Source: Geitlerinema sp. PCC 7407
GTDB taxonomy: Bacteria; Cyanobacteriota; Cyanobacteriia; PCC-7407
Assembly: GCF_000317045.1 (NCBI RefSeq)
Contig: NC_019703.1
Coordinates: 1,104,501 to 1,168,500, forward strand
Direction: 5' to 3'
Length of the DNA: 64,000 bases
The notes beneath the pieces were generated by a model. It was not told the origin of the DNA, ran no database searches, and saw nothing but the letters and a program-made list of their open reading frames with translations. Positions within the stretch are counted from its first letter, which is position 1, and every line of letters begins with the position of its first letter. Position numbers and translations under genes: made by a program. Below are positions 1-64,000 of this stretch, in pieces.

Positions 1-57
1 AAACGTATTAACCACCTGTAAGCTTGCAATTCTAGTAAGGCAAGAGGTTTTGATCCG

Positions 58-1116
58 ATGACTATAGCAGTCGGACGCGCACAGGCCCAGCGAGGATGGT
101 TTGACGTTCTCGACGACTGGCTGAAGCGCGATCGGTTTGTGTTCATTGGGTGGTCTGGTTTGCTGCTGTTCCCCTGCGCCTACTTGGCGGTTGGGGGATG
201 GCTGACGGGGACCACCTTCGTAAGCTCGTGGTACACCCACGGGTTGGCATCGTCCTACCTGGAAGGATGCAACTTTTTGACCGTGGCGGTGTCGACACCG
301 CCCAACAGCCTGGGACACTCCCTGCTGTTTTTGTGGGGACCTGAGGCCCAAGGGGACTTTGTCCGCTGGTGCCAACTGGGAGGTCTGTGGACCTTTGTCG
401 CCCTGCACGGAGCTTTCGGGTTGATCGGGTTCATGCTGCGTCAGTTTGAGATTTCTCGACTGGTGGGCATTCGTCCGTACAACGCGATCGCCTTCAGCGC
501 GCCGATTGCAGTGTTTGTGTCGGTGTTTCTGATGTACCCGCTGGGTCAGTCTGGCTGGTTTTTTGCACCGAGCTTTGGTGTAGCGGCGATTTTCCGCTTT
601 CTGCTGTTCTTCCAAGGTTTCCACAACTGGACGTTGAACCCCTTCCACATGATGGGAGTGGCTGGCGTTCTGGGGGGTGCACTGCTGTGCGCGATCCACG
701 GAGCGACGGTGGAGAACACGCTGTTTGAGGACGGCGAGAACGCGAACACCTTCCGGGCGTTCAACCCGACGCAGGCAGAAGAGACGTACTCGATGGTGAC
801 GGCGAACCGTTTCTGGTCGCAGATCTTCGGGATTGCGTTTTCGAACAAGCGCTGGCTGCACTTCTTCATGCTGTTCGTGCCTGTGACGGGCCTGTGGATG
901 AGCTCGGTGGGTATCATTGGTTTGGGTCTGAACCTGCGGGCATACGACTTTGTTTCGCAGGAGATTCGGGCAGCGGAGGACCCTGAGTTCGAGACGTTCT
1001 ACACGAAGAACATCTTGCTGAACGAGGGTATCCGGGCCTGGTTGGCACCGCAGGACCAGCCGCACGAAGGATTTGCTTTCCCTGAGGAGGTACTGCCCCG
1101 TGGTAACGCTCTCTAA
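58..1116 (+). CDS. psbD: Photosystem II reaction-centre protein D2
   Basis: D2 of photosystem II, an integral thylakoid-membrane protein. With D1 it binds P680, pheophytin, plastoquinone QA and the non-haem iron. The 352-residue length is that of the family. Canonical residues fall at canonical numbers: Tyr160 (TyrD) in LMYPLGQ, His197 (P680 ligand) in NPFHMMG, His214 (QA/iron) in CAIHGA and His117 (peripheral chlorophyll) in VALHGA. The ATG follows an AAGAGG ribosome site by about 10 bases. The end of the gene overlaps psbC, which lies in another frame, so the two form the usual cyanobacterial psbDC operon. The promoter lies mostly outside the window, as only 57 bases precede the start. Confidence 0.99.
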
Positions 1117-2485
1117 TGCTTCTATGGTGGCGGGTAACCGCGACCAAGAATCTTCCGGTTTCGCTTGGTGGGCTGGAAACGCCCGCCTAATCAATCTGTC
1201 TGGTAAGCTGCTGGGCGCTCACGTTGCCCACGCTGGCTTGATCGTCTTCTGGACGGGTGCAATGACCTTGTTTGAGGTTGCGCACTTTGTGCCTGAGAAG
1301 CCGATGTATGAGCAAGGAATTATTCTGCTCTCTCACCTCGCTACCCTTGGCTGGGGCGTTGGTCCCGGGGGTGAAGTTGTTGATACTTTCCCCTACTTTG
1401 TCGTAGGTGTGCTGCACCTCGTTTCTTCCGCTGTTCTGGGCTTGGGTGGTATCTACCACGCGGTTCGCGGTCCTGACACGCTGGAAGAGTATTCGTCCTT
1501 CTTTGGTTATGACTGGAAGGACAAGAACAAGATGACCACCATCTTGGGCATTCACCTGATCCTCCTGGGTCTGGGTGCGCTCCTGCTGGTTGCCAAGGCA
1601 ATGGCCTTTGGTGGTCTCTATGACACCTGGGCTCCCGGTGGCGGTGATGTCCGCATCATTACCAACCCGACTCTGAACCCCGCTGTGATCTTCGGCTATC
1701 TGCTGAAGGCACCGTTTGGTGGCGAGGGCTGGATCGTCAGTGTGGACAACCTGGAAGATGTGGTCGGTGGCCATATCTGGATCGGTCTGATCTGCGTTGC
1801 GGGTGGTGTTTGGCACATTCTGACCAAGCCCTTTGGCTGGGCTCGTCGGGCATTCATCTGGTCTGGCGAAGCTTATCTGTCCTACAGCTTGGGTGCTCTG
1901 TCCCTGATGGGCTTCATTGCATCCACGATGGTGTGGTACAACAACACGGTTTACCCCAGCGAATTCTTTGGTCCGACGGCGGCTGAGGCTTCCCAGTCTC
2001 AAGCGCTGACCTTCCTGATTCGTGACCAGCGCCTGGGTGCAAACGTTGGTTCTGCTCAGGGTCCGACGGGTCTGGGTAAGTACCTGATGCGCTCTCCGAC
2101 CGGTGAAATCATCTTCGGTGGTGAGACGATGCGCTTCTGGGACTTCCGTGGTCCTTGGCTGGAGCCCCTGCGTGGTCCTAACGGTCTGGATCTCAACAAG
2201 ATCAAGAATGACATTCAGCCCTGGCAAGCTCGCCGTGCGGCTGAGTACATGACCCATGCTCCTCTGGGTTCTCTGAACTCTGTGGGTGGTGTGGCAACGG
2301 AGATCAACTCTGTGAACTTCGTGTCTCCCCGCGCATGGCTGTCTACCTCGCACTTTGTGCTGGCATTCTTCTTCTTGGTGGGTCACCTGTGGCATGCGGG
2401 TCGTGCCCGGGCAGCGGCAGCTGGTTTCGAGAAGGGTATTGACCGCGAAACTGAGCCCGTGCTCTCGATGTCTGACCTTGACTAA
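1100..2485 (+). CDS. psbC: Photosystem II CP43 chlorophyll apoprotein
   Basis: CP43 is the inner antenna of photosystem II and also supplies ligands to the Mn4CaO5 cluster. I place the start at GTG 1100, not the upstream ATG at 1073. The GTG gives the family N-terminus MVTLSN and a 461-residue protein, and a perfect AGGAGGT at 1085-1091 sits 8 bases before it, inside psbD. The frame overlaps psbD by 17 bases, as known for cyanobacteria and chloroplasts. The large lumenal loop contains GGETMRFWD, whose Glu and Arg sit at the manganese cluster. Six membrane segments with chlorophyll-binding histidines are visible (for example [22 protein letters not shown]). Confidence 0.99.
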
Positions 2486-2530
2486 TTTTGATTTAGCGCC
2501 AATTTCATACCAGTTGGTCTAAACATGACA

Positions 2531-2557
2531 GCGACCCTGATAGTTTATCGGGGTCGC
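2531..2557 (+). terminator. Hairpin terminator after psbC
   Basis: A 12-bp stem (GCGACCCTGATA paired with TATCGGGGTCGC, one G-T pair) closes a 3-base loop 46 bases after the psbC stop and is followed by TTGCTTTCT. The T tract is weak, so it may also stabilise the 3' end of the psbDC mRNA. Confidence 0.75.
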
Positions 2558-2718
2558 TTGCTTTCTGGGGCTAGCTGATGGAGGGGCGGCTATACCTACT
2601 GAGGGAGGCGTGAGCGCCGATCCTGTTGAAAATGGGTGGTTGCCTACAATGCCTGGTAGGGGCCAGTGAAGTCTGCCCTAGGGATGGATGCTTTTAGGAT
2701 TTGGAGGGGCCGCAATTT

Positions 2719-5376
2719 ATGCAACCGAATAACCCCAATCAGTTTACGGAGAAGGCGTGGGAGGCGATCGCCCGGACCCCTGACTTGGTGAAGCAGGGCC
2801 ACCAGCAGCAGATCGAGAGTGAGCACCTGATGAAGGCGCTGCTGGAGCAGGAGGGACTGGTTGCAAGTGTTTTGAATAAGGCGGGCATCCAGGTGCAGCG
2901 CTGGCGCGATCGCACGGAGGAGTTTATTGCTCGCCAGCCGAAGGTGTCGGGTAGTAGCGACGCGGTTTATCTGGGGCGATCGCTCGATACGCTGCTCGAT
3001 CGGGCTGAGGCCCACCGCAAAGAGTTTGGTGATGAGTATATTTCTGTCGAGCACTTGCTGCTGAGCTATCCCAAGGACGATCGCTTCGGCAAGGCTCTAT
3101 GTCAAGAATTTAAGCTAGATGAGCCCTCACTTAGGAAAATTGTGAACGACATTCGCGGTAACCAAAAGGTCACGGACCAAAACCCCGAGGGTAAGTATCA
3201 GTCTCTCGAGAAGTATGGGCGAGACTTGACGGCCTATGCTCGAGAAGGCAAGCTAGACCCGGTGATTGGCCGGGATGATGAAATTCGGCGGACGATCCAA
3301 ATCTTGTCTCGCCGCACTAAAAATAATCCAGTGCTGATCGGAGAGCCAGGGGTGGGCAAAACGGCGATCGCCGAAGGCTTGGCCCAGCGAATTGTGAGCG
3401 GAGATGTGCCGCAGTCGCTGCGCGATCGCCGCCTGATTGCGCTGGATATGGGAGCCCTGATCGCCGGCGCCAAGTATCGCGGTGAGTTTGAGGAGCGCCT
3501 CAAGGCAGTGCTCAAGGAAGTCACCGAGTCCGGCGGTCAAATTATTCTATTTATTGACGAAATTCATACGGTGGTGGGGGCTGGGGCGACTCAAGGCGCC
3601 ATGGACGCAGGCAACCTGCTCAAGCCCATGCTGGCCCGGGGAGAGCTGCGCTGCATTGGCGCTACGACCCTCGACGAGTACCGCAAGTACATCGAGAAAG
3701 ATGCAGCCCTAGAGCGGCGCTTCCAGCAGGTCTATGTCGATCAGCCGACGGTGGAAGATACGATCTCGATTTTGCGGGGCCTCAAGGAGCGCTACGAAGT
3801 ACACCACGGGGTGAAAATTTCTGATAGTGCTCTGGTGGCGGCGGCGACGCTCTCGACGCGCTACATCAGCGATCGCTTCTTGCCCGACAAGGCAATTGAC
3901 CTAGTCGATGAGTCGGCGGCTAAGCTCAAAATGGAAATCACCTCCAAGCCGGAGGAGCTAGACGAAGTAGACCGCAAGGTTTTGCAGCTGGAGATGGAGC
4001 GCCTTTCCCTGCAAAAAGAGAGTGATCCGGCCTCCCGCGATCGCCTTGAGCGTCTCGAGCGGGAACTGGCCGATCTCAAAGAGGAACAAAGAACCCTCAA
4101 TGGCCAGTGGCAGGCTGAAAAAGATGTCATTGATCAAATTCAGTCGCTCAAGGAAGAGAGCGATCGCGTCAACATCGAAATCCAGCAGGCTGAGCGCGAC
4201 TACGACCTCAATCGCGCTGCTGAGCTGAAATACGGCAAGCTCACTGAGCTGCAGCGCCAAATCAAAGTCGCTGAGGAGCAGCTTGCCCACACCCAAACCA
4301 GCGGCAAGTCCCTGCTGCGAGAAGAGGTCACCGAAGCCGATATTGCCGAAATCATCTCCAAGTGGACGGGCATCCCGGTCAGCAAGCTGGTCGAGTCAGA
4401 GATGCAGAAGCTGCTGAACCTCGAAGAGGAGCTGCACCAGCGCGTGATCGGCCAGGATGAGGCCGTGACGGCGGTAGCCGACGCGATTCAGCGATCGCGC
4501 GCTGGCCTAGCCGACCCCAATCGCCCCACCGCGAGCTTTATCTTCTTGGGGCCGACTGGCGTCGGCAAAACCGAGCTGGCCAAAGCCCTTGCCGCCTTCC
4601 TCTTTGACACCGAAGACGCTATGGTGCGGATCGACATGTCCGAGTACATGGAGAAGCACACCGTCTCCCGCCTGATCGGCGCACCGCCGGGCTATGTGGG
4701 CTATGACGAAGGCGGCCAGCTCACCGAGGCCATCCGCCGCCGCCCCTACTCAGTCATCTTGTTTGACGAGATCGAAAAGGCGCACCCCGACGTCTTCAAC
4801 GTCATGCTGCAAATCCTCGATGATGGCCGCGTCACCGATGCCCAGGGCCACACGGTGGACTTTACCAACACCATCATCATCATGACGAGCAACATCGGCT
4901 CGCAGTACATCCTGGATCTGCCCAGCAGCGCCGTGAGCGCCACCAGCGGCACTGAAGACGACACCCTGCAGTACGAAGAAATGAAGTCGCGGGTAATGGA
5001 CGCCCTGCGCTCTAGCTTCCGGCCTGAGTTTCTCAACCGGATTGATGAAATCATCATTTTCCACCGGCTGTACAAGACTCAGATTCGCCAAATTGTGCGT
5101 CTGCAAACCCTCCGACTCAGTGAGCGCTTGGCCGATCGCAAGATGACTCTCAAGCTCTCCGATGCGGCCCTCGACTTTCTGGCGGATGTGGGCTACGACC
5201 CGGTCTACGGAGCTCGTCCCCTGAAGCGCGCAATCCAGCGAGAGCTGGAAACCCAGATTGCCAAGAGAATTCTGCGCGGCGAATTTTTGGCAGGCGACAC
5301 CATTTTCGTTGATATCGAAAATGAGCGTCCCGCCTTCAAGCGATTCCCCGCTGAGCTTAGCGATGTGACGGTGTAG
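2719..5376 (+). CDS. clpB: ATP-dependent disaggregase ClpB
   Basis: Hsp100 chaperone that threads aggregated proteins through a hexameric pore, working with DnaK. I choose ATG 2719 (885 residues, N-terminus [17 protein letters not shown]) over the in-frame TTG at 2701; GGAGGGG at 2703-2709 fits as its ribosome site. Domains in order: Clp N-domain repeats (about 1-145), AAA+ 1 with Walker A GEPGVGKT at 208-215, the long coiled-coil middle domain (about 405-530) that separates ClpB from ClpC/ClpA, and AAA+ 2 with GPTGVGKT at 611-618. No ClpP-binding loop is apparent. Cyanobacteria often carry two clpB genes; I cannot say which one this is. No CIRCE element was seen upstream. Confidence 0.97.
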
Positions 5377-5396
5377 CATATTCCTCTGATACCCAA

Positions 5397-5436
5397 AACC
5401 TGGAATTCTCAACTAATGAAGAGGTTCCAGGTTTTT
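5397..5436 (+). terminator. Intrinsic terminator of clpB
   Basis: AACCTGGAA (5397-5405) pairs perfectly with TTCCAGGTT (5425-5433) around a 19-base loop, and the right arm runs into a TTTTT tract. It begins 20 bases after the clpB stop. Confidence 0.8.
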
Positions 5437-5887
5437 GGCGTGTGGAGCTGAAATTGGCCAAAAAGCAGGCCACTAGCTCGACATGGAGGCGATCGCCTAA
5501 GAATTCCGGAGTTGCCCCCATTGATCCTGAAAGCCGTTTTCGTGTACTCTGACCCCTCTAATGGGCTTTGTGTGCAGAGCTCGTCAAAATGAGGTTCAAG
5601 CGATCGCCCCTAAAGCTCTCAAACTGCTTGCGAACGGAGGATAGCGAAGAAGTATCGCGCCTCCATGGGTGCCAGTCTGCCAGCTAGGGAACGTTGCGAT
5701 GGTCGAAAAATGGCAAAGCCTTACCAGGGAAAAACAACCGTCCCCAAGCTTGCTTGGCAAGCTTGCACTGTAGGCTGGGATCTGGTGCGCAAAAGTATGC
5801 TGCTAGACCGGAGCTGCTCAGGGGATGTTGTAATGATGAAATTCTGTAAAACCTGCGGCCATAGGACGCTTACGAGGTGAAATAGCT
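5437..5887 (+). other. Intergenic stretch, clpB to amiC
   Basis: About 450 bases that presumably hold the amiC promoter. A 71-codon frame (5665-5880) ends 8 bases before the amiC start with a CxxC-containing tail (FCKTCGHRT), but I see no ribosome site or family match for it. A short repeat of AAGCTTG occurs near 5745-5765. AGGTG at 5874-5878 is the ribosome site of amiC. Confidence 0.5.
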
Positions 5888-7717
5888 GTGAAACTGCACT
5901 GGCTTTTGCCCGGTTACTTGGGCATGTTCTTACTAGCGTCGCCAGCAGAGGCAGCAAAGCTGCAATCTTGGCGATTTGATGAGCAGCAAAATCGGCTGGA
6001 GTTTCGAACCGATGAAGGAGTCCAGCCTAAGGCGCAACTCATTACGAATCCAACTCGGCTAGTGCTCGATCTGCCCGGAACGACCCTGGGACGGCCGATG
6101 GTCAATCAGTCTCTCAGCGGCGCGATTCGCTCGGTGCGCGTGGGCCAGTTCGATCGCCAAACCACCCGAATTGTCGTCGAGCTGGCCCCGGGCTATACCC
6201 TGGATCCGGCTCAGGTGAAGGTGCGAGGGATATCGCCAACGCAGTGGACGGTGGATCTGCCGACGCCGCAACGGGTAGCCGAAGCGTCAGGATCGGCGCC
6301 TGCGCCCGTGGCTCAGTCGTCTTCGCCGCCTCCGAGGCCGTCCCCAGCGCCGCGTCCAGCGCCGACAGGCGCAACGCAGCTAGAGTCAGTGCAGGTGACG
6401 CCGGACGGCTTCTTTGTGCGGGTCAGCGGCCGCGCTCCGGAGCTGAAGGTCCGCCGCAGCAGCGATCGCCGCAAGGTCACCATTGATTTGCCAGACAGTA
6501 CGGTGTCGCCTCAGCTCACCCAGTCTGAAATGGCAATTAATCGCTTTGGCGTAAATCGGCTGATCGTTACCCAGGAAAAAGAGGCGGCGCGCATCACTCT
6601 AGAGGTCGATCGCCAAGCGCCTGAATTCCGGGCGATCGCCAGCAGTCTGGGTGGCGTTGTGATTATTCCCACTGGCAATGTGGTGGTGAGCGATCGCCGG
6701 CCCTCGGAGGTCAATCCGGCGTCTGCTCTGGTGACGCCTCCCTCCACAGGGTCTACTCCCGCCGCCCAGCCCAAGATAGCTACCATCGAAGGCGTCGATC
6801 TGCGAGGCAATCAGCTGGTCATCCAAGCCAACGAAGCGCTGACCTACACCAGCGGCTGGGACCGAGAAACCAACGCCTATCGCATTGCTCTGCCCTCCGC
6901 TCAGCTCGCAGAAGATCTCAAAGGACCCACTCTTGACGCTAGTAGTCCGCTGCTGCGGATTCGCCTGCGCCAAGAAAATGAAACAACGGTGGCGATTTTG
7001 CTCCAGCCAGCGGCGGGGGTGCGAATTGGCCAGCTGAGCGCTGCGGGCCAGCGATCGCTGTCGGTCCCCCTAGAGCGATCGCAGATCGGCGTGACGCCGC
7101 CGCCCGGAGGCTCAACGGTCTCCGTCCCAACTGCCTCTACCAACCCCAATCAGCCGCTGCCTACCGCGCCCCGAGGGCGCATTGTCGTGGTGATTGACCC
7201 TGGCCACGGCGGTCCCGATCCCGGCGCTGTCGGCATCAACGGTCTGAACGAAGTAGACATCGTTGACCCAATCTCCAAAGAAGTGGCCTCACTGCTAGAG
7301 CGCCAGGGCGTACAGGCCGTTTTGACGCGCCGAGAAAACATTGATCTCGATCTCGAGCCGCGAGTCGCCCTGGCAGAGCGGGTCAACGCCACGCTGTTTG
7401 TGAGCATCCACGCCAACTCCATCAGCATGAGTCGTCCAGACGTAAATGGTCTGGAAACTTACTACTATGCGAGCGGCGAACGGCTTGCCCGGACGATCCA
7501 CAACGTCATGGTCCAAGAGACTGGCGCGCGCGATCGCGGCGTTCGTCAGGCCCGCTTCTACGTGCTGCGCCGGACTTCAATGCCTGCGGTTTTGATCGAA
7601 ACCGGATTTGTTACGGGCAGCGAGGATGCGGCAAACTTGTCTCGTCCGGAATACCGCAGCCGCCTGGCAGCGGCGATCGCCCGTGGAATTCTGCAATACA
7701 TTCAGCAGAATTACTAA
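5888..7717 (+). CDS. amiC: AMIN-domain N-acetylmuramoyl-L-alanine amidase
   Basis: Zinc amidase that cuts the lactyl-peptide bond between N-acetylmuramic acid and the stem peptide. In filamentous cyanobacteria AmiC-type enzymes serve cell separation or septal perforation. The 609 residues begin with a signal peptide (cut expected after SPAEAA), followed by two or three AMIN-type beta domains joined by Pro-rich linkers, then a C-terminal Amidase_3 domain (about 430-605). His440 in DPGHGG, the Glu of GLNEVDI and the His of SIHANS are expected zinc ligands; VLIETGF carries the catalytic Glu. The GTG start has AGGTG 8 bases upstream. murI follows 35 bases later, so the two probably form a peptidoglycan operon. 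Confidence 0.95.
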   Translation: MKLHWLLPGYLGMFLLASPAEAAKLQSWRFDEQQNRLEFRTDEGVQPKAQLITNPTRLVLDLPGTTLGRPMVNQSLSGAIRSVRVGQFDRQTTRIVVELAPGYTLDPAQVKVRGISPTQWTVDLPTPQRVAEASGSAPAPVAQSSSPPPRPSPAPRPAPTGATQLESVQVTPDGFFVRVSGRAPELKVRRSSDRRKVTIDLPDSTVSPQLTQSEMAINRFGVNRLIVTQEKEAARITLEVDRQAPEFRAIASSLGGVVIIPTGNVVVSDRRPSEVNPASALVTPPSTGSTPAAQPKIATIEGVDLRGNQLVIQANEALTYTSGWDRETNAYRIALPSAQLAEDLKGPTLDASSPLLRIRLRQENETTVAILLQPAAGVRIGQLSAAGQRSLSVPLERSQIGVTPPPGGSTVSVPTASTNPNQPLPTAPRGRIVVVIDPGHGGPDPGAVGINGLNEVDIVDPISKEVASLLERQGVQAVLTRRENIDLDLEPRVALAERVNATLFVSIHANSISMSRPDVNGLETYYYASGERLARTIHNVMVQETGARDRGVRQARFYVLRRTSMPAVLIETGFVTGSEDAANLSRPEYRSRLAAAIARGILQYIQQNY

Positions 7718-7752
7718 GTATAATTGCCTGAAAATTATTCCCTGAGACGCCT

Positions 7753-8688
7753 GTGACCCACTCTCCCCTGCGCTCATCGGCGAGCACATCGCCAAAGTCT
7801 ATTTCTTCCGGGCCGGAGTTGTTTCGTTCCGGGTCCCTGGTTTCCGCTCGCGAACCCCATCAGGCGCGCATCGGCGTTTTTGATAGCGGAGTGGGTGGGC
7901 TCACAGTGCTGCGGGAGCTCTATCGCCAGCTGCCCCAAGAATCAATCCTGTACTTTGCCGACACGGCTCGGCTGCCCTACGGCACCCGTTCGAGGGCCGA
8001 AATTGTTCAGTTTGTGCGAGAAATCCTGACCTGGATGGCCCAGCAGCAGGTCAAGATGGTCATCATGGCCTGCAACACCAGCGCGGCCCTCGCCCTAGAC
8101 GTGGTGCGGGCCGAATTTGATCTGCCGGTCATCGATCTGATTTTGCCGGGTGCCAAAGCCGCAGCCCAAGAAGGCGATCGCGTTGGGGTCATTGCCACCC
8201 CAGCCACTGCGGCCAGCAATGCCTACCGCCAAGCCGTCCAGGAGGTCAAGCCCACGGCGGAGGTCTGGCAGGTAGGCTGTCCCGAGTTTGTTCCCCTAAT
8301 TGAACACAATCGGATTCACGACCCCTACACCCTCGAAATCGCCAAAGAATATCTCCAGCCCCTCCTGGAACAAGAAATCGACACCTTGATCTACGGCTGT
8401 ACCCACTACCCCCACTTGGCCCCGGTCCTGCGCAAGATCCTGCCGCGATCGGTGAAGCTGGTAGACCCGGCCAAGCACGTCGTCGCGGCAGCAGCCCAGG
8501 AGCTGGACCTGATGGGACTGCGCAACCTCCATGCGCCCCTGCCCACCCGCTTTGGCGTCAGCGGTAACTCTGAGCAATTTGCGCAGCTTTCTATCCAGTG
8601 GCTCGGCTGCACGCCGCTTGTGGAGACGGTGCAGCTGCCGACCGTGTCGCCGCAGCCCTTGTCTGTCGAGGACTCTGCGGCTTGCTAA
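7753..8688 (+). CDS. murI: Glutamate racemase
   Basis: Cytosolic, cofactor-independent racemase that makes D-glutamate for peptidoglycan. Both catalytic cysteines are present: Cys107 in MACNTS and Cys216 in YGCTHYPH, together with the family motifs FDSGVGGLTVLREL and ADTARLPYG. The 311-residue frame starts at GTG with a Ser-rich extension of about 38 residues before the conserved core. That is longer than typical MurI (about 265-285 residues), so the true start may lie further in. It follows amiC by 35 bases. Confidence 0.96.
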   Translation: MTHSPLRSSASTSPKSISSGPELFRSGSLVSAREPHQARIGVFDSGVGGLTVLRELYRQLPQESILYFADTARLPYGTRSRAEIVQFVREILTWMAQQQVKMVIMACNTSAALALDVVRAEFDLPVIDLILPGAKAAAQEGDRVGVIATPATAASNAYRQAVQEVKPTAEVWQVGCPEFVPLIEHNRIHDPYTLEIAKEYLQPLLEQEIDTLIYGCTHYPHLAPVLRKILPRSVKLVDPAKHVVAAAAQELDLMGLRNLHAPLPTRFGVSGNSEQFAQLSIQWLGCTPLVETVQLPTVSPQPLSVEDSAAC

Positions 8689-8704
8689 TGGCCTCAAAAC
8701 TGTA

Positions 8705-8747
8705 AAAAAGCAGGGACTGAGGCTCTTGTTCTCAGTCCCTGCTTTTT
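8705..8747. terminator. Bidirectional terminator between murI and thrS
   Basis: A 17-bp perfect stem (AAAAAGCAGGGACTGAG / CTCAGTCCCTGCTTTTT) with a 9-base loop. It ends in a T run on both strands and lies between the convergent murI and thrS genes, so it should serve both. Confidence 0.95.
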
Positions 8748-8776
8748 GTCGTGGCTCACAGTGGTTTGAGAGCTGC

Positions 8777-10618
8777 CTAGAATTCTTCGCGCTGGGCGAT
8801 CGCCTGGGTCAGTTTCTCAACGAACTCAGGGGCCGAAATGCTGCCAAGCTCGCCCTTTGCCCGCGTGCGCACGCTCAGAGCATTGGCTTCGACCTCCTTC
8901 GCGCCCACAACGGCCATCACAGGGATCTTCTCCTTCTCGGCTGTACGGATCATCTTGCCGAGGCGCTCATTGCTGGCGTCCATCTCAGCCCGCACGCCGC
9001 GCGATCGCAGCTCATTCACCACGCCTTGAGCAAAGGCGATCTGGCTCTCGCTCACCGGCAGCAGGCGGACCTGAACCGGGGCCAGCCACAGCGGGAAGTC
9101 CCCAGCATACTCCTCGATCAAAATCCCGATCAGCCGCTCCAGCGAGCCAAAAGGTGCCCGGTGGATCATCACCGGTCGCTGGCGAGATCCGTCTTCGGCC
9201 ACATACTCCAGATCAAATCGGTTCGGCAAGTTGTAGTCTACCTGGACCGTACCCAGCTGCCATTCCCGCTCCAGAGCATCCTGGACAATGAAGTCGAGCT
9301 TCGGCCCATAGAAAGCCGCTTCGCCCACCCCTTCGAAGTAGTTCATTCCCAGGGTTTCCACGGCCCGCCGAATTGCGGCCTCCGATCGCTCCCAGATTTC
9401 ATCCGAACCGATGTACTTGTCTGAACTCGGATCTCGGAAGCTCAGACGGGCCCGGAAGGACTTGTCTAGACGCAGCGCCTTGAGCGTGGACTGGATGAGG
9501 TCCACTACTTTGAGAAACTCGTCGTCCAGCTGCTCCGGCGTCACGAAAATGTGAGCGTCATCTTGAGTGAAGCCGCGGACTCGAGTAAGGCCGCCCAGTT
9601 CTCCCGACTGCTCATAGCGATACACCGTGCCAAATTCGGCCAGGCGCATCGGCAGCTCTCGATAGGAGCGCAGAGAGGACTTGTAGATCTGCACGTGGAA
9701 GGGGCAGTTCATCGCCTTCAGCACAAAGCCCTCGTCCTCAGATTCGCCCATCATGGGGAACAGGTCGTCTTTGTACTTCTGCCAGTGCCCTGAGGCCTTG
9801 AACAGGTCAACCCGACCAATGTGGGGCGTGACGACAGGTTGGTAACCCCGCTTGATCTGCTCGTCCTTCAGAAAATCTTCGAGGGTCGATCGCAAAATCG
9901 TGCCCTTCGGAGTCCACAGCGGCAAGCCAGGACCCACCTGATCCGAAAAGATAAACAGACCTAGTTCTTTACCCAGCTTGCGGTGGTCGCGCTTGAGGGC
10001 TTCTTCTTTGCGCCGCTTGTACTCGGTGAGCTGCTCGGTGGTTTCCCAGGCAGTACCGTAGATGCGCTGAAGCTGCGCTCGGTTGGCGTCTCCGCGCCAA
10101 TAAGCGCCAGCAACACTCTCCAGCTCAATGGCCTTTGGGTTGAGCTCGCTGGTATTTTCGACGTGGGGACCGGCGCAGAGATCCCACCATTCTTCGCCCA
10201 GGTGATAGAGAGTGATCGGCTCTTGAAGGCCTTCTAGGATTTCCAGCTTGTAGGGCTCTTGCAGAGCGGTAATTCGGCGCTGGGCTTCTTCGCGCGAAAC
10301 TTCTTCTCGCACGACCGGTAGCTTCCGCCGAATAATTTTTTCCATCTCTTTTTTGATGGATTTAAGGTCTTTTTCGGTGAAGGGTTCTGGCAGATCGAAG
10401 TCGTAATAGAAGCCGTGTTCAATCCAAGGCCCGATGGTGACCTGGGCTTTGGGGAAGAGTTTTTGCACCGCCATTGCCATGACGTGGGATGCCGTGTGGC
10501 GAATTCGCTTGAGCGTTTCGGATTCGCTGGTGCGCGGCAAGTGGATTTTCTCGACCTGTCCGTTGGCTGCTTCGGAGGGGGCGGAAAGTTCTGAAGATGG
10601 CATTGGCTGCTGAACCAT
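8777..10618 (-). CDS. thrS: Threonyl-tRNA synthetase
   Basis: Class II synthetase that charges tRNA-Thr. The 613 residues open almost directly on the N2 editing domain (HTASH at 41-45, Cys148 and His152 in CAGPHV), so the N-terminal TGS (N1) domain seen in E. coli ThrRS appears to be absent. The catalytic core has the zinc Cys in MNCPFH, motif 2 around YRYEQSGE and RVRGFTQDDAH, and motif 3 HRAPFGSLER. The C-terminal anticodon-binding domain is complete. Some cyanobacteria carry a second, zinc-responsive ThrRS; nothing here distinguishes the two. It converges on murI with a shared terminator, and the 5' side faces the DUF2605 gene. Confidence 0.97.
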   Translation of the reverse strand: MVQQPMPSSELSAPSEAANGQVEKIHLPRTSESETLKRIRHTASHVMAMAVQKLFPKAQVTIGPWIEHGFYYDFDLPEPFTEKDLKSIKKEMEKIIRRKLPVVREEVSREEAQRRITALQEPYKLEILEGLQEPITLYHLGEEWWDLCAGPHVENTSELNPKAIELESVAGAYWRGDANRAQLQRIYGTAWETTEQLTEYKRRKEEALKRDHRKLGKELGLFIFSDQVGPGLPLWTPKGTILRSTLEDFLKDEQIKRGYQPVVTPHIGRVDLFKASGHWQKYKDDLFPMMGESEDEGFVLKAMNCPFHVQIYKSSLRSYRELPMRLAEFGTVYRYEQSGELGGLTRVRGFTQDDAHIFVTPEQLDDEFLKVVDLIQSTLKALRLDKSFRARLSFRDPSSDKYIGSDEIWERSEAAIRRAVETLGMNYFEGVGEAAFYGPKLDFIVQDALEREWQLGTVQVDYNLPNRFDLEYVAEDGSRQRPVMIHRAPFGSLERLIGILIEEYAGDFPLWLAPVQVRLLPVSESQIAFAQGVVNELRSRGVRAEMDASNERLGKMIRTAEKEKIPVMAVVGAKEVEANALSVRTRAKGELGSISAPEFVEKLTQAIAQREEF

Positions 10619-10831
10619 TGATATCGCTTCTACAAAAACTAGTGCGGGGTGAATAACGATTTTGTTTTTCTATTCTATCGACCTCTCTCCTCTTGACTTG
10701 CGAGGAATTTGCCAGAGCAAGGGCTGATAGGGACGATGGACACCCATGAACTGGATTTTGAAGTGCTTTTGTAAAGAAAAGTAAATTGCGTTAAGATTAG
10801 TGAGCGTTAGACTCATATCTGCTTTAAATTA

Positions 10832-11152
10832 ATGTTTAGCTCAGATCTGCCAGAACCCGATCTGCTAAAGACTGTCCTACTGCCTCTGCTAGAGGATTTT
10901 CAGTACTGGTTTGGGCGATCGCGATCGCTTTTAGAATCAGAGGAAATTACGTTCTTGAGCCAAGACCAACAGGCTGACCTGCTGGCACGGGTGTGCCAAG
11001 CACAGCAGGAAGTCATGGCTGCTCAGGCACTCTTTAATGCGACAGATGGACAGGTGGGAGTTGAAACGGCAGCCCTCATGCCATGGCACCAACTGGTGAC
11101 CGAGTGTTGGCAAGTTGGAATGCGCTTGCGTACAGAAAAATCGAGAAGCTAG
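10832..11152 (+). CDS. DUF2605 family cyanobacterial protein
   Basis: A 106-residue acidic, helical protein with no signal peptide or membrane segment. Its sequence (start MFSSDLPEPDLLKTVLLPLLEDFQ, then LLESEEITFLSQ) matches my memory of DUF2605, a family confined to cyanobacteria and without known function. A DUF2973-like gene follows on the same strand after 224 bases, a pairing I recall from other cyanobacteria. I propose no function. Confidence 0.75.
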   Translation: MFSSDLPEPDLLKTVLLPLLEDFQYWFGRSRSLLESEEITFLSQDQQADLLARVCQAQQEVMAAQALFNATDGQVGVETAALMPWHQLVTECWQVGMRLRTEKSRS

Positions 11153-11376
11153 GGTCGCAAGAGTTCGTCCTAGGCGTGGGCGAGAAGTCTAAACTTGCTA
11201 GTGCCTTGGCCAGCGATCAGTGATCTAGCCGTAGGAAACAGACTCTGGGAAAAGCGCTAGTCCGCCTAGGGTCCTTGTAAACTGAAAATATTGGAAAGAG
11301 CCACTAAGCACCTGAATATGGTGGTTCTACCGACCGAGCACCCCTGTGTAGGCTTAGCGACCTGGAGCGATCGACG

Positions 11377-11703
11377 ATGCTACATCTGCTTTACATCCTC
11401 ACGTTCACCCTTTTGGCTGGTTTAGCTGTGGTCAATTTGGTGCGGAATTTGATGATGTTGAGCGCGTCAGAAAATAAGCGATCGCAGACCCCAGCCCGTT
11501 TCCAGGTCAACGCGGCTGAAGGCCTCAATCGCCAGCGCCGCAGCGTACCGCATCCCGAATTTTTGGATGAAACCGGTCAACTCATTGAAGAGCCCCTGCT
11601 GGTCATGCGCTCAGTCAATGTTGAAGAAGCACGCCAGCGCCTTGACGCACTCTACAATGCTTCCCCCAATCCCAGCACTGGGGAAACGCCAGAAGAGGCA
11701 TAG
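11377..11703 (+). CDS. DUF2973-like small membrane protein
   Basis: A 108-residue protein with one N-terminal membrane segment (about residues 1-22, MLHLLYILTFTLLAGLAVV) and a soluble tail containing HPEFLDETGQLIEEPLLVMR, which I associate with cyanobacterial DUF2973. Function unknown. With the DUF2605 gene upstream it may form a small co-inherited unit; the 224-base gap leaves co-transcription open. Confidence 0.7.
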   Translation: MLHLLYILTFTLLAGLAVVNLVRNLMMLSASENKRSQTPARFQVNAAEGLNRQRRSVPHPEFLDETGQLIEEPLLVMRSVNVEEARQRLDALYNASPNPSTGETPEEA

Positions 11704-12132
11704 TCTATCCGCCAGCCAGGTTTTGGGTTAACCAAGGGTTCCTTCGAGCTTGGAGAAATCGAATCCCTTGCTGTTGCGTCACACTATGCGCAGATTCTAA
11801 AGTTCGCCGAGAGTACGAACTGCAAAGGCGCAATTGGCGTGAGAATCTTCAACCTGCCCACTAGGCCTTTAAGTCAAGGCTGAGGGCTAGAGACTTCTGT
11901 GAGACGTTTGCCCGCAGGAAGCCAATAGTTTGATTGGCCACTCGGAATGGGAAAAATGCCGGCGGTATTAAGGGCGAATTAATCTTGCACCTATTCTCGG
12001 CTAGTAATAGAACCATTCTGAGGATATAAATCACCAAGCTCCCTAATCAATGCTACGGCAAGACCTACTGAGAAGCTTGGGCTAAACGTCGCGCTAAAGA
12101 ACGGTGAATGATTGGATAGAGTGGGAGCGAAT
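11704..12132. other. Intergenic stretch without a recognised gene
   Basis: About 430 bases between the DUF2973-like gene and the end of the leftward Roadblock-like gene. I found no convincing coding frame, hairpin terminator or RNA gene in it. Confidence 0.5.
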
Positions 12133-12537
12133 TTATGCTGCGTGGAAGCGTGGATTGGCACGCAGCAGACCCAGGTCAAATGCCTGAATCCACTCTAAGA
12201 ACTGGGGTTCAATGATCTCTGCACTGCCGACTTGCAGCAAAAAAGCAGTGTACTGGGTTCTTTGCTTGACCACGATGGCTTCGCAGCCGTCTCCGTGGAT
12301 AACTGCGTAGTGAAAGCCTTCTAGCTTCAGAGATGACGTGAGGAGCGATCGCAATCCCAAAGCTTGAAAAATGGTCTGAACCCAACTGATATTGCTGTTT
12401 TCTCCACTCATCAAATACTCTTTGGGTAAGCCATTCAGGTCGAAAACTGCTGCGCCTAGAATGTAATTTGAGTAGTTGATGGTAGTGCTGGTTGTGCCGG
12501 AGGTAGACCGCAATCCAGAGCTCAAATTAGAAATCAT
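12133..12537 (-). CDS. Roadblock/LC7-like hypothetical protein
   Basis: A 134-residue protein (ATG at 12537; the longer frame uses a TTG at 12549). GAAVFDLNGLPKEYL followed by SWVQTIFQALGLRSLL and a beta hairpin around HYAVIHGDGCEAIVV is the layout of Roadblock/LC7 folds, in which a small alpha/beta domain often regulates a GTPase. I recall similar cyanobacterial proteins annotated as hypothetical. No neighbour points to a partner GTPase. Family assignment is inference from layout, not from a strict motif. Confidence 0.65.
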   Translation of the reverse strand: MISNLSSGLRSTSGTTSTTINYSNYILGAAVFDLNGLPKEYLMSGENSNISWVQTIFQALGLRSLLTSSLKLEGFHYAVIHGDGCEAIVVKQRTQYTAFLLQVGSAEIIEPQFLEWIQAFDLGLLRANPRFHAA

Positions 12538-13091
12538 AGTTAACCACAAATATCAAGTTGGTGAATGGAGAAAATCTAAGCTTGAAAAATCAAAGGAGAG
12601 AAAAAATTTCTATCAGGCAGCTTATAAGGAAAGTCTAAAGGATTTTAAAAGTCTTCGACGACCGTGGGATCGCTCACTTTTGCTTAAAGTAAGTGAGCGC
12701 GTAAATCGGATGGATGAGTAGAACTACGAAGCTTTGAGGATGTTTATTGATTAACCCATATTTTCTTATGAAAAGAACAAGATAGCGTGAGAATTTTATA
12801 AAAAATTTTGAAATCTTAATTCCACGTCCGCACACTTTATAAAGTAAGTTGTTTTTTGCTTTCTTGAAGAATTCGAAGAAAGTCTAAGAGTACGGTGGAA
12901 TCAATGATACAGATAATTTCAAGGATTTTTGTGTAACGCTTTTCAGAATGTTTGTGGGAGTGATTGATTTGCTAATAGATAAATATCTTTATGTATTGGT
13001 TAAAGCATAACTGGCTTAAAAAATAGAAACGTTAAGCTCCCCAAGGCTGTACTTCTGGACAATCTCTAATCTTCATGAAATGGAGGAAGAT
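12538..13091. other. AT-rich intergenic island
   Basis: About 550 bases, clearly more AT-rich than the flanks (for example runs at 12780-12850 and 12955-13030). A rightward 81-codon frame (12476-12721) runs into it, but it overlaps the Roadblock-like gene antisense and lacks a good start. No RNA gene or repeat was recognised. Confidence 0.5.
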
Positions 13092-14312
13092 TTACTGAGA
13101 ACTGGGGCTGACTAAGTGATGAGTGGGGTAGCAGATAGGCTGTCGCCAAAACTGATAGGCAGCATAGGCAAGAGTAATGACTCCTGTGATGATTGCGGAT
13201 TCGTCCACTTCAAATTTGGGGTGATGCAGGGGATAGTTGGGGCCTTGGGGCTTACCGACGCCAAGGCGGAACATCATGCCAGGAGCGTGCTGTAAGTAGA
13301 GGGCAAAGTCTTCAGCGCCGAGAGAGGCTTCGGGTAGGATATCGATGCGATCGCTTCCCCATGCGTCCAGCGCTGACGCTTCGACTAGCTGGGTCAGGGC
13401 CGGATTGTTCACAACCGACGGCACGCCGCGACGGTAGTTCATCTCGTAGCGGGCGCCGTAGGACTGACAAACACTCGCCACAATTTTTTCAATCCAGGCG
13501 GGCAGCTCAGCGTGGGTATCGGGATGGAGCGATCGCACTGTGCCCTGGAGCCGAACCTGATCGGCAATCACGTTGGGAGCCCGGCCGCCGTGAATCTGCC
13601 CGATCGTCAAAACAACGGGACGTAGCGGGTTCTGGGTGCGGCTGATGGCTTGCTGGAGAGTGGTGATCACCTGGGCCGCAATCCAAACCGCATCAATGGC
13701 TTCGTGGGGGCGTGCACCGTGGCCTGACTCCCCCAAAATAATGATTTCTAGATCGTCGGCGGCAGCCGTAAGGACTCCGTGACGAATGCCGATATTGCCT
13801 GCCATGATGGACGGAAAGGCGTGAACGCTCAAAATGGCTGAGACGTCTGTCATCACGTTGTCTTCAATCATCCACCGGGCTCCCTGGGCTGTTTCCTCGG
13901 CAGGCTGAAACAAAAAACGGTGGGAGCCCGGCAGATCATCGGCGATCTGAGCCAATATCATCGCTGTGCCTAGCCCAACGGTGGTGTGGATATCGTGACC
14001 GCAGGCATGCATGATTCCCGGCTTGCGCGAGGCAAACTCGAGATTAGTTTGCTCCTGAATCGGCAGGGCATCTAAATCGGTCCGAATCGCTAGGCGACGA
14101 GGATCCTCTCCCTGGCCATGCAGCTCGGCTACGACGCCCGTTTTGCCGACCATTTCCTGTACCTGGAGGCCGCTAGACGAGAGAACGCCAGCGACATAGG
14201 CGGCGGTTTGATATTCTTGTCCGCTCAGTTCGGGATGGCTATGGAGATGGCGACGAATCTCGACGAGACGGGGCGCGAGCTTTTGGGCGAGGTGTTTAAT
14301 TTGAGTGAGCAC
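13092..14312 (-). CDS. M20 family amidohydrolase
   Basis: Binuclear-metal amidohydrolase of the M20D group (hippurate hydrolase, IAA-amino-acid hydrolase and N-acyl-amino-acid amidohydrolase). The 406 residues start at GTG. MHACGHDIHTT carries the Cys/His metal site and bridging region, PAEETAQGARWMIED carries the catalytic Glu, and GESGHGARPHEAIDA belongs to the lid/dimerisation domain. It is cytosolic with no signal peptide. The natural substrate cannot be read from sequence; N-acyl amino acids are the family norm. The gene stands alone, with a short frame about 80 bases upstream. Confidence 0.93.
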   Translation of the reverse strand: MLTQIKHLAQKLAPRLVEIRRHLHSHPELSGQEYQTAAYVAGVLSSSGLQVQEMVGKTGVVAELHGQGEDPRRLAIRTDLDALPIQEQTNLEFASRKPGIMHACGHDIHTTVGLGTAMILAQIADDLPGSHRFLFQPAEETAQGARWMIEDNVMTDVSAILSVHAFPSIMAGNIGIRHGVLTAAADDLEIIILGESGHGARPHEAIDAVWIAAQVITTLQQAISRTQNPLRPVVLTIGQIHGGRAPNVIADQVRLQGTVRSLHPDTHAELPAWIEKIVASVCQSYGARYEMNYRRGVPSVVNNPALTQLVEASALDAWGSDRIDILPEASLGAEDFALYLQHAPGMMFRLGVGKPQGPNYPLHHPKFEVDESAIITGVITLAYAAYQFWRQPICYPTHHLVSPSSQ

Positions 14313-14389
14313 AGACGATCCGGGAAGCAGGTCTCAGTATTTCTTAGTATGCTCAGACCTTTTGACATCGCGCAATCTTTGCGCTTCTG

Positions 14390-14566
14390 TTAGGGGCGGC
14401 AGGTGCTTGGAGCTGGAGAAATAGATTGATTGGTGGACTCTAGTTCTTCGCAAAGCTGGATCAAATCATAGATGTCGTTGCTGGTGTCGACGGGATTGCC
14501 ATTGTCCGGGACCAGGGGCCAGTCGAAGGGGCGATCGACCTGCTCAGAACTAGAAGATGGTGTCAT
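14390..14566 (-). CDS. Small hypothetical protein (58 residues)
   Basis: ATG 14566 gives MTPSSSSEQVDRPFDWPLVP and ends in STCRP. The acidic centre DTSNDIYDLIQLCEELE looks like a helix. A longer frame starts at 14605. It lies between proC and the amidohydrolase on their strand, downstream of the proC terminator. I do not recognise the family. Coding is plausible from composition and position but not proven. Confidence 0.4.
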   Translation of the reverse strand: MTPSSSSEQVDRPFDWPLVPDNGNPVDTSNDIYDLIQLCEELESTNQSISPAPSTCRP

Positions 14567-14652
14567 GGTGTTGTGGGGGCAACTGGAATAGCTTTTGATC
14601 CACACCGAGTAAAGCGCATTCCTTACGGGCGATCGCCTTTAAACAGAAAAAT

Positions 14653-14686
14653 CGAAAGGCCACGCTCGGAGGAACGCGGCCTTTCG
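14653..14686 (-). terminator. Intrinsic terminator of proC
   Basis: Read on the minus strand: CGAAAGGCCGCG, loop, CGTGGCCTTTCG (12-bp stem, one wobble pair), then ATTTTTCTGTTT. It starts 35 bases after the proC stop. Confidence 0.9.
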
Positions 14687-14721
14687 AAAGCACAAAATGA
14701 TGAATAGGGTGAGTAAAAACT

Positions 14722-15528
14722 CTAGGAGCCAAGCTCTTGCGATCGCCGACAGGCGGCGCGAACCGCCTCAATAAAAGCTGAGCGGAATCCCGAGGCTTCT
14801 AGCTGGGCAATTCCGGCGATCGTCGTGCCGCCGGGACTGGTCACGCGGTCCTTGAGCTCAGCGGGATGCCAGCCGGTTTCGTGCAGCAGCTCTGCGGTGC
14901 CGCGAACGGTTTGGAGCGCGAGCTGAGCCGCGATCGTCCGGGGTAAGCCCATGGCAACGCCACCATCGGTCAGCGCCTCAATGGCAACGGCAATGTAGCC
15001 CGGCCCTGAGCCCGACAGCGCAGTAACAGCGTCCATGAGGTGTTCGGGAACTTGCACCACCTCACCCACGGCCTGAAAGACCTTTTGGGCTGTTTCGAGG
15101 TGGTGGGCCTGTACGCGATCGCCAGCGGCGATCGCCGTGATGCCAGCACCCACCGTAGCTGGCGTATTGGGCATGGCTCTGACCACCGGATGGGCCGGAA
15201 ACGCCGCCTCTAGGCGCGCTAGGGGAGTCCCTGCCAAGATCGACAAAACCAGCGTAGTAGATGGAACCGCGTCAACGGTGAGCGTTGTCAGGGCCGTGTC
15301 AAAGATCTGCGGCTTAACCGCAATCAGCAACACCTCAGTTGCGATCGCTGCCGCCTGATTGTCAGCACTCGTCTGAACACCATACTCCTGAGCTAGATAG
15401 TCACGCCGCTGGGGCATGGGCTCGCTCACCATTACCGCATCAGGGGAATAAGTACCCTGACGCAGAAGACGGGATAGTAGGGCTTCGCCCATTATCCCGC
15501 CTCCAATAATGCCAAGTTGAATCACCAA
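14722..15528 (-). CDS. proC: Pyrroline-5-carboxylate reductase
   Basis: Last step of proline synthesis: NAD(P)H reduction of 1-pyrroline-5-carboxylate to L-proline. It has 268 residues. The N-terminal Rossmann motif GIIGGGIMGEALL, RAMPNTPATVGAG in the middle, and the C-terminal dimerisation signature DRVTSPGGTTIAG are all present. It lies 49 bases downstream of sepF, last in the pipX-pipY-sepF-proC group that many cyanobacteria share, and is followed by a strong terminator. Confidence 0.97.
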   Translation of the reverse strand: MVIQLGIIGGGIMGEALLSRLLRQGTYSPDAVMVSEPMPQRRDYLAQEYGVQTSADNQAAAIATEVLLIAVKPQIFDTALTTLTVDAVPSTTLVLSILAGTPLARLEAAFPAHPVVRAMPNTPATVGAGITAIAAGDRVQAHHLETAQKVFQAVGEVVQVPEHLMDAVTALSGSGPGYIAVAIEALTDGGVAMGLPRTIAAQLALQTVRGTAELLHETGWHPAELKDRVTSPGGTTIAGIAQLEASGFRSAFIEAVRAACRRSQELGS

Positions 15529-15577
15529 GTCCGTGGATTTCCTTAAACCTTTGGTCGTGCTCTAAAGGCTAGAAACA

Positions 15578-16165
15578 CTAGGCCATCCGGGCTGCAGGCT
15601 CAGCACTCCATGCAGGAGTCGGCGCTGCGGGACGGGGCGCGTAGGTCTGCGGCTGAGCCGGCGTCTCGAAGTTGTTGGACTGGGTGCTGACCTGCACGCA
15701 GCTGGGCGTGAACAAGAAAATGCTCTCACCGATTCGCTCTTGGTGACCGTCGATGGCATAGGTGCCGCCTGCCACGAAATCCACAGCTCGCTGAGCTTGA
15801 TCAGGATCCATCATCGTCAGGTTCAGCACAACGGACTTGCGCTCGCGCAGCGCCTGGATAGCTTGGGGCATCTCCTCAAAAGAGCGAGGCTCCATCACCA
15901 TCACTTCAGAAATGCCGTTTACCGCACCGGGCATGCCGATCACATTATTCATCGTAGGTCCCATTCCTGCTTGAGAGACTGATGCGCGTTCCCGAAAACG
16001 ACGACGAGCCCGGTTTTCCTCTTCGGTTACCGCTGGCTGTTGAGGATTTTCTTCTTGGTAGAGGTTTTGGTACTCTTCCCCGTCCATCTCGTCGTATTCA
16101 TACTCGTAGTCCATCGGGTCGTTGAGGCCTACGAAGTCCCGTAGCTTTGTGAAAATCGTATTCAC
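15578..16165 (-). CDS. sepF: Cell-division protein SepF
   Basis: FtsZ-binding protein that tethers and aligns FtsZ filaments at the membrane (Cdv2 in cyanobacteria). Of 195 residues, the first dozen ([12 protein letters not shown]) suit the membrane-binding amphipathic helix. An acidic, low-complexity linker (about 15-60) follows, then the SepF core (about 85-165) with [15 protein letters not shown] and [13 protein letters not shown] Pro/Ala-rich tail closes the protein. It lies upstream of proC; 426 bases separate it from pipY, so it may have its own promoter. Confidence 0.95.
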
Positions 16166-16591
16166 CGTTGACGCTCCATCACAACTAAGGTCAAGCCTGC
16201 AAGCAGCTCTTACTTATAGAAGAAAACTGATAGCCAACCACAGCAAAAATAACTGCTAAGACCACCTTTTCAAACATCTGAAGCAAGACCTTAAGGAAGA
16301 TTTAAAAGTCCTACCTGTCAGCTTGTTTGTTGGCACCCCATGTTGCTCTAGTTGAATTGAGTCAACAGTATACCTTAGATCTCTAGCGCGAACCGGTCGG
16401 TTGGAAAAGTTTAGGAAAACAGCGCTTGGATGGGAATGTTTTCGCCTAAATCTAATGCTTTCAGCTGCTTGCAGGAACTAATTTGTCTGCCAAGTCTTCA
16501 GTCGGGGGTGATATCCCAAAAAGATTGCTGGGCGATCGCCCTAGCAGAGCGACAATATACTAACCACGTTTCCGGCTGAGAAGCAAGAGGT
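16166..16591. other. Intergenic stretch between pipY and sepF
   Basis: A 426-base gap in the leftward run. It is the likely site of a sepF-proC promoter, but I could not pick a convincing -10/-35 pair. No RNA gene or strong hairpin was seen. Confidence 0.5.
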
Positions 16592-17275
16592 TTAGGTCCT
16601 TTCACCGAAGAGCAAGCGTCCTAGGCGTATCATGGTTGACCCTGCCTGGATCGCTAATGGGTAATCAGCTGACATTCCCATAGACAGTTCTTGGATCTGA
16701 AGATTATTCAGATTGAGCTGATTAATGCTCTGACCTAACTGATAGGTATCTTGGAATACCATCAGGGTTTCAGCATCGTCGAGATTGAGGGGTGGAATGG
16801 CCATCAATCCGCAAATTTTGAGGTGCTGAAGCTGATTGAGAATTGGCAAGTCTTGGAGGAGCGTCTCGGCGGACCATCCATATTTGCTGGGATCGGGACG
16901 CAGCTTGACTTGGAGGCACACCTTGGGCGATCGCCCCTGCTCGGCGGCGAGGCGATCGAGCCGCTCGGCTAGCTTGAGGCTGTCGACGGAGTGAATCCAG
17001 TCAAAGGACTCTACGGCTTTGGTGGCTTTGTTGCTCTGGAGATGACCAATCAGGTGCCAGGTGATATCGCTTAGATCTTGCAGCTCAGCCTGCTTGTCGA
17101 GGGCTTCTTGGATCCGATTTTCGCCAAAATCTCGGATGCCAGCAGCGTAGGCTGTGCGGATAGCAGCAGCCGGAAAGCCTTTGGTAACGGCAATGAGGCG
17201 AACCGAAGACGGGATGCTAGCCCGAATTTGCGCAATGCGATCGCCCGAAGCGCTAGGCGCTGCAGAGTGGTTCAT
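16592..17275 (-). CDS. pipY: PLP-homeostasis protein PipY (YggS/PROSC)
   Basis: COG0325 single-domain TIM-barrel protein that binds pyridoxal phosphate and buffers PLP and amino-acid pools; no catalytic activity is established for the family. In 227 residues, Lys32 in AVTKGFP is the Schiff-base lysine, followed by GENRIQEALDK, WHLIGHLQSNK and LSMGMSADYP. Its ATG overlaps the pipX stop as ATGA (4 bases), the usual sign of translational coupling. In Synechococcus the pair is known as pipX-pipY, hence the symbol. Confidence 0.96.
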   Translation of the reverse strand: MNHSAAPSASGDRIAQIRASIPSSVRLIAVTKGFPAAAIRTAYAAGIRDFGENRIQEALDKQAELQDLSDITWHLIGHLQSNKATKAVESFDWIHSVDSLKLAERLDRLAAEQGRSPKVCLQVKLRPDPSKYGWSAETLLQDLPILNQLQHLKICGLMAIPPLNLDDAETLMVFQDTYQLGQSINQLNLNNLQIQELSMGMSADYPLAIQAGSTMIRLGRLLFGERT

Positions 17276-17544
17276 TGAAAAGTCTGCTTATAGATCCGCT
17301 GGAGGTGATTGTAAGCCTCATTGACGCTGCTTTGGCGCCGCAGGAGTCGCAGCTGATGCTCCACGAGCATCCGGGCATCGCCTCGACCCACTGGGTCGAA
17401 TTTGATACCGCTTGGTCCGTTGCTCACTAGGAAAAAGAGGCGCTGAGCGTAGAGGGTAGAGAACAGCTCTTGATTGTCTTCCACCAAACAAACGCGAAAC
17501 AAAAGGCCGAAGGTGGGGTGATTCAGGTAGGTCTCGGTGTTCAT
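17272..17544 (-). CDS. pipX: PII-interacting protein X
   Basis: Cyanobacteria-specific 90-residue protein that either coactivates the nitrogen regulator NtcA (when 2-oxoglutarate is high) or is captured by the PII protein GlnB. The N-terminal Tudor-like domain (MNTETYLNHPTFGLLFRVC, then LYAQRLFFLV and GRGDARMLVEHQLR) and the two C-terminal helices are full length. It overlaps pipY by 4 bases. The 122-base gap upstream may hold a promoter; I did not find a clean NtcA site there. Confidence 0.96.
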   Translation of the reverse strand: MNTETYLNHPTFGLLFRVCLVEDNQELFSTLYAQRLFFLVSNGPSGIKFDPVGRGDARMLVEHQLRLLRRQSSVNEAYNHLQRIYKQTFQ

Positions 17545-17666
17545 TCAGATTTTGGACGGACAAAGAGAGATCAGAATACCACTCGAATGCTGACAATATT
17601 CGGGTGACTAGGTCCAAAGAGGATCTCGGCTGTCCCCTGCTCGTCAGCCAGGGAGCCAGGGGCGAA

Positions 17667-18113
17667 TCAAGCGAGACAAAAGAGAATCACCGTGGCGATC
17701 GCGTAGTCTCCGTCATGGCTGAGGCTGAGCTGCCACTGGGGCTGCTGCCAATCACTGAGGCGCTGGGCTGCGGCGCCATACAGCTTGACCATCGGAGCGC
17801 CGCTGGACTGACGCTGAATCTCAACGTCTCGGTAGCGCACGCCCTGCCAACCAGTGCCCAGGGCTTTGACAATGGCTTCTTTGGCTGCCCAGCGTCCGGC
17901 TAGCCGCTGAATGGGCGCGTTGGTGCGGCGATCGGCTGCTTCCCACTCCAGACTCGGAGCGATCGCCACGGCACTCTGCCAGCAATCTTTTTGCTCCGCA
18001 GGCGTATAAACTCGCTGTAAAAACCGTTCCCCAAAGCGCTCCAGCGTTGCCTGGATTCGGGGAACGTATACAACATCAGTGCCAAGGCGGATGTCCAAAG
18101 TGAGCAGTCTCAC
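17667..18113 (-). CDS. acpS: Holo-[acyl-carrier-protein] synthase
   Basis: Transfers 4'-phosphopantetheine from CoA to acyl carrier protein. The Mg-binding Asp is in LGTDVVYVPRI and the second signature is GRWAAKEAIVKALGTGW; LSLSHDGDYAIA closes the fold. At 148 residues it is slightly longer than the usual 120-130, mostly from an insert after CWQSAVAIAPSLEWEA. The start is GTG 18113; the family core begins about ten residues in. It lies 79 bases downstream of the component I gene. Confidence 0.93.
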   Translation of the reverse strand: MRLLTLDIRLGTDVVYVPRIQATLERFGERFLQRVYTPAEQKDCWQSAVAIAPSLEWEAADRRTNAPIQRLAGRWAAKEAIVKALGTGWQGVRYRDVEIQRQSSGAPMVKLYGAAAQRLSDWQQPQWQLSLSHDGDYAIATVILFCLA

Positions 18114-18192
18114 GAAATTCTTCCCCTCACTTTATCAGGATTGAGGGTCACGATCTGCCCCGAAAACAGAAGGCCTGGAGGGCCGAGACGTA

Positions 18193-19617
18193 CTAGCAGC
18201 CCAGGGACACCTGGGACGGCACCAGCCCCAGCGCAGCCAGCTGGGCCTTGGCCTTTTGCAGCGACTCCTGCCACTCCAAGGTCGGATTGCTGTCCGCCAC
18301 GATGCCCGCTCCCACCTGGCCCCAAACCTGGTGCAGATGGCTGTCGGGCACGGGGGCCATGAGCAGCGTGCGGATCAAGATATTCAAGTCCAGATTGCCT
18401 CGCTGATCGAGATAGCCGCAGGACCCGTAGAACAGGCTCCGGCGCACCGGCTCCAGGGTCTCGATGATTTCCATACAGCGGACCTTGGGGCAGCCAGTGA
18501 TCGTGCCGCCCGGGAACAGCGCCCGAACCAAATCGATGCTGTCACAGTCGGGCTGGAGCGTGCCCCGGACATTGCTGACGAGGTGCATGACGTGGCTGTA
18601 GCGCTCGATGGTCAGCAGCTCATCGACCTCCACCGAGCCCCAAGTGCAGACCCGTCCTAGGTCGTTGCGCTCTAGATCCACGAGCATGATGTGCTCGGCC
18701 TGCTCTTTGCGATTGCTCAGGAGCTCCTCGGCCTTGCTGCGATCGTCGGTGGGGGTTTGGCCCCGGGGGCGGGTGCCAGCGATCGGCCGGGTCTGGCCGA
18801 TGGATCCTTGGCGCTGGACGAGGCGCTCCGGCGAGCCGCTGACCACGCAGCCCCAGGGCGTCTGCCAGTAGCTGGCGAAGGGTGAAGGATTGATCTGCTG
18901 TAGCAGGCGGTAAAGCGCCCAGGGCCGCAGGGCGGTGGCTGTCTCGAAGCGCAGAGTTAAGTTGGCCTGGAAGATGTCGCCTGCTTGAATATGGGCTTTG
19001 GCCTGACGGACAGCGGCTTCGTAGGCGCTTTGCTCGGTTTGGAAGGTGACGGGGTGCGGTTCTAGGGGGGCTGGCGCTGGGGCTTCGGGCGATCGCGCCA
19101 GTTTCTCTTCTAGATCTCCTAGCGCCGTCGGATCGCTGGCGGCCAACCACAGCGTTTGCTCCCAGTGGTCCAGCACGGCAAAACAGTCTGGCACGTACCA
19201 AAAGGCCACGGGAAAAGGCAGGGGATCAGGGTTGAGGCTGGGGAGACGCTCGATCTCCCAGGCCAGGTCGTAGCCCAGCCAGCCCAGCCACCCGCCGGTA
19301 AATGGCAGATCCGCCACCTCTGGCTCGAGGGCGGCCCCAGAAGCGCGCTGAAGCTGTGCCCGCAGAGTCGGCAAAATTTGGCCCACGGGGGGCACCCAAA
19401 CCTGGGCCTGACCCCTGGACTGGCGGGGCGGTCCGCCACAGAGAGAGTAGCGGGCGTGGGGATTGCGCTGGGACGGATCGGCGGCGATCGGGCTCTCTAG
19501 CAAGACGGCGATCGCCTGGGGGTCGCGGGGCCGAAAGAGCGCCTCGAAAATGTCTGAGCCGCTGCGTCCGCCCAAGGGGAGCGATCGCCAGTGCCAGGGC
19601 GCCAAAACCTCGCTCAC
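18193..19617 (-). CDS. Anthranilate/aminodeoxychorismate synthase component I
   Basis: Chorismate-amidating enzyme, either TrpE-like (tryptophan) or PabB-like (folate). I choose GTG 19617 (474 residues) over a longer frame, because GGAGG lies 8 bases upstream and the codon overlaps the ecfT stop as GTGA. TrpE-like traits are LLES at 39-42 (tryptophan-binding motif in TrpE) and Ala280 in PIAGTRPRG. The PabB-like trait is GGTITGCPKVR. E. coli PabB has a nucleophilic Lys where Ala280 stands. The usual catalytic-domain motifs (QANLTLRF, SGSPERLV, MLVDLERNDLG) are present. No glutaminase subunit is adjacent, so which product it makes stays open. Confidence 0.88.
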   Translation of the reverse strand: MSEVLAPWHWRSLPLGGRSGSDIFEALFRPRDPQAIAVLLESPIAADPSQRNPHARYSLCGGPPRQSRGQAQVWVPPVGQILPTLRAQLQRASGAALEPEVADLPFTGGWLGWLGYDLAWEIERLPSLNPDPLPFPVAFWYVPDCFAVLDHWEQTLWLAASDPTALGDLEEKLARSPEAPAPAPLEPHPVTFQTEQSAYEAAVRQAKAHIQAGDIFQANLTLRFETATALRPWALYRLLQQINPSPFASYWQTPWGCVVSGSPERLVQRQGSIGQTRPIAGTRPRGQTPTDDRSKAEELLSNRKEQAEHIMLVDLERNDLGRVCTWGSVEVDELLTIERYSHVMHLVSNVRGTLQPDCDSIDLVRALFPGGTITGCPKVRCMEIIETLEPVRRSLFYGSCGYLDQRGNLDLNILIRTLLMAPVPDSHLHQVWGQVGAGIVADSNPTLEWQESLQKAKAQLAALGLVPSQVSLGC

Positions 19618-20534
19618 GCTTCGCCTCCCCAGACGGCCCGAGCTCCCACGCAGGCCACCAAAAACGCGATCGCGATCCAGTCGGCTCCCCGCAGCCGCAG
19701 CTGATGCCACTCGACGCGGTGGCGATCGGGGCTGGTAAACCCGCGCACCACCATGGCGCTAGCGATTTGCTCCGCCCGCAGCAGCAAATTCTGCAAAAGC
19801 CGCTCCGCCACCGTCAGCCAAATCTGGGTCGCGCCCCGCAGCCCCAGCTTTTTCCAGTTGATAGCCCGCGTGCGCACCGCCCGCACCAGATTCTGGACTT
19901 CTTCGAGCACCAGCGGAATAAACCGCAGCGCCAGGGTCAGGGTCAGGGCAATCTCGGTCACCGGCACCCGCAGCCACCGCAGCGGCCCCATCAGGTCCTC
20001 GAGTCCCGCCGTGATCTCCTCCGGCGCTGTCGTCAGCAAAAACAAATTGGTGCTGTAGATCAGCGTGAAAATCAGCGTGCTGACCCGCACGCTCAGATCC
20101 AGCGATTGGCGCGTGACCTTGATGGGTCCCTGCTCAAACAGCACATAGCTGTAGTCCGTTGGCTGGGGCAGGCTGGGAGCGCTAGCGCTTTTGGCGGCTG
20201 ACTCCGCAGAAATTTGGGCCGAGCTGGTTGGTAAGCGAGGCTGATGCTCGGCTGCTAGGCCATCGGGGGCGATCGCCGTCATCACCAAAATCATGGCGCA
20301 CAGCACCAGTAGCCAGCCCATCTGCTGGCGCCACACCCGCAGCGGGATCAGCGCCCCCAGCGTCAGCAAAATCAGCGCTCCTACCAGCCCGACCCGCCAA
20401 GCTGGGCTCGCCAGTACCGGCGTCAGCAAGAACATCATCAGCCAGCCCAGCTTGACCCGCGAATCCAAGCGATGAAGCCAGGTGACAGGCTGCTCCAGGT
20501 AAAGTCCTAGAGGCAGCGATCGCATCAAGTCCAT
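19614..20534 (-). CDS. EcfT/CbiQ-like energy-coupling transmembrane protein
   Basis: A 306-residue membrane protein of the CbiQ/EcfT type, the scaffold subunit of energy-coupling-factor vitamin or metal importers. Several hydrophobic segments lie near 30-50, 55-90, 150-175 and 275-300. The cytoplasmic helices contain RAVRTRAINWKK and the signature ...AMVVRGF, whose Arg-Gly motif docks the ATPases. No EcfA ATPase or S-component gene is next to it, a common situation in cyanobacteria. It lies 15 bases downstream of der and is translationally coupled (GTGA) to the following component I gene. Confidence 0.88.
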   Translation of the reverse strand: MDLMRSLPLGLYLEQPVTWLHRLDSRVKLGWLMMFLLTPVLASPAWRVGLVGALILLTLGALIPLRVWRQQMGWLLVLCAMILVMTAIAPDGLAAEHQPRLPTSSAQISAESAAKSASAPSLPQPTDYSYVLFEQGPIKVTRQSLDLSVRVSTLIFTLIYSTNLFLLTTAPEEITAGLEDLMGPLRWLRVPVTEIALTLTLALRFIPLVLEEVQNLVRAVRTRAINWKKLGLRGATQIWLTVAERLLQNLLLRAEQIASAMVVRGFTSPDRHRVEWHQLRLRGADWIAIAFLVACVGARAVWGGEA

Positions 20535-20549
20535 GAATGCCCTCTTGTG

Positions 20550-21911
20550 CTAGACCCGCGTTGCCCGGTTTGGATTGTCTCGCTCCAGCTCCCGCGACTT
20601 CTTGCCCCGCCAAATCAGCCGAATTGGCGTCCCGCTAAAGCCCAGAGACTGACGGAACTGCCGCTCAATATAGCGCCGGTAATTTTCTTTGAACAGAGCC
20701 GGATTGTTCACAAACAGCGTGATGGTCGGCGGCTTGCTCTGGACCTGAGTGCCGTAGTAGATGCGGCCCTGCTTGCCCTGGCGAGTTGCCGGTGGACTTT
20801 GCCAGCGCAGCGCGTCTTCTAGCACCTCGTTGATCACCGACGTGCTCACCCGGCGCTGGTTTTGCTCCGCCGCCGCATCAACAAGATCAAAAATCTTCGG
20901 CACCCGCTGCCCGGTCAGGGCGCTGGTGAAAATCATGTCCGCCCAGTTCACGAAATACAGGCGATCGCGCACCATGCGCTCAAAGTCGTAGATGGTGTAG
21001 GAATCTTTCTCTACCGCGTCCCACTTGTTGACCACCACTACGCAGGCGCGGCCCTCATCGGCGATCCGGCCCGCCAGCTTTTGGTCTTGCTCGGTCACGC
21101 CGTCCACCGCGTCGATCACCAGCAGCACCACATCGGCCCGCCGAATCGCCTTGAAGGACCGGTTAATGCCAAAAAACTCTGGACCGTAGTCTACGTTTTT
21201 CTTTTTGCGAATGCCCGCTGTGTCGATGAGCCGGTAGGTCTTGTCGCCTCGCTCCACCAGCATGTCAATGGCGTCCCGGGTGGTGCCGGATACCGGACTG
21301 ACGATTGCCCGATTCTCGCCAACAAAAGCGTTAAGGAGGCTAGATTTTCCGACATTCGGGCGGCCCACGATGGCGACCCGCGTTTCTGGCGTCTCTTCGA
21401 TCTCGCTGATCGGAGGCAGATGCTGAATGAGCGCGTCCAGCAGGTCCCCGGTGCCGTTGCCGTGAATGCCCGAGACTGGGTAGGGCTCCCCAAGTCCCAG
21501 CTCCCAAAACTGCGCTGCTTGGGTCACGCCCTGCTCGGGCGACTCGCACTTGTTGATGGCCAAAAACACCGGTAAGGGATGCTGGCGCAGCCACGTGGCG
21601 ATCGCGTGGTCGGCCTCCGTCGGCCCCATCTGGCCATCGGCAACGAAAATAGCGGCGCGGGCCTCGCTCAGCGCGGCCATGGCCTGCTCCCGGATATAGG
21701 GCAAAAACTCTGTGTCGTCGTCAAACACCAGGCCGCCCGTGTCTACCACCATGAACTCCCGGTCCTGCCAAAAGGCGCGACGGTAGGTGCGATCGCGTGT
21801 CACCCCCGGCTCATCGTGAACAATAGAATCGGTCACCCCCGCGAAGCGGTTGACGAGGGTAGATTTGCCCACATTGGGGCGACCGATAATGGCGACAATC
21901 GGCAGGGCCAT
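20550..21911 (-). CDS. der: Ribosome-assembly GTPase Der
   Basis: EngA/Der has two tandem GTPase domains and a C-terminal KH-like domain, and acts in 50S subunit maturation. In 453 residues there are two P-loops ([12 protein letters not shown] near residue 10 and [12 protein letters not shown] near 183), two G3 motifs (DTGG, DTAG) and two G4 motifs (NKCE, NKWD). The KH-like domain fills about 360-445. It heads the leftward run der-ecfT-component I. Confidence 0.98.
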
Positions 21912-22176
21912 GGTGATATGCCGTCAGAGCAGCTGACGTTCGTAGAGAATGTCTGAAAAATATTCAGTCTCTTATTCTAACGAGGATGACGAGCGGTGGG
22001 GAATCTCCTGAAGCCTCGCTGACTAGCAAGACAAAGCAATCCGCCGAGGCGCAAAGGCTCAACCCCTTGCCCGTAGTCAGGTAGATTTAAGAAATAGATC
22101 TCAATTTAGCTTGTGTGGTTGCCAGGGCTAAGAGCGCTCTGGGCAGCCTCAAACTTTGGAAAAGGTTGATGAAATA

Positions 22177-23670
22177 ATGATTACGGCTCTAATCTTGCTG
22201 GTTGCGCTGGCGATTTTGGCGTGGGGCTTTTACCGGGCGCGGCCCTACGGGAAAGTCGGGATTTTTGCCTGGCTCCAGTCCGTGGCGCTGATGCTGCCGT
22301 GGCTGCTGTTTTTTGGGCTGGCGGCGGCGGGGATCTACCTCAATATTGTGGGGGTGATTTTCCTGCTGGTGGCGTCCACGGCGGTGTACATCTTGCTGGG
22401 ACGACAGCTGCGGGCAGCGGGTCAAAAAGGCGCTCTTCCCCGTCGGGCGGCGGCGATCGCCGATGCCGCAGCAGAAGCCGCCAGCGAGGAAACCCCCGCG
22501 ATCGCGCAACCCCAGGAGCCTGAGCCCGCCTTTACCCCCGTCCCGGCCGAGGACCTGCAAAAAATGCGGGGGCTGTTTGGCATTGAGACCTTTTTTGCCA
22601 CAGAGACGATTCCCTATCAGGACGGGGTCATTTTCAAGGGCAATCTGCGGGGTGAGCCAGCGGCAACCCACGAGCGCCTGTCATCTGCGTTGACGGAGCA
22701 GTTGGGCGATCGCTACCGCCTCTTCTTGGTCGAGAACCAAGACCAAAAGCCCGTGGTCATCGTCCTGCCTAGCGCTAATGATCCACCAAAAGGCGGCTTG
22801 GCCCAAAAAGTCTTTGCGGTGCCGCTGTTTCTAGCGACCGTGGCCACCTGCCTGGAGCGCGGGGGCTTGCAGCTGGGCGTGGATGTCCTCAGCGATCCCC
22901 AGCGATTGCAGGATGCGCTGCCCCTGGGACTGGGGATTTTGGCGGTGATTTTGCTCCATGAGGTGGGCCACTGGGTCACCGCCCGCCGCTATAAAATTCG
23001 CCTGAGCTGGCCCTATTTCATTCCGGCGTGGCAGCTCGGCTCCTTCGGCGCGATTACTCGCTTTGAGTCTCTGCTGCCCAACCGGACGGTGCTGTTTGAC
23101 ATTGCCTTTGCGGGGCCAGCGGTGGGGGCGCTCTTGTCCCTGGTGATGCTGGTGGTGGGGCTGCTGCTGTCGATTCCCAGCGGCCTACCGCAGCCGCTGC
23201 CGGGCTACTTTGAAACGGTGCCGACGGAGTTCTTCGAGGGCTCGATTTTGGTTGGGACCCTAGCGCGGGTGATTTTGGGAGCAGAGCTAAAAGACACGGT
23301 AGTCAATATCCATCCTCTGATGGCGGTTGGCTGGCTGGGTCTGGTGATTACGGCGCTGAACTTGCTGCCAGCGGGCCAGCTCGATGGCGGCAGAATAGTG
23401 CAGGCGATCTATGGACGCCGGGTGGCGGCGCGCTTGACGGTAGGCACGTTAATTTTGTTAGCGATCGCCTCCCTCGCAAATCCCCTAGCTTTGTACTGGG
23501 GGGTATTGGTGCTCTTTTTACAGCGCCAGCCAGAGCGTCCCACCCTAGAGGAGCTGACCGAGCCCAATGACGCTCGAGCGGCTTTAGCACTTTTGGCGCT
23601 TTTTTTGACGGTCATGACCCTTTTTCCGCTGACGCCGAGCCTGGCAGGACGTCTCGGTATTGGTGGGTAA
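22177..23670 (+). CDS. EGY-like M50 site-2 protease
   Basis: Intramembrane zinc metalloprotease related to chloroplast EGY1/EGY2 and cyanobacterial S2P homologues, which cut membrane-bound substrates. I prefer ATG 22177 (497 residues) over TTG 22156. Two N-terminal membrane segments (about 1-22, 28-60) are followed by a Pro/Ala linker and then a soluble region with the EGY motif GNLRG. HEVGH at 261-265 provides two zinc ligands and the catalytic Glu, and NLLPAGQLDGGR provides the third ligand. At least six further membrane segments follow. No anti-sigma gene is adjacent to suggest a substrate. Confidence 0.94.
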   Translation: MITALILLVALAILAWGFYRARPYGKVGIFAWLQSVALMLPWLLFFGLAAAGIYLNIVGVIFLLVASTAVYILLGRQLRAAGQKGALPRRAAAIADAAAEAASEETPAIAQPQEPEPAFTPVPAEDLQKMRGLFGIETFFATETIPYQDGVIFKGNLRGEPAATHERLSSALTEQLGDRYRLFLVENQDQKPVVIVLPSANDPPKGGLAQKVFAVPLFLATVATCLERGGLQLGVDVLSDPQRLQDALPLGLGILAVILLHEVGHWVTARRYKIRLSWPYFIPAWQLGSFGAITRFESLLPNRTVLFDIAFAGPAVGALLSLVMLVVGLLLSIPSGLPQPLPGYFETVPTEFFEGSILVGTLARVILGAELKDTVVNIHPLMAVGWLGLVITALNLLPAGQLDGGRIVQAIYGRRVAARLTVGTLILLAIASLANPLALYWGVLVLFLQRQPERPTLEELTEPNDARAALALLALFLTVMTLFPLTPSLAGRLGIGG

Positions 23671-23794
23671 GGATGGACACTAACGGCTGAAAACCAGACT
23701 GGGTTTTACTTTCAACCAAGTCTTTGGGAGGGGCTCCCAAGGGGAACAGAGTCGCTAAACTTTGGATGAAAGCCGTGTTCCTGAGTAAAAAGTC

Positions 23795-24736
23795 ATGTTA
23801 GCCCCCCCGTCAGTCCTGTTTGTGTTTGACCTTGGCGCGCTGCTCAATACGACGGTGCGAGAGTGGCCGAATTTCTCGCGTCTGGGCGTGTGCGCCGTGC
23901 CCCAATCGGTGTTTGAAGAAATCCAGTACTACGCGTCTGGCCGCGCTCCGGAGGTTGAGCAGGAAAAAACAGCGCGAGAATTTTTGCGCTTTTCTCCTGA
24001 GAGTCTTTGGCAAGTGACAACGGCCCAGGGTGAGCACCCCGGCCTGATGCCGCTGCTGGGGCAGGAAATGAGTCGGCAGGCGCGCATGAAGCTGGCGATC
24101 GCCCAGTGTGCCTACGGCCTGGCCGAGGAGCAGCTAGAGAAGCTGATTATTTTGGTATCCGATAGTCCAGCCATGCGCCAGCGCTGCTTTTCGCTGAATG
24201 TGCGCAATCTGTGCGCCATTACCAGTGTGGAGCTGCGTCAGTGGAGCCGCTCTCACCAGCGCCCCTTGGCGGTGGTCCAGCGGCTCCAGATGATGATTCG
24301 GGCCGAGAGCGAGCTGCTGCAACCCTTGGCCTCTCCCAAGAGCCGAGCTGCGATCGCCCATTCTGTTGCCCATGGTGCCTCCCATCATGCCCCTGTGCAC
24401 GCCTCCCATGGCACCACCCGGAGCTATGGCTCCTCGGCGGTAGCGTCTCGCGCCCATCCCTCGCCGACCCGTTCTCGAGTCCGCGTGACCGAGGTGAAGT
24501 CGATGCAGCCCGATAGCCTATCCCAGATCGTGTCGCTGCTGCTGTCGCTGCTGGGCGTGGCGGTAGCGGTGGGGGTGGGCTGGCGAATGCTGTCTCCGGC
24601 GAGCTTCCAGGAGTTTTGGCAGCGATCGCCCGCCCAGTCCCGAGAGCTGCCGCACAGGCACGCCTCACTGGGGCTGCCAGCCGTCGCGGATCTTGGGATG
24701 CTCCACGGGTTTGGGGAAGAGGGTCTGGAGGGTTGA
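23795..24736 (+). CDS. PIN-domain protein with C-terminal membrane segment
   Basis: A 313-residue protein. The N-terminal 160 residues look like a PIN nuclease fold: an early Asp (Asp12 in FVFDLGALLN), acidic residues in VFEEIQYY, and a late Asp in IILVSDSPAMRQRC. The middle (170-235) is His/Ser/Ala-rich and low in complexity. A hydrophobic segment near 250-272 (IVSLLLSLLGVAVAVGVGW) suggests membrane anchoring. No antitoxin gene lies beside it, so it is more likely a cyanobacterial housekeeping PIN protein than a VapC toxin. Its last 72 bases overlap the convergent SLH gene antisense. Confidence 0.8.
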   Translation: MLAPPSVLFVFDLGALLNTTVREWPNFSRLGVCAVPQSVFEEIQYYASGRAPEVEQEKTAREFLRFSPESLWQVTTAQGEHPGLMPLLGQEMSRQARMKLAIAQCAYGLAEEQLEKLIILVSDSPAMRQRCFSLNVRNLCAITSVELRQWSRSHQRPLAVVQRLQMMIRAESELLQPLASPKSRAAIAHSVAHGASHHAPVHASHGTTRSYGSSAVASRAHPSPTRSRVRVTEVKSMQPDSLSQIVSLLLSLLGVAVAVGVGWRMLSPASFQEFWQRSPAQSRELPHRHASLGLPAVADLGMLHGFGEEGLEG

Positions 24737-26470
24737 TTGGCGATCGCCCTTCGGCTCCTCGGTGAGGTTCCACAGCGTCTCATAGAAGAAAAATGACACT
24801 CCCGTCATTCCGGCTTGGCGGGCCGCTTCGACCTGAGCGCGAATCTGGCTGCTGGGCACGTTGCGTCCCTTGAGGCCGCTCAGGATACCGATTCCCACCG
24901 GAATATGGCGGCGGGCTGCCTGGACTTCGGGCCGAGAGATTTCTGCCTGGAAGCGATCGAGGTCGTTGCGGTAAACCTGGATCATCAGCTCTTCGACATA
25001 GCCCCGCCGTTCCCAGGTTTGCCAGTCCTGCAAGAAGCTAGTGTAGGCAAATTCCTGGGGATTGGGCGAGAGGGCGACGATGGCGTCTGGCTTTTCCGCT
25101 TTGATGGCGGCAAAAAGGCGGCCCATAAACTCGGTGATTTTGCCGGCTCGCCAGCGCACCCACTCGGGGTCTTGGGGATTGCTCGGGGGGGACTGGCCCT
25201 GATGCTCTGCTTTGTAGAGGGCGACGGTGTAGGGGTCGTAGCCGAGATCTGCGGGCAGACCCAGATGGTCGTCAAACTGGATGCCGTCGACGTCGTAGTC
25301 CCGGACAATCTCGACCACCAAATCAATGATGAAGTCCTGAACTTCGGGCCGGAAGGGATTCAGCCAGACCCGCTCGTGGGTGCCTTCCATCCAGATTTTG
25401 CTGCCGTCGCGGCGCTGGGTCAGCCACTCGCTCCGGCGCTGGGCAAGCTGGGAATCGGCGGGAGCCATGAAGCCAAACTCGAACCAGGGCAGGACGGTCA
25501 AGCCGCGATCGCGCCCTTCTTTGACCACTTCAGCCAGCATGTCTCGGCCCTGTAGTCCGGGCTCGGGGTCTAGCTTCTGGCCAGTGACGCTTTCGGCCAC
25601 CTTGCTGGGATAGAGGGTGTAGCCCCAGTTCCAGACGGTGGGATAGACGGTGTTGAAGTTTAGGCGATCGAGCTCTGCCAGGGCCGCGCGCAGGCGATCG
25701 CGGCTAAACAAGACATCACTGTCGATATTGGTCAGCCAAACGCCGCGAATTTCGGCCCGATCCTGGTTGGGCACGCTGCTGGTGGCTTTGGCGATGTACT
25801 GCGGCGGGACCAGGGCCGCGGGCACGCTCTGACCGGCCAGAGCCTGACACAGGAAGGCAGCCACTTCGCCCCGACTGGCGGGCTGATTGGGATTGAGGCG
25901 GCGGGCATTGGGATAGTTGACCACCCAGCCTTTTTCGAGAGCGCCGGCGATCGCCCCCACCGCGTAGCTGGGGATGCTGGCCTGATCCTCGAGAGCCTGA
26001 CCCAAAATCGCGCTAGCAGGCTGGCTCGGCGTAGCCTTGAGACCGCTGGCCAGGGAAACTAAAACCTGCACCCGAGGAATCTGCTGACTGGGATTGAAGC
26101 GATTGCCTGGATAACCTGACAAAAAGGTGGTGCGGTAGGCGGACTGGATGGCGTCGTGGGCCCAGTAGCTGCGGCCAACATCGCTAAAGGCGGAGGCGCT
26201 GCGGGTGTTGGCCGCATTGGGAAAGGCGCGGCGCACCATAGCCGCAAACTCAGCCCGCGTGACGGTCGCGTTGGGCTTGAAGGTGCCGTCGGGATAGCCG
26301 CTGAGGATGTTTTTCTGGGCAAGCTGGCTGATGCAGGCCTGACCCCAGTGGCCCGACAGATCGGCAAACTGAGACTGGGCGAGGGCTGGGGGAGCGGCGA
26401 TCGCCCCGAGCAGTGAAAGCGCGAACCAGGCAACAGGCGATCGCCCGACCCCGATCAAGAAACGATTCAT
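24665..26470 (-). CDS. SLH-domain GHL10 (DUF187) family protein
   Basis: ATG 26470 gives 601 residues; a longer upstream frame lacks signal-peptide character. There is a signal peptide (MNRFLIGVG to PPALAQ), then three SLH-like repeats (about 30-210: FADLSGHWGQ and GYPDGTFKPNATVTRAEF in the first), which bind the peptidoglycan-linked layer. The C-terminal half is a GHL10/DUF187 domain, a predicted TIM-barrel hydrolase: EIRGVWLTNIDSDVL, LPWFEFGFMAP and DVDGIQFDDHLGLP, where the Asp pair is a likely acid/base. The substrate is unknown; cell-wall glycans are plausible. Its 3' end overlaps the convergent PIN gene. Confidence 0.9.
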   Translation of the reverse strand: MNRFLIGVGRSPVAWFALSLLGAIAAPPALAQSQFADLSGHWGQACISQLAQKNILSGYPDGTFKPNATVTRAEFAAMVRRAFPNAANTRSASAFSDVGRSYWAHDAIQSAYRTTFLSGYPGNRFNPSQQIPRVQVLVSLASGLKATPSQPASAILGQALEDQASIPSYAVGAIAGALEKGWVVNYPNARRLNPNQPASRGEVAAFLCQALAGQSVPAALVPPQYIAKATSSVPNQDRAEIRGVWLTNIDSDVLFSRDRLRAALAELDRLNFNTVYPTVWNWGYTLYPSKVAESVTGQKLDPEPGLQGRDMLAEVVKEGRDRGLTVLPWFEFGFMAPADSQLAQRRSEWLTQRRDGSKIWMEGTHERVWLNPFRPEVQDFIIDLVVEIVRDYDVDGIQFDDHLGLPADLGYDPYTVALYKAEHQGQSPPSNPQDPEWVRWRAGKITEFMGRLFAAIKAEKPDAIVALSPNPQEFAYTSFLQDWQTWERRGYVEELMIQVYRNDLDRFQAEISRPEVQAARRHIPVGIGILSGLKGRNVPSSQIRAQVEAARQAGMTGVSFFFYETLWNLTEEPKGDRQSTLQTLFPKPVEHPKIRDGWQPQ

Positions 26471-26927
26471 AGGTGTCTCAAAATGGCAGAGTAACGGTGA
26501 GTCGATTTTTTGCCCAGTGTTGCATAAAGCGATCGCTGAATCGAAGCACCGCAACACAATGCAGCCCACCGATACTGATCGACACACTTTTACGCTGCCT
26601 GTTCCAGTCGGAGGCAACCGGTAAAGCGCGATCGCTCAGTAAAGATACTCGTTAGGTAAATCGTCTGGTCGAAGAAGATTATCCTGCCTAAAAATCTGCA
26701 CGCAGATTATTTGGTTACAACAGATTGTTCAGTCTCTGATTAAGAAATATTTTGTGTGAAAAATAGTTATTGAATTAAAGAAAGTAAGCAAGTGTTTGGA
26801 TAGCTATTAAGTAGTGCTAATGTTGTGGAGAAATATTTTTAATTCTTTGAGAAAGCCTGTTAGAAGCTTCAGTCGGGTTTTCCAATAATTTTTAGATAAG
26901 TCGAAGTTAAAGAAAGGCCCGTGAAAT
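26471..26927. other. Intergenic stretch upstream of the SLH-GHL10 gene
   Basis: About 450 bases between the SLH gene and the csbD terminator, AT-rich around 26690-26900. It presumably carries the promoter of the leftward SLH gene. Frames inside it lack family features. Confidence 0.5.
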
Positions 26928-26958
26928 AAAAAGCACTCCCAAGTCGGGAGTGCTTTTT
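26928..26958 (-). terminator. Intrinsic terminator downstream of csbD-like gene
   Basis: AAAAAGCACTCCC / GGGAGTGCTTTTT, a perfect 13-bp stem with a 5-base loop and T runs on both strands. It lies 88 bases past the csbD-like stop on the minus strand. Confidence 0.9.
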
Positions 26959-27045
26959 GCCAGTCTGCATTGACGGGGAGGGAGGCTATAGCACCTCGGT
27001 ATTGTCCTGATCGGCCCTCGGAAACTGGGCCAATGGACAATCTTT

Positions 27046-27228
27046 TTAGTCAATCGCTCGCTTCATCTTATCTTTCGCGTTTTCTACCGTGTTGCGAGCT
27101 TCTGCCTCAGTTTGCTTAGCTTTGCCAGCAGCCTTGTCTTGGGGATCGCCGGTGACTTCTCCCTTGGCTTCTTGCGCTTTTCCCTCAATGTTTTTAGCGG
27201 CTGCTTTTGCTCTATCTTCAAGACTCAT
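27046..27228 (-). CDS. CsbD-like stress protein
   Basis: A 60-residue, very hydrophilic, Lys/Glu/Ala-rich protein (MSLEDRAKAAAKNIEGKAQE, then GEVTGDPQDKAAGKAKQ). The GDPQDKAAGKAKQ segment is the CsbD signature. CsbD proteins are induced by general stress in many bacteria and are predicted to be disordered or helical; molecular function is unknown. It is monocistronic, with its own terminator. Confidence 0.9.
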   Translation of the reverse strand: MSLEDRAKAAAKNIEGKAQEAKGEVTGDPQDKAAGKAKQTEAEARNTVENAKDKMKRAID

Positions 27229-27592
27229 GAGTCAAACTCCTGTTTTAATGCTAAAGAAAACCAATCGGGAACTGCTAAATGCCAATTGATAATTTCAGCT
27301 TAAAAGAAGGGGCGATCGCCATCCTCATTCGTAAGTAATAGATAATTTTGAAAAAACTTTCTGAGAATCTCTCCTGTCACGGATGTTGTGAATATTCGCG
27401 CAAGCTGACGAGAAGTGACGAGAAGTAAGGTAAAAAACCTTGTCTTGATAAAGACTACGGGCGATCGCCTTTTTAAGGCACCAAAAAGCGATTTTTAGGC
27501 AATGAGTTCTTGCGGCTCAGAACCGCATTGCTAAAAGGCTTTGCGCTAGAATCACAGCTACGAGCCTTGCACCCTCATCACATCTTCAAATC
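27229..27592. other. Intergenic region between csbD-like gene and uvrB
   Basis: A divergent promoter region of 364 bases. The 10-mer GACGAGAAGT occurs twice in tandem at 27407-27426. No LexA-type operator was recognised upstream of uvrB. Confidence 0.55.
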
Positions 27593-29596
27593 ATGGCTGA
27601 GTTTCGTCTCGAAGCCCCCTACCAGCCCACGGGCGACCAGCCCCAGGCGATCGCGCAACTCACAAAAAATCTTCAGTCCGGCAAACGCTTCCAAACCCTG
27701 CTCGGAGCGACCGGCACCGGCAAAACCTACACCTGCGCCAAAGTCATCGAGACCATTGGCAAGCCCACCCTGGTTTTGGCCCACAACAAAACCCTCGCAG
27801 CCCAGCTCTGCAACGAACTGCGAGAGTTTTTCCCCCACAACGCCGTCGAGTACTTCATCAGCTACTACGACTACTACCAGCCCGAGGCCTACATCCCCGT
27901 CACCGACACCTACATCGAGAAAACGGCCTCTATTAACGAAGAAATCGACATGCTCCGGCACTCGGCGACGCGATCGCTCTTTGAGCGCCGGGACGTCATC
28001 GTCGTTGCTTCCATCAGCTGCATCTATGGCCTCGGCATCCCCGCCGAATATCTCAAGGCCGCCATTCCCCTGCGGGTCGGAGCCGAGGTCAACCAGCGGC
28101 AAATCCTGCGGGACCTCACGTCTGTCCAGTACACCCGCAATGACCTTGACATCGGGCGCGGTCGCTTCCGGGTAAAAGGCGATGTCCTAGAAATTGGCCC
28201 CGCCTACGAAGATCGGATTATTCGCGTCGAGTTCTTCGGTGATGAAATTGACGCCATCCGCTACATCGATCCGGTGACCGGCGCGACGCTCCAGAGCCTC
28301 CAGTCCGTGAGCATTTATCCCGCTCGCCACTTTGTCACCCCCGAGGATCGCCTAGCGATCGCCTGCGACGACATCGAGGCGGAGCTCAATCAGCGCCTTG
28401 ATTTCCTAGAAAAAGAAAACAAGCTCCTGGAAGCCCAGCGCCTGGAGCAGCGCACTCGCTACGACCTCGAAATGCTGCGAGAAGTGGGCTACTGCAACGG
28501 CGTCGAGAACTACTCCCGTCACCTGGCTGGCCGACAGGCGGGCGAGCCGCCGGAGTGCCTGATCGACTACTTTCCCCAGGACTGGCTGCTGGTGATCGAT
28601 GAGTCCCACGTCACCGTGCCCCAGATTCGGGCGATGTACAACGGAGACCAGGCCCGCAAGCGGGTGCTGGTGGACCACGGTTTCCGGCTGCCCAGCGCCG
28701 CCGACAATCGCCCCCTCAAAGCAGAGGAATTTTGGACCAAGGTGAGCCAGTGCATCTTTGTGTCGGCGACGCCCGGAGACTGGGAGGTTGAGCAGTCTGA
28801 GCAGGCGGTGGTGGAGCAGATCATTCGACCGACGGGGGTGGTCGATCCAGAGATTTTTGTGCGGCCGACCGAGGGACAGGTAGACGATCTGCTGAGCGAA
28901 ATCCAGGAGCGAGTCTCGCGCAAGGAGCGGGTGCTGATCACGACCCTCACCAAGCGGATGGCAGAAGACCTGACCGAGTACCTGCAAGAGCGCGCTGTGC
29001 AGGTCCGCTACTTGCACTCAGAAATCAATTCCATTGAGCGAATTGAAATTTTGCAGGATCTGCGGGAGGGGCACTTTGATGTGCTGATCGGGGTGAACCT
29101 GCTGCGGGAGGGGTTGGACCTGCCGGAGGTGTCTTTGGTGGCGATCCTGGATGCAGACAAGGAGGGTTTCTTGCGGGCGGAGCGATCGCTGATCCAGACC
29201 ATCGGTCGGGCGGCTCGTCACGTGCGCGGTCAGGCGATCCTCTATGCCGACAACCTGACCGACAGCATGGCAAAGGCCATCAGTGAAACCGAGCGCCGCC
29301 GCAGGATTCAGACTGCGCACAATCTCAAGCATGGCATTACGCCTCAGCCGATCGTGCGCCGCTCGAAGAACGCGATTTTGTCGTTCTTGGAGGTCTCGCG
29401 CCGCCTGAATGCCCAAGAGCTGGAGTTGGCCTATGAGCAGGTGGACGATCTGCCCCTAGAAGACATCCCAGCGCTGATTACGCAGCTAGAGGCGCAGATG
29501 AAAGAAGCGGCCAAAAATCTGGAGTTCGAAGAGGCAGCGAAATTCCGCGATCGCATCAAGCAGCTCCGTGAGAAACTGCTTGGTCGGCGCAGCTAA
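27593..29596 (+). CDS. uvrB: Excinuclease ABC subunit B
   Basis: Damage-verification helicase of nucleotide-excision repair. It is loaded by UvrA and recruits UvrC. In 667 residues, Walker A GATGTGKT is at 38-45, and the beta-hairpin region [12 protein letters not shown] inserts between the strands. VIDESHVT is motif II, the C-terminal helicase lobe includes [14 protein letters not shown] and QTIGRAARH, and a C-terminal UVR motif (about 625-660, [17 protein letters not shown]) binds UvrC. Full length; the start ATG follows a short leader. Confidence 0.98.
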
Positions 29597-29622
29597 AGCC
29601 TCAGTAAGCTCTTTTTCGCGAA

Positions 29623-29656
29623 CAAGCAGCGCTCCAAATATTTGGAGCGCTGCTTG
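29623..29656. repeat. Perfect 34-base palindrome after uvrB
   Basis: CAAGCAGCGCTCCAAAT is followed directly by its exact complement, with no loop, 26 bases after the uvrB stop. It could act as a 3' hairpin for uvrB, but no T tract follows on either strand, so it is not a standard terminator. Confidence 0.85.
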
Positions 29657-30151
29657 CGGTTTGGTGATGAGAGATTCGCTGAGACTGGAGGTCTCATTGT
29701 CCTGACAGCGCTGTTGCGGGTAAGGCTGTTTTTGGTGCGATCGCTGTCGATCGCGCCTTGCTAGACGCTGCCGGTTCTTGAATTGCAGAAGCGATTGCTT
29801 TCTCGTGTATTTCTGATGGCTCGAAACAAGCCAATATCTACTCGCAATATCGATCGATCTTTGCAGATCTTTTGGTAGAGCAACCCAGTCAAAACCCATC
29901 CCGCAGGATGCGTTGAACTCAAAGGCGCGATCGCGTTTAACTGAGGGTTTTTCCTCGATTGAGCTCTCGAAGCAACCTGAATCTAGCTACCTACAAAGTA
30001 TTAGCGAATCCAGATTTGAGAGCTGTTTTTAGCCAAGATCCAAAGCTCCGCAACGCTGCGGCAAACGGCCCGAATCCTGGAATAAAAATTGAGCGATCGC
30101 GTATCGACTAATGCAAGCTTTGGGGAGTCAGAAACGAGAAGAGGCGTGGAG
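29657..30151. other. Intergenic stretch without a recognised gene
   Basis: About 495 bases between the palindrome and a small leftward frame. Several HIP1 octamers are present. Frames across it are scattered and I recognise no protein or RNA family. Confidence 0.5.
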
Positions 30152-30274
30152 CTAGCGGCCGCGGCGTGGAGCCTTGAGGGGCTGTCGGGGCTGTTTTAGC
30201 TCCCACTTGAGCTGACGAATTTTGGATTGCCAGGTCTGATGCTCTTGCTGCTTGATGTACTCCGCAAAAGTCAT
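30152..30274 (-). CDS. Small basic hypothetical protein (40 residues)
   Basis: ATG 30274 opens a 40-codon frame starting MTFAEYIKQQEHQTWQSKI and ending PLKAPRRGR. GGAG lies 5 bases before the ATG. The first two thirds look like one amphipathic helix rich in Gln, Lys and Trp; the tail is Pro/Arg-rich and strongly basic, as in small RNA- or ribosome-binding proteins. The family is unknown to me. It sits alone in a 980-base gap. Evidence for coding is the ribosome site and protein-like composition only. Confidence 0.5.
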   Translation of the reverse strand: MTFAEYIKQQEHQTWQSKIRQLKWELKQPRQPLKAPRRGR

Positions 30275-30579
30275 AAATTCTCCGATTCGAATTGGTTTAT
30301 AGGATAGCAGAGAGTTACTGAAACGTTGAGCGTCCGTTTAACAGGAAAAATACCTGCTTAACGCGCCCTTGTCACTCTCCAAAAACTCACTTTTCTAAGC
30401 AGTCGTGTCCAAGAAGTCGTGAGTTGAGTTCGTAATGGGGGTGTACTCTCGAGGGAGAGATACAGCACGATCCTTAGAGTGCAACAGTGCTTCCTCTAGG
30501 GCTCCCGCAAAGGTGCAAGACTTGATTCGCCTGAGAAGAATCTTGCAAGCTGGGGGCTTACGCATAAAGGAGCTTTTCG
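30275..30579. other. Divergent intergenic region
   Basis: 305 bases between the 40-residue frame and the EEP-family gene, likely to hold promoters for both. No strong motif was identified. Confidence 0.45.
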
Positions 30580-31395
30580 ATGGAACTGATCGTCATGAGC
30601 TTGAACTTGCGCTATGACAAACCAGATCCTGGCACGGCTGCGTGGAGTGTTCGGCGAGAGGCCGTAACGGCTCTTGTCTCTTATTATGCCCCAGATTTGA
30701 TGGGTTCTCAGGAAGGTCAAGCCCATCAACTTTTGGACTTGCACCGTCATTTGAAAGATTACCAAAGTTTGGGCGGCGATCGCTTGGGTAATGGCCGAGG
30801 GGAAGCCTGTGCTATTTTTTATCGGCCCCAGCGTCTGACCTGCCGAGAGTGGGGAGAGTTTTGGCTGAGCGAAACCCCCGAAGCCCCAGGCAGCATAACG
30901 CCGAGCTGGGGCAATCTGCTGCCGCGAATGGTGACGTGGGCCTGCTTTTCGTCTACGTATTTGGCAGCGCCGCTGCTGGTGTTTAATACCCATTTTGACT
31001 ATGGCAGCGCGACAGCCCGCGATCGCAGCGCCCAGCTGCTGCGGGCCCGGATTGCTCAGATGGTGGTGTCTCGGGCGGAGCGCTGGGGAATGGGGCCGCT
31101 GGTGCTGGTGCTGGGCGACTTCAACGCTGGGCCTGGCGATCGGGCTCGCCGCACGCTGCAAGGGGCGATCGCGCCGGACCTGCACCTGGTGGACACCGTG
31201 GCAACGCTGCCGCCTGAGGACCAGCTAACGTTTCATGATTTTTCTGGGGTTGCCTTTGATGCGGTGGACACGATCTACTGCGATCGCCGTCTGCGGCTCC
31301 AGTGGGTTACGGTCGATCGCCAGTCTTGGCAGGGAATCTGGCCTTCAGATCACCATCCCGTTGTGGCCTCTGTGCGTGCCGAGGGACCGGTTTAA
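30580..31395 (+). CDS. Endonuclease/exonuclease/phosphatase family protein
   Basis: A 271-residue EEP-superfamily metal-dependent phosphoesterase. Motifs in order: MSLNLRYD (Asn/metal region), GSQEG (metal Glu), NTHFDYG (catalytic His), LGDFNAGPGD (Asp/Asn active site), DTIYC and SDHHPVVA (catalytic Asp-His). No signal peptide is seen, so it is probably cytosolic. Family members act on DNA, phospholipids or inositol phosphates, and sequence alone does not choose among them. It stands alone upstream of the gas-vesicle cluster. Confidence 0.9.
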   Translation: MELIVMSLNLRYDKPDPGTAAWSVRREAVTALVSYYAPDLMGSQEGQAHQLLDLHRHLKDYQSLGGDRLGNGRGEACAIFYRPQRLTCREWGEFWLSETPEAPGSITPSWGNLLPRMVTWACFSSTYLAAPLLVFNTHFDYGSATARDRSAQLLRARIAQMVVSRAERWGMGPLVLVLGDFNAGPGDRARRTLQGAIAPDLHLVDTVATLPPEDQLTFHDFSGVAFDAVDTIYCDRRLRLQWVTVDRQSWQGIWPSDHHPVVASVRAEGPV

Positions 31396-31845
31396 AATCG
31401 ATGTCCCAAACTGGCTGGCAGGACTGGAAGAAAGCTCTAAGCCAACTTCGATATAAGGTCCCTAGTCAACCTGGCGCGAAGAGGATCACCAAGTGTTGCC
31501 AATTGTGTTTGAAACGTTACTGAAAGCATCAATTTGCAACACTTGTTTTTCTTTAGTTTAGGTTTTCCTAAAACCTTATTAGAAGGGCTTTCCCGGCGAT
31601 CGCCTCGACATCAACCTACCCAAAATTGTCCTTAAATGCTCGGTGTAAGCGCTGACCATTCTCAACCTTTAGATAAAAAGAAATAAAAGCATTTTCAGTG
31701 TTTACACTCAGACCTCAAACTGACAGAACCCATAGGATAAGGGGCATGAGCTGAAACTCTTGTGGCATCTAGCTTGCAGCGCCAAAAGGTGACACTTCAA
31801 ACGCAAACTAGACTGTTCATCCTAGTAACTGAAAGGACTTGAATC
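31396..31845 (+). promoter_or_regulatory. Upstream region of the gas-vesicle cluster
   Basis: 450 bases before gvpA with no gene. It must contain the gvpA promoter and a long leader. An AGGA ribosome site (AAAGGA) lies about 8 bases before the gvpA ATG. A TAGGAT box near 31734 could be a -10 element, but no matching -35 is convincing. Confidence 0.5.
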
Positions 31846-32064
31846 ATGGCTGTCGAAAAAGTGAACTCTTCCTCCAGCTTGGCCGAAGTTGTTGACCGGA
31901 TCCTGGACAAAGGAATCGTTATAGATGCATGGGTGCGCGTTTCTTTGGTGGGTATTGAACTGTTGGCAGTGGAAGCCCGAATCGTGATTGCTTCTGTGGA
32001 AACCTATCTAAAGTATGCAGAAGCCGTGGGTCTGACCTCTCAGGCAGCCGTGCCCGCAGCTTAG
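31846..32064 (+). CDS. gvpA: Gas vesicle structural protein GvpA
   Basis: Main shell protein of gas vesicles: a small amphiphilic subunit that stacks in ribs to form the hollow, gas-permeable wall. In 72 residues, [17 protein letters not shown] and [21 protein letters not shown] are the near-invariant helix-hairpin core. The usual cyanobacterial C-terminus ([14 protein letters not shown]) is followed by a short Ala-rich tail. Only one copy is present, whereas some species have two or more in tandem. It is first in the cluster and followed by two hairpins. Confidence 0.99.
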
Positions 32065-32079
32065 CTTCGATGGGTCTGA

Positions 32080-32099
32080 GGGAGGCTTTTGAGCCTCCC
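32080..32099 (+). terminator. First gvpA-gvpC hairpin
   Basis: GGGAGGC, loop TTTTGA, GCCTCCC, followed by CTTTG. It starts 15 bases after the gvpA stop. Probably an mRNA stabiliser or partial terminator acting with the next hairpin. Confidence 0.8.
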
Positions 32100-32103
32100 C
32101 TTT

Positions 32104-32127
32104 GACGCCTTCTGGCGTCTTTTGTGT
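32104..32127 (+). terminator. Second gvpA-gvpC hairpin with T tract
   Basis: GACGCC, loop TTCT, GGCGTC, then TTTTGTGTTTT: a standard intrinsic terminator placed between gvpA and gvpC. Partial read-through would give abundant gvpA message and little gvpCNJK message. Confidence 0.85.
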
Positions 32128-32162
32128 TTTGTGTGTTCAGTTGGGTAAGGGGGTCTTGTGGG

Positions 32163-33221
32163 ATGGTTGCACTGAAGCAGCAGTGGCAGGTCCAGCGGCA
32201 GCAGCGTCATCAAGATGCTGCCCAGCGTCGCCAGCAGGTGCGGCAGACGTTGGCATCAATCCAGCAAGAACGGCAGGCGCGAACGCTCCGGCTGCGCCGA
32301 GATCTCGACGCTTTTCAGGCGCAGCTGCACCAAGATAGTCGAGACCGCCACCAGCGGCAGCAGCAGTTTCGGCAGCAGCTACACCAGGAGACCCAGGCGT
32401 TTTTGGCGAGCGCGGGCCAGCAGCGTCGGGCGATGGCCCAGGAAATGGCCCAAACCCTCGAAGCCTACGTGGCGTCTTTGCAGGCGAGCACGGCTCAGTT
32501 TTTGGCGCTGACGGCGGCGGAGCGATCGCTGATGGCCCAGCAAATTCATCGAGACCTGCGCCAGTTTCACGCGGACCTGACCGGGGCGATCGCCGCCCTG
32601 CGCCACACCCTTCAAGGCGAAGTCCAGGCCCTGCGCGCGGCGGTTCAGGCTGATTTGGCGACTCACCAGCAGCAGCGCTGCCTGATGAAAGCCCAGATGA
32701 CCCGAGATCTGGCTTTATTTCTCAAGACGCTGCGATCGGACGTGCAGAGCTATCTGTGGGAGCTGGAGCTGGTGCGCAAGGATCAGGCCTATCAGCTGCG
32801 CCAGCGTCTGGATCGCTCTCGCAGCGATCGCGCCCAAACCCTGACCCGCCTGACCCAGGACTGGGCAACCCTGCGCCGCGACTTGCAGCAGTACCGGCAA
32901 ACCCTGCGATCGCAGGTGTGGGGTGACGACTCCGGCACTTCTGATGCCCTGGAGGCCGTCGTTCCCTCGGTGGCTATCCCCGTGATTCCTCCGGCGGGGT
33001 CGGCGATCGCCCTTCAGCGTCCCGTGGCGATCGAGCCCCCCAGCATCGAAAAGCAGGTCTACGCCTACCTGCACAACGTTCGCGGCGCCAAACTCTCCGA
33101 AATCGAGCTGGCCCTGGGAATTAACCGCGTCCAAACTGTGGACGCCCTCAAAGCCCTGATCCAAAAAGGTTTAATTAGTCAGCGCGATCGCGTTTACCAC
33201 ACCCAAGAGGAAGCTGTTCTG
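32163..33221 (+). CDS. gvpC: Gas vesicle protein GvpC with C-terminal winged-helix-like domain
   Basis: GvpC binds the outside of the gas-vesicle shell and stiffens it. ATG 32163 gives a 352-residue protein opening [16 protein letters not shown], close to known GvpC N-termini. Residues 22-222 are built from 33-residue repeats (five: 22-54, 73-105, 106-138, 157-189, 190-222) plus two 18-residue half-units (55-72, 139-156). The repeats share F/YL, QQR and MAQ positions and are Gln/Arg/Leu-rich. A Val/Pro/Ala linker follows, then about 60 residues that look like a winged helix ([20 protein letters not shown], then [13 protein letters not shown]). GvpN has the same tail. Its TGA overlaps the gvpN GTG. 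Confidence 0.93.
32226..32828 (+). repeat. 33-residue repeats of GvpC
   Basis: Coding repeats of 99 bases with two 54-base half-units, in the order 33-18-33-33-18-33-33 residues. Repeat boundaries were set by eye on the recurring start Leu-x-x-x-x-x-x-Phe/Tyr-Leu and the central Gln-Arg. Confidence 0.75.
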
Positions 33222-34579
33222 TGACCACGATCTTGCAAGCACGCTCCCGCAACTTTGTCAGCACCCCCGCTGTCGAGCGTGTCACGCGTCGAGCCCTCCG
33301 CTACCTGCAATCGGGTTTCTCGGTCCACTTGCGTGGCGCTGCCGGCACCGGCAAAACCACCCTGGCCATGCACCTCGCCGATCTCCTTACCCGGCCCATC
33401 ATGCTGGTGTTTGGGGACGATGAATTCAAAACCTCTGACCTCATTGGTAACCAGCTCGGCTACACCCGCAAAAAAGTCGTCGATAACTTCATTCACAGCG
33501 TGGTGAAAGTCGAAGATGAGCTGCGCCAAAACTGGGTTGACTCTCGGCTGACCATGGCCTGCCGGGAAGGATTCACCTTGGTGTATGACGAGTTCAACCG
33601 ATCGCGCCCCGAAGTCAACAACGTCTTGCTGGCGGCCCTAGAAGAAAAGCTGCTGGTGCTGCCCCCCAGCTCAAACCGCACTGAATACATTCGGGTTAGC
33701 CCTCATTTTCGGGCGATCTTCACCTCCAACCCAGAGGAATACTGCGGGGTCCACAGCACCCAAGACGCTCTCCTCGATCGCCTCGTCACCATCAACTTGC
33801 CAGAGCCCGATGAGCTCACCCAGCAAGAAATCCTGGTCCAAAAAGCCAGCGTCGATCGCGCCAGCGCCCTCTTGATCGTGCGCTTGGTGCGGGCCTTTCG
33901 CCAGCGCACCACCAACACCGACAAGTCCTCGGGCCTGCGGTCCTGCCTGATGGTGGCCAAGGTCTGCCAAGACCACAACATCGTGGCGCGGCCCCACGAC
34001 CCCGATTTCCGGGACGTGTGCAGCGACGTGCTGCTGTCACGCAGCTCTCTGCCGCTCAAGGAAGCGACGCAGTTCCTGTGGGAGCTGCTGAACGATCCGG
34101 CCTACCAAGATTTGGAGTCGGGGCTGGAGTCGGCTCTGGGCGTCAGTCCTGCCGAGCCTGCCCCCGCGATCGCGCCCCTTCCCGAGGAGAGCACCAGCGA
34201 GGCACCCCCCGAAACCCTGGCCGAAACCCAGCCGGAAGCAGAGCCTGACACGCTAGAAGCGCCTGAAGCTTTAGCAGAAGAGGCGGCTCCCGCCCACCTC
34301 GAAGAAACCCTGCCTCCCCTGGCCGAAGCGGCGATCGCCCTGGCCCACGATCTGGAGGCCCTGGCGGCGGACCTGACCCCCCCAGTCCCTGAAGAATCAC
34401 TGGCATCCCCAGAGCAGGCGATCTACGCTTATTTGCAGGAGTCCCAGGGTGCCCGCTTGTCCGAGCTTGAAGGTGCCCTTGGCTTCAGCCGCATTCAGAC
34501 GGTCAATGCCCTCAAGTCCCTGACCGAAAAGGGCGCCGTGCTGGTGCAGCGAGACGGTTCTGTGGTGCCGGTCTCCTAA
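33221..34579 (+). CDS. gvpN: Gas vesicle AAA+ ATPase GvpN with C-terminal winged-helix-like domain
   Basis: MoxR-type AAA+ ATPase needed for normal gas-vesicle enlargement. Walker A GAAGTGKT is at 39-46, Walker B LVYDEFNR at 120-127, and the sensor region [12 protein letters not shown] follows. The AAA+ part ends near residue 290. About 105 residues of Pro/Ala/Glu-rich linker then lead to a domain at 396-452 ([33 protein letters not shown]) that matches the end of GvpC. At 452 residues it is longer than the GvpN forms I recall. GTG 33221 overlaps the gvpC stop (GTGA). Confidence 0.96.
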
Positions 34580-34621
34580 CAGGCGATCGCCCGAACGTGC
34601 TGCATTGAGGATAGAAACGTT

Positions 34622-35020
34622 GTGACCTACAGCCCCCCTGCCCCCAAAGGTCGAGGCGCGATCGCCACGGCCACCTCGGGGTCAACCCTGGCCGACATCC
34701 TAGAGCGGGTCCTGGACAAAGGCATTGTGATTGCCGGCGATATCTCCGTGTCCGTTGGCTCCACCGAGCTGCTGAATATTCGCATTCGCTTGCTGATTTC
34801 GTCCGTGGACAAGGCCCGCGAAATCGGCGTCAACTGGTGGGAAAGCGACCCCTACCTCAGCAGCAAAGCCAACGCCCTGAGCGCCTCTAATCAAGAACTC
34901 CAGGCCCGCATCGAAAGCCTCGAAAGCGAGCTGCGACAGCTGCGCCAAGCCGCTGGGCTTGCCCTTCAGGCGGCCCCGACGACCACCGAATATAGCCCGA
35001 CCCAACAACCTCGCGAATAG
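34622..35020 (+). CDS. gvpJ: Gas vesicle protein GvpJ
   Basis: Minor GvpA-like protein, thought to help nucleate or cap the growing vesicle. Its core (STLADILERVLDKGIVIAGDISVSV, shown only in part, then LLNIRIRLLISSVDKARE) is clearly homologous to GvpA. A longer C-terminal region (80-132) contains WWESDPYL, the GvpJ hallmark, and a coiled-coil stretch NQELQARIESLESELRQL. The N-terminus carries an extra 20-residue Pro/Gly/Ala segment. GTG start, 42 bases after gvpN. Confidence 0.93.
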   Translation: MTYSPPAPKGRGAIATATSGSTLADILERVLDKGIVIAGDISVSVGSTELLNIRIRLLISSVDKAREIGVNWWESDPYLSSKANALSASNQELQARIESLESELRQLRQAAGLALQAAPTTTEYSPTQQPRE

Positions 35021-35110
35021 TGGCTCTAGCCTCCACGGCGCTTGCGGCTTTGGAAAAGGCGCTGACCTGCCTCGCCGAAGAATTTTTGTCGTGGCCGCGA
35101 GCGTTTCTCG

Positions 35111-35629
35111 TTGGCAAACTGTGTATCCTTGGCCGAAGACTCTATCCTACCGACCGGAAACCAACCGAAGTCCAGCCCTGATGCTGGGCTAGCGCCGCTG
35201 CTGCTGACGGTGCTGGAATTGGTGCGTCAACTCATGGAGGCTCAGGTGATCCGCCGCATGGAAACGGGGGCCTTGAGCGATGCAGAACTGGACCGAGCGG
35301 CGGACAGTCTGCGCAAGCTAGAAGAGCAGATCGTCCACTTGTGCGAGGTCTTCGAGATTGATCCGGCGGACCTCAACATTGACCTGGGCGAGATTGGCAC
35401 GCTGCTGCCCAAGGGCGACAGCTACTACCCCGGGGAAACCTCCAGCAACCCGACGATCTTGGAACTGCTGGACCGCCTGCTGCATACGGGAGTGGTGCTA
35501 GAGGGCAGTGTGGATTTGGGGCTGGCTGAAATTAACCTGATTCACGCCAAGCTGCTGCTGGTGCTGACTTCGCGTCCTCTGCACGCCGCTCCCCCCCTGC
35601 CAGACGCGAAGCCGCCAGCAGAGCCCTAG
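35111..35629 (+). CDS. gvpK: Gas vesicle protein GvpK
   Basis: Small conserved gas-vesicle assembly protein. LAPLLLTVLELVRQLMEAQ, RAADSLRKLEEQI and the block DPADLNIDLGEIGTLLP are the GvpK signatures; a second half (TILELLDRLLHTGVVLEGSVD) weakly resembles GvpA. The start is uncertain: the full frame uses TTG 35111 (172 residues) and a second TTG at 35129 would also fit. It is the last gvp gene here, and its stop overlaps the convergent O-methyltransferase by 4 bases. Confidence 0.93.
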   Translation: MANCVSLAEDSILPTGNQPKSSPDAGLAPLLLTVLELVRQLMEAQVIRRMETGALSDAELDRAADSLRKLEEQIVHLCEVFEIDPADLNIDLGEIGTLLPKGDSYYPGETSSNPTILELLDRLLHTGVVLEGSVDLGLAEINLIHAKLLLVLTSRPLHAAPPLPDAKPPAEP

Positions 35630-36294
35630 CGAGGCCGCTTGAGGGCGAGGGTGAGGCCGTCGGCGATCGGCACGAGGCTGAGACTGACGCGCTCATCGGG
35701 GTGCAGGTGCTGGTTGAGCTGGCGAATCGCTTCGGTGGCGGCGTCGGTGACGCTGGGGTCAGCGACCTGGCCGCCCCAGAGGACGTTGTCGATGGCGATC
35801 AGGCCGCCGGGCCGCACCAGGGCGAGCGATCGCTCGTAGTACGCGAGGTAGTTGCCCTTGTCGGCATCAATGAAGGCAAAGTCAAAACTCTCGGCTTGCC
35901 CTTCGGCCAGCAGCTGATCGAGGGTTTCGAGGGCCGGGGCGATGCGCAGATCGATTTTGTGGGCGACTCCGGCGGCTTCCCAGTAGCGGCGAGCGATCGC
36001 CGTGTAGTCCTCGCTCACGTCACAGGCGACGATGCGCCCCTCCTCCGGCAGCGCAAGGGCGGTTGCGAGGGCGCTGTAGCCGGTGAAAACCCCAATCTCT
36101 AGCGTTTTGCGGGCACCCAAGAGCTGGATCAGCAGCGCCATGAACTGCCCCTGCTCCGGGGCGATCTGCATTTGGTGCATGGGGTGCTGAGCCGTTTCGG
36201 CGCGCAGCTGGCGCAGAATATCGGGTTCTCTCACCGAAACCGCCAGCAAGTACTGGTAGAGCGCATCGCTCAGGCCGAGGCTTTGATTAGACAT
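35626..36294 (-). CDS. SAM-dependent O-methyltransferase
   Basis: A 222-residue class I methyltransferase of the O-methyltransferase-3 family (caffeoyl-CoA/catechol type). It has the SAM motif LEIGVFTGYSALATA, the acidic motif DVSEDYTAIARR, metal-binding DFAFIDADKGNY and DNVLWGGQV. These enzymes are divalent-metal dependent and methylate catechol-like hydroxyls; the substrate here is unknown. It converges on gvpK (4-base overlap) and diverges from the lipoprotein gene. Confidence 0.93.
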   Translation of the reverse strand: MSNQSLGLSDALYQYLLAVSVREPDILRQLRAETAQHPMHQMQIAPEQGQFMALLIQLLGARKTLEIGVFTGYSALATALALPEEGRIVACDVSEDYTAIARRYWEAAGVAHKIDLRIAPALETLDQLLAEGQAESFDFAFIDADKGNYLAYYERSLALVRPGGLIAIDNVLWGGQVADPSVTDAATEAIRQLNQHLHPDERVSLSLVPIADGLTLALKRPR

Positions 36295-36449
36295 AAAGAA
36301 TCTAGAAAAGGATTAACGGGTTTCTGGTGCGGACGGGCGAGAAAGCTGACAGAAGCGCAGTGCTTGGGTCGATGCTAGCTTGGGAAGAGTGCTCGAAGTG
36401 ACAAGCTTCGGGAGAAAATAGCAGGTGTCGTGATGCAGTGGAGGGGGCA

Positions 36450-36899
36450 ATGGTGAAACGAATCATGGGCGCGATCGCGGCTTTGATGCTGATTGGCATT
36501 CTGACTGCCTGTGGTGGGCCAAAGGCCCTGCTGCCGAGCCAGCGAACCGTGCGCCAGGCGATCGCCCTCCAGGTCAGCCAAACCCAGCAAACCCTGGCCC
36601 AGCAAATTCAATCCTACGGCCGAGCCAAGGGCATTGCCCCGGCACTGCCCAAAATCAAGATTCGGCACGTTGAGATTCGTGAGCAGGAGCCCCTGCAAAT
36701 CGAGGGGCAGCCGGCGGCCCACGTCCGGGGCACCTACGACCTCACCCTCAAGTTTCCCCATCAGGTGGTGACCCAGACCGAAAACGCCCTTGACCTCTAT
36801 CTCCAGGCCGACAGCGAGGGCAAAGTCTGGCGACTGGCCGTGCCCCAGCCGCCAGGGGATGGGCCGCTAACCTGGCAAACCTACGGACTTTCGTCCTAG
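36450..36899 (+). CDS. Small predicted lipoprotein
   Basis: ATG 36450 (149 residues) follows GAGGGGG at 36441-36447; the frame also extends to 36438. A lipoprotein signal is clear: MVKRIMGAIAALMLIGILTACG with lipobox LTAC. The mature part is a single alpha/beta domain of about 125 residues with no motif I recognise. It converges on the GH74-like gene, with only 14 bases between stops. Confidence 0.75.
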   Translation: MVKRIMGAIAALMLIGILTACGGPKALLPSQRTVRQAIALQVSQTQQTLAQQIQSYGRAKGIAPALPKIKIRHVEIREQEPLQIEGQPAAHVRGTYDLTLKFPHQVVTQTENALDLYLQADSEGKVWRLAVPQPPGDGPLTWQTYGLSS

Positions 36900-36913
36900 T
36901 CGCGATCGCGCCC

Positions 36914-39202
36914 CTAGCGATCGCCGTAGTAGATCCCTCGGCCATTGGTGCCAATAAACACCAGCCCAAACTGCTGCTGACTGGCCTCCATCACGTTGGG
37001 CTCATTGCCGATGGGCCGCTCGGGGTTGCCCAGGGGCTGCCAAGTTTGGCCTTGGTCCAGCGATTGGTAAATGCCCATTCTGGGCTGACCTGCGACCGTG
37101 CCATAGAGATACAGGGCGGCGGGGCGACCCGGTTGAGGCGCTTTGCCAAGGGCGAACAGATAGGCCTGCTCCACGGCGCTAATCTGCTGGAAGGTGGCGC
37201 CGCCGTCGAGGGAGCGGTGCAGCCCTTTTTGGTTGAGGCTGAGCCAAAGTTCTTTTTCCTGACCTGGCTCGGCCTTGAGGCTGTGCCACCACTCCTTGGG
37301 CAGGCGATCGTTGAGCGTGAGGAAGCTGCGGCCGCCGTCGTTACTGCGGTAGAGGGTGCCGTCTGCGTAGTAATAAAAAACACCCCCTTCTTTTGCGTCT
37401 GCTGCCAGGGACTGGGACCAGTTCCAAGGACCATTGCCCCCCTCGGGCAGGCCCGACACGGTTTGCCAAGTTTGGCCGCCGTCCTGGGTGACCACTGGCT
37501 GCGCGTCGCTGAGGGTCACGACGAAGTTGCTGGGGTCGGTGGCCGAGACGGCCACCCGCAGCGGCATGGCCTCCGACGGCAGCGATCGCGTTTGCCAGGT
37601 TTGGCCGCCGTCCGCCGAGAGGGCGACGCCGTAGCGGTTCTCCCAGCGATTGCCGCCCACGCGGACCAGGCTCAGGGGCTGGCGGGCGCTGTAGGCGATG
37701 CTGTAGGTGTCTTGCCAGGCGGTTTTGTCCTTTTCGAGGCCGAGCTGGCTGCTGGGGTAGCGCTGCAAATCGGCATGGCGGAAGCCGTCCACGTCGGCGA
37801 CGCCGCTGAGCAGCAGCGGACCCTCGGGGGGAGCGGCCAGGGCAAAGGTGACGATTTCTTCGTGGCCCTGAACGTAGTTGGTCCAGAGGCTGGGCTCGGC
37901 GCGGATGTCATCGGTGCGCCACACGCCGTACCAGTCTGTGAGCCAGACGCGGTTGGGGACCCAGGGGTCAAAGCGCAGGGAGGCGATCGCGGGCTGCGAT
38001 CGCATAAAGTTCGTCCACCAGGGCACCGTGCTGCGGGTCTCGACGGTGCGCTCCTGCCAGGTTTGGCCGCCGTCTGGAGAGTAGAAAATTGCCGTGCGCG
38101 GGGTCTCGCCCAGGCTGACCACCAGTTCCCCCGGATTGTGGGGGCTCAGGCTGATGCCATTAAAGACTGCCTCTTTTTTGGCCTTGGGAGGCGTGATGGC
38201 CTGCCAGCGATCGCGGTATCGCGCCACGCCCCAGTCTTCCTCGCTCGTGACGTAGAGCGTGCCCCGGCCATCGACCACCATTTGCCGCACGCGCCTAGGG
38301 CCGCTGCTCAGGCGCTGCCAGGTTTGGCCGCCGTTGACGGACTCATACACGCCATCTTCAAAGGCGTTCACGAAGAGACGACCGGTCTGGGCGGGGTCAA
38401 AGGCGATCGCCGAAATGCCCACTTCGTCGTCTGGCTCCCCCGGAAAGTTTTCCACCGCTTGCCAGGTTTGGCCGCCGTTACTAGAGCGCCAGAGACCGTT
38501 GCTGCGCGACCCAAACCACACTTCATTGGAGTTGTGCGGATTCACCACTAGCCTTTCGCCCACCCAGCGGCGAGGCTCATTGCCGCCGATGGGCAGCTCG
38601 AGCGGTAGCTGGGTCCAGGTTTGGCCCCGGTCCGTGGACTTGAACAGGGATCCGGACTTGTCCCAGAGATATTTCCCCGCCGCGATGTAGACAATGTCGG
38701 GATTGTTGGGATCGAGGGCCAGGGCTTCACCGCCGTAGAAGTTCCTCTGATCGAGGGTGAAATGGTCAGTGATTGGGACCCAGCGATCGCCCGCTTCCCA
38801 GCGATAAAAGCCCCCCACATCGGTGCGGATATAGGCCAAATCGGGGACCTGGGGATGGAAATAAATGCCCGTCACATAGCCGCCGCCCCCAATGGCGACA
38901 TTGGCGTCGCCGAGCCGGACCCCCGATGTCCCTGGCGCAGATTCCCCCAGGATTTGCTCGGGCACTTGCCCCAGTAAATTGGGCAACTGGCCCTGGCGCA
39001 GGGGCTGGAGGGCGATCGCCGCCACGAGCGCCGCCGCAAACAGCAGCGCAAAGCGCCACCGTCTCTGTCCTCTGCGATCGCCTTCGTCCACCATGAGGGC
39101 ACCTACCGATCCTGAAACCTGATGACCCATTCCGTTCACCATTGTGCGGTGTGAAACCCCGGCGGCCAACGATCGAAAGAGTGCGCTGAAAAGAAGTTTC
39201 AT
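36914..39202 (-). CDS. GH74-like beta-propeller protein
   Basis: A large protein with many Asp-box-type repeats (GGQTW occurs at least seven times). Its start AIGGGGYVTGIYFHP, RTDVGGFYRW, GERLVVNP and GLWRSSNGGQTW matches GH74 xyloglucanases, in which the Asp of RTDVGG is one of two catalytic carboxylates. GH74 enzymes are tandem seven-bladed propellers of about 700-750 residues, so the size fits. An N-terminal signal anchor (WRFALLFAAALVAAIAL) implies export. The start is uncertain: 39202 (762 residues), 39142 or 39094. The true substrate may be the organism's own polysaccharide, given the neighbouring locus. Confidence 0.82.
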   Translation of the reverse strand: MKLLFSALFRSLAAGVSHRTMVNGMGHQVSGSVGALMVDEGDRRGQRRWRFALLFAAALVAAIALQPLRQGQLPNLLGQVPEQILGESAPGTSGVRLGDANVAIGGGGYVTGIYFHPQVPDLAYIRTDVGGFYRWEAGDRWVPITDHFTLDQRNFYGGEALALDPNNPDIVYIAAGKYLWDKSGSLFKSTDRGQTWTQLPLELPIGGNEPRRWVGERLVVNPHNSNEVWFGSRSNGLWRSSNGGQTWQAVENFPGEPDDEVGISAIAFDPAQTGRLFVNAFEDGVYESVNGGQTWQRLSSGPRRVRQMVVDGRGTLYVTSEEDWGVARYRDRWQAITPPKAKKEAVFNGISLSPHNPGELVVSLGETPRTAIFYSPDGGQTWQERTVETRSTVPWWTNFMRSQPAIASLRFDPWVPNRVWLTDWYGVWRTDDIRAEPSLWTNYVQGHEEIVTFALAAPPEGPLLLSGVADVDGFRHADLQRYPSSQLGLEKDKTAWQDTYSIAYSARQPLSLVRVGGNRWENRYGVALSADGGQTWQTRSLPSEAMPLRVAVSATDPSNFVVTLSDAQPVVTQDGGQTWQTVSGLPEGGNGPWNWSQSLAADAKEGGVFYYYADGTLYRSNDGGRSFLTLNDRLPKEWWHSLKAEPGQEKELWLSLNQKGLHRSLDGGATFQQISAVEQAYLFALGKAPQPGRPAALYLYGTVAGQPRMGIYQSLDQGQTWQPLGNPERPIGNEPNVMEASQQQFGLVFIGTNGRGIYYGDR

Positions 39203-39227
39203 AAACCATTAAGGACTAACAGCAAAA

Positions 39228-39254
39228 GGGGCAAAGAACCTGATTCCTTGCCCC
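39228..39254 (-). terminator. Intrinsic terminator after the GT2 gene
   Basis: On the minus strand, GGGGCAAGGAA, loop TCAGG, TTCTTTGCCCC (11-bp stem with one wobble), then TTTTGCTGTT. It ends the polysaccharide-locus transcript that includes the GT2 gene at 39321-40352. Confidence 0.85.
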
Positions 39255-39320
39255 CCTTAGTGGCACCCCAGGGCGAATGATGGGGCGACAACAGCCAAAA
39301 ACAAACCCAATGCAGCAGCC

Positions 39321-40352
39321 CTAGGCCGCCTCGGCGCTCTCCTGCTCGATGCGCCGTTTTTGGCTCGCGCCCACGGCCTTGATGGCGGCATCTTCGAGGC
39401 GCGCGTAGAACGACGTCGGAATCAGACACAGGGCGTAGACCGCCGCGCAGGTCATCAGCGATCGCCGGGGTTCCTCCAGCACGATGCGCCAGTGGGCCTT
39501 GAGCGCCTTGTGCAGCATCTTGACGGCGGTCTCTGGATCGCGCGATCGCACCGAGCGGCGCGCCAAAAAGCGCAGTTCATAGGCGCGGGCGGCATTTCCA
39601 TGGGTGGCGATCACCTCTGGCGCGTAGCCCCGCACCTTCTCGATCACGCGCTCGAGGGCCGCCACCTGCTTGTCGATCTTGGCGGAGTGGCCGTTGGCGT
39701 GGATGCGGTAGAGAGTCAGCGCTTCGGGGATGCCCTCCAGCTTCCAGTGGGTCAGCGCCGCCATGCGCAGCCAGCACTCCACATCTTCCATGTTGTGGAT
39801 GGTGCGATCGAAGTATACGGGGTGGACTTGGCCGTCAGCGCCCACCTCTTCGTGGCGAATCGCGGCCAGGACTTCCCGGCGAATCACCGGCGTCGAGCCG
39901 TTGCCAATGGGGTTGCGGCACAGGACGTAGCCCGGTGTGATGTCTTGGGTCTTGGCGGTCTGATAGATGCCCAGAGGTTCTCCCTCGCCGTTGATAAAGG
40001 CAGAGTAGCTGAAGCTGATGCCCACTTCGGGCGATCGCTCTAGGTGCTCGACGTGCTTGGCGATCTTTTCAGGAACCCACAGGTCATCGCCATCGAGGAA
40101 CGCGATGTAGTCACCGGTGGCGTGGTGAATGCCCGTGTTGCGCGCCGCCGAGACGCCCTGATTCTTTTGGCGGATGATCCGAATCCGTGGATCGGTGAAG
40201 GTCTTGCAGATTTCGACGCTCCGGTCGGGGGAGCCGTCATCCACCAAAATCACTTCCAGATTTTGGTAAGTCTGATCCAAGACGGACTGGACGGTAGCTG
40301 CGATGTACTGCTGAACCCCGTAAACCGGGATGACGACGGAAACCTTTTTCAT
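39321..40352 (-). CDS. Family 2 glycosyltransferase
   Basis: GT-A fold transferase (343 residues from ATG 40352; the longer frame adds 14). MKKVSVVIPVYGVQQYI, ILVDDGSPDRS (nucleotide-binding Asp), RNTGIHHATGDYIAFLDGDD (DxD-type motif) and a C-terminal helical region with RRIEQESAEAA. It is cytosolic and membrane-associated at most. Sugar and acceptor are unknown. It is closely related to the GT2 at 41046-42077 (same start VIPVYGV, the same CWLRM/CWLRI and EALTLYR blocks), suggesting duplication within the locus. Confidence 0.94.
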   Translation of the reverse strand: MKKVSVVIPVYGVQQYIAATVQSVLDQTYQNLEVILVDDGSPDRSVEICKTFTDPRIRIIRQKNQGVSAARNTGIHHATGDYIAFLDGDDLWVPEKIAKHVEHLERSPEVGISFSYSAFINGEGEPLGIYQTAKTQDITPGYVLCRNPIGNGSTPVIRREVLAAIRHEEVGADGQVHPVYFDRTIHNMEDVECWLRMAALTHWKLEGIPEALTLYRIHANGHSAKIDKQVAALERVIEKVRGYAPEVIATHGNAARAYELRFLARRSVRSRDPETAVKMLHKALKAHWRIVLEEPRRSLMTCAAVYALCLIPTSFYARLEDAAIKAVGASQKRRIEQESAEAA

Positions 40353-41045
40353 GACCGTATTTACGCGAGGACGGACTACACGGACAATCTGCACACACCA
40401 GCCAGCTAAACCTACACAAGCCTCAGTATTGATGCAGGCAACGGATCGCTGCTGGCCGAAATTGAAAGAGAAAACTAAGGGTTTTTAGGGAGAGAACTGC
40501 AAACTTTGGGGTGAGCAGTAGCCAAAGTTTGAAATGAACCCTTTTCCCGAATGGAAAACACTAAAGGCTACGTTGACATACGGAGAGTAAAAACACGGAA
40601 AAAACGGCTCAAGTTTACCGAAACAAAACAATCCAGCCCAAAACTTTAAAGTTTGGGCGAACAATTGCGCGAAATTCGAGAACTCAAGGGGCGATCGCCG
40701 TCTTCAAGGCTCCTGATTTTGTTGGCAAATCCTGACAGAGTAAGGCATTGGGGATTTGGCAACGTTTCTGGGCAGCCTTCCGTACTCCACGAGAGTGCGT
40801 AAATTAAAATTTCGCCACCTAAAAAAGCGGCTCAAGATCTCTACGTGTAAATCCTGAGATTTAGTGTTTATTTAGTAGCAATTAATGCCTATCAATTACC
40901 AGTTTTTGTATCACTATGGGTCTTAAGTTTGTCTTATAAGAATCTTGCGAGAGGGGACGCCTGCGCTAGGACGGCACGCCAAAGCGGCGGACGGCGATCG
41001 CCGTCCGCAAAGCGCTAGAAACTGCTCAAAAGCGTCTGGAATTCC
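40353..41045. other. 693-base intergenic region with iterated inverted repeats
   Basis: Upstream of the leftward GT2 gene. CAAACTTTGG (40500-40509) and its complement CCAAAGTTTG (40522-40531) form one inverted repeat. A second near-palindrome, GCCCAAAACTTTAAAGTTTGGGC, spans 40636-40658. Both share the core CAAA-CTTT. I see no gene. Probably a promoter/operator region or structured leader. Confidence 0.6.
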
Positions 41046-42077
41046 CTAGACAGCCTGCTCTGCCTGCTCCTTCAAAATCTGATCTTTCTGGCCTTTGCCG
41101 GTGATCTGGGTGGCGGCCCGCTCCAGGGACGCGTAGAGCGGCTGGGGCAGCAGCCACAGCAAATGCGCCGCCACAAAGGTCAACAGGGTGCGCTTCGGCT
41201 CCTCCCGCACAATCGGCCAGTAGGTGGTGACCGAGCGGCGCATCAGGCGGGCGGCGTCCGAGGCGGCCTTTAGGCGGATGGCGCTGCGGGCGAGGTAGCG
41301 ATACTGGTAGGCCATGCCCATGGGCTCTAGGCGCTGCACCAGCTCCGGCGCGTAGGTGCGCGTCTTGGCGAGGACCTGCTCCCAGGACTCGAGCTGCTTA
41401 AACAAACTGGCCGAGAGGCCGCCCGCGTTGACGCGGTAGAGGGTCAGCGCCTCGGGCAGGCCCTCAATTTTCCAGGGAGTCTGGAGGACGATGCGCAGCC
41501 AGCACTCGATGTCCTCGGAGCGGCGAAACTGCTCGTCGAAGTAGCAGACCTCTGGGCTGCCGTGGCGGCTGTCCTCAAAGGCGATCGCCTCCAAGACCTC
41601 CCGCCGCAGGACAGCCGCCGAGCCGTTGCCGATGGGGCTGCCGCGAAAGAGATCCTCCACCGTGATGTTTTGCAGCTTCGGCATCAGGTAGGTATGGAGC
41701 GACGCACCCGCCTCGTCGATAAATTCTGATCGGCTGAAGCTGACCCCAACCTCGGGCGATCGCTCCAAGTGGGCCACGTGGGCCGCCAGCTTCTCGGGCT
41801 GCCACAGGTCATCCCCATCGAGAAACGCGATGTACTCCCCGGTGGCGTGACGAATCCCCGTATTGCGCGCGCCCGCCAGGCCCCGGTTGGCCTGCCGCAG
41901 GATGCGCAGCCGCTGATCGCCAAACTGCTCGCACACCGCCACGCTGTTGTCGGGCGACGCGTCATCCACAATCAGAATCTCGAAATTCTCGTAGGTCTGG
42001 CCTAGGACCGACTGCACGGTCGCTGCAATGAATTTCTCAACGCCGTAAACCGGAATAATGACAGAAACCTTTTCCAT
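41046..42077 (-). CDS. Family 2 glycosyltransferase (paralogue)
   Basis: ATG 42077 gives 343 residues starting MEKVSVIIPVYGVEKFI; the longer frame (to 42287) runs into the flippase gene and has no family match. ILIVDDASPDNS and RNTGIRHATGEYIAFLDGDD are GT2 motifs, and the C-terminal part (CWLRIVLQTPWKIEGLPEALTLYR) parallels the GT2 downstream. It lies 38 bases after the flippase gene and should be co-transcribed with it. Confidence 0.94.
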   Translation of the reverse strand: MEKVSVIIPVYGVEKFIAATVQSVLGQTYENFEILIVDDASPDNSVAVCEQFGDQRLRILRQANRGLAGARNTGIRHATGEYIAFLDGDDLWQPEKLAAHVAHLERSPEVGVSFSRSEFIDEAGASLHTYLMPKLQNITVEDLFRGSPIGNGSAAVLRREVLEAIAFEDSRHGSPEVCYFDEQFRRSEDIECWLRIVLQTPWKIEGLPEALTLYRVNAGGLSASLFKQLESWEQVLAKTRTYAPELVQRLEPMGMAYQYRYLARSAIRLKAASDAARLMRRSVTTYWPIVREEPKRTLLTFVAAHLLWLLPQPLYASLERAATQITGKGQKDQILKEQAEQAV

Positions 42078-42115
42078 GGCAGGGCTCGCAGAGGAGGATG
42101 AGTGAGGGCAACAGC

Positions 42116-43396
42116 CTAGGTGGCAAAGGGCGATCGCGGACCGAAAACATAGCGATTGGTCCAGATCAAGAAGATCGGCACAAAGATCACGTGAATAATC
42201 AGCACCGCCGCCGCTACGCCAATGGCCTGCCAATAGACGCCGATCATCAGCGCCACCGTAAAGAGCAGCGTGAAGGCCACATTCCACAGCAGGCCGATCT
42301 GGGGCTTGTCCACTGAGGCCAAAAGCTGGAACGCCGCCGCATCAAAGGGCCGGGGAATCGCCGACAGACAGATCAAAATCAGCACCGGCACTGCGACGAC
42401 CCACTCTTTGCCAAACAAAACCGGCACGTAAAACGGCGCAAAAACGGACTGAACCAAGACAAAAGGCACCATGATTTTGCCGATGGTGCGCAGGCTCTTG
42501 TAATAGCTTTCCTTTAGCTTGGCGAAGTCGGAGCGGACCGCGCACAGGTGCGGGTACAGCGCCACAATGATGGACTGAATAATCGAGAGGCTAATGCCCA
42601 GGCCCGCATTGAAGGCGAAGTAGTAGACTCCCAGTTCCTTGAGGCCCAAAAAGCGCCCGACGATCAGATAGTCCATGTTGTCGCGCAGGGTCTTGAGCAG
42701 GTTGATGCCCAGGATGCTGGAGCCAAACTTAAAAATTTCGCCCCAGTACTTTGTGGTGAAGCCTTTGCGGCAGCGCCAGGGGTGATAGGCGCAGTAAACG
42801 ATGAATTCGATCGGGGCCACCAGGATGCGCGGCAGCACGATCGCCCACATGCCCAGTCCCCAAAAGGCAAAGAGCGCCGTCAAAATATTGGCGGTGACTA
42901 GGGTGATGGTCTGGTTGAGGGCGACGATTTTGAAGCGGTTTTCCCGCTGGACAAGGGACGCCTGGACCCGTCCCAGGGGTCCAATGAGGTAGGTGACGGC
43001 GAGGGCACAGATGGGGACGATCAGCTGGTTGTCGTTGTAGAACCAGGCGATGGGAAAGGCGGCCAGACACTGAAGAAAGAAGAGGGCCGTGTAGACGACC
43101 CAGTTGAGCCAGTAGGCGCTGTGACTGATTTCTTCGAGGCGATCGTCTTCGGCCTGGATGACTTTGGCGCTGATGCCGATGCGCGTGAAAACCTGGGTGA
43201 ACTCGTAGGTGGTCAGGACCAGAGCAGCGAGGCCGTAGTCATACTGGGACAAGAAGCGCGGCAAAATGACGGTGGCCGCGAGGCGGGAGATCCGCACGAT
43301 CAGCTGGGAGACGCCCATCCAGCCGAGATTGCGCACGAAGCCGTCGCTCATCCGCTTCTGGATGGCTGCGCTCACTTGCTCGACAACTTTGACCAT
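42116..43396 (-). CDS. Wzx-like polysaccharide flippase
   Basis: MOP-superfamily exporter (polysaccharide-synthesis type), about 426 residues from ATG 43396. It has some 12 membrane segments and the typical N-terminal pattern GWMGVSQLIVRISRLAATVI, then LSQYDYGLAALVL. Such proteins flip lipid-linked oligosaccharide repeat units across the cytoplasmic membrane. It sits between GT2 genes of the locus, 66 bases from the upstream GT2. Confidence 0.92.
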   Translation of the reverse strand: MVKVVEQVSAAIQKRMSDGFVRNLGWMGVSQLIVRISRLAATVILPRFLSQYDYGLAALVLTTYEFTQVFTRIGISAKVIQAEDDRLEEISHSAYWLNWVVYTALFFLQCLAAFPIAWFYNDNQLIVPICALAVTYLIGPLGRVQASLVQRENRFKIVALNQTITLVTANILTALFAFWGLGMWAIVLPRILVAPIEFIVYCAYHPWRCRKGFTTKYWGEIFKFGSSILGINLLKTLRDNMDYLIVGRFLGLKELGVYYFAFNAGLGISLSIIQSIIVALYPHLCAVRSDFAKLKESYYKSLRTIGKIMVPFVLVQSVFAPFYVPVLFGKEWVVAVPVLILICLSAIPRPFDAAAFQLLASVDKPQIGLLWNVAFTLLFTVALMIGVYWQAIGVAAAVLIIHVIFVPIFLIWTNRYVFGPRSPFAT

Positions 43397-43462
43397 GGTG
43401 CTCAAAAACCGAAAGGAACATGCCAATAGATGCGAGAGGCGATCGCCCCCCGCTGATGCTTG

Positions 43463-44437
43463 CTAGCTCGCTGGAGTCTCGACCCGCACCAAGGGCAAGG
43501 TCTTGTTAATAAACCGCACAATCTGGGCGGCCAGCTTCTGCGGGAAAAACTGCACCACCAAGAGCTTGAGCACAATGCGCAGGGTCTCTTGGCTCAAAAG
43601 GGTGGGGGGATAGGCGGCGATCGCCTGCCCGAGCTTTTGGTAGGCCTGCCGCAGACCCGACCGGTCCCAGGAATTAGACAGGCACTGCTTGGCCAGGTAG
43701 CGATACACATTGGCCAGAGTGCGCCCCTTGAGGGACTGGAGCGAGGCCGGCGCTTGGCGAAAGGCCCGCTCGATCACCGTGAGATTCGCCCGCTCCATCA
43801 CGTCGATTTTGGTGGTCATCGACTGGGACGATCGCCGATAGAGAATCTGGTACTGGGGCACCACAGCAAACTGGGTTTTGGCCGCGAGACGCAGGTAGTA
43901 GTCCCAGTCCTCCACCGACTTGAGCGTCGGGTCAAACAGGCCTGCCGCCGCGATCGCCTCTCGCCGCGCCAGCAGGTTGGACCCGCTGGAAATAAAGTTC
44001 TCCAGCAGCAGCTGAGGATAGACATCCCCGCTGTGGTAGAGCGGCTTCCAGGCAAACAAAAACCGGCTCTGCTCATCGATAAACTGCGTCCAGCTATAGG
44101 CGACGCCCGCCTCGGGATGCTCGCGCAGCGCCTGAACCTGGGCCGCTAGCTTGTCCGGCGTCCACAGGTCATCCGCATCAATAAAGCTCAAAAACTCGCC
44201 CGTTGCGCGCTCGATGCCGCGATTGCGGGCCACCGGCAGGCCGCCATTTTCGTAAGAAAACACCTGCATTCGGGGATCCCCGAATGCCTGGACAATCTCC
44301 ACTGTGTTGTCTGTGGAGCCATCATTAATCACGATGACTTCAAAGTCCGAAAAAGTTTGTGCCCGCAGGGATTCTAGGGTTTCGACAATCGTCTTGGCTG
44401 CGTTGTAGGCAGGCACAATGACGGACACCGTTGGCAT
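43463..44437 (-). CDS. Family 2 glycosyltransferase
   Basis: ATG 44437 (324 residues) has GAGGAG 6 bases upstream; the 55-residue longer frame has no family match. MPTVSVIVPAYNAAKTI, VIVINDGSTDNT and RNRGIERATGEFLSFIDADD are GT2 motifs with DxD. It differs from the other two GT2 proteins in the second half (EDWDYYLRLA), so it probably uses a different acceptor. Head of the GT2-wzx-GT2 sub-operon. Confidence 0.94.
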   Translation of the reverse strand: MPTVSVIVPAYNAAKTIVETLESLRAQTFSDFEVIVINDGSTDNTVEIVQAFGDPRMQVFSYENGGLPVARNRGIERATGEFLSFIDADDLWTPDKLAAQVQALREHPEAGVAYSWTQFIDEQSRFLFAWKPLYHSGDVYPQLLLENFISSGSNLLARREAIAAAGLFDPTLKSVEDWDYYLRLAAKTQFAVVPQYQILYRRSSQSMTTKIDVMERANLTVIERAFRQAPASLQSLKGRTLANVYRYLAKQCLSNSWDRSGLRQAYQKLGQAIAAYPPTLLSQETLRIVLKLLVVQFFPQKLAAQIVRFINKTLPLVRVETPAS

Positions 44438-44801
44438 ATTGCGCTCCTCACTGGAGTAAACGTGCAATTCGATCCACCGCTCAAAGGGCAAGGCGGCCAA
44501 AGCCGGACTCAGGAACTGCACGGAGTCTGTACCGAGTCGCCCGCGATCGCCCCTTCGTTCATGAGTCTGTAGAACTACGGAGCCACGCTTGGCTAAAGGC
44601 ATGGTGCCATATCAAAAAGACGGATTGGGACCCTATCCAGCGGGCTTTAGGGAAAAAAAATATTCGCGCAAAGCCTTGCACTGGTGGCCAGTGAGCCCTG
44701 TTCCGTATTTTCTCTAGCTTCCCCTTGCCTACCAGGGACTGAAGCCCCTTCGAGGCTTTATGAGAGCTTCACAAATTGTCAAAACCCCTCGCAGGCCGGC
44801 C
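44438..44801. other. Intergenic stretch upstream of GT2
   Basis: 364 bases between the O-antigen-ligase-like stop and the GT2 start. An A8 run at 44651-44658 and a short hairpin CACTGG/CCAGTG near 44680-44695 are present; together on the minus strand they could terminate the upstream transcript. No gene recognised. Confidence 0.45.
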
Positions 44802-46154
44802 CTAGGCGGTTTGGGACGCTGCGATCGCCGGCGATCGCTCAGGCGTCTGTACCCGTTCCGATCCAGGCTGCACCGCCATTCCCATCCCCAGCACCACCAG
44901 TCCCGGCCAATAGATATACGCCAGCGTCTCTAGATTTTCGCCCAGGGAAAAGAGCGTCATCACCAGCAGGACCGCCAGCGCCGTCTCCGCCAGCTCACTT
45001 TTTTGCGACTTCCAGATCAGCGTGATGTAGCCCACCGCAAAGCTGAAGCCCATGCCCAAAAAACCCACCAAGCCATGGGCAAACAGCAGCCCCAGCCACG
45101 TGTGGTGGCTGCCAATGGGCATCCTCGCCACCACCTCAGGTCCCTCTGACTCCAGCAGGCCGTGGCCCCAAATCGGCGCATCGTGCCACTTGTACAGCGC
45201 CAGCTCTCCCAGCACCTCCCGAACGTGGGACGAAGACGCCCGCTGCCCGTCAAGCTGAGCCTTAAAATCCTTGGCTGCCTGGTAAAGTTGGGCACTGAAG
45301 AGCCCCCCGCCAAACGCCCCCGCCCCCAAACCGATTTGAACCCAGGGCCGCGAGACATTGGCCAGCAGAAACTGTAGTACTGGCACCGCCACCAGACACA
45401 CCTGCCCCATCCGGGACGCCGAGGTCCACATCATCAGCGCGCTGCCAAACATTCCCAAGAATCGGAGCAGCTGATTGCGCTCGCGCCAGCACAGGAACAG
45501 CAAAACGCTGCCCGCAAACGCCAAAGCTGGTGGCCACGGCGCAAAAAGCTTCATGCGGGCAGTGCTTCCCTCCATGACATAGAAACTCACATGGTAAAAG
45601 CGCAGGCCATTCCCGCCGATTTTGGCTGCCAAGGAGACTGTATAGAGGGGCATATCCACATTGGCCAGGCTCATCACAAAGCCCACCCCGATTAGCCCGA
45701 TGCACTGAATCGCCAAAATGCAGCAAGCGCGATAGATCAGCTGAGGCCGAATCTTGAGACAGCCTGCCAACGGCAAAATCGCCAGCACAGCCCAGGTCCG
45801 CAAAAAGAAATTGACGAAGGACTTGATGGTGCGCCCGAGGCCATACCCCCAGTCAAAGTGCCCCATCACCAGGGCAACGCCAATGACCAAAATCCCCGCC
45901 GTCCACAGCCACAGCGACAGCGGAATGTGAATGCGCTCCTCTGGTGGCGTTGCGTCGCTCTGGCACCAGAGCAGCCACACCAGGCGGCCAAAGAGAATCC
46001 AGCTCATCACAGGCACCAAGATGAAGGGCAGTCCCATGAAGTAGAGGACATTCATGCCAATGATGGTGTACCAGACGACAGCCTCTTCAAAGCTACGGGG
46101 GGTCATCCACAGCCCGCGATCGCGGGTTTGGCCGGATTGCCGTGGCAAAAGCAT
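44802..46154 (-). CDS. O-antigen ligase/polymerase-like membrane protein
   Basis: About 450 residues (ATG 46154; another candidate at 46106) with 10-12 hydrophobic segments and a large non-membrane loop around residues 255-350 (RASSSHVREVL, GHGLLESEGPEVVARMPIGSHHTWLG). This layout and the conserved GSHHTWLGLLFAHGLVG match Wzy/WaaL-type proteins, which polymerise or ligate polysaccharide repeat units. Whether it acts as polymerase or ligase cannot be told from sequence. It sits 149 bases from the co-polymerase gene. Confidence 0.83.
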   Translation of the reverse strand: MLLPRQSGQTRDRGLWMTPRSFEEAVVWYTIIGMNVLYFMGLPFILVPVMSWILFGRLVWLLWCQSDATPPEERIHIPLSLWLWTAGILVIGVALVMGHFDWGYGLGRTIKSFVNFFLRTWAVLAILPLAGCLKIRPQLIYRACCILAIQCIGLIGVGFVMSLANVDMPLYTVSLAAKIGGNGLRFYHVSFYVMEGSTARMKLFAPWPPALAFAGSVLLFLCWRERNQLLRFLGMFGSALMMWTSASRMGQVCLVAVPVLQFLLANVSRPWVQIGLGAGAFGGGLFSAQLYQAAKDFKAQLDGQRASSSHVREVLGELALYKWHDAPIWGHGLLESEGPEVVARMPIGSHHTWLGLLFAHGLVGFLGMGFSFAVGYITLIWKSQKSELAETALAVLLVMTLFSLGENLETLAYIYWPGLVVLGMGMAVQPGSERVQTPERSPAIAASQTA

Positions 46155-46303
46155 GGGGCAACGCACCCGGAGGGTGGGGTAGAAGAACAAAGGATCGCTG
46201 GAGCTAGGGGCCGATGGTGCGCCAAAAGGAGAGCAGCCAAAAGCGCGCAAGTCTCAAAGGCCCGTTAGCAGCCTGAATCGGCGCTACTAGGGCCAGAGTA
46301 TCG

Positions 46304-47791
46304 CTAATCCTGAATGACAGTGCTGCTGCTAGCCCACTGATCTGCTGGAACGGCTTCGGGCAGCGGACGCATCTCTGGATGAGCCTCTCTGAGGCGATCG
46401 CCCGCAAAGCGCCGCTTGCGCAGCCACAGCATCAGCAGCCCCAGCGTCACCAGCGTAGAGCCCATCATCGCCCCGAGCAGCACCAGCTTCGTCTTGGGAG
46501 ACGTCGGATCATCCGGCAAAGAGGGATCCGCGAGCAGCTGAATTTGCGGATAGGAGCCATTGCCATTGGTCCGTCCCAAATCTAGGCTGGCCAGCGTCGA
46601 AGAAAAGACTGCCTCAGACACCTGCAAATCTCGTCGCAGGGCCTCCACCTCCGAGCTGTAGCGAGACAGCGTTTCCAGTCGGCCCTCAAGCTGCTGAATC
46701 TGCTGCTGAAGCTCGCCCGCCTGGGCTTGGAGACCTTGGAGATCGGCCTGAGAGGTCACAATATTTTGGAAAAACGTTTCCCGGGCGGTTCCCCGGCTGT
46801 CGTTGCCGCCATTGAGGCTGAGCCGCGCCAGCGCCAGAGAATCCACAGATCGGCCCAAAATCGCCTGACTGCGCTCCAGCACTGCCAGACGCGCCGCCTC
46901 CTCTTTGGCGCGGGCCCGGACCACACTGGGGTGATTGGGGCCGAGCTTGGAGGTCATCACCGTCAGGTCCGCTGTCGCCGTGCTGTACTCTTGCTGATAC
47001 TGCTGAAAGAGAGGATCAGCCTGAAGCGCGAAGGCATCAGCGGCCTCGTTGGGCGACAGTTCCAGATTCCCTGAAAGCTGAGTGTACTGGGCGTTGACGC
47101 GCTGGAGATTGGCCAGGGTTTCTGCCCGCTGACGGCGGAGGTTTTCGATATTGTTGAGCAGCTGCACAATCTGCTCATTGCTAGCAAAGCCCGTACTGGC
47201 CTGGTAGGACGAGAGACGCTGCTGGGCCGTATCTAGCTTGGCCTGGGCTGCCTGGAGGGCCGCTTCGAGATTGGCGTTTTCCTTCTCGCTTTCCTGCTTG
47301 CGCAGCTCCGCGAGGCGATATTCTAGCGCTTCATGCAGGGCGAGGGCTTTACTTTGGGCCTCTTCGGGCGTGTCAGCGCTCACCGAGAACTGCATGAGGG
47401 TCGTGTTGGGGATGATTTCGATGCGCATGCCGCCGACTTCGCTCGGGGAGACGCCGAGCTGATTGGCCGCGCGCTGGCGCACGCTGGAGCTGCCAGCCAC
47501 AAACTTATAGTTTTCCCGCGGGTCTTGGTTGCGGTTTTCGTAGGCCGAGACGCTGCGCGAAGAAGCCGCCCCAATGTCTGGCAGGTTGACGTTGGTGTAG
47601 GACTCTGGGCCGGGCAGGGTGATGGTCCACTCGCTGGTGTAGACGGGCTTGACGTTGTTGAGGTAGCTCAGGGCTACGCCCCACAGGACGCCATTGATGG
47701 CGATCGCGCTTCCTAGATAGCGAAGCCAGCGTCCTCGCTGTTCCGGTTTCTCTGTGAGGGGTCCAGAGACTGTGAGTCGTTCATCAGTCAT
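46304..47791 (-). CDS. Wzz/GumC-like polysaccharide co-polymerase
   Basis: A 495-residue inner-membrane protein that sets chain length and bridges to the exporter. It has an N-terminal membrane segment (about 25-45), a long periplasmic coiled coil (about 170-415, with ELRKQESEKENANLEAALQ and the GNVR-like SKLGPNHPSVVRARAKEE), and a C-terminal membrane segment (about 435-458). No tyrosine kinase domain is fused, so it resembles PCP-1/GumC forms without kinase. Its ATG overlaps the exporter stop by 4 bases (ATGA). Confidence 0.93.
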   Translation of the reverse strand: MTDERLTVSGPLTEKPEQRGRWLRYLGSAIAINGVLWGVALSYLNNVKPVYTSEWTITLPGPESYTNVNLPDIGAASSRSVSAYENRNQDPRENYKFVAGSSSVRQRAANQLGVSPSEVGGMRIEIIPNTTLMQFSVSADTPEEAQSKALALHEALEYRLAELRKQESEKENANLEAALQAAQAKLDTAQQRLSSYQASTGFASNEQIVQLLNNIENLRRQRAETLANLQRVNAQYTQLSGNLELSPNEAADAFALQADPLFQQYQQEYSTATADLTVMTSKLGPNHPSVVRARAKEEAARLAVLERSQAILGRSVDSLALARLSLNGGNDSRGTARETFFQNIVTSQADLQGLQAQAGELQQQIQQLEGRLETLSRYSSEVEALRRDLQVSEAVFSSTLASLDLGRTNGNGSYPQIQLLADPSLPDDPTSPKTKLVLLGAMMGSTLVTLGLLMLWLRKRRFAGDRLREAHPEMRPLPEAVPADQWASSSTVIQD

Positions 47792-48852
47792 TCAAAAATA
47801 ATCCTCTTGATCACAGAAATGGGGTTCAGAACGGTATTTAGGAAATTGAAGACGCCAGCGAGGTTTTGGACATTTGAATCGTAACAAACCACGCTGTCTT
47901 CCGGCAGGAGAAAGGGATTGGCCTCACTGGAGCCGGAGTCCTTGATCAGGCTTTCGACCGGTCGCTCCATGGCGACGGTTTCGCCGGTGTCGCGATCGGT
48001 CCGAATCAAGACGGCGGTGCGCTTGGCGTTGACCGAGCGCTTGCCGCCGACGCAGTTGGCGGCTACCACGGCCTGGGAGAAGCGGGCGCCGTAGGCGAAC
48101 TGCTCGACGGTGCCCGCGTTGCCGCGGGCGTTGTCCTCCGCCAAGTTTGAGAAGAAGACGCGAACGGTGGTGGGGGTGATCTGAGAGGGACGGACCAAGT
48201 TGGGCTGGTCTTCGGCCAGCTCCGGCACGATGACCTGATCGCCAGCGGCTAAGGGAATGTCGTCGACGGGCGATCCGGTAAAGACCCCCGAGAGATCGAC
48301 GACTTGCTCACGGTTGCCCCGCAGGACGCGCACATTGCGGACGTCGGCGTTGGGCTTGATGCCTCCGACGAGCTGGAGGGCTGAGGTGAGGTAGCGCTCT
48401 GGGGGATAGTCCCCGGACACTGTGGCGATCGAGGCGGGAAGGTCGCGACCTTTGGATTCGGCTTGGTTGATCAGGACGCGGCCTGGATCAAAAACGGCCC
48501 CGGCGATCGTGACCTGGACAGGCGCCCATTCAAAGATCTGAAGGCTGAGCTGGGAGGACTGGGGCTGGAAAAATCCGCGAGCCACCAGATCCTGAGCAAG
48601 CTGAGCTTCGATGTCTTCGACTTCTCGCCCAGCCACGGGGATGGGCGGGATGTAGGGAATCTTGAGGGTGCCATCGAGGTTGACCTCGTAGGTGGCACTC
48701 AGGCGTTCGGCTTCGGGGAGGCCTTCTTCGCCCGGGATGAAAAGCCGCAGGCGATCGCCCGGTGAAAGGGGCAGCGCCAGGGCAGGGCCGCTAGTGAGGG
48801 CGGCGAGGAGGGTGGCGGCTAGGCCAAAAAGGGAAGTCTTCCTAGAAAACAT
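47788..48852 (-). CDS. Wza-like polysaccharide export protein
   Basis: ATG 48852 gives 354 residues with a signal peptide (MFSRKTSLFGLAATLLAALTS, shown in part, cut after ALA). LPLSPGDRLRLFIPGEE and VNLDGTLKIPYIP form the Poly_export domain, followed by two SLBB-type beta-grasp units (VQVTIAGAVFDPGRVLI; later segments around DDIPLAAGDQVIVPE). Outer-membrane export of polysaccharide. No lipobox cysteine is evident at the N-terminus. It is translationally coupled to the co-polymerase. Confidence 0.92.
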   Translation of the reverse strand: MFSRKTSLFGLAATLLAALTSGPALALPLSPGDRLRLFIPGEEGLPEAERLSATYEVNLDGTLKIPYIPPIPVAGREVEDIEAQLAQDLVARGFFQPQSSQLSLQIFEWAPVQVTIAGAVFDPGRVLINQAESKGRDLPASIATVSGDYPPERYLTSALQLVGGIKPNADVRNVRVLRGNREQVVDLSGVFTGSPVDDIPLAAGDQVIVPELAEDQPNLVRPSQITPTTVRVFFSNLAEDNARGNAGTVEQFAYGARFSQAVVAANCVGGKRSVNAKRTAVLIRTDRDTGETVAMERPVESLIKDSGSSEANPFLLPEDSVVCYDSNVQNLAGVFNFLNTVLNPISVIKRIIFE

Positions 48853-49091
48853 GGACGCACTAATACCGATCGAGGGACTGGGCAATAGGCCTCGCGGCGG
48901 GAGGTGAGCGGTGCCAAGGGCGATCGCGCAAACCCCCGCAGTCAATCTTGATTCTGTCGTTCGGAGAATCCTCATTAACTAGGCGTTCAGCGGGAGTTCT
49001 GAGGCGCTGGGCGAGAATTCTTTCTGATGGTAGAGGGAAAGAGGGCGATCGCGAATACGGCTTTCGGAGGGTTTCCGAGGACGCTTCGCTG

Positions 49092-50396
49092 TTAGCTAGC
49101 AAGCCCCAAAGACTGAGACTTTTGTTTCCGCTCCAAAGTTTCCAGAAAAACCTGCTTATAGAGGTCGGCAATGTCCCACCAGCGCAGCAGAATCTGCCGG
49201 TCTTTGAGGGTGCCATTGTCGATGTCGCGGAGAATCTGATCGGCCATGTGGTGGAGCGTTTCCCGACTGGGCAGATTCCGGAAAAACTGCTGGTAGGCCT
49301 CCACATCATTGCCAACCAAAAAACCGTACTGGCCGCCCCCGAGCAGCGTCTCCATGCGATCGCACGGAATGCTCAAAACGGGACGCCCGCAGGAGAGATA
49401 CTCCGGCACCTTCAGGCTGGCGCAGGTAAACTGGTCCGCCATGTATAGGTACTTGTTGTAGGGCGCCACTGTCAGGTCCGCTGCCCCGATGTAGCGGGCC
49501 GCCTCCTTCTGGGCGAGGCGACCGTGAAACACCGCAGATGCACCGCTTTGGCGAGCCAAAGCTTCGAGCTCCTCGCGCTTGCTGCCGTCTCCCACCACGT
49601 GGAGCACCACATTGGCCGGTTTCTCGCGACCGAGGGCCTCGAGGATGGGCGCGGGCTCTTGGATGAAGCGGTTGAGGGAGCCCACATAGGTCAGCACGTA
49701 GGCGTCCTGGGGAATCCCCAGCTCCTGGCGACACTGGGCGCGATCGCGCGGCGCAAAGGTGTCCGGATCCACGCCGTAGGGAATGGGATAGATAGGGGTA
49801 GCGGGCTTGACGTAGCCGTAATCCTGCAAGAAGGTCTTCATTTCGGGGGTTTCGGCGACGATGCTGTCGACGCGATCGCACCACCGCTCCCGCAGATAGG
49901 GCCGCAGACGCTGAAAGCCAATGCTAGCGGCTTTCTTGGCCAGGCTCATCTGAGGCGCCTTGGGATACTTGTACATCGCCTCCACCAAAATCACCGTTGG
50001 CACGCCGTAGCGACCGAAAGCGCTGGAAAACGCTCCCAAAATGGGCCACTCTTTCTCAAAAACCAGGTCAAAGTCCCGGGCATGACGGGCCGCAAACTCC
50101 TGGATTTGGCGGCGGCACTTCCACAGGGCAACGTAGTTTTCGGGGACACAGTAGGAAAAGGTGTTGAGCTTTTCGCGCTCTGACATGGTGTGGGGGTCTA
50201 CCAACGTCAGGTACTTGTGCTCGATGTGGTCGGCTTCGCTGGTGTCGAGCACCTTGCGATAGACCAGGGTGATGTCAAAGTCCTTTTCCAGGTAGGGCAC
50301 CATGGGAAGGGTGCTCAGGACGTAGGGCGATCGCGGCTGGTACTGAATGCCCGGCAGCGCGAGACAAATGCGCGGTTTGCGGGAGGAGGTCACCAT
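49092..50396 (-). CDS. Family 4 glycosyltransferase
   Basis: GT-B fold retaining glycosyltransferase, 434 residues. The acceptor domain occupies 1-200. The donor domain begins near PIYPIPYGVDPDTF, then YVLTYVGSLNR, VVLHVVGDGSKREELEALA and VPEYLSCGRPVLSIPCD with an E-x7-E-like end. The N-terminal half is more divergent than typical GT4. It is separated from the exporter gene by 239 bases. Confidence 0.9.
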   Translation of the reverse strand: MVTSSRKPRICLALPGIQYQPRSPYVLSTLPMVPYLEKDFDITLVYRKVLDTSEADHIEHKYLTLVDPHTMSEREKLNTFSYCVPENYVALWKCRRQIQEFAARHARDFDLVFEKEWPILGAFSSAFGRYGVPTVILVEAMYKYPKAPQMSLAKKAASIGFQRLRPYLRERWCDRVDSIVAETPEMKTFLQDYGYVKPATPIYPIPYGVDPDTFAPRDRAQCRQELGIPQDAYVLTYVGSLNRFIQEPAPILEALGREKPANVVLHVVGDGSKREELEALARQSGASAVFHGRLAQKEAARYIGAADLTVAPYNKYLYMADQFTCASLKVPEYLSCGRPVLSIPCDRMETLLGGGQYGFLVGNDVEAYQQFFRNLPSRETLHHMADQILRDIDNGTLKDRQILLRWWDIADLYKQVFLETLERKQKSQSLGLAS

Positions 50397-50530
50397 GGGG
50401 ACTGTACTGCACTGAATAAGGGAAGAAACGTCAGGGCGTTGGCGATGCAGCCCAACACTGCCAGGTTCACAAGGGCGCTCCTCAGTAAAATTCCTTAGGA
50501 GCTACGCCGCAGGGAAAGGCATTTCCGGAT

Positions 50531-51259
50531 TTAAGACTGCGTCGCCGCAATCACGTGGTGAACTTCTGCCTCGACGGCTTGGGCAGCCGCCTGAGTTTCG
50601 CCGCGCCGACCAATCACCTTGGCCGGGACGCCCACGGCGATCGAGTAGGGCGGCAGGCTCTTGGTGACCACAGCCCCCGAGCCCACAACGCTGCCTCGGC
50701 CGATGGTGACGCCATCGAGGACGCGGACGCCGCTGCCGAGCCAGGAGTCTTCTTCGATCACGATGCCTTTGTAGCTGTTGCCTTGCTGACAGATGGGGCG
50801 GTTGGGGTCAGCGAAGTTGTGGTTGTTGGCGTAGATCCCGGAATGGGAGGCGATCATGCAGTTTTTGCCGATGCGGATGGCGTCGCCCGATAGGCAAGTG
50901 TAGGGGCCGATGTAGGTGTTTTCGCCCACTTCGATGAAGCCCTGACGATGGGTCTTGATGTCGACGCCCCGATCCAGGTGGGCGTAGTCGTGCAGGTGGA
51001 TGCGGCTGCCCTGGCCGATGCTGCGAATGCGCACGTACCGGTGAAGCTGGACGGAGTAGCCCAGCTCGATGCCTTGGGTCATGGCGAATTCGACGTTGGG
51101 CTGGATATCGGTGCGATCGCCCACCCGCGCGAAGATTTGCCGGTAGAGCAGCCGCCGCAGAATCCGGCCCGGACTCAGGGGAATCCAGCCGATGCTGGTA
51201 ATCAAGAGGGACTCAAGCCAGGTGGGTTGCTTGCCGGGAGTGGTTTTGGGTGCAGTCAT
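50531..51259 (-). CDS. Left-handed beta-helix acyltransferase
   Basis: A 242-residue WbbJ/LacA/CysE-like acyltransferase. Hexapeptide repeats ([LIV]-G-x4) run from about residue 55 to 200 (IGQGSRIHLHDYAHL, VGENTYIGPYTCL, GDAIRIGKNCMIAS, SWLGSGVRVLDGVTIGRGSVVGSGAVVTKSLP). The His in IYANNHNF is a candidate catalytic residue. It probably acetylates a sugar of the polysaccharide repeat unit; this is inferred from context. Confidence 0.9.
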   Translation of the reverse strand: MTAPKTTPGKQPTWLESLLITSIGWIPLSPGRILRRLLYRQIFARVGDRTDIQPNVEFAMTQGIELGYSVQLHRYVRIRSIGQGSRIHLHDYAHLDRGVDIKTHRQGFIEVGENTYIGPYTCLSGDAIRIGKNCMIASHSGIYANNHNFADPNRPICQQGNSYKGIVIEEDSWLGSGVRVLDGVTIGRGSVVGSGAVVTKSLPPYSIAVGVPAKVIGRRGETQAAAQAVEAEVHHVIAATQS

Positions 51260-51338
51260 AGTGAGGATGTCTCTGCCCTGGGGGGCAGTGCCAACAGAAT
51301 GGGAAGAAAAAGTCAGTCAGGGGGCGATCGCCCTCAGC

Positions 51339-51372
51339 AAAAAGGCAGGTGAGCGATAGGCCCGACCTGCCT
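51339..51372 (-). terminator. Intrinsic terminator after the first phosphatase-like gene
   Basis: Minus strand: AGGCAGGT, 14-base loop, ACCTGCCT, TTTT. It lies 9 bases past the stop of the gene at 51381-53036. Confidence 0.7.
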
Positions 51373-51380
51373 CCAGGAAA

Positions 51381-53036
51381 TTAGCTCGCCAACACCTTGG
51401 TCTTCAGCAGCGCCTTGCCTTCACACTGCTCCGGAATCGGCGCATCCATCAGGCTCAAGATCGTCGGCGCCAGATCCAGCGCGTGGCCGGTCACCTCGGA
51501 GTGCGCCTCCACCTCAGGCCCCTGAACAAACAGGAAGCCCTGGGAGCGGTGGCTGCCCGTCCGGAAGTGCGGCACCGGGCCAATGCGGCCCACCGTCGGG
51601 CTGTCCACGATATCCGTGGCGTACTGCTCTTGCCAGAGCACCACCAGGTCCGCATCGGGCAGCTTCGGATCGTTGTCCAGCGCTGATTTGCGGGTCCGCA
51701 TCACCTCCGTCACCATGGGCGTGCCGGTGCGGGCGTCCTTCATCTGGCGCAGCTCCCGCGTGATTTCTTCGCACACAGCGTCGTACTCTTCCGGCGTCAC
51801 GATGCCATTGGCTTCGCGGCCTTTTAGGTTGATCCGGATGTAGCCCTCGGAGAAGCTCGGCAGCGCAAAGGCCTTCATCTGGGGCCAGCAAGGCTTGTAC
51901 CACTCCGTCGGCTGGAAGCAGAGGGGATCGGACTGCTCATTGAGCAGGTGAGGCGACACCAGATCCGGGCCTTGGCTACGACCAAACAGGGGCTCCAGCT
52001 TCTTGAAAACCTTGTAGGGAGCCTTGCTGCGCAGGAAGCTGCGGAGCGGATTGGTGTCGTGCTTGCGGGACCAGACATCCCACAGCCAGGAGTCCTTTTG
52101 GCAGCGGGCGATCGGCGCACCTGGGGGCGTATTGGGGTCGCCCTTGGCCAGGCCGTACTGGCCCGGGAAGCTCCAGCGATAGAGGAACTCCGGCAAGAAG
52201 GTGCCGCTGGGCAGGTCCATGATATTGGAGGCCATGCCGTGGGCCGAAAACACCACGACGTAGGCGTCTTCGGGGGCCGCGCTGATGATTTCTGCGATCG
52301 CCCGGTCGATCGCCTGGAACACCGACAGCATCATATCTCCCGACGCCAGCGGCTTGAACACCTCATACAGTGGGTGATCCGGCTGGCTCAGGTGCCACAT
52401 AAAGTGGCCCGCCGCGTGGGCTTCCCCAAACATCGTCAGCAGCAAATCCCAGCGATCGCGCTTCAGCAGGTCGCGGCAAATCTTGCCCCGCCGCTCGATG
52501 CCCGTCTCCAGGACCTGACGCAGCTTCTCCAGCCCCTTGAGGTCGTAGCAGTCCGCGTGGTCCTCGTGCAGGCCGGGGTGAGGACCATACTGATCCACGA
52601 TCTCCTGAAACAGGCTCTCTGGCTGAGAATGGCTCGGCGTCTGGGGCGAGTGAGCCCCCCAGGCCAGGACCTGTACCCCGTTGACATCCTCCGACAGCGT
52701 CGTCTGCGGCATATCAAACACCGCCACGCGATAGTCCGGGCCGAGGGCATAGAAGGGTTTGAACTCGTCAAACTCGTAGGCCTCGACCAGATCCGCTTCG
52801 TACTTGTCCGGCTGAAACTTGATCGGCGACCAATATCCCGTCTTGTGGGGAGAGCACCCCGTCAAGAACGTTGTCCACGGCGTCTCCGCCCGGTAATAGT
52901 CAAAGTTTTGGATCCGTCCGTAAGCGCCCTGCTCCCGCAGACGACGCAGGGTCGGTAGATGGCCTTCTGCCAGCCAGCGCTCAATCACGGGCGGCTCAGC
53001 GGCATCCAAGCCAATAGCAATGACGGGCCTCTTCAT
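51381..53036 (-). CDS. Alkaline-phosphatase-superfamily protein (copy 1)
   Basis: A 551-residue protein of the type I phosphodiesterase/nucleotide-pyrophosphatase group. IAIGLDAAEPPVIERWL carries the first metal Asp (Asp11), TPWTTFLTG the nucleophile Thr (55/56), and FGEAHAAGHFMWHL the His pair (207 and 211). The late motif, usually SDHG, is SAHGMASN, so Ala265 replaces a metal Asp. No signal peptide, so presumably cytosolic. Within a polysaccharide locus it may act on phospho-linked sugar substituents; this is inference. It is a tandem paralogue of the gene at 53126-54787, 89 bases away. Confidence 0.88.
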   Translation of the reverse strand: MKRPVIAIGLDAAEPPVIERWLAEGHLPTLRRLREQGAYGRIQNFDYYRAETPWTTFLTGCSPHKTGYWSPIKFQPDKYEADLVEAYEFDEFKPFYALGPDYRVAVFDMPQTTLSEDVNGVQVLAWGAHSPQTPSHSQPESLFQEIVDQYGPHPGLHEDHADCYDLKGLEKLRQVLETGIERRGKICRDLLKRDRWDLLLTMFGEAHAAGHFMWHLSQPDHPLYEVFKPLASGDMMLSVFQAIDRAIAEIISAAPEDAYVVVFSAHGMASNIMDLPSGTFLPEFLYRWSFPGQYGLAKGDPNTPPGAPIARCQKDSWLWDVWSRKHDTNPLRSFLRSKAPYKVFKKLEPLFGRSQGPDLVSPHLLNEQSDPLCFQPTEWYKPCWPQMKAFALPSFSEGYIRINLKGREANGIVTPEEYDAVCEEITRELRQMKDARTGTPMVTEVMRTRKSALDNDPKLPDADLVVLWQEQYATDIVDSPTVGRIGPVPHFRTGSHRSQGFLFVQGPEVEAHSEVTGHALDLAPTILSLMDAPIPEQCEGKALLKTKVLAS

Positions 53037-53125
53037 ATCCTTCTCCGTGGAAACTGCTCAAATAACGGGGAAAACAAGTGATATCCGGGCTTTGTGAGCC
53101 CTGTCAGCTCAGGAGGCGATCGCCC

Positions 53126-54787
53126 CTAGCTCGAGAGCACCGGCACATTGACCAGCGGCTTGCCCTCGTACTGCGCCGGAATCGGCGCCTCCATCAAGCT
53201 CAAAATCGTCGGCGCCAAATCCAGCGCGTGACCCGTCGGCAGCGAAGCCCCCGCCTGGACCGCTGGACCACTCGCCACCAAAAACCCTTCCGATCGATGG
53301 CTGCCCGTGCGCAGATAAGGCACCGGACCAATCTGACCAAATTCCGAGCTCGTCACCGTATCCGTCGTGTAAGCTTCCTGCCAGATCACCACCAAGTCTG
53401 CATCGGGCAGCTTTGGATCGCTGTCGAGGGCCGACTGGCGCGTGCGGATGATGTCCTTCACCATCGGCGTTCCCGTGCGGGCATCCTTCATCTGGCGCAG
53501 CTTCTGGACGATCTCATCACACACCGCGTCATACTCCGCCGGGTCCACCACGCCCTGAGGCTCTCGGCCCTTCAGGTTGATCCGGATGTAGCCCTCGGAG
53601 AAGCTCGGCAGTGCAAAGGCCTTCATCTGCGTCCAGAAAGGCTTGTACCACAGCGCCGGCTGGAAATAGAGCGGGTCCCCTTCGGCTTGCAGCTGGAACG
53701 GCGAGAGCAGCTCTTTGCCGCGAGCCTTGCCAAACAGGGGCGCCAGCTTGTTAAACACCTTCGTGGGCAGCTTCTGGCGCAAGAACCCTTTGAGGGAATT
53801 GGTTTCGTGCTTGAGGCTCCACATGGTTCCCAGCCAGCCCCGCTTGGCCCGAGCCCCCGCCATGGGCGCGGCGGGCACCTGGCCATCGGCGCGGTAGGCC
53901 AGCCCGTACTCACCGGGGAAATTCCAGCGATAGAGGAACTCTGGCAAAAAGAACATGCTGGGCAGGTCCATCACATTGGAGCCCATGCCGTGGGCCGCAA
54001 AAACGAGGATGTGCGCATTTGCCGGTGCGGCGCTGACAATGTCGCCCACCGCCCGGTCAACGGCCTTGAATACCGACAGCAGCGGGTCTTGGGCCAGCTT
54101 GCCGCCCACCACCGGATAGAGGGGATGGTCCTCTTGGCTCAGGTGCCAGAAGTAGTGACCTGCCGAGTGAGTCTCGCCAAAAATGGTGAGCAGCAGGTCC
54201 CAGGGTTCGCGCTGCAGCAGGTCCTGGCAAATCTTGGCGCGGCGATCGATGCCGACTTCCAGCTTTTGGCGCAGCTCATCGAGGGCCGCCACATCGAGAG
54301 TGCTGGCGTGGTCTTCCCGCAGGGTGGGGTGCTCTCCGTGCTGCTCAATGATGTCCTGGAGCAGGTTCGCGGGCAGGGAGTGGCTCGGGGTCATGGGCGA
54401 GTGGGCTCCCCAGGCGAGCACCTGAATGCCATTGACTGTGTCCGAGAGCGGCGCTTGAGGCATGTCAAAGACCGCCACCCGGTGGCCGTCCTTGAGGGCA
54501 TAGAAGGGCGGATGCTCCTGGAAGTCGTAAGCGCCGATCTCTTCCGCGCTGTAGTCCGCTTGGTGGAACTTGACAGGTGACCAGTAGCCGGTGTTGTGGG
54601 GCGAAGCGCCGGTCAAAAAGGTCGTCCAGGGCGTCTCTGCGCGATAGTACTCAAAGTTATTGAGCCGGGTGTACGCGCCTTGATCGCGCAGGCGCTGAAG
54701 GTTCGGCAGGTGGCCGTCGGCCATCCACTTCTCAACCAGAGAAGGTTCCGCTGCATCAAGCCCAATTGCGATAACAGGATTTTTCAT
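53126..54787 (-). CDS. Alkaline-phosphatase-superfamily protein (copy 2)
   Basis: ATG 54787 (553 residues, starting MKNPVIAIGLDAAEPSLVEKW) aligns with the paralogue start; a 27-residue extension in the longer frame does not. Motifs match copy 1: TPWTTFLTGASPH, FGETHSAGHYFWHL and VFAAHGMGSN (Ala instead of the metal Asp again). Some DNA segments are almost identical between copies (about 55 bases near 51828-51883 and 53574-53629), while others have diverged, as after tandem duplication with local conversion. The rare pairing suggests two related substrates. Confidence 0.88.
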   Translation of the reverse strand: MKNPVIAIGLDAAEPSLVEKWMADGHLPNLQRLRDQGAYTRLNNFEYYRAETPWTTFLTGASPHNTGYWSPVKFHQADYSAEEIGAYDFQEHPPFYALKDGHRVAVFDMPQAPLSDTVNGIQVLAWGAHSPMTPSHSLPANLLQDIIEQHGEHPTLREDHASTLDVAALDELRQKLEVGIDRRAKICQDLLQREPWDLLLTIFGETHSAGHYFWHLSQEDHPLYPVVGGKLAQDPLLSVFKAVDRAVGDIVSAAPANAHILVFAAHGMGSNVMDLPSMFFLPEFLYRWNFPGEYGLAYRADGQVPAAPMAGARAKRGWLGTMWSLKHETNSLKGFLRQKLPTKVFNKLAPLFGKARGKELLSPFQLQAEGDPLYFQPALWYKPFWTQMKAFALPSFSEGYIRINLKGREPQGVVDPAEYDAVCDEIVQKLRQMKDARTGTPMVKDIIRTRQSALDSDPKLPDADLVVIWQEAYTTDTVTSSEFGQIGPVPYLRTGSHRSEGFLVASGPAVQAGASLPTGHALDLAPTILSLMEAPIPAQYEGKPLVNVPVLSS

Positions 54788-55083
54788 GTCAATACTTCTG
54801 GTCCTGGATGAGGTCACGCACACCCTGAGTCGAGGCAGGATGCGAAGCGCGGGTCGAGTCAACAGCATTGCTGCGGAGGAAATACCGAGGCAGCTACTTA
54901 GATACGTTAGTGGTTGAGACTCTCTGGCGGGTTAAAACTCCTCGAAGATATCTAGGGCTTGCGTAAACTTTGAGTAAAGTTTCCTTGGAAATACTGAGGA
55001 AAGTGAGCTGAAGCTTTGAGGTTTCTAGGCCAGTTGTTCCTTTGCAACGGGCTGAAATCGGGCAGTGCTCTGCAAATTCCCGC
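54788..55083. other. Intergenic stretch upstream of copy 2
   Basis: About 295 bases that probably hold the promoter of the tandem phosphatase-like pair. Frames in it look spurious. Confidence 0.45.
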
Positions 55084-55117
55084 AAAAAAAGACGCGCAGG
55101 GAGAAGCTGCACGTCTT
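55084..55117 (-). terminator. Intrinsic terminator after the WecG-like gene
   Basis: Minus strand: AAGACGTGCAG, 7-base loop, CTGCGCGTCTT, then a run of T. It lies 94 bases past the stop of the gene at 55211-55984. Confidence 0.85.
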
Positions 55118-55210
55118 AGAGCAGGTTGTTGCCTCAGGAAGCTTTGACCCTTGGGGAGGATAAAAAGTCACGAGTTCCTCACCGTTGCTCAGAACAGCAG
55201 GGCGACAAGG

Positions 55211-55984
55211 TCAGGACTTGGACTCGGTGGAGTAGACCGCGATAGGAGCGGCATACAGGTTTAGCTTTTGCTTGAGGACCAGCCAGAAGAAGAGGGGATC
55301 TTCGAGGAGGTAGCGCCGCCACAGCCGGTTGGGCTCCATGACGAGGCGATAGAGCCACTCGAGGCCCGTGTCGCTCATCCATTTGGGGGCGCGAGAGACG
55401 TTGCCTGCCTCAAAGTCGATGGTGGCGCCGATGGCTAGGAAGATGCGGACGTTGGGCATCCGATCTTTGTATTTGCAGATCCATTTCTCTTGTTTTGGCG
55501 CGCCGACTCCGACGGCCAATACGGTGGCGCCGGACTGGTTGATGCGATCGATGATTGCCTCACATTCCGCTTCGTTTTTCTCGAAGCCGAAGCTGGGAGA
55601 GTAGGAGTCGATGATGATGTCGCGGCCGACTTTGGCGTTGATTTTCTGCTGGGCGGTGTGGGCGACGCCTTCGCGGGCGCCGAGCAGAAAGATGTGAATG
55701 TCGGGGTTGTGGCGATGGTACTCGTAGAAGGCGGGGAAAAGGTCCGAGCCGGAGATCTTTTCTCGCAGGGGAGAACCCAGGAAGCGGGAGACGTAGTAAA
55801 GAATTTTGCTGTCGCAGACGCGGAAGTGGGCGGCGTCGTAGGCTTCACAAAAATCAGGATCTTGTTGAAGCTTCACTAGGTGGTCGACGTTGGGCGTGAA
55901 GACGACGCCTCGATCGAGTTGTTCGAGGAGCTCTTGAAGCGATAAGTTATCGACGGCGACGTTCAGGATACTGATTTTATTCAT
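55211..55984 (-). CDS. WecG/TagA/CpsF family glycosyltransferase
   Basis: A 257-residue GT26 transferase, which adds ManNAc/ManNAcA-type sugars to lipid-linked intermediates. Typical blocks: VVFTPNVDHLVKL, REKISGSDLFPAF, IFLLGAREGVA, VLAVGVGAPKQEKWI and RAPKWMSDTGLEWLYRL. The short C-terminal tail (FFWLVLKQKLNLY) is the membrane-binding part. It is the rightmost gene of the polysaccharide locus and has its own terminator. Confidence 0.95.
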   Translation of the reverse strand: MNKISILNVAVDNLSLQELLEQLDRGVVFTPNVDHLVKLQQDPDFCEAYDAAHFRVCDSKILYYVSRFLGSPLREKISGSDLFPAFYEYHRHNPDIHIFLLGAREGVAHTAQQKINAKVGRDIIIDSYSPSFGFEKNEAECEAIIDRINQSGATVLAVGVGAPKQEKWICKYKDRMPNVRIFLAIGATIDFEAGNVSRAPKWMSDTGLEWLYRLVMEPNRLWRRYLLEDPLFFWLVLKQKLNLYAAPIAVYSTESKS

Positions 55985-56586
55985 CGACGCATTCCCCCTG
56001 TCGGAATGTGAGTTGAGCGTTCGGGCAGTGTGGGACTTGAATACGCGAATCCTCGCACAGGGGTCTGAACGGTCACTAGTAGTTCTACGTAAACTTCACT
56101 GAAAAATTACACGAGTTAATTCTTGACCAGGTTAAATGAAGTTTATGTTAAGGGGCCTGATCGCGATTTTACGGGGATTTTGGCGCGGGCGATCGCCTTG
56201 GCTAGCGCTCTACGTGTTTTTGAGGGGAGGGTAATGCCCTTGACCTGAGGACGGGAGGCTGTCTCAGGGAGAGTACGGGGAGCTCTGCGGGGCGTCGATT
56301 GGGGACCGCTGCCCAAAATCTGGGAGAAGCTGCCCCAAACTGGCAGAAAAGGCCCAGGGGTAAGGGCGTGAGGGAAGGGCGATCGCTCACAAAACGGGAT
56401 CTTTTGTAAGATTTGGGCACACTAGACCTTAAGTTTTTCTAGAACGCCTTGAAGCGGTGAAGAGTTCTAGGGCTTGAGTCCCTTGGCACAGCGTGGAGAG
56501 AGCGATCGCCGCTCCCATAATTTTGCTTTCTGGGCTTGCGTGAGCTGTTTTTAAGACGATGTTTTAGAAATTTAGGGACTTGCGGG
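55985..56586. other. Divergent promoter region, WecG-like gene and histidine kinase
   Basis: About 600 bases containing promoters for both divergent genes. No coding frame is convincing, and the ones present lack family features. Several HIP1 octamers occur. Confidence 0.5.
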
Positions 56587-59500
56587 ATGTTGTCAACGAT
56601 TTTGAATGCTCTCCCTGATCCGCTCTGCTGGACGGATTGTCAGGGTGTCTTTCAGGGGTGTAATGCGGCTTTTCGGGCGATCGCGGGTCTAGCGAACACC
56701 ACCCCCATCGTCGGCAAAACCCTCCCCGAACTGCCAGAGCTTGCGTGGCTTGAGCCGCTGTTTGCGGGCGATCGCCCCCGGTCGGTGAGCGGGCTTGTGT
56801 GCCAAGAAATCCCTCAGGCTGGTGCTCCCAGCCGCTGGTTCGAGATCTCCATTGCCTCTTTGCAACCCCCTGGGCAGCTTTGGAGCGGGTGGCTGTACCG
56901 CTTTGTGGACATCACGCAGCACTACCAAACCAGCGCTGACCTCCGGGCCGCCAACAGCTTCCTAGAGAACGTTCTCAACAGCTTTCCCGACCCCTTTTTC
57001 GTCAAGGACAGCCAGCATCGCTGGGTCTACCTCAACGAGGCCATGGCGGCCATGATGGGGCACCGGCCAGAAACCCTGCTGGGCAAGTCCGACTACGATG
57101 TGTTTCCGCCGGAGCAGGCCGAAGAATTTTGGGCGAAAGATGCCCTGGTTTTGGCCACGGGAGAGCCCAACGTGAATGAAGAGATGCTCACCGACGCTGC
57201 GGGTCAAACCTACTGCATCTCGACTAAAAAGACCCTGTTTCGCGATGTCTCGGGCCAGGCCTTTATCGTGGGAACGATCCGGGATATTACGGACCAGCAC
57301 ATTGTGCAGTCGGCGCTCTACGAAAGTCAGTCCCGCTTCCAGAAGCTGTCGGCCCACGTCCCTGGCATGCTGTTTCAGCTGGTCCGCGCTCCTGATGGCG
57401 CCTGGTCTTTTCCCCTAGTGACCTCTGGGTCTCGTCCCTTGCTGGGCCTGGCGCCCAAGCAGATCCGCTTCGATGCCCAGCTGATCAAGCTGGCGATCTA
57501 TCCGGAGGACCGGCCCGGCCTGGAGACGGCGATCGCCCGCTCGGCCCAGACCCTAGAGCCGCTGCACTGGGAAGGACGCATCACCCTGCCCACCGGCGAC
57601 CTGAAGTGGGTCCAGTGGGCATCGCGACCCGAGCAGCAGCCCGACGGCTCGGTGCTGTGGGACGGCCTGATGACGGACATTACCCGGCTCAAGGAGGCTG
57701 AGCTGGCCCTCCAGCGCCTGAACGAGCAGCTCGAAGACAGCGTCAATCAGCGCACAGCCGCCCTGAGAGAAAGCGAGGCGCGGCTGCGGACTTTGGTGGA
57801 TAGCCTGCCCTTTGCGGTGTGGGTCTGCGATCCGGAGGGTCGCTACGTCATGCAAAATGCCACCGATATTCACCTGTGGGGCGAGATGCTGGGCAAGCGG
57901 CCTGAGGATCTGGAGTTGGCGCCCGCGGTGTTGCAGGTGTGGAAAGATCAGCACCGCCGGGTGATGGCCGGGGAGGTGCTGCGCCAGGAAAATCGATTTG
58001 CGATCGCCGGTAAGGAGCGAATCTTCTCGACCCTCTTTGTGCCCGTGTGTGACGGAGAAGCCGTGCGGGGGCTCCTGGGCGTCAACATCGACATCACCGA
58101 GCAAAAAAATGCCGAAGAGTCTCTGCGCCGCAGCGAAAACAACCTGCGCCGCTATGGCGAAGCCCTGGGGAATCTGGTGCGCAAGCGCTTCGAGGATCAT
58201 GACGATCTGCGCTCCAAGGTCCAAGAGGTCCTAGAAATCGCCTGCGCCACCCTGGAAGTGTCCGCGGGGCTGTGGTTTTATAGCCAAAACCAGACAGCCA
58301 TTGAGTGCTTTGATTACTACGCCCTCGCGAGCGGAGAGCACGGCGACGGCCTGAAGCTTTTGGCGGCAGACTACCCGCGCTACTTCCAGTCCCTTCAGGA
58401 AGAGCGGACCTTGGTGACCCCCGATGCCCTGGCCGATCCGCGCACCGCAGAATTTACCGAGACCTATCTCAAGCCCTACGACGTGAGGGCGCTGATGGAT
58501 ACGCCGGTGTGGCTGCGCGGGGAAATGGTCGGCGTTGTCTGCTTTGAGCACGCCAGCACACCGCGCTCTTGGTCTCTGGAGGAAATCAACTTCGCAGGGT
58601 CGGTCGCGGACTTTATCAGCGCTTTTTTGGAGGCGTCGGAGCGACAGCGGGCCGAAGAAGCGCTGCGCTTTTCGGAGCAGCGGCTGCGGGAGCAGGCCCA
58701 GCGGGAGCGCCTGCTCAATCGCTTGGTGCGGCGTATTCGCAACTCTCTCGAGTTTGAGACGATTTTGGCGACGACTCTCCAGGAGATCCAGCGCTTTTTG
58801 CGAGTCGATCGCTGCCAGTTTGCGTGGTATCACCCCGAGACGGAAAACCCCCACTGGCAGGTGACCCGGGAGGCTCGGTGTGCGTCCCTGGCCAGTCTGG
58901 TGGGCCACTATCCGACCTCGGTGATGGGCACGATGGCCTCGAAGCTGCTGCGCCTAGAGCCGATCGCCATGGTGGATCTGGACACGACCCAGGACAAGGC
59001 GTGGCAGCGCTTCTGCCGGGCGCTGCAGTTTAGGGCGGTGCTGCTGATTCCGATGCAGATGCCGTCGGGCCAGCTGGGGGCGATCGTCTGCGTCAATCAC
59101 GGCGAGACTCGGCCCTGGCTGACTAGCGAGGTAGAGCTGATTCAGGCGGTGATGTCCCAGCTGGCGATCGCCCTCAACCAAGCCGAGCTCTACGCCCAGA
59201 GTCAGGCCAGAGCCCAAGAGCTCCAAAATGCTCTGCTAGAGCTACAGCGCACCCAGGCCCAGATGATCCAGAGCGAAAAAATGTCGAGCCTGGGTCAGCT
59301 CGTGGCGGGAGTGGCCCACGAAATCAACAACCCCGTCAACTTTATCTACGGCAACTTGGCCCACGCCAACAGCTACATCCAGGACTTGCTCGGCCTCTTG
59401 GACCTCTATCGCCAGCACTATCCCGACCCGGTGCCTGCGGTGCGGGATGAGGCAGACGCCATCGACCTAGATTTCTTGGTGGAGGACTTGCCCAAGCTCT

Positions 59501-60114
59501 TCAACTCCATGAAGGTCGGGGCCGATCGCATCCAGAAAATTGTCGCTTCCTTGCGCACCTTCTCGCGCATGGACGAAGCCGACATGAAGGCCGTGAATAT
59601 TCACGACGGCATCGACAGCACCTTGATGATTTTGCAGAACCGGATCAAGGCAAAGTCCGATCGCTGCGGCATCGAGGTGATCAAGTCCTACGGGAATTTG
59701 CCCCGGGTGGCGTGCTACGCCGGCCAGCTCAATCAGGTCTTCATGAACATCCTTAGTAATGCGATCGATGCTCTCGAAGACGCCGAAGACGTCGGCTCCG
59801 AAACCTCGCCCCAGATTCACATCTGGACCGAAGACCTAGAAAACGGCCAGGTCCTGATTGCGATCGCCGACAACGGCCCCGGCATGCCCGAAGACGTGCT
59901 CCAGCGCCTCTTTGACCCCTTTTTCACCACCAAGCCCATTGGCAAAGGCACCGGCATGGGGCTCTCCATCAGCTACCAGATCGTCACCGAAAAGCATGGC
60001 GGCTCTCTAGAGTGCCGCTCTGCTCCCGGCCAAGGGGCCACGTTCTTGATCAAAATCCCGCTACAGCAGCCCGAAGAACCCCTCTCGCGCTTTCTCGAGC
60101 CAGGAGACGACTGA
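56587..60114 (+). CDS. Soluble multi-PAS/GAF sensor histidine kinase
   Basis: ATG 56587 gives 1175 residues starting MLSTILNALPDPLCWTDCQG. No membrane segment. Domains in order: PAS (about 5-115), PAS (125-250, FPDPFFVKDSQHRWVYLN), PAS_3-like (255-375), coiled coil, PAS (400-510), GAF (535-690), GAF (710-870), coiled coil with RTQAQMIQSEKMSSLGQ, dimerisation H-box with His911 in AGVAHEINNPVNF, and HATPase_c with NQVFMNILSNAIDAL, DNGPGMP and GKGTGMGLSIS. There is no receiver domain, and no response-regulator gene is adjacent. The ligand is unknown; the GAFs lack an obvious bilin-binding Cys. Confidence 0.93.
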   Translation: MLSTILNALPDPLCWTDCQGVFQGCNAAFRAIAGLANTTPIVGKTLPELPELAWLEPLFAGDRPRSVSGLVCQEIPQAGAPSRWFEISIASLQPPGQLWSGWLYRFVDITQHYQTSADLRAANSFLENVLNSFPDPFFVKDSQHRWVYLNEAMAAMMGHRPETLLGKSDYDVFPPEQAEEFWAKDALVLATGEPNVNEEMLTDAAGQTYCISTKKTLFRDVSGQAFIVGTIRDITDQHIVQSALYESQSRFQKLSAHVPGMLFQLVRAPDGAWSFPLVTSGSRPLLGLAPKQIRFDAQLIKLAIYPEDRPGLETAIARSAQTLEPLHWEGRITLPTGDLKWVQWASRPEQQPDGSVLWDGLMTDITRLKEAELALQRLNEQLEDSVNQRTAALRESEARLRTLVDSLPFAVWVCDPEGRYVMQNATDIHLWGEMLGKRPEDLELAPAVLQVWKDQHRRVMAGEVLRQENRFAIAGKERIFSTLFVPVCDGEAVRGLLGVNIDITEQKNAEESLRRSENNLRRYGEALGNLVRKRFEDHDDLRSKVQEVLEIACATLEVSAGLWFYSQNQTAIECFDYYALASGEHGDGLKLLAADYPRYFQSLQEERTLVTPDALADPRTAEFTETYLKPYDVRALMDTPVWLRGEMVGVVCFEHASTPRSWSLEEINFAGSVADFISAFLEASERQRAEEALRFSEQRLREQAQRERLLNRLVRRIRNSLEFETILATTLQEIQRFLRVDRCQFAWYHPETENPHWQVTREARCASLASLVGHYPTSVMGTMASKLLRLEPIAMVDLDTTQDKAWQRFCRALQFRAVLLIPMQMPSGQLGAIVCVNHGETRPWLTSEVELIQAVMSQLAIALNQAELYAQSQARAQELQNALLELQRTQAQMIQSEKMSSLGQLVAGVAHEINNPVNFIYGNLAHANSYIQDLLGLLDLYRQHYPDPVPAVRDEADAIDLDFLVEDLPKLFNSMKVGADRIQKIVASLRTFSRMDEADMKAVNIHDGIDSTLMILQNRIKAKSDRCGIEVIKSYGNLPRVACYAGQLNQVFMNILSNAIDALEDAEDVGSETSPQIHIWTEDLENGQVLIAIADNGPGMPEDVLQRLFDPFFTTKPIGKGTGMGLSISYQIVTEKHGGSLECRSAPGQGATFLIKIPLQQPEEPLSRFLEPGDD

Positions 60115-60212
60115 GCAAGAGTACCCGAAGGGGTACCCGATCGCCTGCGAAAAGCCCCGTCTGCACCCTGAGGTAGTGAATACAAACATTCACTCACCGA
60201 GAAATCGCTCCC

Positions 60213-60683
60213 ATGTTCACTCCCATTCAAAACCCCACCCTCCAACTCAATGCTCGCGGCGCTGCGGTTCGGGATTTGCAAACTCTGCTCAACACTCGCG
60301 TCAGCGCTGACTATCGCGTAGTGGTTGATGGCTTCTTTGGTCCCAAAACCGAGACGGCGGTCAAAGCCTTCCAGTATTCGAAGCTGCTGACCCGAGACGG
60401 CGTGGTTGGCCCCAAGACCTGGCAGGCCCTCAAGACCAATCAACCGGCCGAACACCCGATGATTCGCCAGGGCAGCCGGGGCGCGTCGGTCCAGATTGCC
60501 CAGACGCTCCTGACGGATGCCAGATTCTACGCTGGCGCGATCGACGGAGAGTTTGGCCCCCGCACAGAGGCCGCAGTGAAGAAGTTTCAGCAAGATCGGC
60601 AGCTGAAGCCGGTTGATGGCATTGTGGGTCGCCAGACCTGGGCAGCGCTTGCTCAGATGGCTCAGATGCTGGCGTTTGCCTAA
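60213..60683 (+). CDS. Two-repeat peptidoglycan-binding protein
   Basis: A 156-residue protein made of two PG_binding_1 domains (about 10-75 and 84-150). The repeats are QLNARGAAVRDLQTLLN...VVVDGFFGPKTETAVKAFQ and IRQGSRGASVQIAQTLL...GAIDGEFGPRTEAAVKKFQ. No catalytic domain and no signal peptide are visible, so its location is unclear. It is 98 bases downstream of the kinase gene and shares a bidirectional terminator with hsp20. Confidence 0.93.
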   Translation: MFTPIQNPTLQLNARGAAVRDLQTLLNTRVSADYRVVVDGFFGPKTETAVKAFQYSKLLTRDGVVGPKTWQALKTNQPAEHPMIRQGSRGASVQIAQTLLTDARFYAGAIDGEFGPRTEAAVKKFQQDRQLKPVDGIVGRQTWAALAQMAQMLAFA

Positions 60684-60778
60684 CCGGCTGGTGTGCCCAG
60701 GGTAAAGCGGCCCTGGGCCGCCGCTGGCTGCCCTCCTAGATGTTCTGAGTCGTACCGACTCGCTCGATGATGCAAAGC

Positions 60779-60816
60779 AAAAGGTCAGGCTCTCCCAGAG
60801 AGAGTCTGACCTTTTT
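60779..60816. terminator. Bidirectional terminator
   Basis: AAAAGGTCAG pairs with CTGACCTTTTT around an imperfect hairpin with extra CTC/GAG pairs. It lies between the convergent peptidoglycan-binding and hsp20 genes and has T runs on both strands. Confidence 0.88.
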
Positions 60817-60900
60817 GAGTTGGGCTGCCTAGGGCTGAAGGGCTAGCGCTGCTAGAGCCATCGGGCTAGGTTTGCGAGCCAGCGCTTCGCCCGGGTGCGG

Positions 60901-61419
60901 CTATTGCTCAGGAACTTCGACCGTGACGCGATCGCCCTCGGCAGTCCCGACGGGCTCAGGGGCGACCTCGCCCTGGGGAAGCTCACCGGCCAAATTGACC
61001 TTCACCACGCGGTTGCGGGCTTCTTCGGTTTTGGGCAGAGTGAGCGTCAGCACGCCGTTTTTGTAGGTTGCTTTCACCTCCTCGTTGCGAATTGGGGTCG
61101 GCAGCGGCACGAGGCGGCGGAACTTGCCGTAGCGAAACTCAGAGCGAAGATAGCCTTTTTCTTCGGTTTTCTCCTCTTGGCGATATTCTCCGGCGATCGC
61201 CACGGCTTCTCGGGTGGCCTGAATGTCCAGATTCTCGGCTGCCAGACCCGGCAGATGGGCTTTGAGAATCAGCTCATTGCCGTTGTCCTGAAGCTCGATG
61301 GCGGGAACCTGGGCGAAGGGAACGCCGCCTTCTAGGTGCGTCAGATCGTCAAACATCTGATCAAATTGACGGCGCAGGAGTTCGATATCCCGGAATGGGT
61401 GCCAGCGTCGAGTCAACAT
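60901..61419 (-). CDS. Small heat-shock protein (Hsp20)
   Basis: Holdase chaperone with an alpha-crystallin domain. Start choice: ATG 61419 (172 residues, MLTRRWHPFRDIELLRRQFD) has GGAGG 10 bases upstream; the ATG at 61428 would sit 1 base after it. The core contains VPAIELQDNGNELILKAHLPG, only partly shown here, then LDIQATREAVAIAGE and the hallmark NGVLTLTLPK. An unusual acidic tail of about 30 residues (GELPQGEVAPEP...VTVEVPEQ) replaces the usual short I-x-I tail. No CIRCE element is visible. It lies 143 bases downstream of the cupin gene. Confidence 0.95.
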   Translation of the reverse strand: MLTRRWHPFRDIELLRRQFDQMFDDLTHLEGGVPFAQVPAIELQDNGNELILKAHLPGLAAENLDIQATREAVAIAGEYRQEEKTEEKGYLRSEFRYGKFRRLVPLPTPIRNEEVKATYKNGVLTLTLPKTEEARNRVVKVNLAGELPQGEVAPEPVGTAEGDRVTVEVPEQ

Positions 61420-61562
61420 AGAGAACATCCCTCCAAAACGGGGTAAGCGCCTTGCAGAGCGTGCCTGAAACGAGGGCTGGAAGCGGCCTCGGCAGGCGCT
61501 GCTCTGAAGGTCTACACCTCTGATCCTGTCTCGCTTTGGGGCGGCTGACAGTCCGGAGAACC

Positions 61563-61907
61563 TCACTTTTGGGGTACGTTTTTCCGATGGGTCAGGGGTC
61601 CGTGGACGGCCAGCCATAGGCAGGGCGGATCGGCGCTGGTGAAGGTGACGCGGTGGCGCTGGTGGGCCGCAATCAGCAGCGAGTCCCCGGCGCCTAGGCG
61701 GATTTCGGTGCCGTCGTCGTAGGCGATCGCCGCTTGCCCCTGGACCAGTAGGACCCACTCATCGCGCTCTTGGTCGTACCACTGCCCTGGCGGCGTGGTT
61801 TGCCCGCAGGAAATAATGCGCTCGATCAGCACGGCAGAACTGTCGACCAAGGGCTCGAAGGCTTCCTCCGCTGGGAGGGGCTCGGGCAGCTCAAAGAAGT
61901 TGCTCAT
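61563..61907 (-). CDS. Cupin-domain protein
   Basis: A 114-residue single-cupin protein. GQWYDQERDEWVLLVQGQAA and GDSLLIAAHQRHRVTFTSADPP are the two cupin motifs; metal ligands expected from motif 1 are reduced (Glu plus Asp rather than His-x-His), while His-Arg-His is present in motif 2. The function is unknown; many are small-molecule isomerases or dioxygenase-like sensors. It lies 48 bases downstream of pckA and is probably co-transcribed with it. Confidence 0.85.
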   Translation of the reverse strand: MSNFFELPEPLPAEEAFEPLVDSSAVLIERIISCGQTTPPGQWYDQERDEWVLLVQGQAAIAYDDGTEIRLGAGDSLLIAAHQRHRVTFTSADPPCLWLAVHGPLTHRKNVPQK

Positions 61908-61955
61908 GGGCGATGATCGCGCGCTTTCGCATCAAACCTTCCCAGCCTAGCAGGG

Positions 61956-63683
61956 CTAGGGCGACTCAACGCGCGGCCCAGCGGCGACCAGATCCGGGCG
62001 ATCGCCCCCCACCTGCTGGAAATTGTCGATGAAGCGCTGGGCGAGCTGCCGCGCCTGGCGATCGTAGGCCTGGGGGTCGGCCCAGGTGTCGCGGGGATGG
62101 AGCAGGCGTGATGAAATGCCGGGCACCGACCGAGGAATCGCAACCTGAAAAACAGGATCCAGATCGGTGGGAACCGCTCGCAAGTCGCCCCTCAGGGCCG
62201 CGCTCACCAAGGCCCGCGTCACGGCCAGCGGCAGGCGATCGCCCACGCCGTAGGGACCGCCGGACCAGCCCGTATTCACCAAGTACACCTCCGCGCTCGG
62301 GTGGCTCCGCAGGCGATCGCCCAACATCTCCGCGTACACCGTCGCCGGCAGCGGCAAAAACGGCTGGCCAAAGCAGGCCGAAAACGTGGCCTGGGGCTCC
62401 AGCACGCCCCGCTCTGTCCCTGCCAGCTTGCTCGTGTACCCCGACAAAAAGTGATAGAGCGCCTGCTCGTAGGTCAGCTTGGCAATGGGCGGCAAAACGC
62501 CGAAAGCGTCTGCGGTGAGAAACAAAATCGTGCTGGGATGCTCGCCCACGCTGGGAGAAGCGCTATTTGGGATGTGGGATAGGGGATAGGCTGCGCGGGT
62601 GTTTTCCGTCAGGCTGGCGTCTTGGTAGTCGGGGGTGCGATCGCGCCCGAGGGGGACATTCTCCAGCAGCGCCCCAAACCGAATTGCCTGCCAAATCTGC
62701 GGCTCTGTGGCCTCCGACAGCCGAATCGCCTTGGCATAGCAGCCCCCCTCAAAGTTAAAAATCCCGCTGCCAGACCAGCCGTGCTCGTCATCGCCAATCA
62801 GCGATCGCGCCGGATCGGCCGACAGCGTCGTCTTGCCGGTCCCCGACAGCCCAAAAAAGAGCGCCGTGCGGCCCTCGGCGTCGCGATTGGCAGCGCAGTG
62901 CATCGGCAGCACCCCCCGCCGAGCCATAAAGTAGTTCATCAGAGAAAAGACGGACTTCTTGATCTCGCCAGCGTAGCGAGAGCCGCCGATCAGCACCAGC
63001 CGCTGGCCCAGGTGCAGCACAATAAACGCTTCGCTGTTGACCCCTTGGTCCAGCCTCGGATCCGCCTTGAGACCCGGCACCGAAATCACCGTGAAATCGG
63101 CTTGATGGTGGGCGAGCTCAGCCGCCGTTGGACGCAGAAATAACTGATGGGCAAACAGGCTTTGGGACGCCAGTTCCGTCACCACGCGCACGCCCATTTG
63201 GTATTGGCGATCGCTGCCAACATAGCCATCAAAAATATACAGATCACGGCCCTGAATATAGGACAAAATTCGATGATAAAGCCGCTGAAAATTTTCCTCT
63301 GAAATCGCAACGTTCACCGGATTCCAGTCAATAGAAGTTTGACTGTCGGGCTCGTTCACAATGAACTTGTCCCGAGGCGATCGCCCCGTATAGGCCCCCG
63401 TTCGTACACAAAGCGCCCCATTGTGGGCCAGCACCGCCTCCCCCCGCACCACTGCGTGCTCGATCAGCTGCGCTGGCGATAGATTGCGGTGGACGCAGCC
63501 CAAGTTTCCCATGCCCAGCGCCTCGAGGCCGTAGGCCTCCCGGACCCCAGAGTAGCTGCTCCAAGGCCTAGGGACGCTCGGGCCGGGAATGTCAGGGCGA
63601 GGGTGGCTATTGTGGGTCGAGAGGCTGTCCGGCTCCAGATCCAGAATGCTCAGAGGACGGAGCTCGTGAATATCTATGCCCAT
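61956..63683 (-). CDS. pckA: Phosphoenolpyruvate carboxykinase (ATP)
   Basis: Converts oxaloacetate and ATP to phosphoenolpyruvate, CO2 and ADP. ATG 63683 (575 residues) is preferred over GTG 63692, because the GTG overlaps an AGGTGA ribosome site 5-6 bases before the ATG. Motifs: GRSPRDKFIV, the metal-site LIGGSRYAGEIKKS, P-loop FFGLSGTGKTTLS, the kinase-2 DDEHGWSG and a C-terminal lid. The first 50 residues (Ser/Pro/His-rich) extend beyond the usual about 530-residue form. The enzyme is patchy in cyanobacteria, most of which rely on PEP carboxylase alone. Confidence 0.95.
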   Translation of the reverse strand: MGIDIHELRPLSILDLEPDSLSTHNSHPRPDIPGPSVPRPWSSYSGVREAYGLEALGMGNLGCVHRNLSPAQLIEHAVVRGEAVLAHNGALCVRTGAYTGRSPRDKFIVNEPDSQTSIDWNPVNVAISEENFQRLYHRILSYIQGRDLYIFDGYVGSDRQYQMGVRVVTELASQSLFAHQLFLRPTAAELAHHQADFTVISVPGLKADPRLDQGVNSEAFIVLHLGQRLVLIGGSRYAGEIKKSVFSLMNYFMARRGVLPMHCAANRDAEGRTALFFGLSGTGKTTLSADPARSLIGDDEHGWSGSGIFNFEGGCYAKAIRLSEATEPQIWQAIRFGALLENVPLGRDRTPDYQDASLTENTRAAYPLSHIPNSASPSVGEHPSTILFLTADAFGVLPPIAKLTYEQALYHFLSGYTSKLAGTERGVLEPQATFSACFGQPFLPLPATVYAEMLGDRLRSHPSAEVYLVNTGWSGGPYGVGDRLPLAVTRALVSAALRGDLRAVPTDLDPVFQVAIPRSVPGISSRLLHPRDTWADPQAYDRQARQLAQRFIDNFQQVGGDRPDLVAAGPRVESP

Positions 63684-64000
63684 GGGGGTCACCTACCAGA
63701 AACGCAGAGACTGAGGCGAAGAGAAATCACTGAATCTGACGAATGGGCCAGCTAGGTTCAAGGCCTGGGTCGGCGATCGCCCGCTTTCCCAAAATCTCGC
63801 CCAAACGCTGCGAATGACTGACCAATCCTTGATCAGAAAATTGCGATTTTTTAGATCAGATTAGGCAATTTCTGATCTGATTTTGGCTGGCTTTTATAAA
63901 ATTCAAAAATTAACTTTGAAGAACGGTTTTTTGCTCTCGAAGGAGTTGCTTCGAGCTGTAAACTATCTCGACTCTTTCCTCAGGCAGAGCCTACCCCTGC
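63684..64000 (-). promoter_or_regulatory. pckA upstream region with inverted repeats
   Basis: 317 bases with no gene. AGATCAGA (63853-63860) and TCTGATCT (63871-63878) form an exact 8-bp inverted repeat with a 10-base spacer. A further GATCAGAAAATTGC at 63831-63844 nearly matches the complement of GCAATTTCTGATC (63865-63877). The arrangement suggests an operator for a dimeric regulator. The AT-rich block to its right may hold the promoter. Confidence 0.6.

Follow-up and report, generated by a model that had tools for sequence, protein, structure and literature searches.

The gvp cluster of Geitlerinema sp. PCC 7407 bears on two questions, the action of GvpN on gas vesicles and the arrangement of GvpC on their shell: why should its GvpC, the shell coat protein, and its GvpN, an AAA+ ATPase, end in matching tails? 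The window, meaning the whole 64,000-nucleotide stretch of DNA that was analysed, contains the following gas-vesicle features:

31846..32064, + strand: gvpA, major shell protein, 72 aa (from the protein sequence)
32163..33224, + strand: gvpC, 353 aa, 40.505 kDa (NCBIfam TIGR02641; computed mass)
33045..33200, + strand: predicted winged-helix tail of GvpC, residues ~295-346 (iterated tail profile, AF2 model, Foldseek)
33221..34579, + strand: gvpN, AAA+ ATPase, 452 aa (NCBIfam TIGR02640)
34409..34561, + strand: predicted winged-helix tail of GvpN, residues ~397-447 (iterated tail profile, AF2 model, hhalign)
34622..35020, + strand: gvpJ, GvpA-like minor shell protein, without a tail (open reading frame and homology)
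35111..35629, + strand: gvpK, without a tail (open reading frame and homology)

The genes are arranged in the order A-C-N-J-K, all on the + strand, with gvpC between gvpA and gvpN and the start of gvpN overlapping the stop of gvpC by 4 bases. GvpN scored 387.2 bits against TIGR02640 (cut-off 266.8), placing its core in the AAA+ family, and GvpC matched the 33-residue repeat family TIGR02641 over two stretches with 20.1 bits (cut-off 18.8), as a member with weak repeats. GvpC comprises a helical body with degenerate 33-residue repeats, a Pro/Ala-rich linker, and the tail; GvpN comprises the AAA+ core, an acidic Pro/Ala/Glu-rich linker, and its own tail, so both proteins have the linker that an earlier sequence-only reading had described. 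A terminator-like hairpin with a T run lies between gvpA and gvpC (32104-32119), which would fit a larger output of gvpA than of gvpC and gvpN, and shuffled sequences show such sites equally often. Two GvpF/L-type genes were located at a distance from the cluster (G000:C1:1991796 and G000:C1:3995805), and the gas-vesicle genes of PCC 7407 are therefore split over at least three places. Further along the window, two clearly similar neighbouring glycosyltransferase-like genes on the - strand (39321-40394 and 41046-42287; KVSVVIPVYGV... and KVSVIIPVYGV...) apparently represent a local duplication.

Alignment of GvpC residues 296-336 with GvpN residues 398-438 revealed 24 identities in 41 positions, bearing out the ungapped match between the two tails on which the sequence-only reading was built. 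BLASTP between the tails gave 56% identity over 50 residues (E 1e-18), the tail-tail alignment scored 132, whereas 2000 shuffles of one tail never exceeded 50, and hhalign comparison of the GvpC-tail and GvpN-tail family profiles returned 99.9% with E 8e-32. AlphaFold2 models, built for each tail separately from natural alignments (GvpC, m90397e474872; GvpN, m5792ab7ba343), showed the same order of three helices and then a wing of two strands, with a core pLDDT of ~90, exceeding 90 for the GvpC tail. Foldseek searches with both models retrieved DNA-binding as well as protein-binding winged helices (Zalpha, OhrR/MarR, IclR, AspA, and cullin WHB), with Zalpha 4wcg as the best fold match. The two tails are thus homologous winged-helix domains, and the MarR/IclR-type fold proposed for them agrees with the structure predictions, which are alike for both. 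Sequence matches to known families were weaker: against Pfam TrmB (PF01978), the window tails scored 24.6 bits (GvpC) and 19.0 bits (GvpN), both below the cut-off of 25.6, and matches to HTH_27/MarR and to PDB sequences were weak. The GvpN tails of two relatives (L310, L314) exceeded the TrmB gathering score, so that automatic annotation may call GvpN a TrmB regulator.

The closed 4.68 Mb genome of PCC 7407 holds no third copy of the tail beyond those of gvpC and gvpN. Of 291 Cyanobacteriia genomes drawn evenly across the class, 101 contained a tail at E <=0.01, mostly as two copies per genome lying 1.2-1.5 kb apart. GvpN was found in 146 of the 291, and a few weak tail matches came from genomes without GvpN; of the genomes with GvpN, roughly two in three therefore carry the tail. 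When conserved words of the GvpC tail were used to scan 84,980 named species genomes, 38 loci matched, every one a cyanobacterial gvpC tail, among them those of Leptolyngbya, Stenomitos, Nodosilinea, Phormidium tenue, Halomicronema, and Tildeniella. Among plasmid records, the query matched a single gas-vesicle gene, the GvpN of Nostoc sphaeroides, and gave no match in the GvpN of Halobacterium, Octadecabacter, Methylocella, and others that these records also contain. No source of the tail outside gvp genes appeared in the PCC 7407 genome, the 291-genome draw, the 84,980-genome scan, or the plasmid records. The tail is a gas-vesicle-specific module that is old and widespread in cyanobacteria; the model planktonic lineages have no tails.

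The age of the pair was assessed from the tails of ~100 genomes, in which the GvpC copies grouped largely apart from the GvpN copies, with 5 label changes against a shuffled mean of 52. Identity between GvpC and GvpN tails was 0.427 within genomes and 0.413 between genomes, compared with 0.59 among GvpC tails and 0.41 among GvpN tails. Together, these values indicate an old paralogy with no detectable conversion and a more constrained GvpC tail; the GvpN tails evolve faster. In the window itself, the two tails share 62% nucleotide identity overall and 39% at third codon positions. Recent duplication, one of the explanations originally offered for the likeness, and gene conversion are both rejected on the identities within and between genomes, the separate groups, and the third-position value, and no concerted evolution was seen.

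To follow gain and loss, we fetched ~110 gvp loci, a biased sample in that most were chosen for the presence of a tail; of the 111 loci in the GvpN tree, 77 had both tails, 11 had the GvpC tail alone, 10 had the GvpN tail alone, and 13 had neither. The joint occurrence on GvpC and GvpN that the sequence-only reading had looked for is therefore common in this sample. State changes on the tree numbered 6 for the GvpC tail and ~13 for the GvpN tail, and a GvpN that has lost its tail usually keeps a disordered extension. Lone and paired GvpC tails scored alike (97 vs 98 bits), whereas lone GvpN tails scored 54 bits against 66 for paired ones, a difference confounded with taxonomy. In two Nostocales-like loci (L209, L210), both tails were present although gvpC and gvpN lie at opposite ends of the cluster. 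GvpN length also varied, reaching ~750 aa in L110 and L112 and 620 aa in L114; the tail is retained although the linker that joins it to the core ranges widely in length, the behaviour of a flexible tether.

Lineages without the winged helix showed other GvpC ends. In the short-GvpN families f5, f20, and f23 (GvpN ~294-309 aa), neither protein carries it, and GvpC ends instead in a different conserved domain of ~60 residues with the motif VRDLLAxGAxxLxVDPSEIL (L154, L155, L156, L157, and L158; alignment A6). This domain was found in 34 of the 291 genomes, none of them a winged-helix genome, had no Pfam match above threshold, and is a second, exchangeable GvpC module. In the classical family f32, the GvpC proteins sampled lack a C-terminal domain and have strong 33-residue repeats, five or six in each; the GvpN tails of this family are weak or absent. 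Among Planktothrix-like genomes, one (G469, locus L213) has a short GvpC without a tail and two others have the tail. One Planktothrix-like genome (G474) contains a pair of gvp loci (L211 and L212): at one, GvpC and GvpN are both tailed, and at the other GvpC is short and has no tail while the GvpN tail is weak.

The chemistry of the recognition helix bears on what the tails could bind. Helix 3 was compared with that of MarR, Crp, and ArsR domains from related genomes, TrmB being left out because it had too few members. Position +5 was hydrophobic in 96-98% of tails and in 0-9% of the controls, which have Ser, Thr, Asn, Gln, Gly, or His there in 82-100%. Position +6 was Asp or Glu in 96% of GvpC tails, against 0-14% acidic residues in the controls, and in GvpN tails it was about half Asp/Glu and half Asn. 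Mean net charge of the domain was -0.3 for GvpC tails and -0.5 for GvpN tails, compared with +1.6 for MarR, +2.9 for Crp, and +2.8 for ArsR. The tails thus have neither the polar or basic helix face nor the positive domain of DNA-binding winged helices of the MarR/Crp/ArsR type, and a hydrophobic/acidic face on a neutral to slightly negative domain speaks, indirectly, for a protein partner and not for ordinary DNA binding. An exposed Phe at +2 was dropped as an argument against DNA binding, since Crp-type domains have Val there, and the case uses +5, +6, and charge alone. The helix-face argument is weakened by the Pfam TrmB consensus, in which +5 and +6 are likewise Tyr and Glu, TrmB being the family nearest in sequence. 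The wing Pro-Pro-x-Trp of Zalpha is absent from the tail alignment, which sets the tails apart from this Z-DNA-binding family; Zalpha Asn173 and Tyr177, in a hand alignment, presumably correspond to Val and Arg in the tails. The coupling of vesicles to DNA that had been suggested for the tails appears disfavoured, as judged from charge and recognition-helix residues.

We tentatively favour a reading, to which we give somewhat less than even chances, in which the tails are a homotypic docking module: GvpC tails would crosslink one another, and the GvpN copy would dock on them or compete with them. The module would have arisen once, in early cyanobacterial gas-vesicle clusters, and now terminates both GvpC and GvpN, each copy tethered by a flexible linker. 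Mutual association of GvpC tails would knit the GvpC rods together as a mesh around the vesicle; by docking on, or competing for, a GvpC tail, the GvpN copy would enter or cap this association. GvpN would thereby be held at the GvpC coat, probably in the growth zone, and open the coat locally where GvpA is inserted.

Several results support this docking model: the homology and shared predicted fold of the tails, the confinement of the domain to two gvp genes, the 77 loci with both tails, the persistence of the pair where gvpC lies far from gvpN, the helix face common to both tails and suited to a protein partner, and the conservation of lone GvpC tails beside the weaker lone GvpN tails. Further support comes from Halobacterium salinarum, in which GvpC has a globular domain at its C-terminus that binds GvpN as well as itself, and in which GvpN pulls down the GvpC monomer and not the dimer, so that GvpN seems to interfere with GvpC dimerisation (PMC9372576). 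GvpN is required for enlargement of vesicles beyond small bicones (PMC11445434, PMC9501494). The precedent holds by analogy, as the GvpC domain in Halobacterium has a different fold. We know of no report of the Halobacterium salinarum GvpN carrying a copy of the GvpC C-terminal domain. The docking model is weakened by the loci with one tail alone, in which neither tail needs the other, by the faster evolution and more frequent state changes of the GvpN tail, and by the distances between GvpC and GvpN tails, which showed no correlation once the gvp background was accounted for (distances of GvpN core, GvpJ, and GvpK; partial r 0.03). Coevolution was accordingly dropped as proof of tail contact. 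The recruitment pair envisaged by the sequence-only reading thus stands as a joint occurrence and is weakened as a strict one-to-one pairing, each tail often being lost singly.

These independent losses, with the absent coevolution signal, keep alive a second model, in which coat and ATPase are gathered by an adaptor that both tails bind; GvpF/L, GvpV, or a chaperone or cytoskeletal factor would be examples. Conservation falls on the same residues in the two tails, each tail stands alone in ~10 loci, as expected of a partner encoded elsewhere, and in Halobacterium the partners of the C-terminal domain of GvpC include GvpF, H, I, and L as well (PMC9372576). However, no candidate partner tracking the presence of the tails was identified, and the gvpF/L genes of PCC 7407 lie far from the cluster; we consider a common adaptor rather less likely than docking. 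Shared ancestry without interaction, with the GvpN tail regulating the AAA+ ring within or between subunits and the GvpC tail crosslinking the coat on its own, seems less probable still: the largely separate groups, the largely independent losses, and the lack of coevolution beyond background speak for it, but both tails keep the same helix face and occur together in 77 of the 111 loci. A DNA-binding role, through which vesicles would be anchored to the nucleoid or the gvp operon would regulate itself, is very improbable given the charge and the residues at +5 and +6, even though DNA-binding winged helices share the fold and supply the best matches (Pfam TrmB/MarR; PDB Zalpha, OhrR, AspA) and some GvpN tails exceed the TrmB gathering score.

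If the docking model holds, the homotypic winged helix may be a widespread cyanobacterial way of bringing an AAA+ ATPase to a growing shell, the ATPase's copy of the coat linker entering the coat and opening it locally, and it may have been missed because well-studied planktonic species lost or replaced it; we put this broader proposal forward with considerable reserve. The distribution of the tail also cautions that such models as Anabaena, Microcystis, and planktic Planktothrix are derived, with GvpC ending in lineage-specific C-terminal modules exchanged during evolution. Because most sampled cyanobacterial gvp clusters have the domain on precisely these two proteins, it offers experiments a clear point of entry: the two 60-residue tails lend themselves to expression, mixing, and deletion, making GvpN-GvpC docking directly testable. 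As gas vesicles serve as ultrasound reporters, a coat protein that naturally bears a docking domain would also be of practical use.

A search of the open-licence literature found no GvpN or GvpC described with a winged helix, but the tail had been glimpsed, without interpretation, in a 2017 Sci Rep study. There, the C-terminus of GvpC40 from benthic Planktothrix was 78% similar over 60 residues to that of Geitlerinema PCC 7407 GvpC (40.5 kDa, WP_015171019.1; judged by its mass, very probably the GvpC of the window), 28 residues of GvpC40 were 64% identical to Planktothrix GvpN, and planktic strains had a shorter GvpC, as in the Planktothrix-like G469 here (PMC5259702). The part of that account on which we draw gives no fold, cyanobacteria-wide spread, or mechanism for the shared segment, so the supposition that the likeness was undescribed holds for these and fails for the 28-residue match (PMC5259702).

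Compared with classical cyanobacterial systems, the AAA+ core of GvpN and its place in the operon are the same here, whereas neither protein is tailed in the classical short-GvpN families sampled; Anabaena flos-aquae GvpC consists of five 33-residue repeats with short ends (PMC10185304). TrmB/MarR winged helices (PF01978, PF12802) share their fold with the tails and are their best sequence matches, but they belong to regulators, whereas the tails sit on a structural protein and an ATPase and combine neutral charge with a hydrophobic/acidic recognition helix. The conserved Cys/His set of a zinc finger is absent from the tail alignment, which separates it from haloarchaeal GvpC. The C-terminal domain of Halobacterium salinarum GvpC is, like the tail, a C-terminal module at the same place in GvpC, reported there as a zinc finger and predicted in cyanobacteria as a winged helix (PMC9372576, PMC9501494).

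Follow-up and report, generated by a model that had tools for sequence, protein, structure and literature searches.

Tandem alkaline phosphatase-fold proteins with altered active-site residues in an EPS locus of Geitlerinema sp. PCC 7407

Two adjacent genes in an EPS locus of Geitlerinema sp. PCC 7407 encode proteins (W1 and W2) that retain the fold of the alkaline phosphatase (AP) superfamily, whilst the nucleophile position is occupied by alanine and half of the metal-binding residues have been exchanged in a manner that is conserved across a family of homologues. We propose that the pair arose by an old tandem duplication within an uncharacterised AP subfamily with a rebuilt active site, and that both are cytosolic, neofunctionalised, nucleophile-free metalloenzymes whose substrate is an intermediate in the assembly of the repeat unit; to this reading, taken as a whole, we assign a probability of roughly 0.45. 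The AP superfamily is a textbook case of a conserved site with two metals and a covalent nucleophile. Features of the window (the complete 64,000-nucleotide stretch analysed, NC_019703.1, positions 1,104,501 to 1,168,500) are listed in Table 1.

Table 1. Genes and active-site residues of the W1/W2 locus; positions refer to the window.
Feature	Position	Strand	Remarks
W1, AP-fold protein, 551 aa	51381..53036	-	divergent PF01663; AF2 pLDDT 93.5; Z 23.6 to Xac NPP
W1 Asp11, retained metal-site-2 Asp	53004..53006	-	D in 57/59 core proteins
W1 Ala50-Glu51	52884..52889	-	Ala at the nucleophile position; next to it the new invariant Glu, at the N-terminus of helix 52-59
W1 Glu205-x-His207-x3-His211	52404..52424	-	metal-site-1 block; D-x3-H in ordinary relatives
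W1 Ala265-His266-Gly267	52236..52244	-	D-H-G in ordinary relatives
W1 Asp274	52215..52217	-	core-specific invariant Asp, insert after SAHG loop
W1 His496	51549..51551	-	third metal-site-1 His
W2, tandem paralogue of W1, 553 aa	53126..54787	-	AF2 pLDDT 92.2; Z 23.8 to Xac NPP
W2 Ala50-Glu51	54635..54640	-	equivalent of W1 pair
W2 Glu205...His211	54155..54175	-	equivalent of W1 block
W2 Ala265-His266-Gly267	53987..53995	-	
W2 His497	53297..53299	-	counterpart of W1 His496
WecG/TagA/CpsF glycosyltransferase	55211..55984	-	next gene upstream; PF03808
Hexapeptide acyltransferase	50531..51259	-	next gene downstream; PF00132
GT4-type glycosyltransferase	49092..50396	-	PF13692
Wza-like export protein	47788..48975	-	PF02563
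Wzz/Wzc-like chain-length protein	46304..47791	-	position and weak GNVR PF13807, 20.8 bits, below cut-off 27.7
Wzy-like polymerase	44802..46250	-	position and hydrophobic look; 0 Pfam families
GT2 glycosyltransferase	43463..44602	-	PF00535
Wzx-like flippase	42116..43426	-	PF13440
GT2 glycosyltransferase	41046..42287	-	PF00535
GT2 glycosyltransferase	39321..40394	-	PF00535

Results

The sequence-only reading of this DNA had described two adjacent paralogues within an EPS locus, and this is confirmed by the gene calls, by the 66% identity of W1 and W2 and by the Pfam matches of their neighbours. The start of W2 at 54787 is favoured by the family alignment, with an alternative in-frame ATG found upstream at 54868. 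Both proteins score above the gathering cut-off of PF01663 (Phosphodiest; 57.8 and 67.1 bits, cut-off 23), and no NCBIfam family scored above its cut-off for either. The other PF01663 match in the Geitlerinema genome (L005) is of the 2,3-bisphosphoglycerate-independent phosphoglycerate mutase type as judged by its motifs. The AlphaFold2 models of W1 and W2 display the AP alpha/beta core and match hundreds of AP-superfamily chains with Z scores of up to 23.8, including nucleotide pyrophosphatases (Z 23.6-23.8). A literature search, judged from titles and the openings of abstracts, found no description of this subfamily.

No signal peptide and no membrane-spanning segment is seen in either protein (19-residue Kyte-Doolittle means peak at 1.22 and 1.37), the first beta strand of the models starts at residue 5, and both proteins are probably cytosolic. 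The idea that they are phosphotransferases decorating the exported glycan finds no direct support, given that signal peptide, membrane span and covalent phospho-enzyme residue are all missing.

In order to be read as conventional enzymes of the NPP/phosphodiesterase type, W1 and W2 would have to exhibit a Thr or Ser as covalent nucleophile: both instead have Ala50. Profile alignment with hhalign (Prob 100, E 4.6e-69) places the nucleophile Thr of ordinary relatives on W1 Ala50 without a gap, MAFFT agrees, and the chain of alignments continues from this Thr to the Thr within PSLTFP of Xac NPP and to that of PhnA (Ala in the 3t02 chain). Amongst 59 homologues residue 50 is Ala in 36, Thr in 17, Gly in 3, Ser in 2 and Glu in 1; Thr or Ser is thus found in 19 and Ala or Gly in 39. 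The neighbouring Glu51 is invariant in the core homologues (59/59), and the wider sister ("mid") group has no Glu at this position (Gly in 5, Asp in 4 and His in 1 of 10). A Thr nucleophile motif had initially been attributed to both proteins, but the Thr of AETPW is residue 52, which is Thr in only 33 of 57 homologues. An ordinary phosphodiesterase with an intact nucleophile was rejected on the alignment of Ala50 together with the variability of Thr52.

The metal sites are changed as well. At site 1, the Asp-x3-His plus distal His of NPP/phosphodiesterase enzymes is replaced by His-x3-His plus His, so that the D-H-H set of ordinary relatives becomes H207-H211-H496: His207 and His211 occur in 59/59 core proteins, with residue 207 being Asp in 37/38 ordinary relatives, and His496 is present in all 58 core proteins that reach this position (L042 ends before it), giving all three histidines in 58/58 homologues covering the site. 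At site 2, the Asp of the SDHG motif (column 265) is found in 38/38 ordinary relatives versus 1/59 core proteins (L048), and none of the 59 homologues retains all four canonical residues. Glu205 is near-invariant, and most homologues keep Asp11 and His266 (56/59 for the latter), which suggests that both residues matter. These site-2 residues are nonetheless lost separately in L154 (D11G and H266Q), L040 (H266E), L036 (H266D) and L070 (D11E), all of which retain Glu51 and the three histidines. Asp274 is present in 59/59 core proteins and corresponds to a gap in 8/10 mid and 37/38 ordinary sequences. Judged from conservation in the alignment, the core-specific acids Glu51 and Asp274 could take the place of the missing metal Asp and complete a second metal site, but the family does not belong to the ordinary phosphodiesterase subfamilies.

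The SAHG (W1) and AAHG (W2) motifs and the changed GE-x-H-x2-GH block (GEAHAAGH and GETHSAGH in the pair) are as first described. The accompanying statement that one metal-binding Asp is lost holds for the SDHG Asp and understates the change, since the site-1 Asp has also gone (His207), as has the nucleophile. With a three-histidine site 1, a dismantled site 2, an unconserved nucleophile and new invariant residues, the data fit the broader suggestion that the metals are arranged otherwise or that the reaction is a different one.

Homologues scoring over 480 bits were taken as the core group, which numbers 57 proteins in one count set (W1 and W2 included) and 59 in the conservation counts; the 57 proteins are of matching length and share the same invariant positions. 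Counts by group (core/mid/ordinary) exclude 30 of the 135 aligned rows, these being low scorers and mostly phosphoglycerate mutases, and the assignments of L022 and L040, which derive from MAGs, may be affected by contamination. In a tree calculated by a quick method with the motif columns removed, covering 38 ordinary sequences together with 29 of the 57 core and 9 of the 10 mid members, the core forms a clade (29/29 core rows, SH-aLRT 99), and core, mid and one long-branch ordinary row (L079) group together (SH-aLRT 99). Because the ExH motif served to select the mid group (n=10), the frequencies of H207 and E205 in this group are circular, and only the motif-free tree tests it. A check set beforehand, whether AHG forms a clade, thus came out in favour of the clade, although position 265 is itself variable (A, V, L and P among others) and ExHxxGH is the better marker. 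Purifying selection is indicated by dN/dS values of 0.26 for W1/W2 and of 0.08, 0.10 and 0.16 for other pairs. The altered site is common to the whole family, and the change, as first described, predates the duplication. The purifying selection, together with conservation among homologues of ~45-70% identity, supports the view that it does not represent decay.

The genomic setting is that of a Wzx/Wzy-type cluster: an EPS gene (glycosyltransferase, Wzx, Wzy, Wza or Wzc) directly adjoins the family gene in 44 of 50 loci. At least two EPS genes were present in 29/31 loci of at least 15 kb versus 0/20 control regions, the former figure being somewhat flattered because the EPS marker set was taken partly from the same loci; the controls came from four genomes, and one of these (G143) lacks a core member but carries a mid one. 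One member, L154 on a Planktothrix plasmid, is not part of an EPS cluster and has a PhyH dioxygenase, nadB and asnB as neighbours. Neighbours across the loci include GT2/GT4 glycosyltransferases, hexapeptide acyltransferase, aldo-keto reductase and WbaP, with no single partner amongst the annotated neighbours that fixes the reaction. Sulfotransferase-type genes neighbour the family at two loci, as identified by Pfam for L021 and by BLAST cluster for L041. Haloarchaeal plasmid matches had looked like remote members of the family in an AsnB-AP-GNAT setting; those read (6/6) are, however, ordinary proteins that have SDHG and a Thr or Ser, and this setting was hence not used.

Comparison of W1 and W2 with characterised systems places them closest to Xac NPP (type I phosphodiesterase/nucleotide pyrophosphatase, PF01663; PDB 2gsn, 7mw8), over 336-338 aligned residues and with equivalents of W1 Asp11, His211, His266 and His496. 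They differ from it in the missing Thr nucleophile, the site-1 Asp-to-His exchange, the loss of the SDHG Asp, the new Glu51 and Asp274, the insert after SAHG and their probable cytosolic location. Phosphonoacetate hydrolase PhnA (PDB 3szy, 3t02) shares the fold and weak N-terminal sequence similarity, but has a Thr nucleophile and a DHG motif. The 2,3-bisphosphoglycerate-independent phosphoglycerate mutase is also similar in fold (Z ~22-23) and, as W1 and W2 probably are, cytosolic, but uses a Ser nucleophile and a two-metal site. The relation to the envelope phosphotransferases LtaS and EptA is distant (a lipoteichoic acid synthase chain matched weakly, E 0.08): these are membrane-anchored and have a Thr nucleophile, whereas W1 and W2 have neither membrane anchor nor export signal.

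Discussion

Replacement of the nucleophile and of part of the metal residues by a strictly conserved new set probably indicates a different chemistry. One metal would be held by H207, H211 and H496, and metal-bound water or a sugar hydroxyl would attack directly, with no phospho-threonine step; Glu51, Glu205, Asp11 or His266 are candidates for acid/base catalysis. The substrate may be a cytosolic nucleotide sugar, a modified sugar or a polyprenyl-PP-linked intermediate of the neighbouring glycosyltransferases. We consider a reaction at a phosphoester or pyrophosphate slightly more likely than one that involves no phosphate. A more speculative extension, which we consider rather doubtful, is an AP-fold enzyme that has moved beyond covalent phosphoryl or sulfuryl transfer, in which a mononuclear three-histidine metal centre with Glu51/Glu205 as acid/base would take sugar intermediates of cyanobacterial EPS assembly through a non-phosphate step, such as deacylation, elimination or epimerisation, with much of the remodelled site being shared by the wider ExHxxGH sister group.

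Loss of catalysis would fit too, since the PDB titles of Thr-to-Ala forms of NPPs (ENPP3 T205A, ENPP5 T72A) label these inactive. W1 and W2 could then serve the neighbouring glycosyltransferases as a scaffold or sensor by binding a nucleotide sugar or polyprenyl phosphate, which would agree with the prevalence of Ala or Gly at residue 50; when Gly or Ala stands in for the Ser nucleophile of E. coli AP, the affinity for phosphate increases by orders of magnitude (PMC3699461). However, the gain of invariant E51, H207 and D274, the near-invariant E205 and the three histidines in all complete members look more like the outcome of selection for a reaction centre than for a binding surface, and we regard such a pseudoenzyme as unlikely. 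Also improbable in our view is an otherwise NPP-like two-metal phosphodiesterase or phosphotransferase, in which Glu51 (or Asp274) would supply the site-2 carboxylate and Thr would be replaced by water or a sugar hydroxyl: the retention of Asp11 and His266, the gain of two invariant acids and the fold similarity to NPPs are consistent with it, but L154, L040, L036 and L070 have lost Asp11 and/or His266 while keeping E51 and the three histidines, and the wider sister group is without E51 and mostly without D274. An ordinary NPP/phosphodiesterase with its nucleophile shifted to Thr52, 55 or 56, as implied by the sequence-only reading, appears very unlikely, for despite the nearby Thr residues in both copies and the PF01663 scores, T52 and T56 (36/57 core proteins) are variable, the profile alignment crosses the motif without a gap, and both metal Asps are changed too. 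Pseudogene decay or sequencing artefact, to which the loss of hallmark residues might point, is refuted by two full-length open frames under purifying selection and by a 57-protein family conserving the same positions.

For this group, "alkaline phosphatase family protein" is a misleading label. A clade that keeps the fold without the nucleophile and one metal site, has three histidines at the other site and remains under selection within glycan loci would amount to a natural experiment in the repurposing of the AP site, and the family marks a recurring but functionally unassigned step of cyanobacterial EPS assembly.

Active site of W1 and W2

W1 and W2 are a variant inside a known superfamily: the adjoining genes, whose products share 66% identity, both score above the PF01663 threshold, their best match covering only residues ~5–274, and are the only core members in the host genome, its third PF01663 match (L005) carrying phosphoglycerate-mutase motifs in an alignment of 135 proteins. 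AlphaFold2 models (pLDDT 93.5 for W1 with 39 sequences, 92.2 for W2 with 33) gave Xac NPP as the best solved-structure match (W1: Z 23.6, 3.8 Å over 336 residues; W2: Z 23.8, 3.9 Å over 338 residues), and other NPPs, sulfatases, PafA and, over part of the chain, phosphoglycerate mutases lay within 1 Z unit.

Features and their coordinates
Feature	Location	Coordinates	Strand	Length
W1	window	51381–53036	minus	551 aa
W2	window	53126–54787	minus	553 aa
Sortilin/BNR repeat protein (PF15902)	window	36914–39202		762 aa
Nearest relative of W1	L006, Symploca	9977–11653
Core-gene locus L154	Planktothrix agardhii plasmid p1	2547–8869
PhyH + Rieske double-domain protein	L142	11891–13123
AP-family/GNAT cassette	L156, haloarchaeal plasmid	8082–12762
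AP-family/GNAT cassette	L161, haloarchaeal plasmid	4004–8687
AP-family/GNAT cassette	L159, haloarchaeal plasmid	5965–8573

The alteration of the active site described in the sequence-only reading is real, with SAHG (W1), AAHG (W2) and GE-x-H-x2-GH all present in the translated proteins, and is larger than described; its Thr nucleophile, however, was misassigned, as Ala50 occupies that position in three alignments. MAFFT alignments of 71 and 135 proteins and an hhalign comparison of the core profile with 17 ordinary relatives (probability 100, E 4.6e-69, 490 columns) all match Ala50, without gaps, to the Thr in the T-P-P-A-W motif of ordinary proteins, and this Thr aligns with those of PhnA and Xac NPP (PSLTFP): the fold of Xac NPP is alike, but W1 and W2 have Ala for its Thr. 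The PhnA chain 3t02 has Ala at the aligned position. In AETPW the Thr is residue 52 (T in 33/57 homologues); in the model the helix that follows the nucleophile loop starts at this residue, which puts A50-E51 at the helix N-terminus. Among 59 proteins (57 of the core, counting W1 and W2, and two encoded on plasmids), position 50 is A36, T17, G3, S2, E1, against T or S in 36 of 38 ordinary relatives. ENPP3 T205A and ENPP5 T72A are labelled inactive in PDB titles. The residue replaced in both is the nucleophile Thr.

The same counts indicate that the predicted first metal site has changed from D-H-H to a strictly kept H-H-H, and that second-site residues were lost one at a time. Glu51, His207 and His211 are kept in 59/59 proteins and His496 in 58/58 (one further protein is truncated), whereas 37/38 ordinary relatives have D at position 207. 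Position 265, D in 38/38 ordinary relatives, is A30, V13, L10, P2, D1, G1, I1, Q1; Asp11 is found in 57/59, His266 in 56/59 and Asp274 in 59/59, with a complete canonical second site in 0/59. Glu205 (57/59; Asp in the other two) starts the helix bearing H207 and H211 in the model. L154 carries D11G and H266Q, yet retains E51 and all three His. Trp126, His129, Arg401, Trp468 and Arg492 are near-invariant in the core and in the mid (ExHxxGH) group and much rarer in ordinary relatives. L048 (G005:C92) is the sole core protein with Asp at the SDHG position (FADHGMG), still with Ala at 50 and His at 207.

Genomic context

The window locus reads, on one strand, WecG, W2, W1, hexapeptide acyltransferase, GT4, Wza-like, chain-length protein, Wzy-like, GT2, Wzx, GT2, GT2. 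At least two EPS genes occur in 42/50 core-gene loci, and an EPS gene lies directly beside the core gene in 44/50; many of the remaining loci are on short contigs, though not L147 and L036. In loci of at least 15 kb, 29/31 contain at least two EPS genes against 0/20 control regions (evenly spaced, from four genomes), and 163/486 genes are EPS genes against 2/319, with a marker set derived in part from the tested loci themselves. The orders AP-acyltransferase-GT4 and AP-GT4-acyltransferase recur, and a Nostoc plasmid holds an EPS island of the window-locus type. L154 is a clear exception outside any EPS cluster, with PhyH (phytanoyl-CoA dioxygenase) on one side and nadB-asnB on the other.

The Sortilin/BNR protein lies at the EPS operon end, with relatives similarly placed in L007, L016 and L045. 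Outside the core, two tandem mid-group AP-fold genes in L142 adjoin the PhyH + Rieske protein, with a GT4 gene nearby, and a recurring haloarchaeal cassette consists of an ordinary SDHG AP-family gene followed by a GNAT acetyltransferase, preceded in 2/3 by an asparagine-synthase-like gene.

Descent and distribution

In a quick-method tree with the motif columns left out, the 29 core rows form a single clade (SH-aLRT 99), and the core, all nine mid rows and one long-branch ordinary row group together with support 99. W1 lies nearest to L006 and W2 to L008, and tandem copies are also found in two loci of Symploca, L006 and L017; the W1/W2 duplication therefore seems to predate the species split, although support at the inner nodes is weak. 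Of six pairs compared by dN/dS, one was saturated; W1/W2 gave 0.26, three further pairs 0.10, 0.16 and 0.08, and a near-identical pair, separated by few changes, 0.44. Distribution is patchy: at E 1e-100 or better, the core was present in 10/291 genomes sampled from the host phylum, 9/59 relatives (host included), 1/349 genomes of the L040 phylum and 2/199 of the L022 phylum (centre genomes included).

Possible function

The strictly kept His3 site, invariant Glu51 and near-invariant Glu205 suggest that a metal-assisted direct reaction would take place at the predicted site. A serious rival is that W1 and W2 are tight-binding pseudoenzymes, for which E. coli AP offers a precedent: once its Ser nucleophile is removed, it binds phosphate more tightly by orders of magnitude (PMC3699461). 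A phospho-enzyme route is argued against by the lack of a conserved nucleophile, and the glycan decoration by phosphotransfer proposed earlier is unproven. As for where the putative direct reaction would belong, neither a membrane span nor a visible signal peptide was found in W1 or W2, which together with their place among glycosyltransferase genes points to action at a cytosolic stage of repeat-unit assembly.
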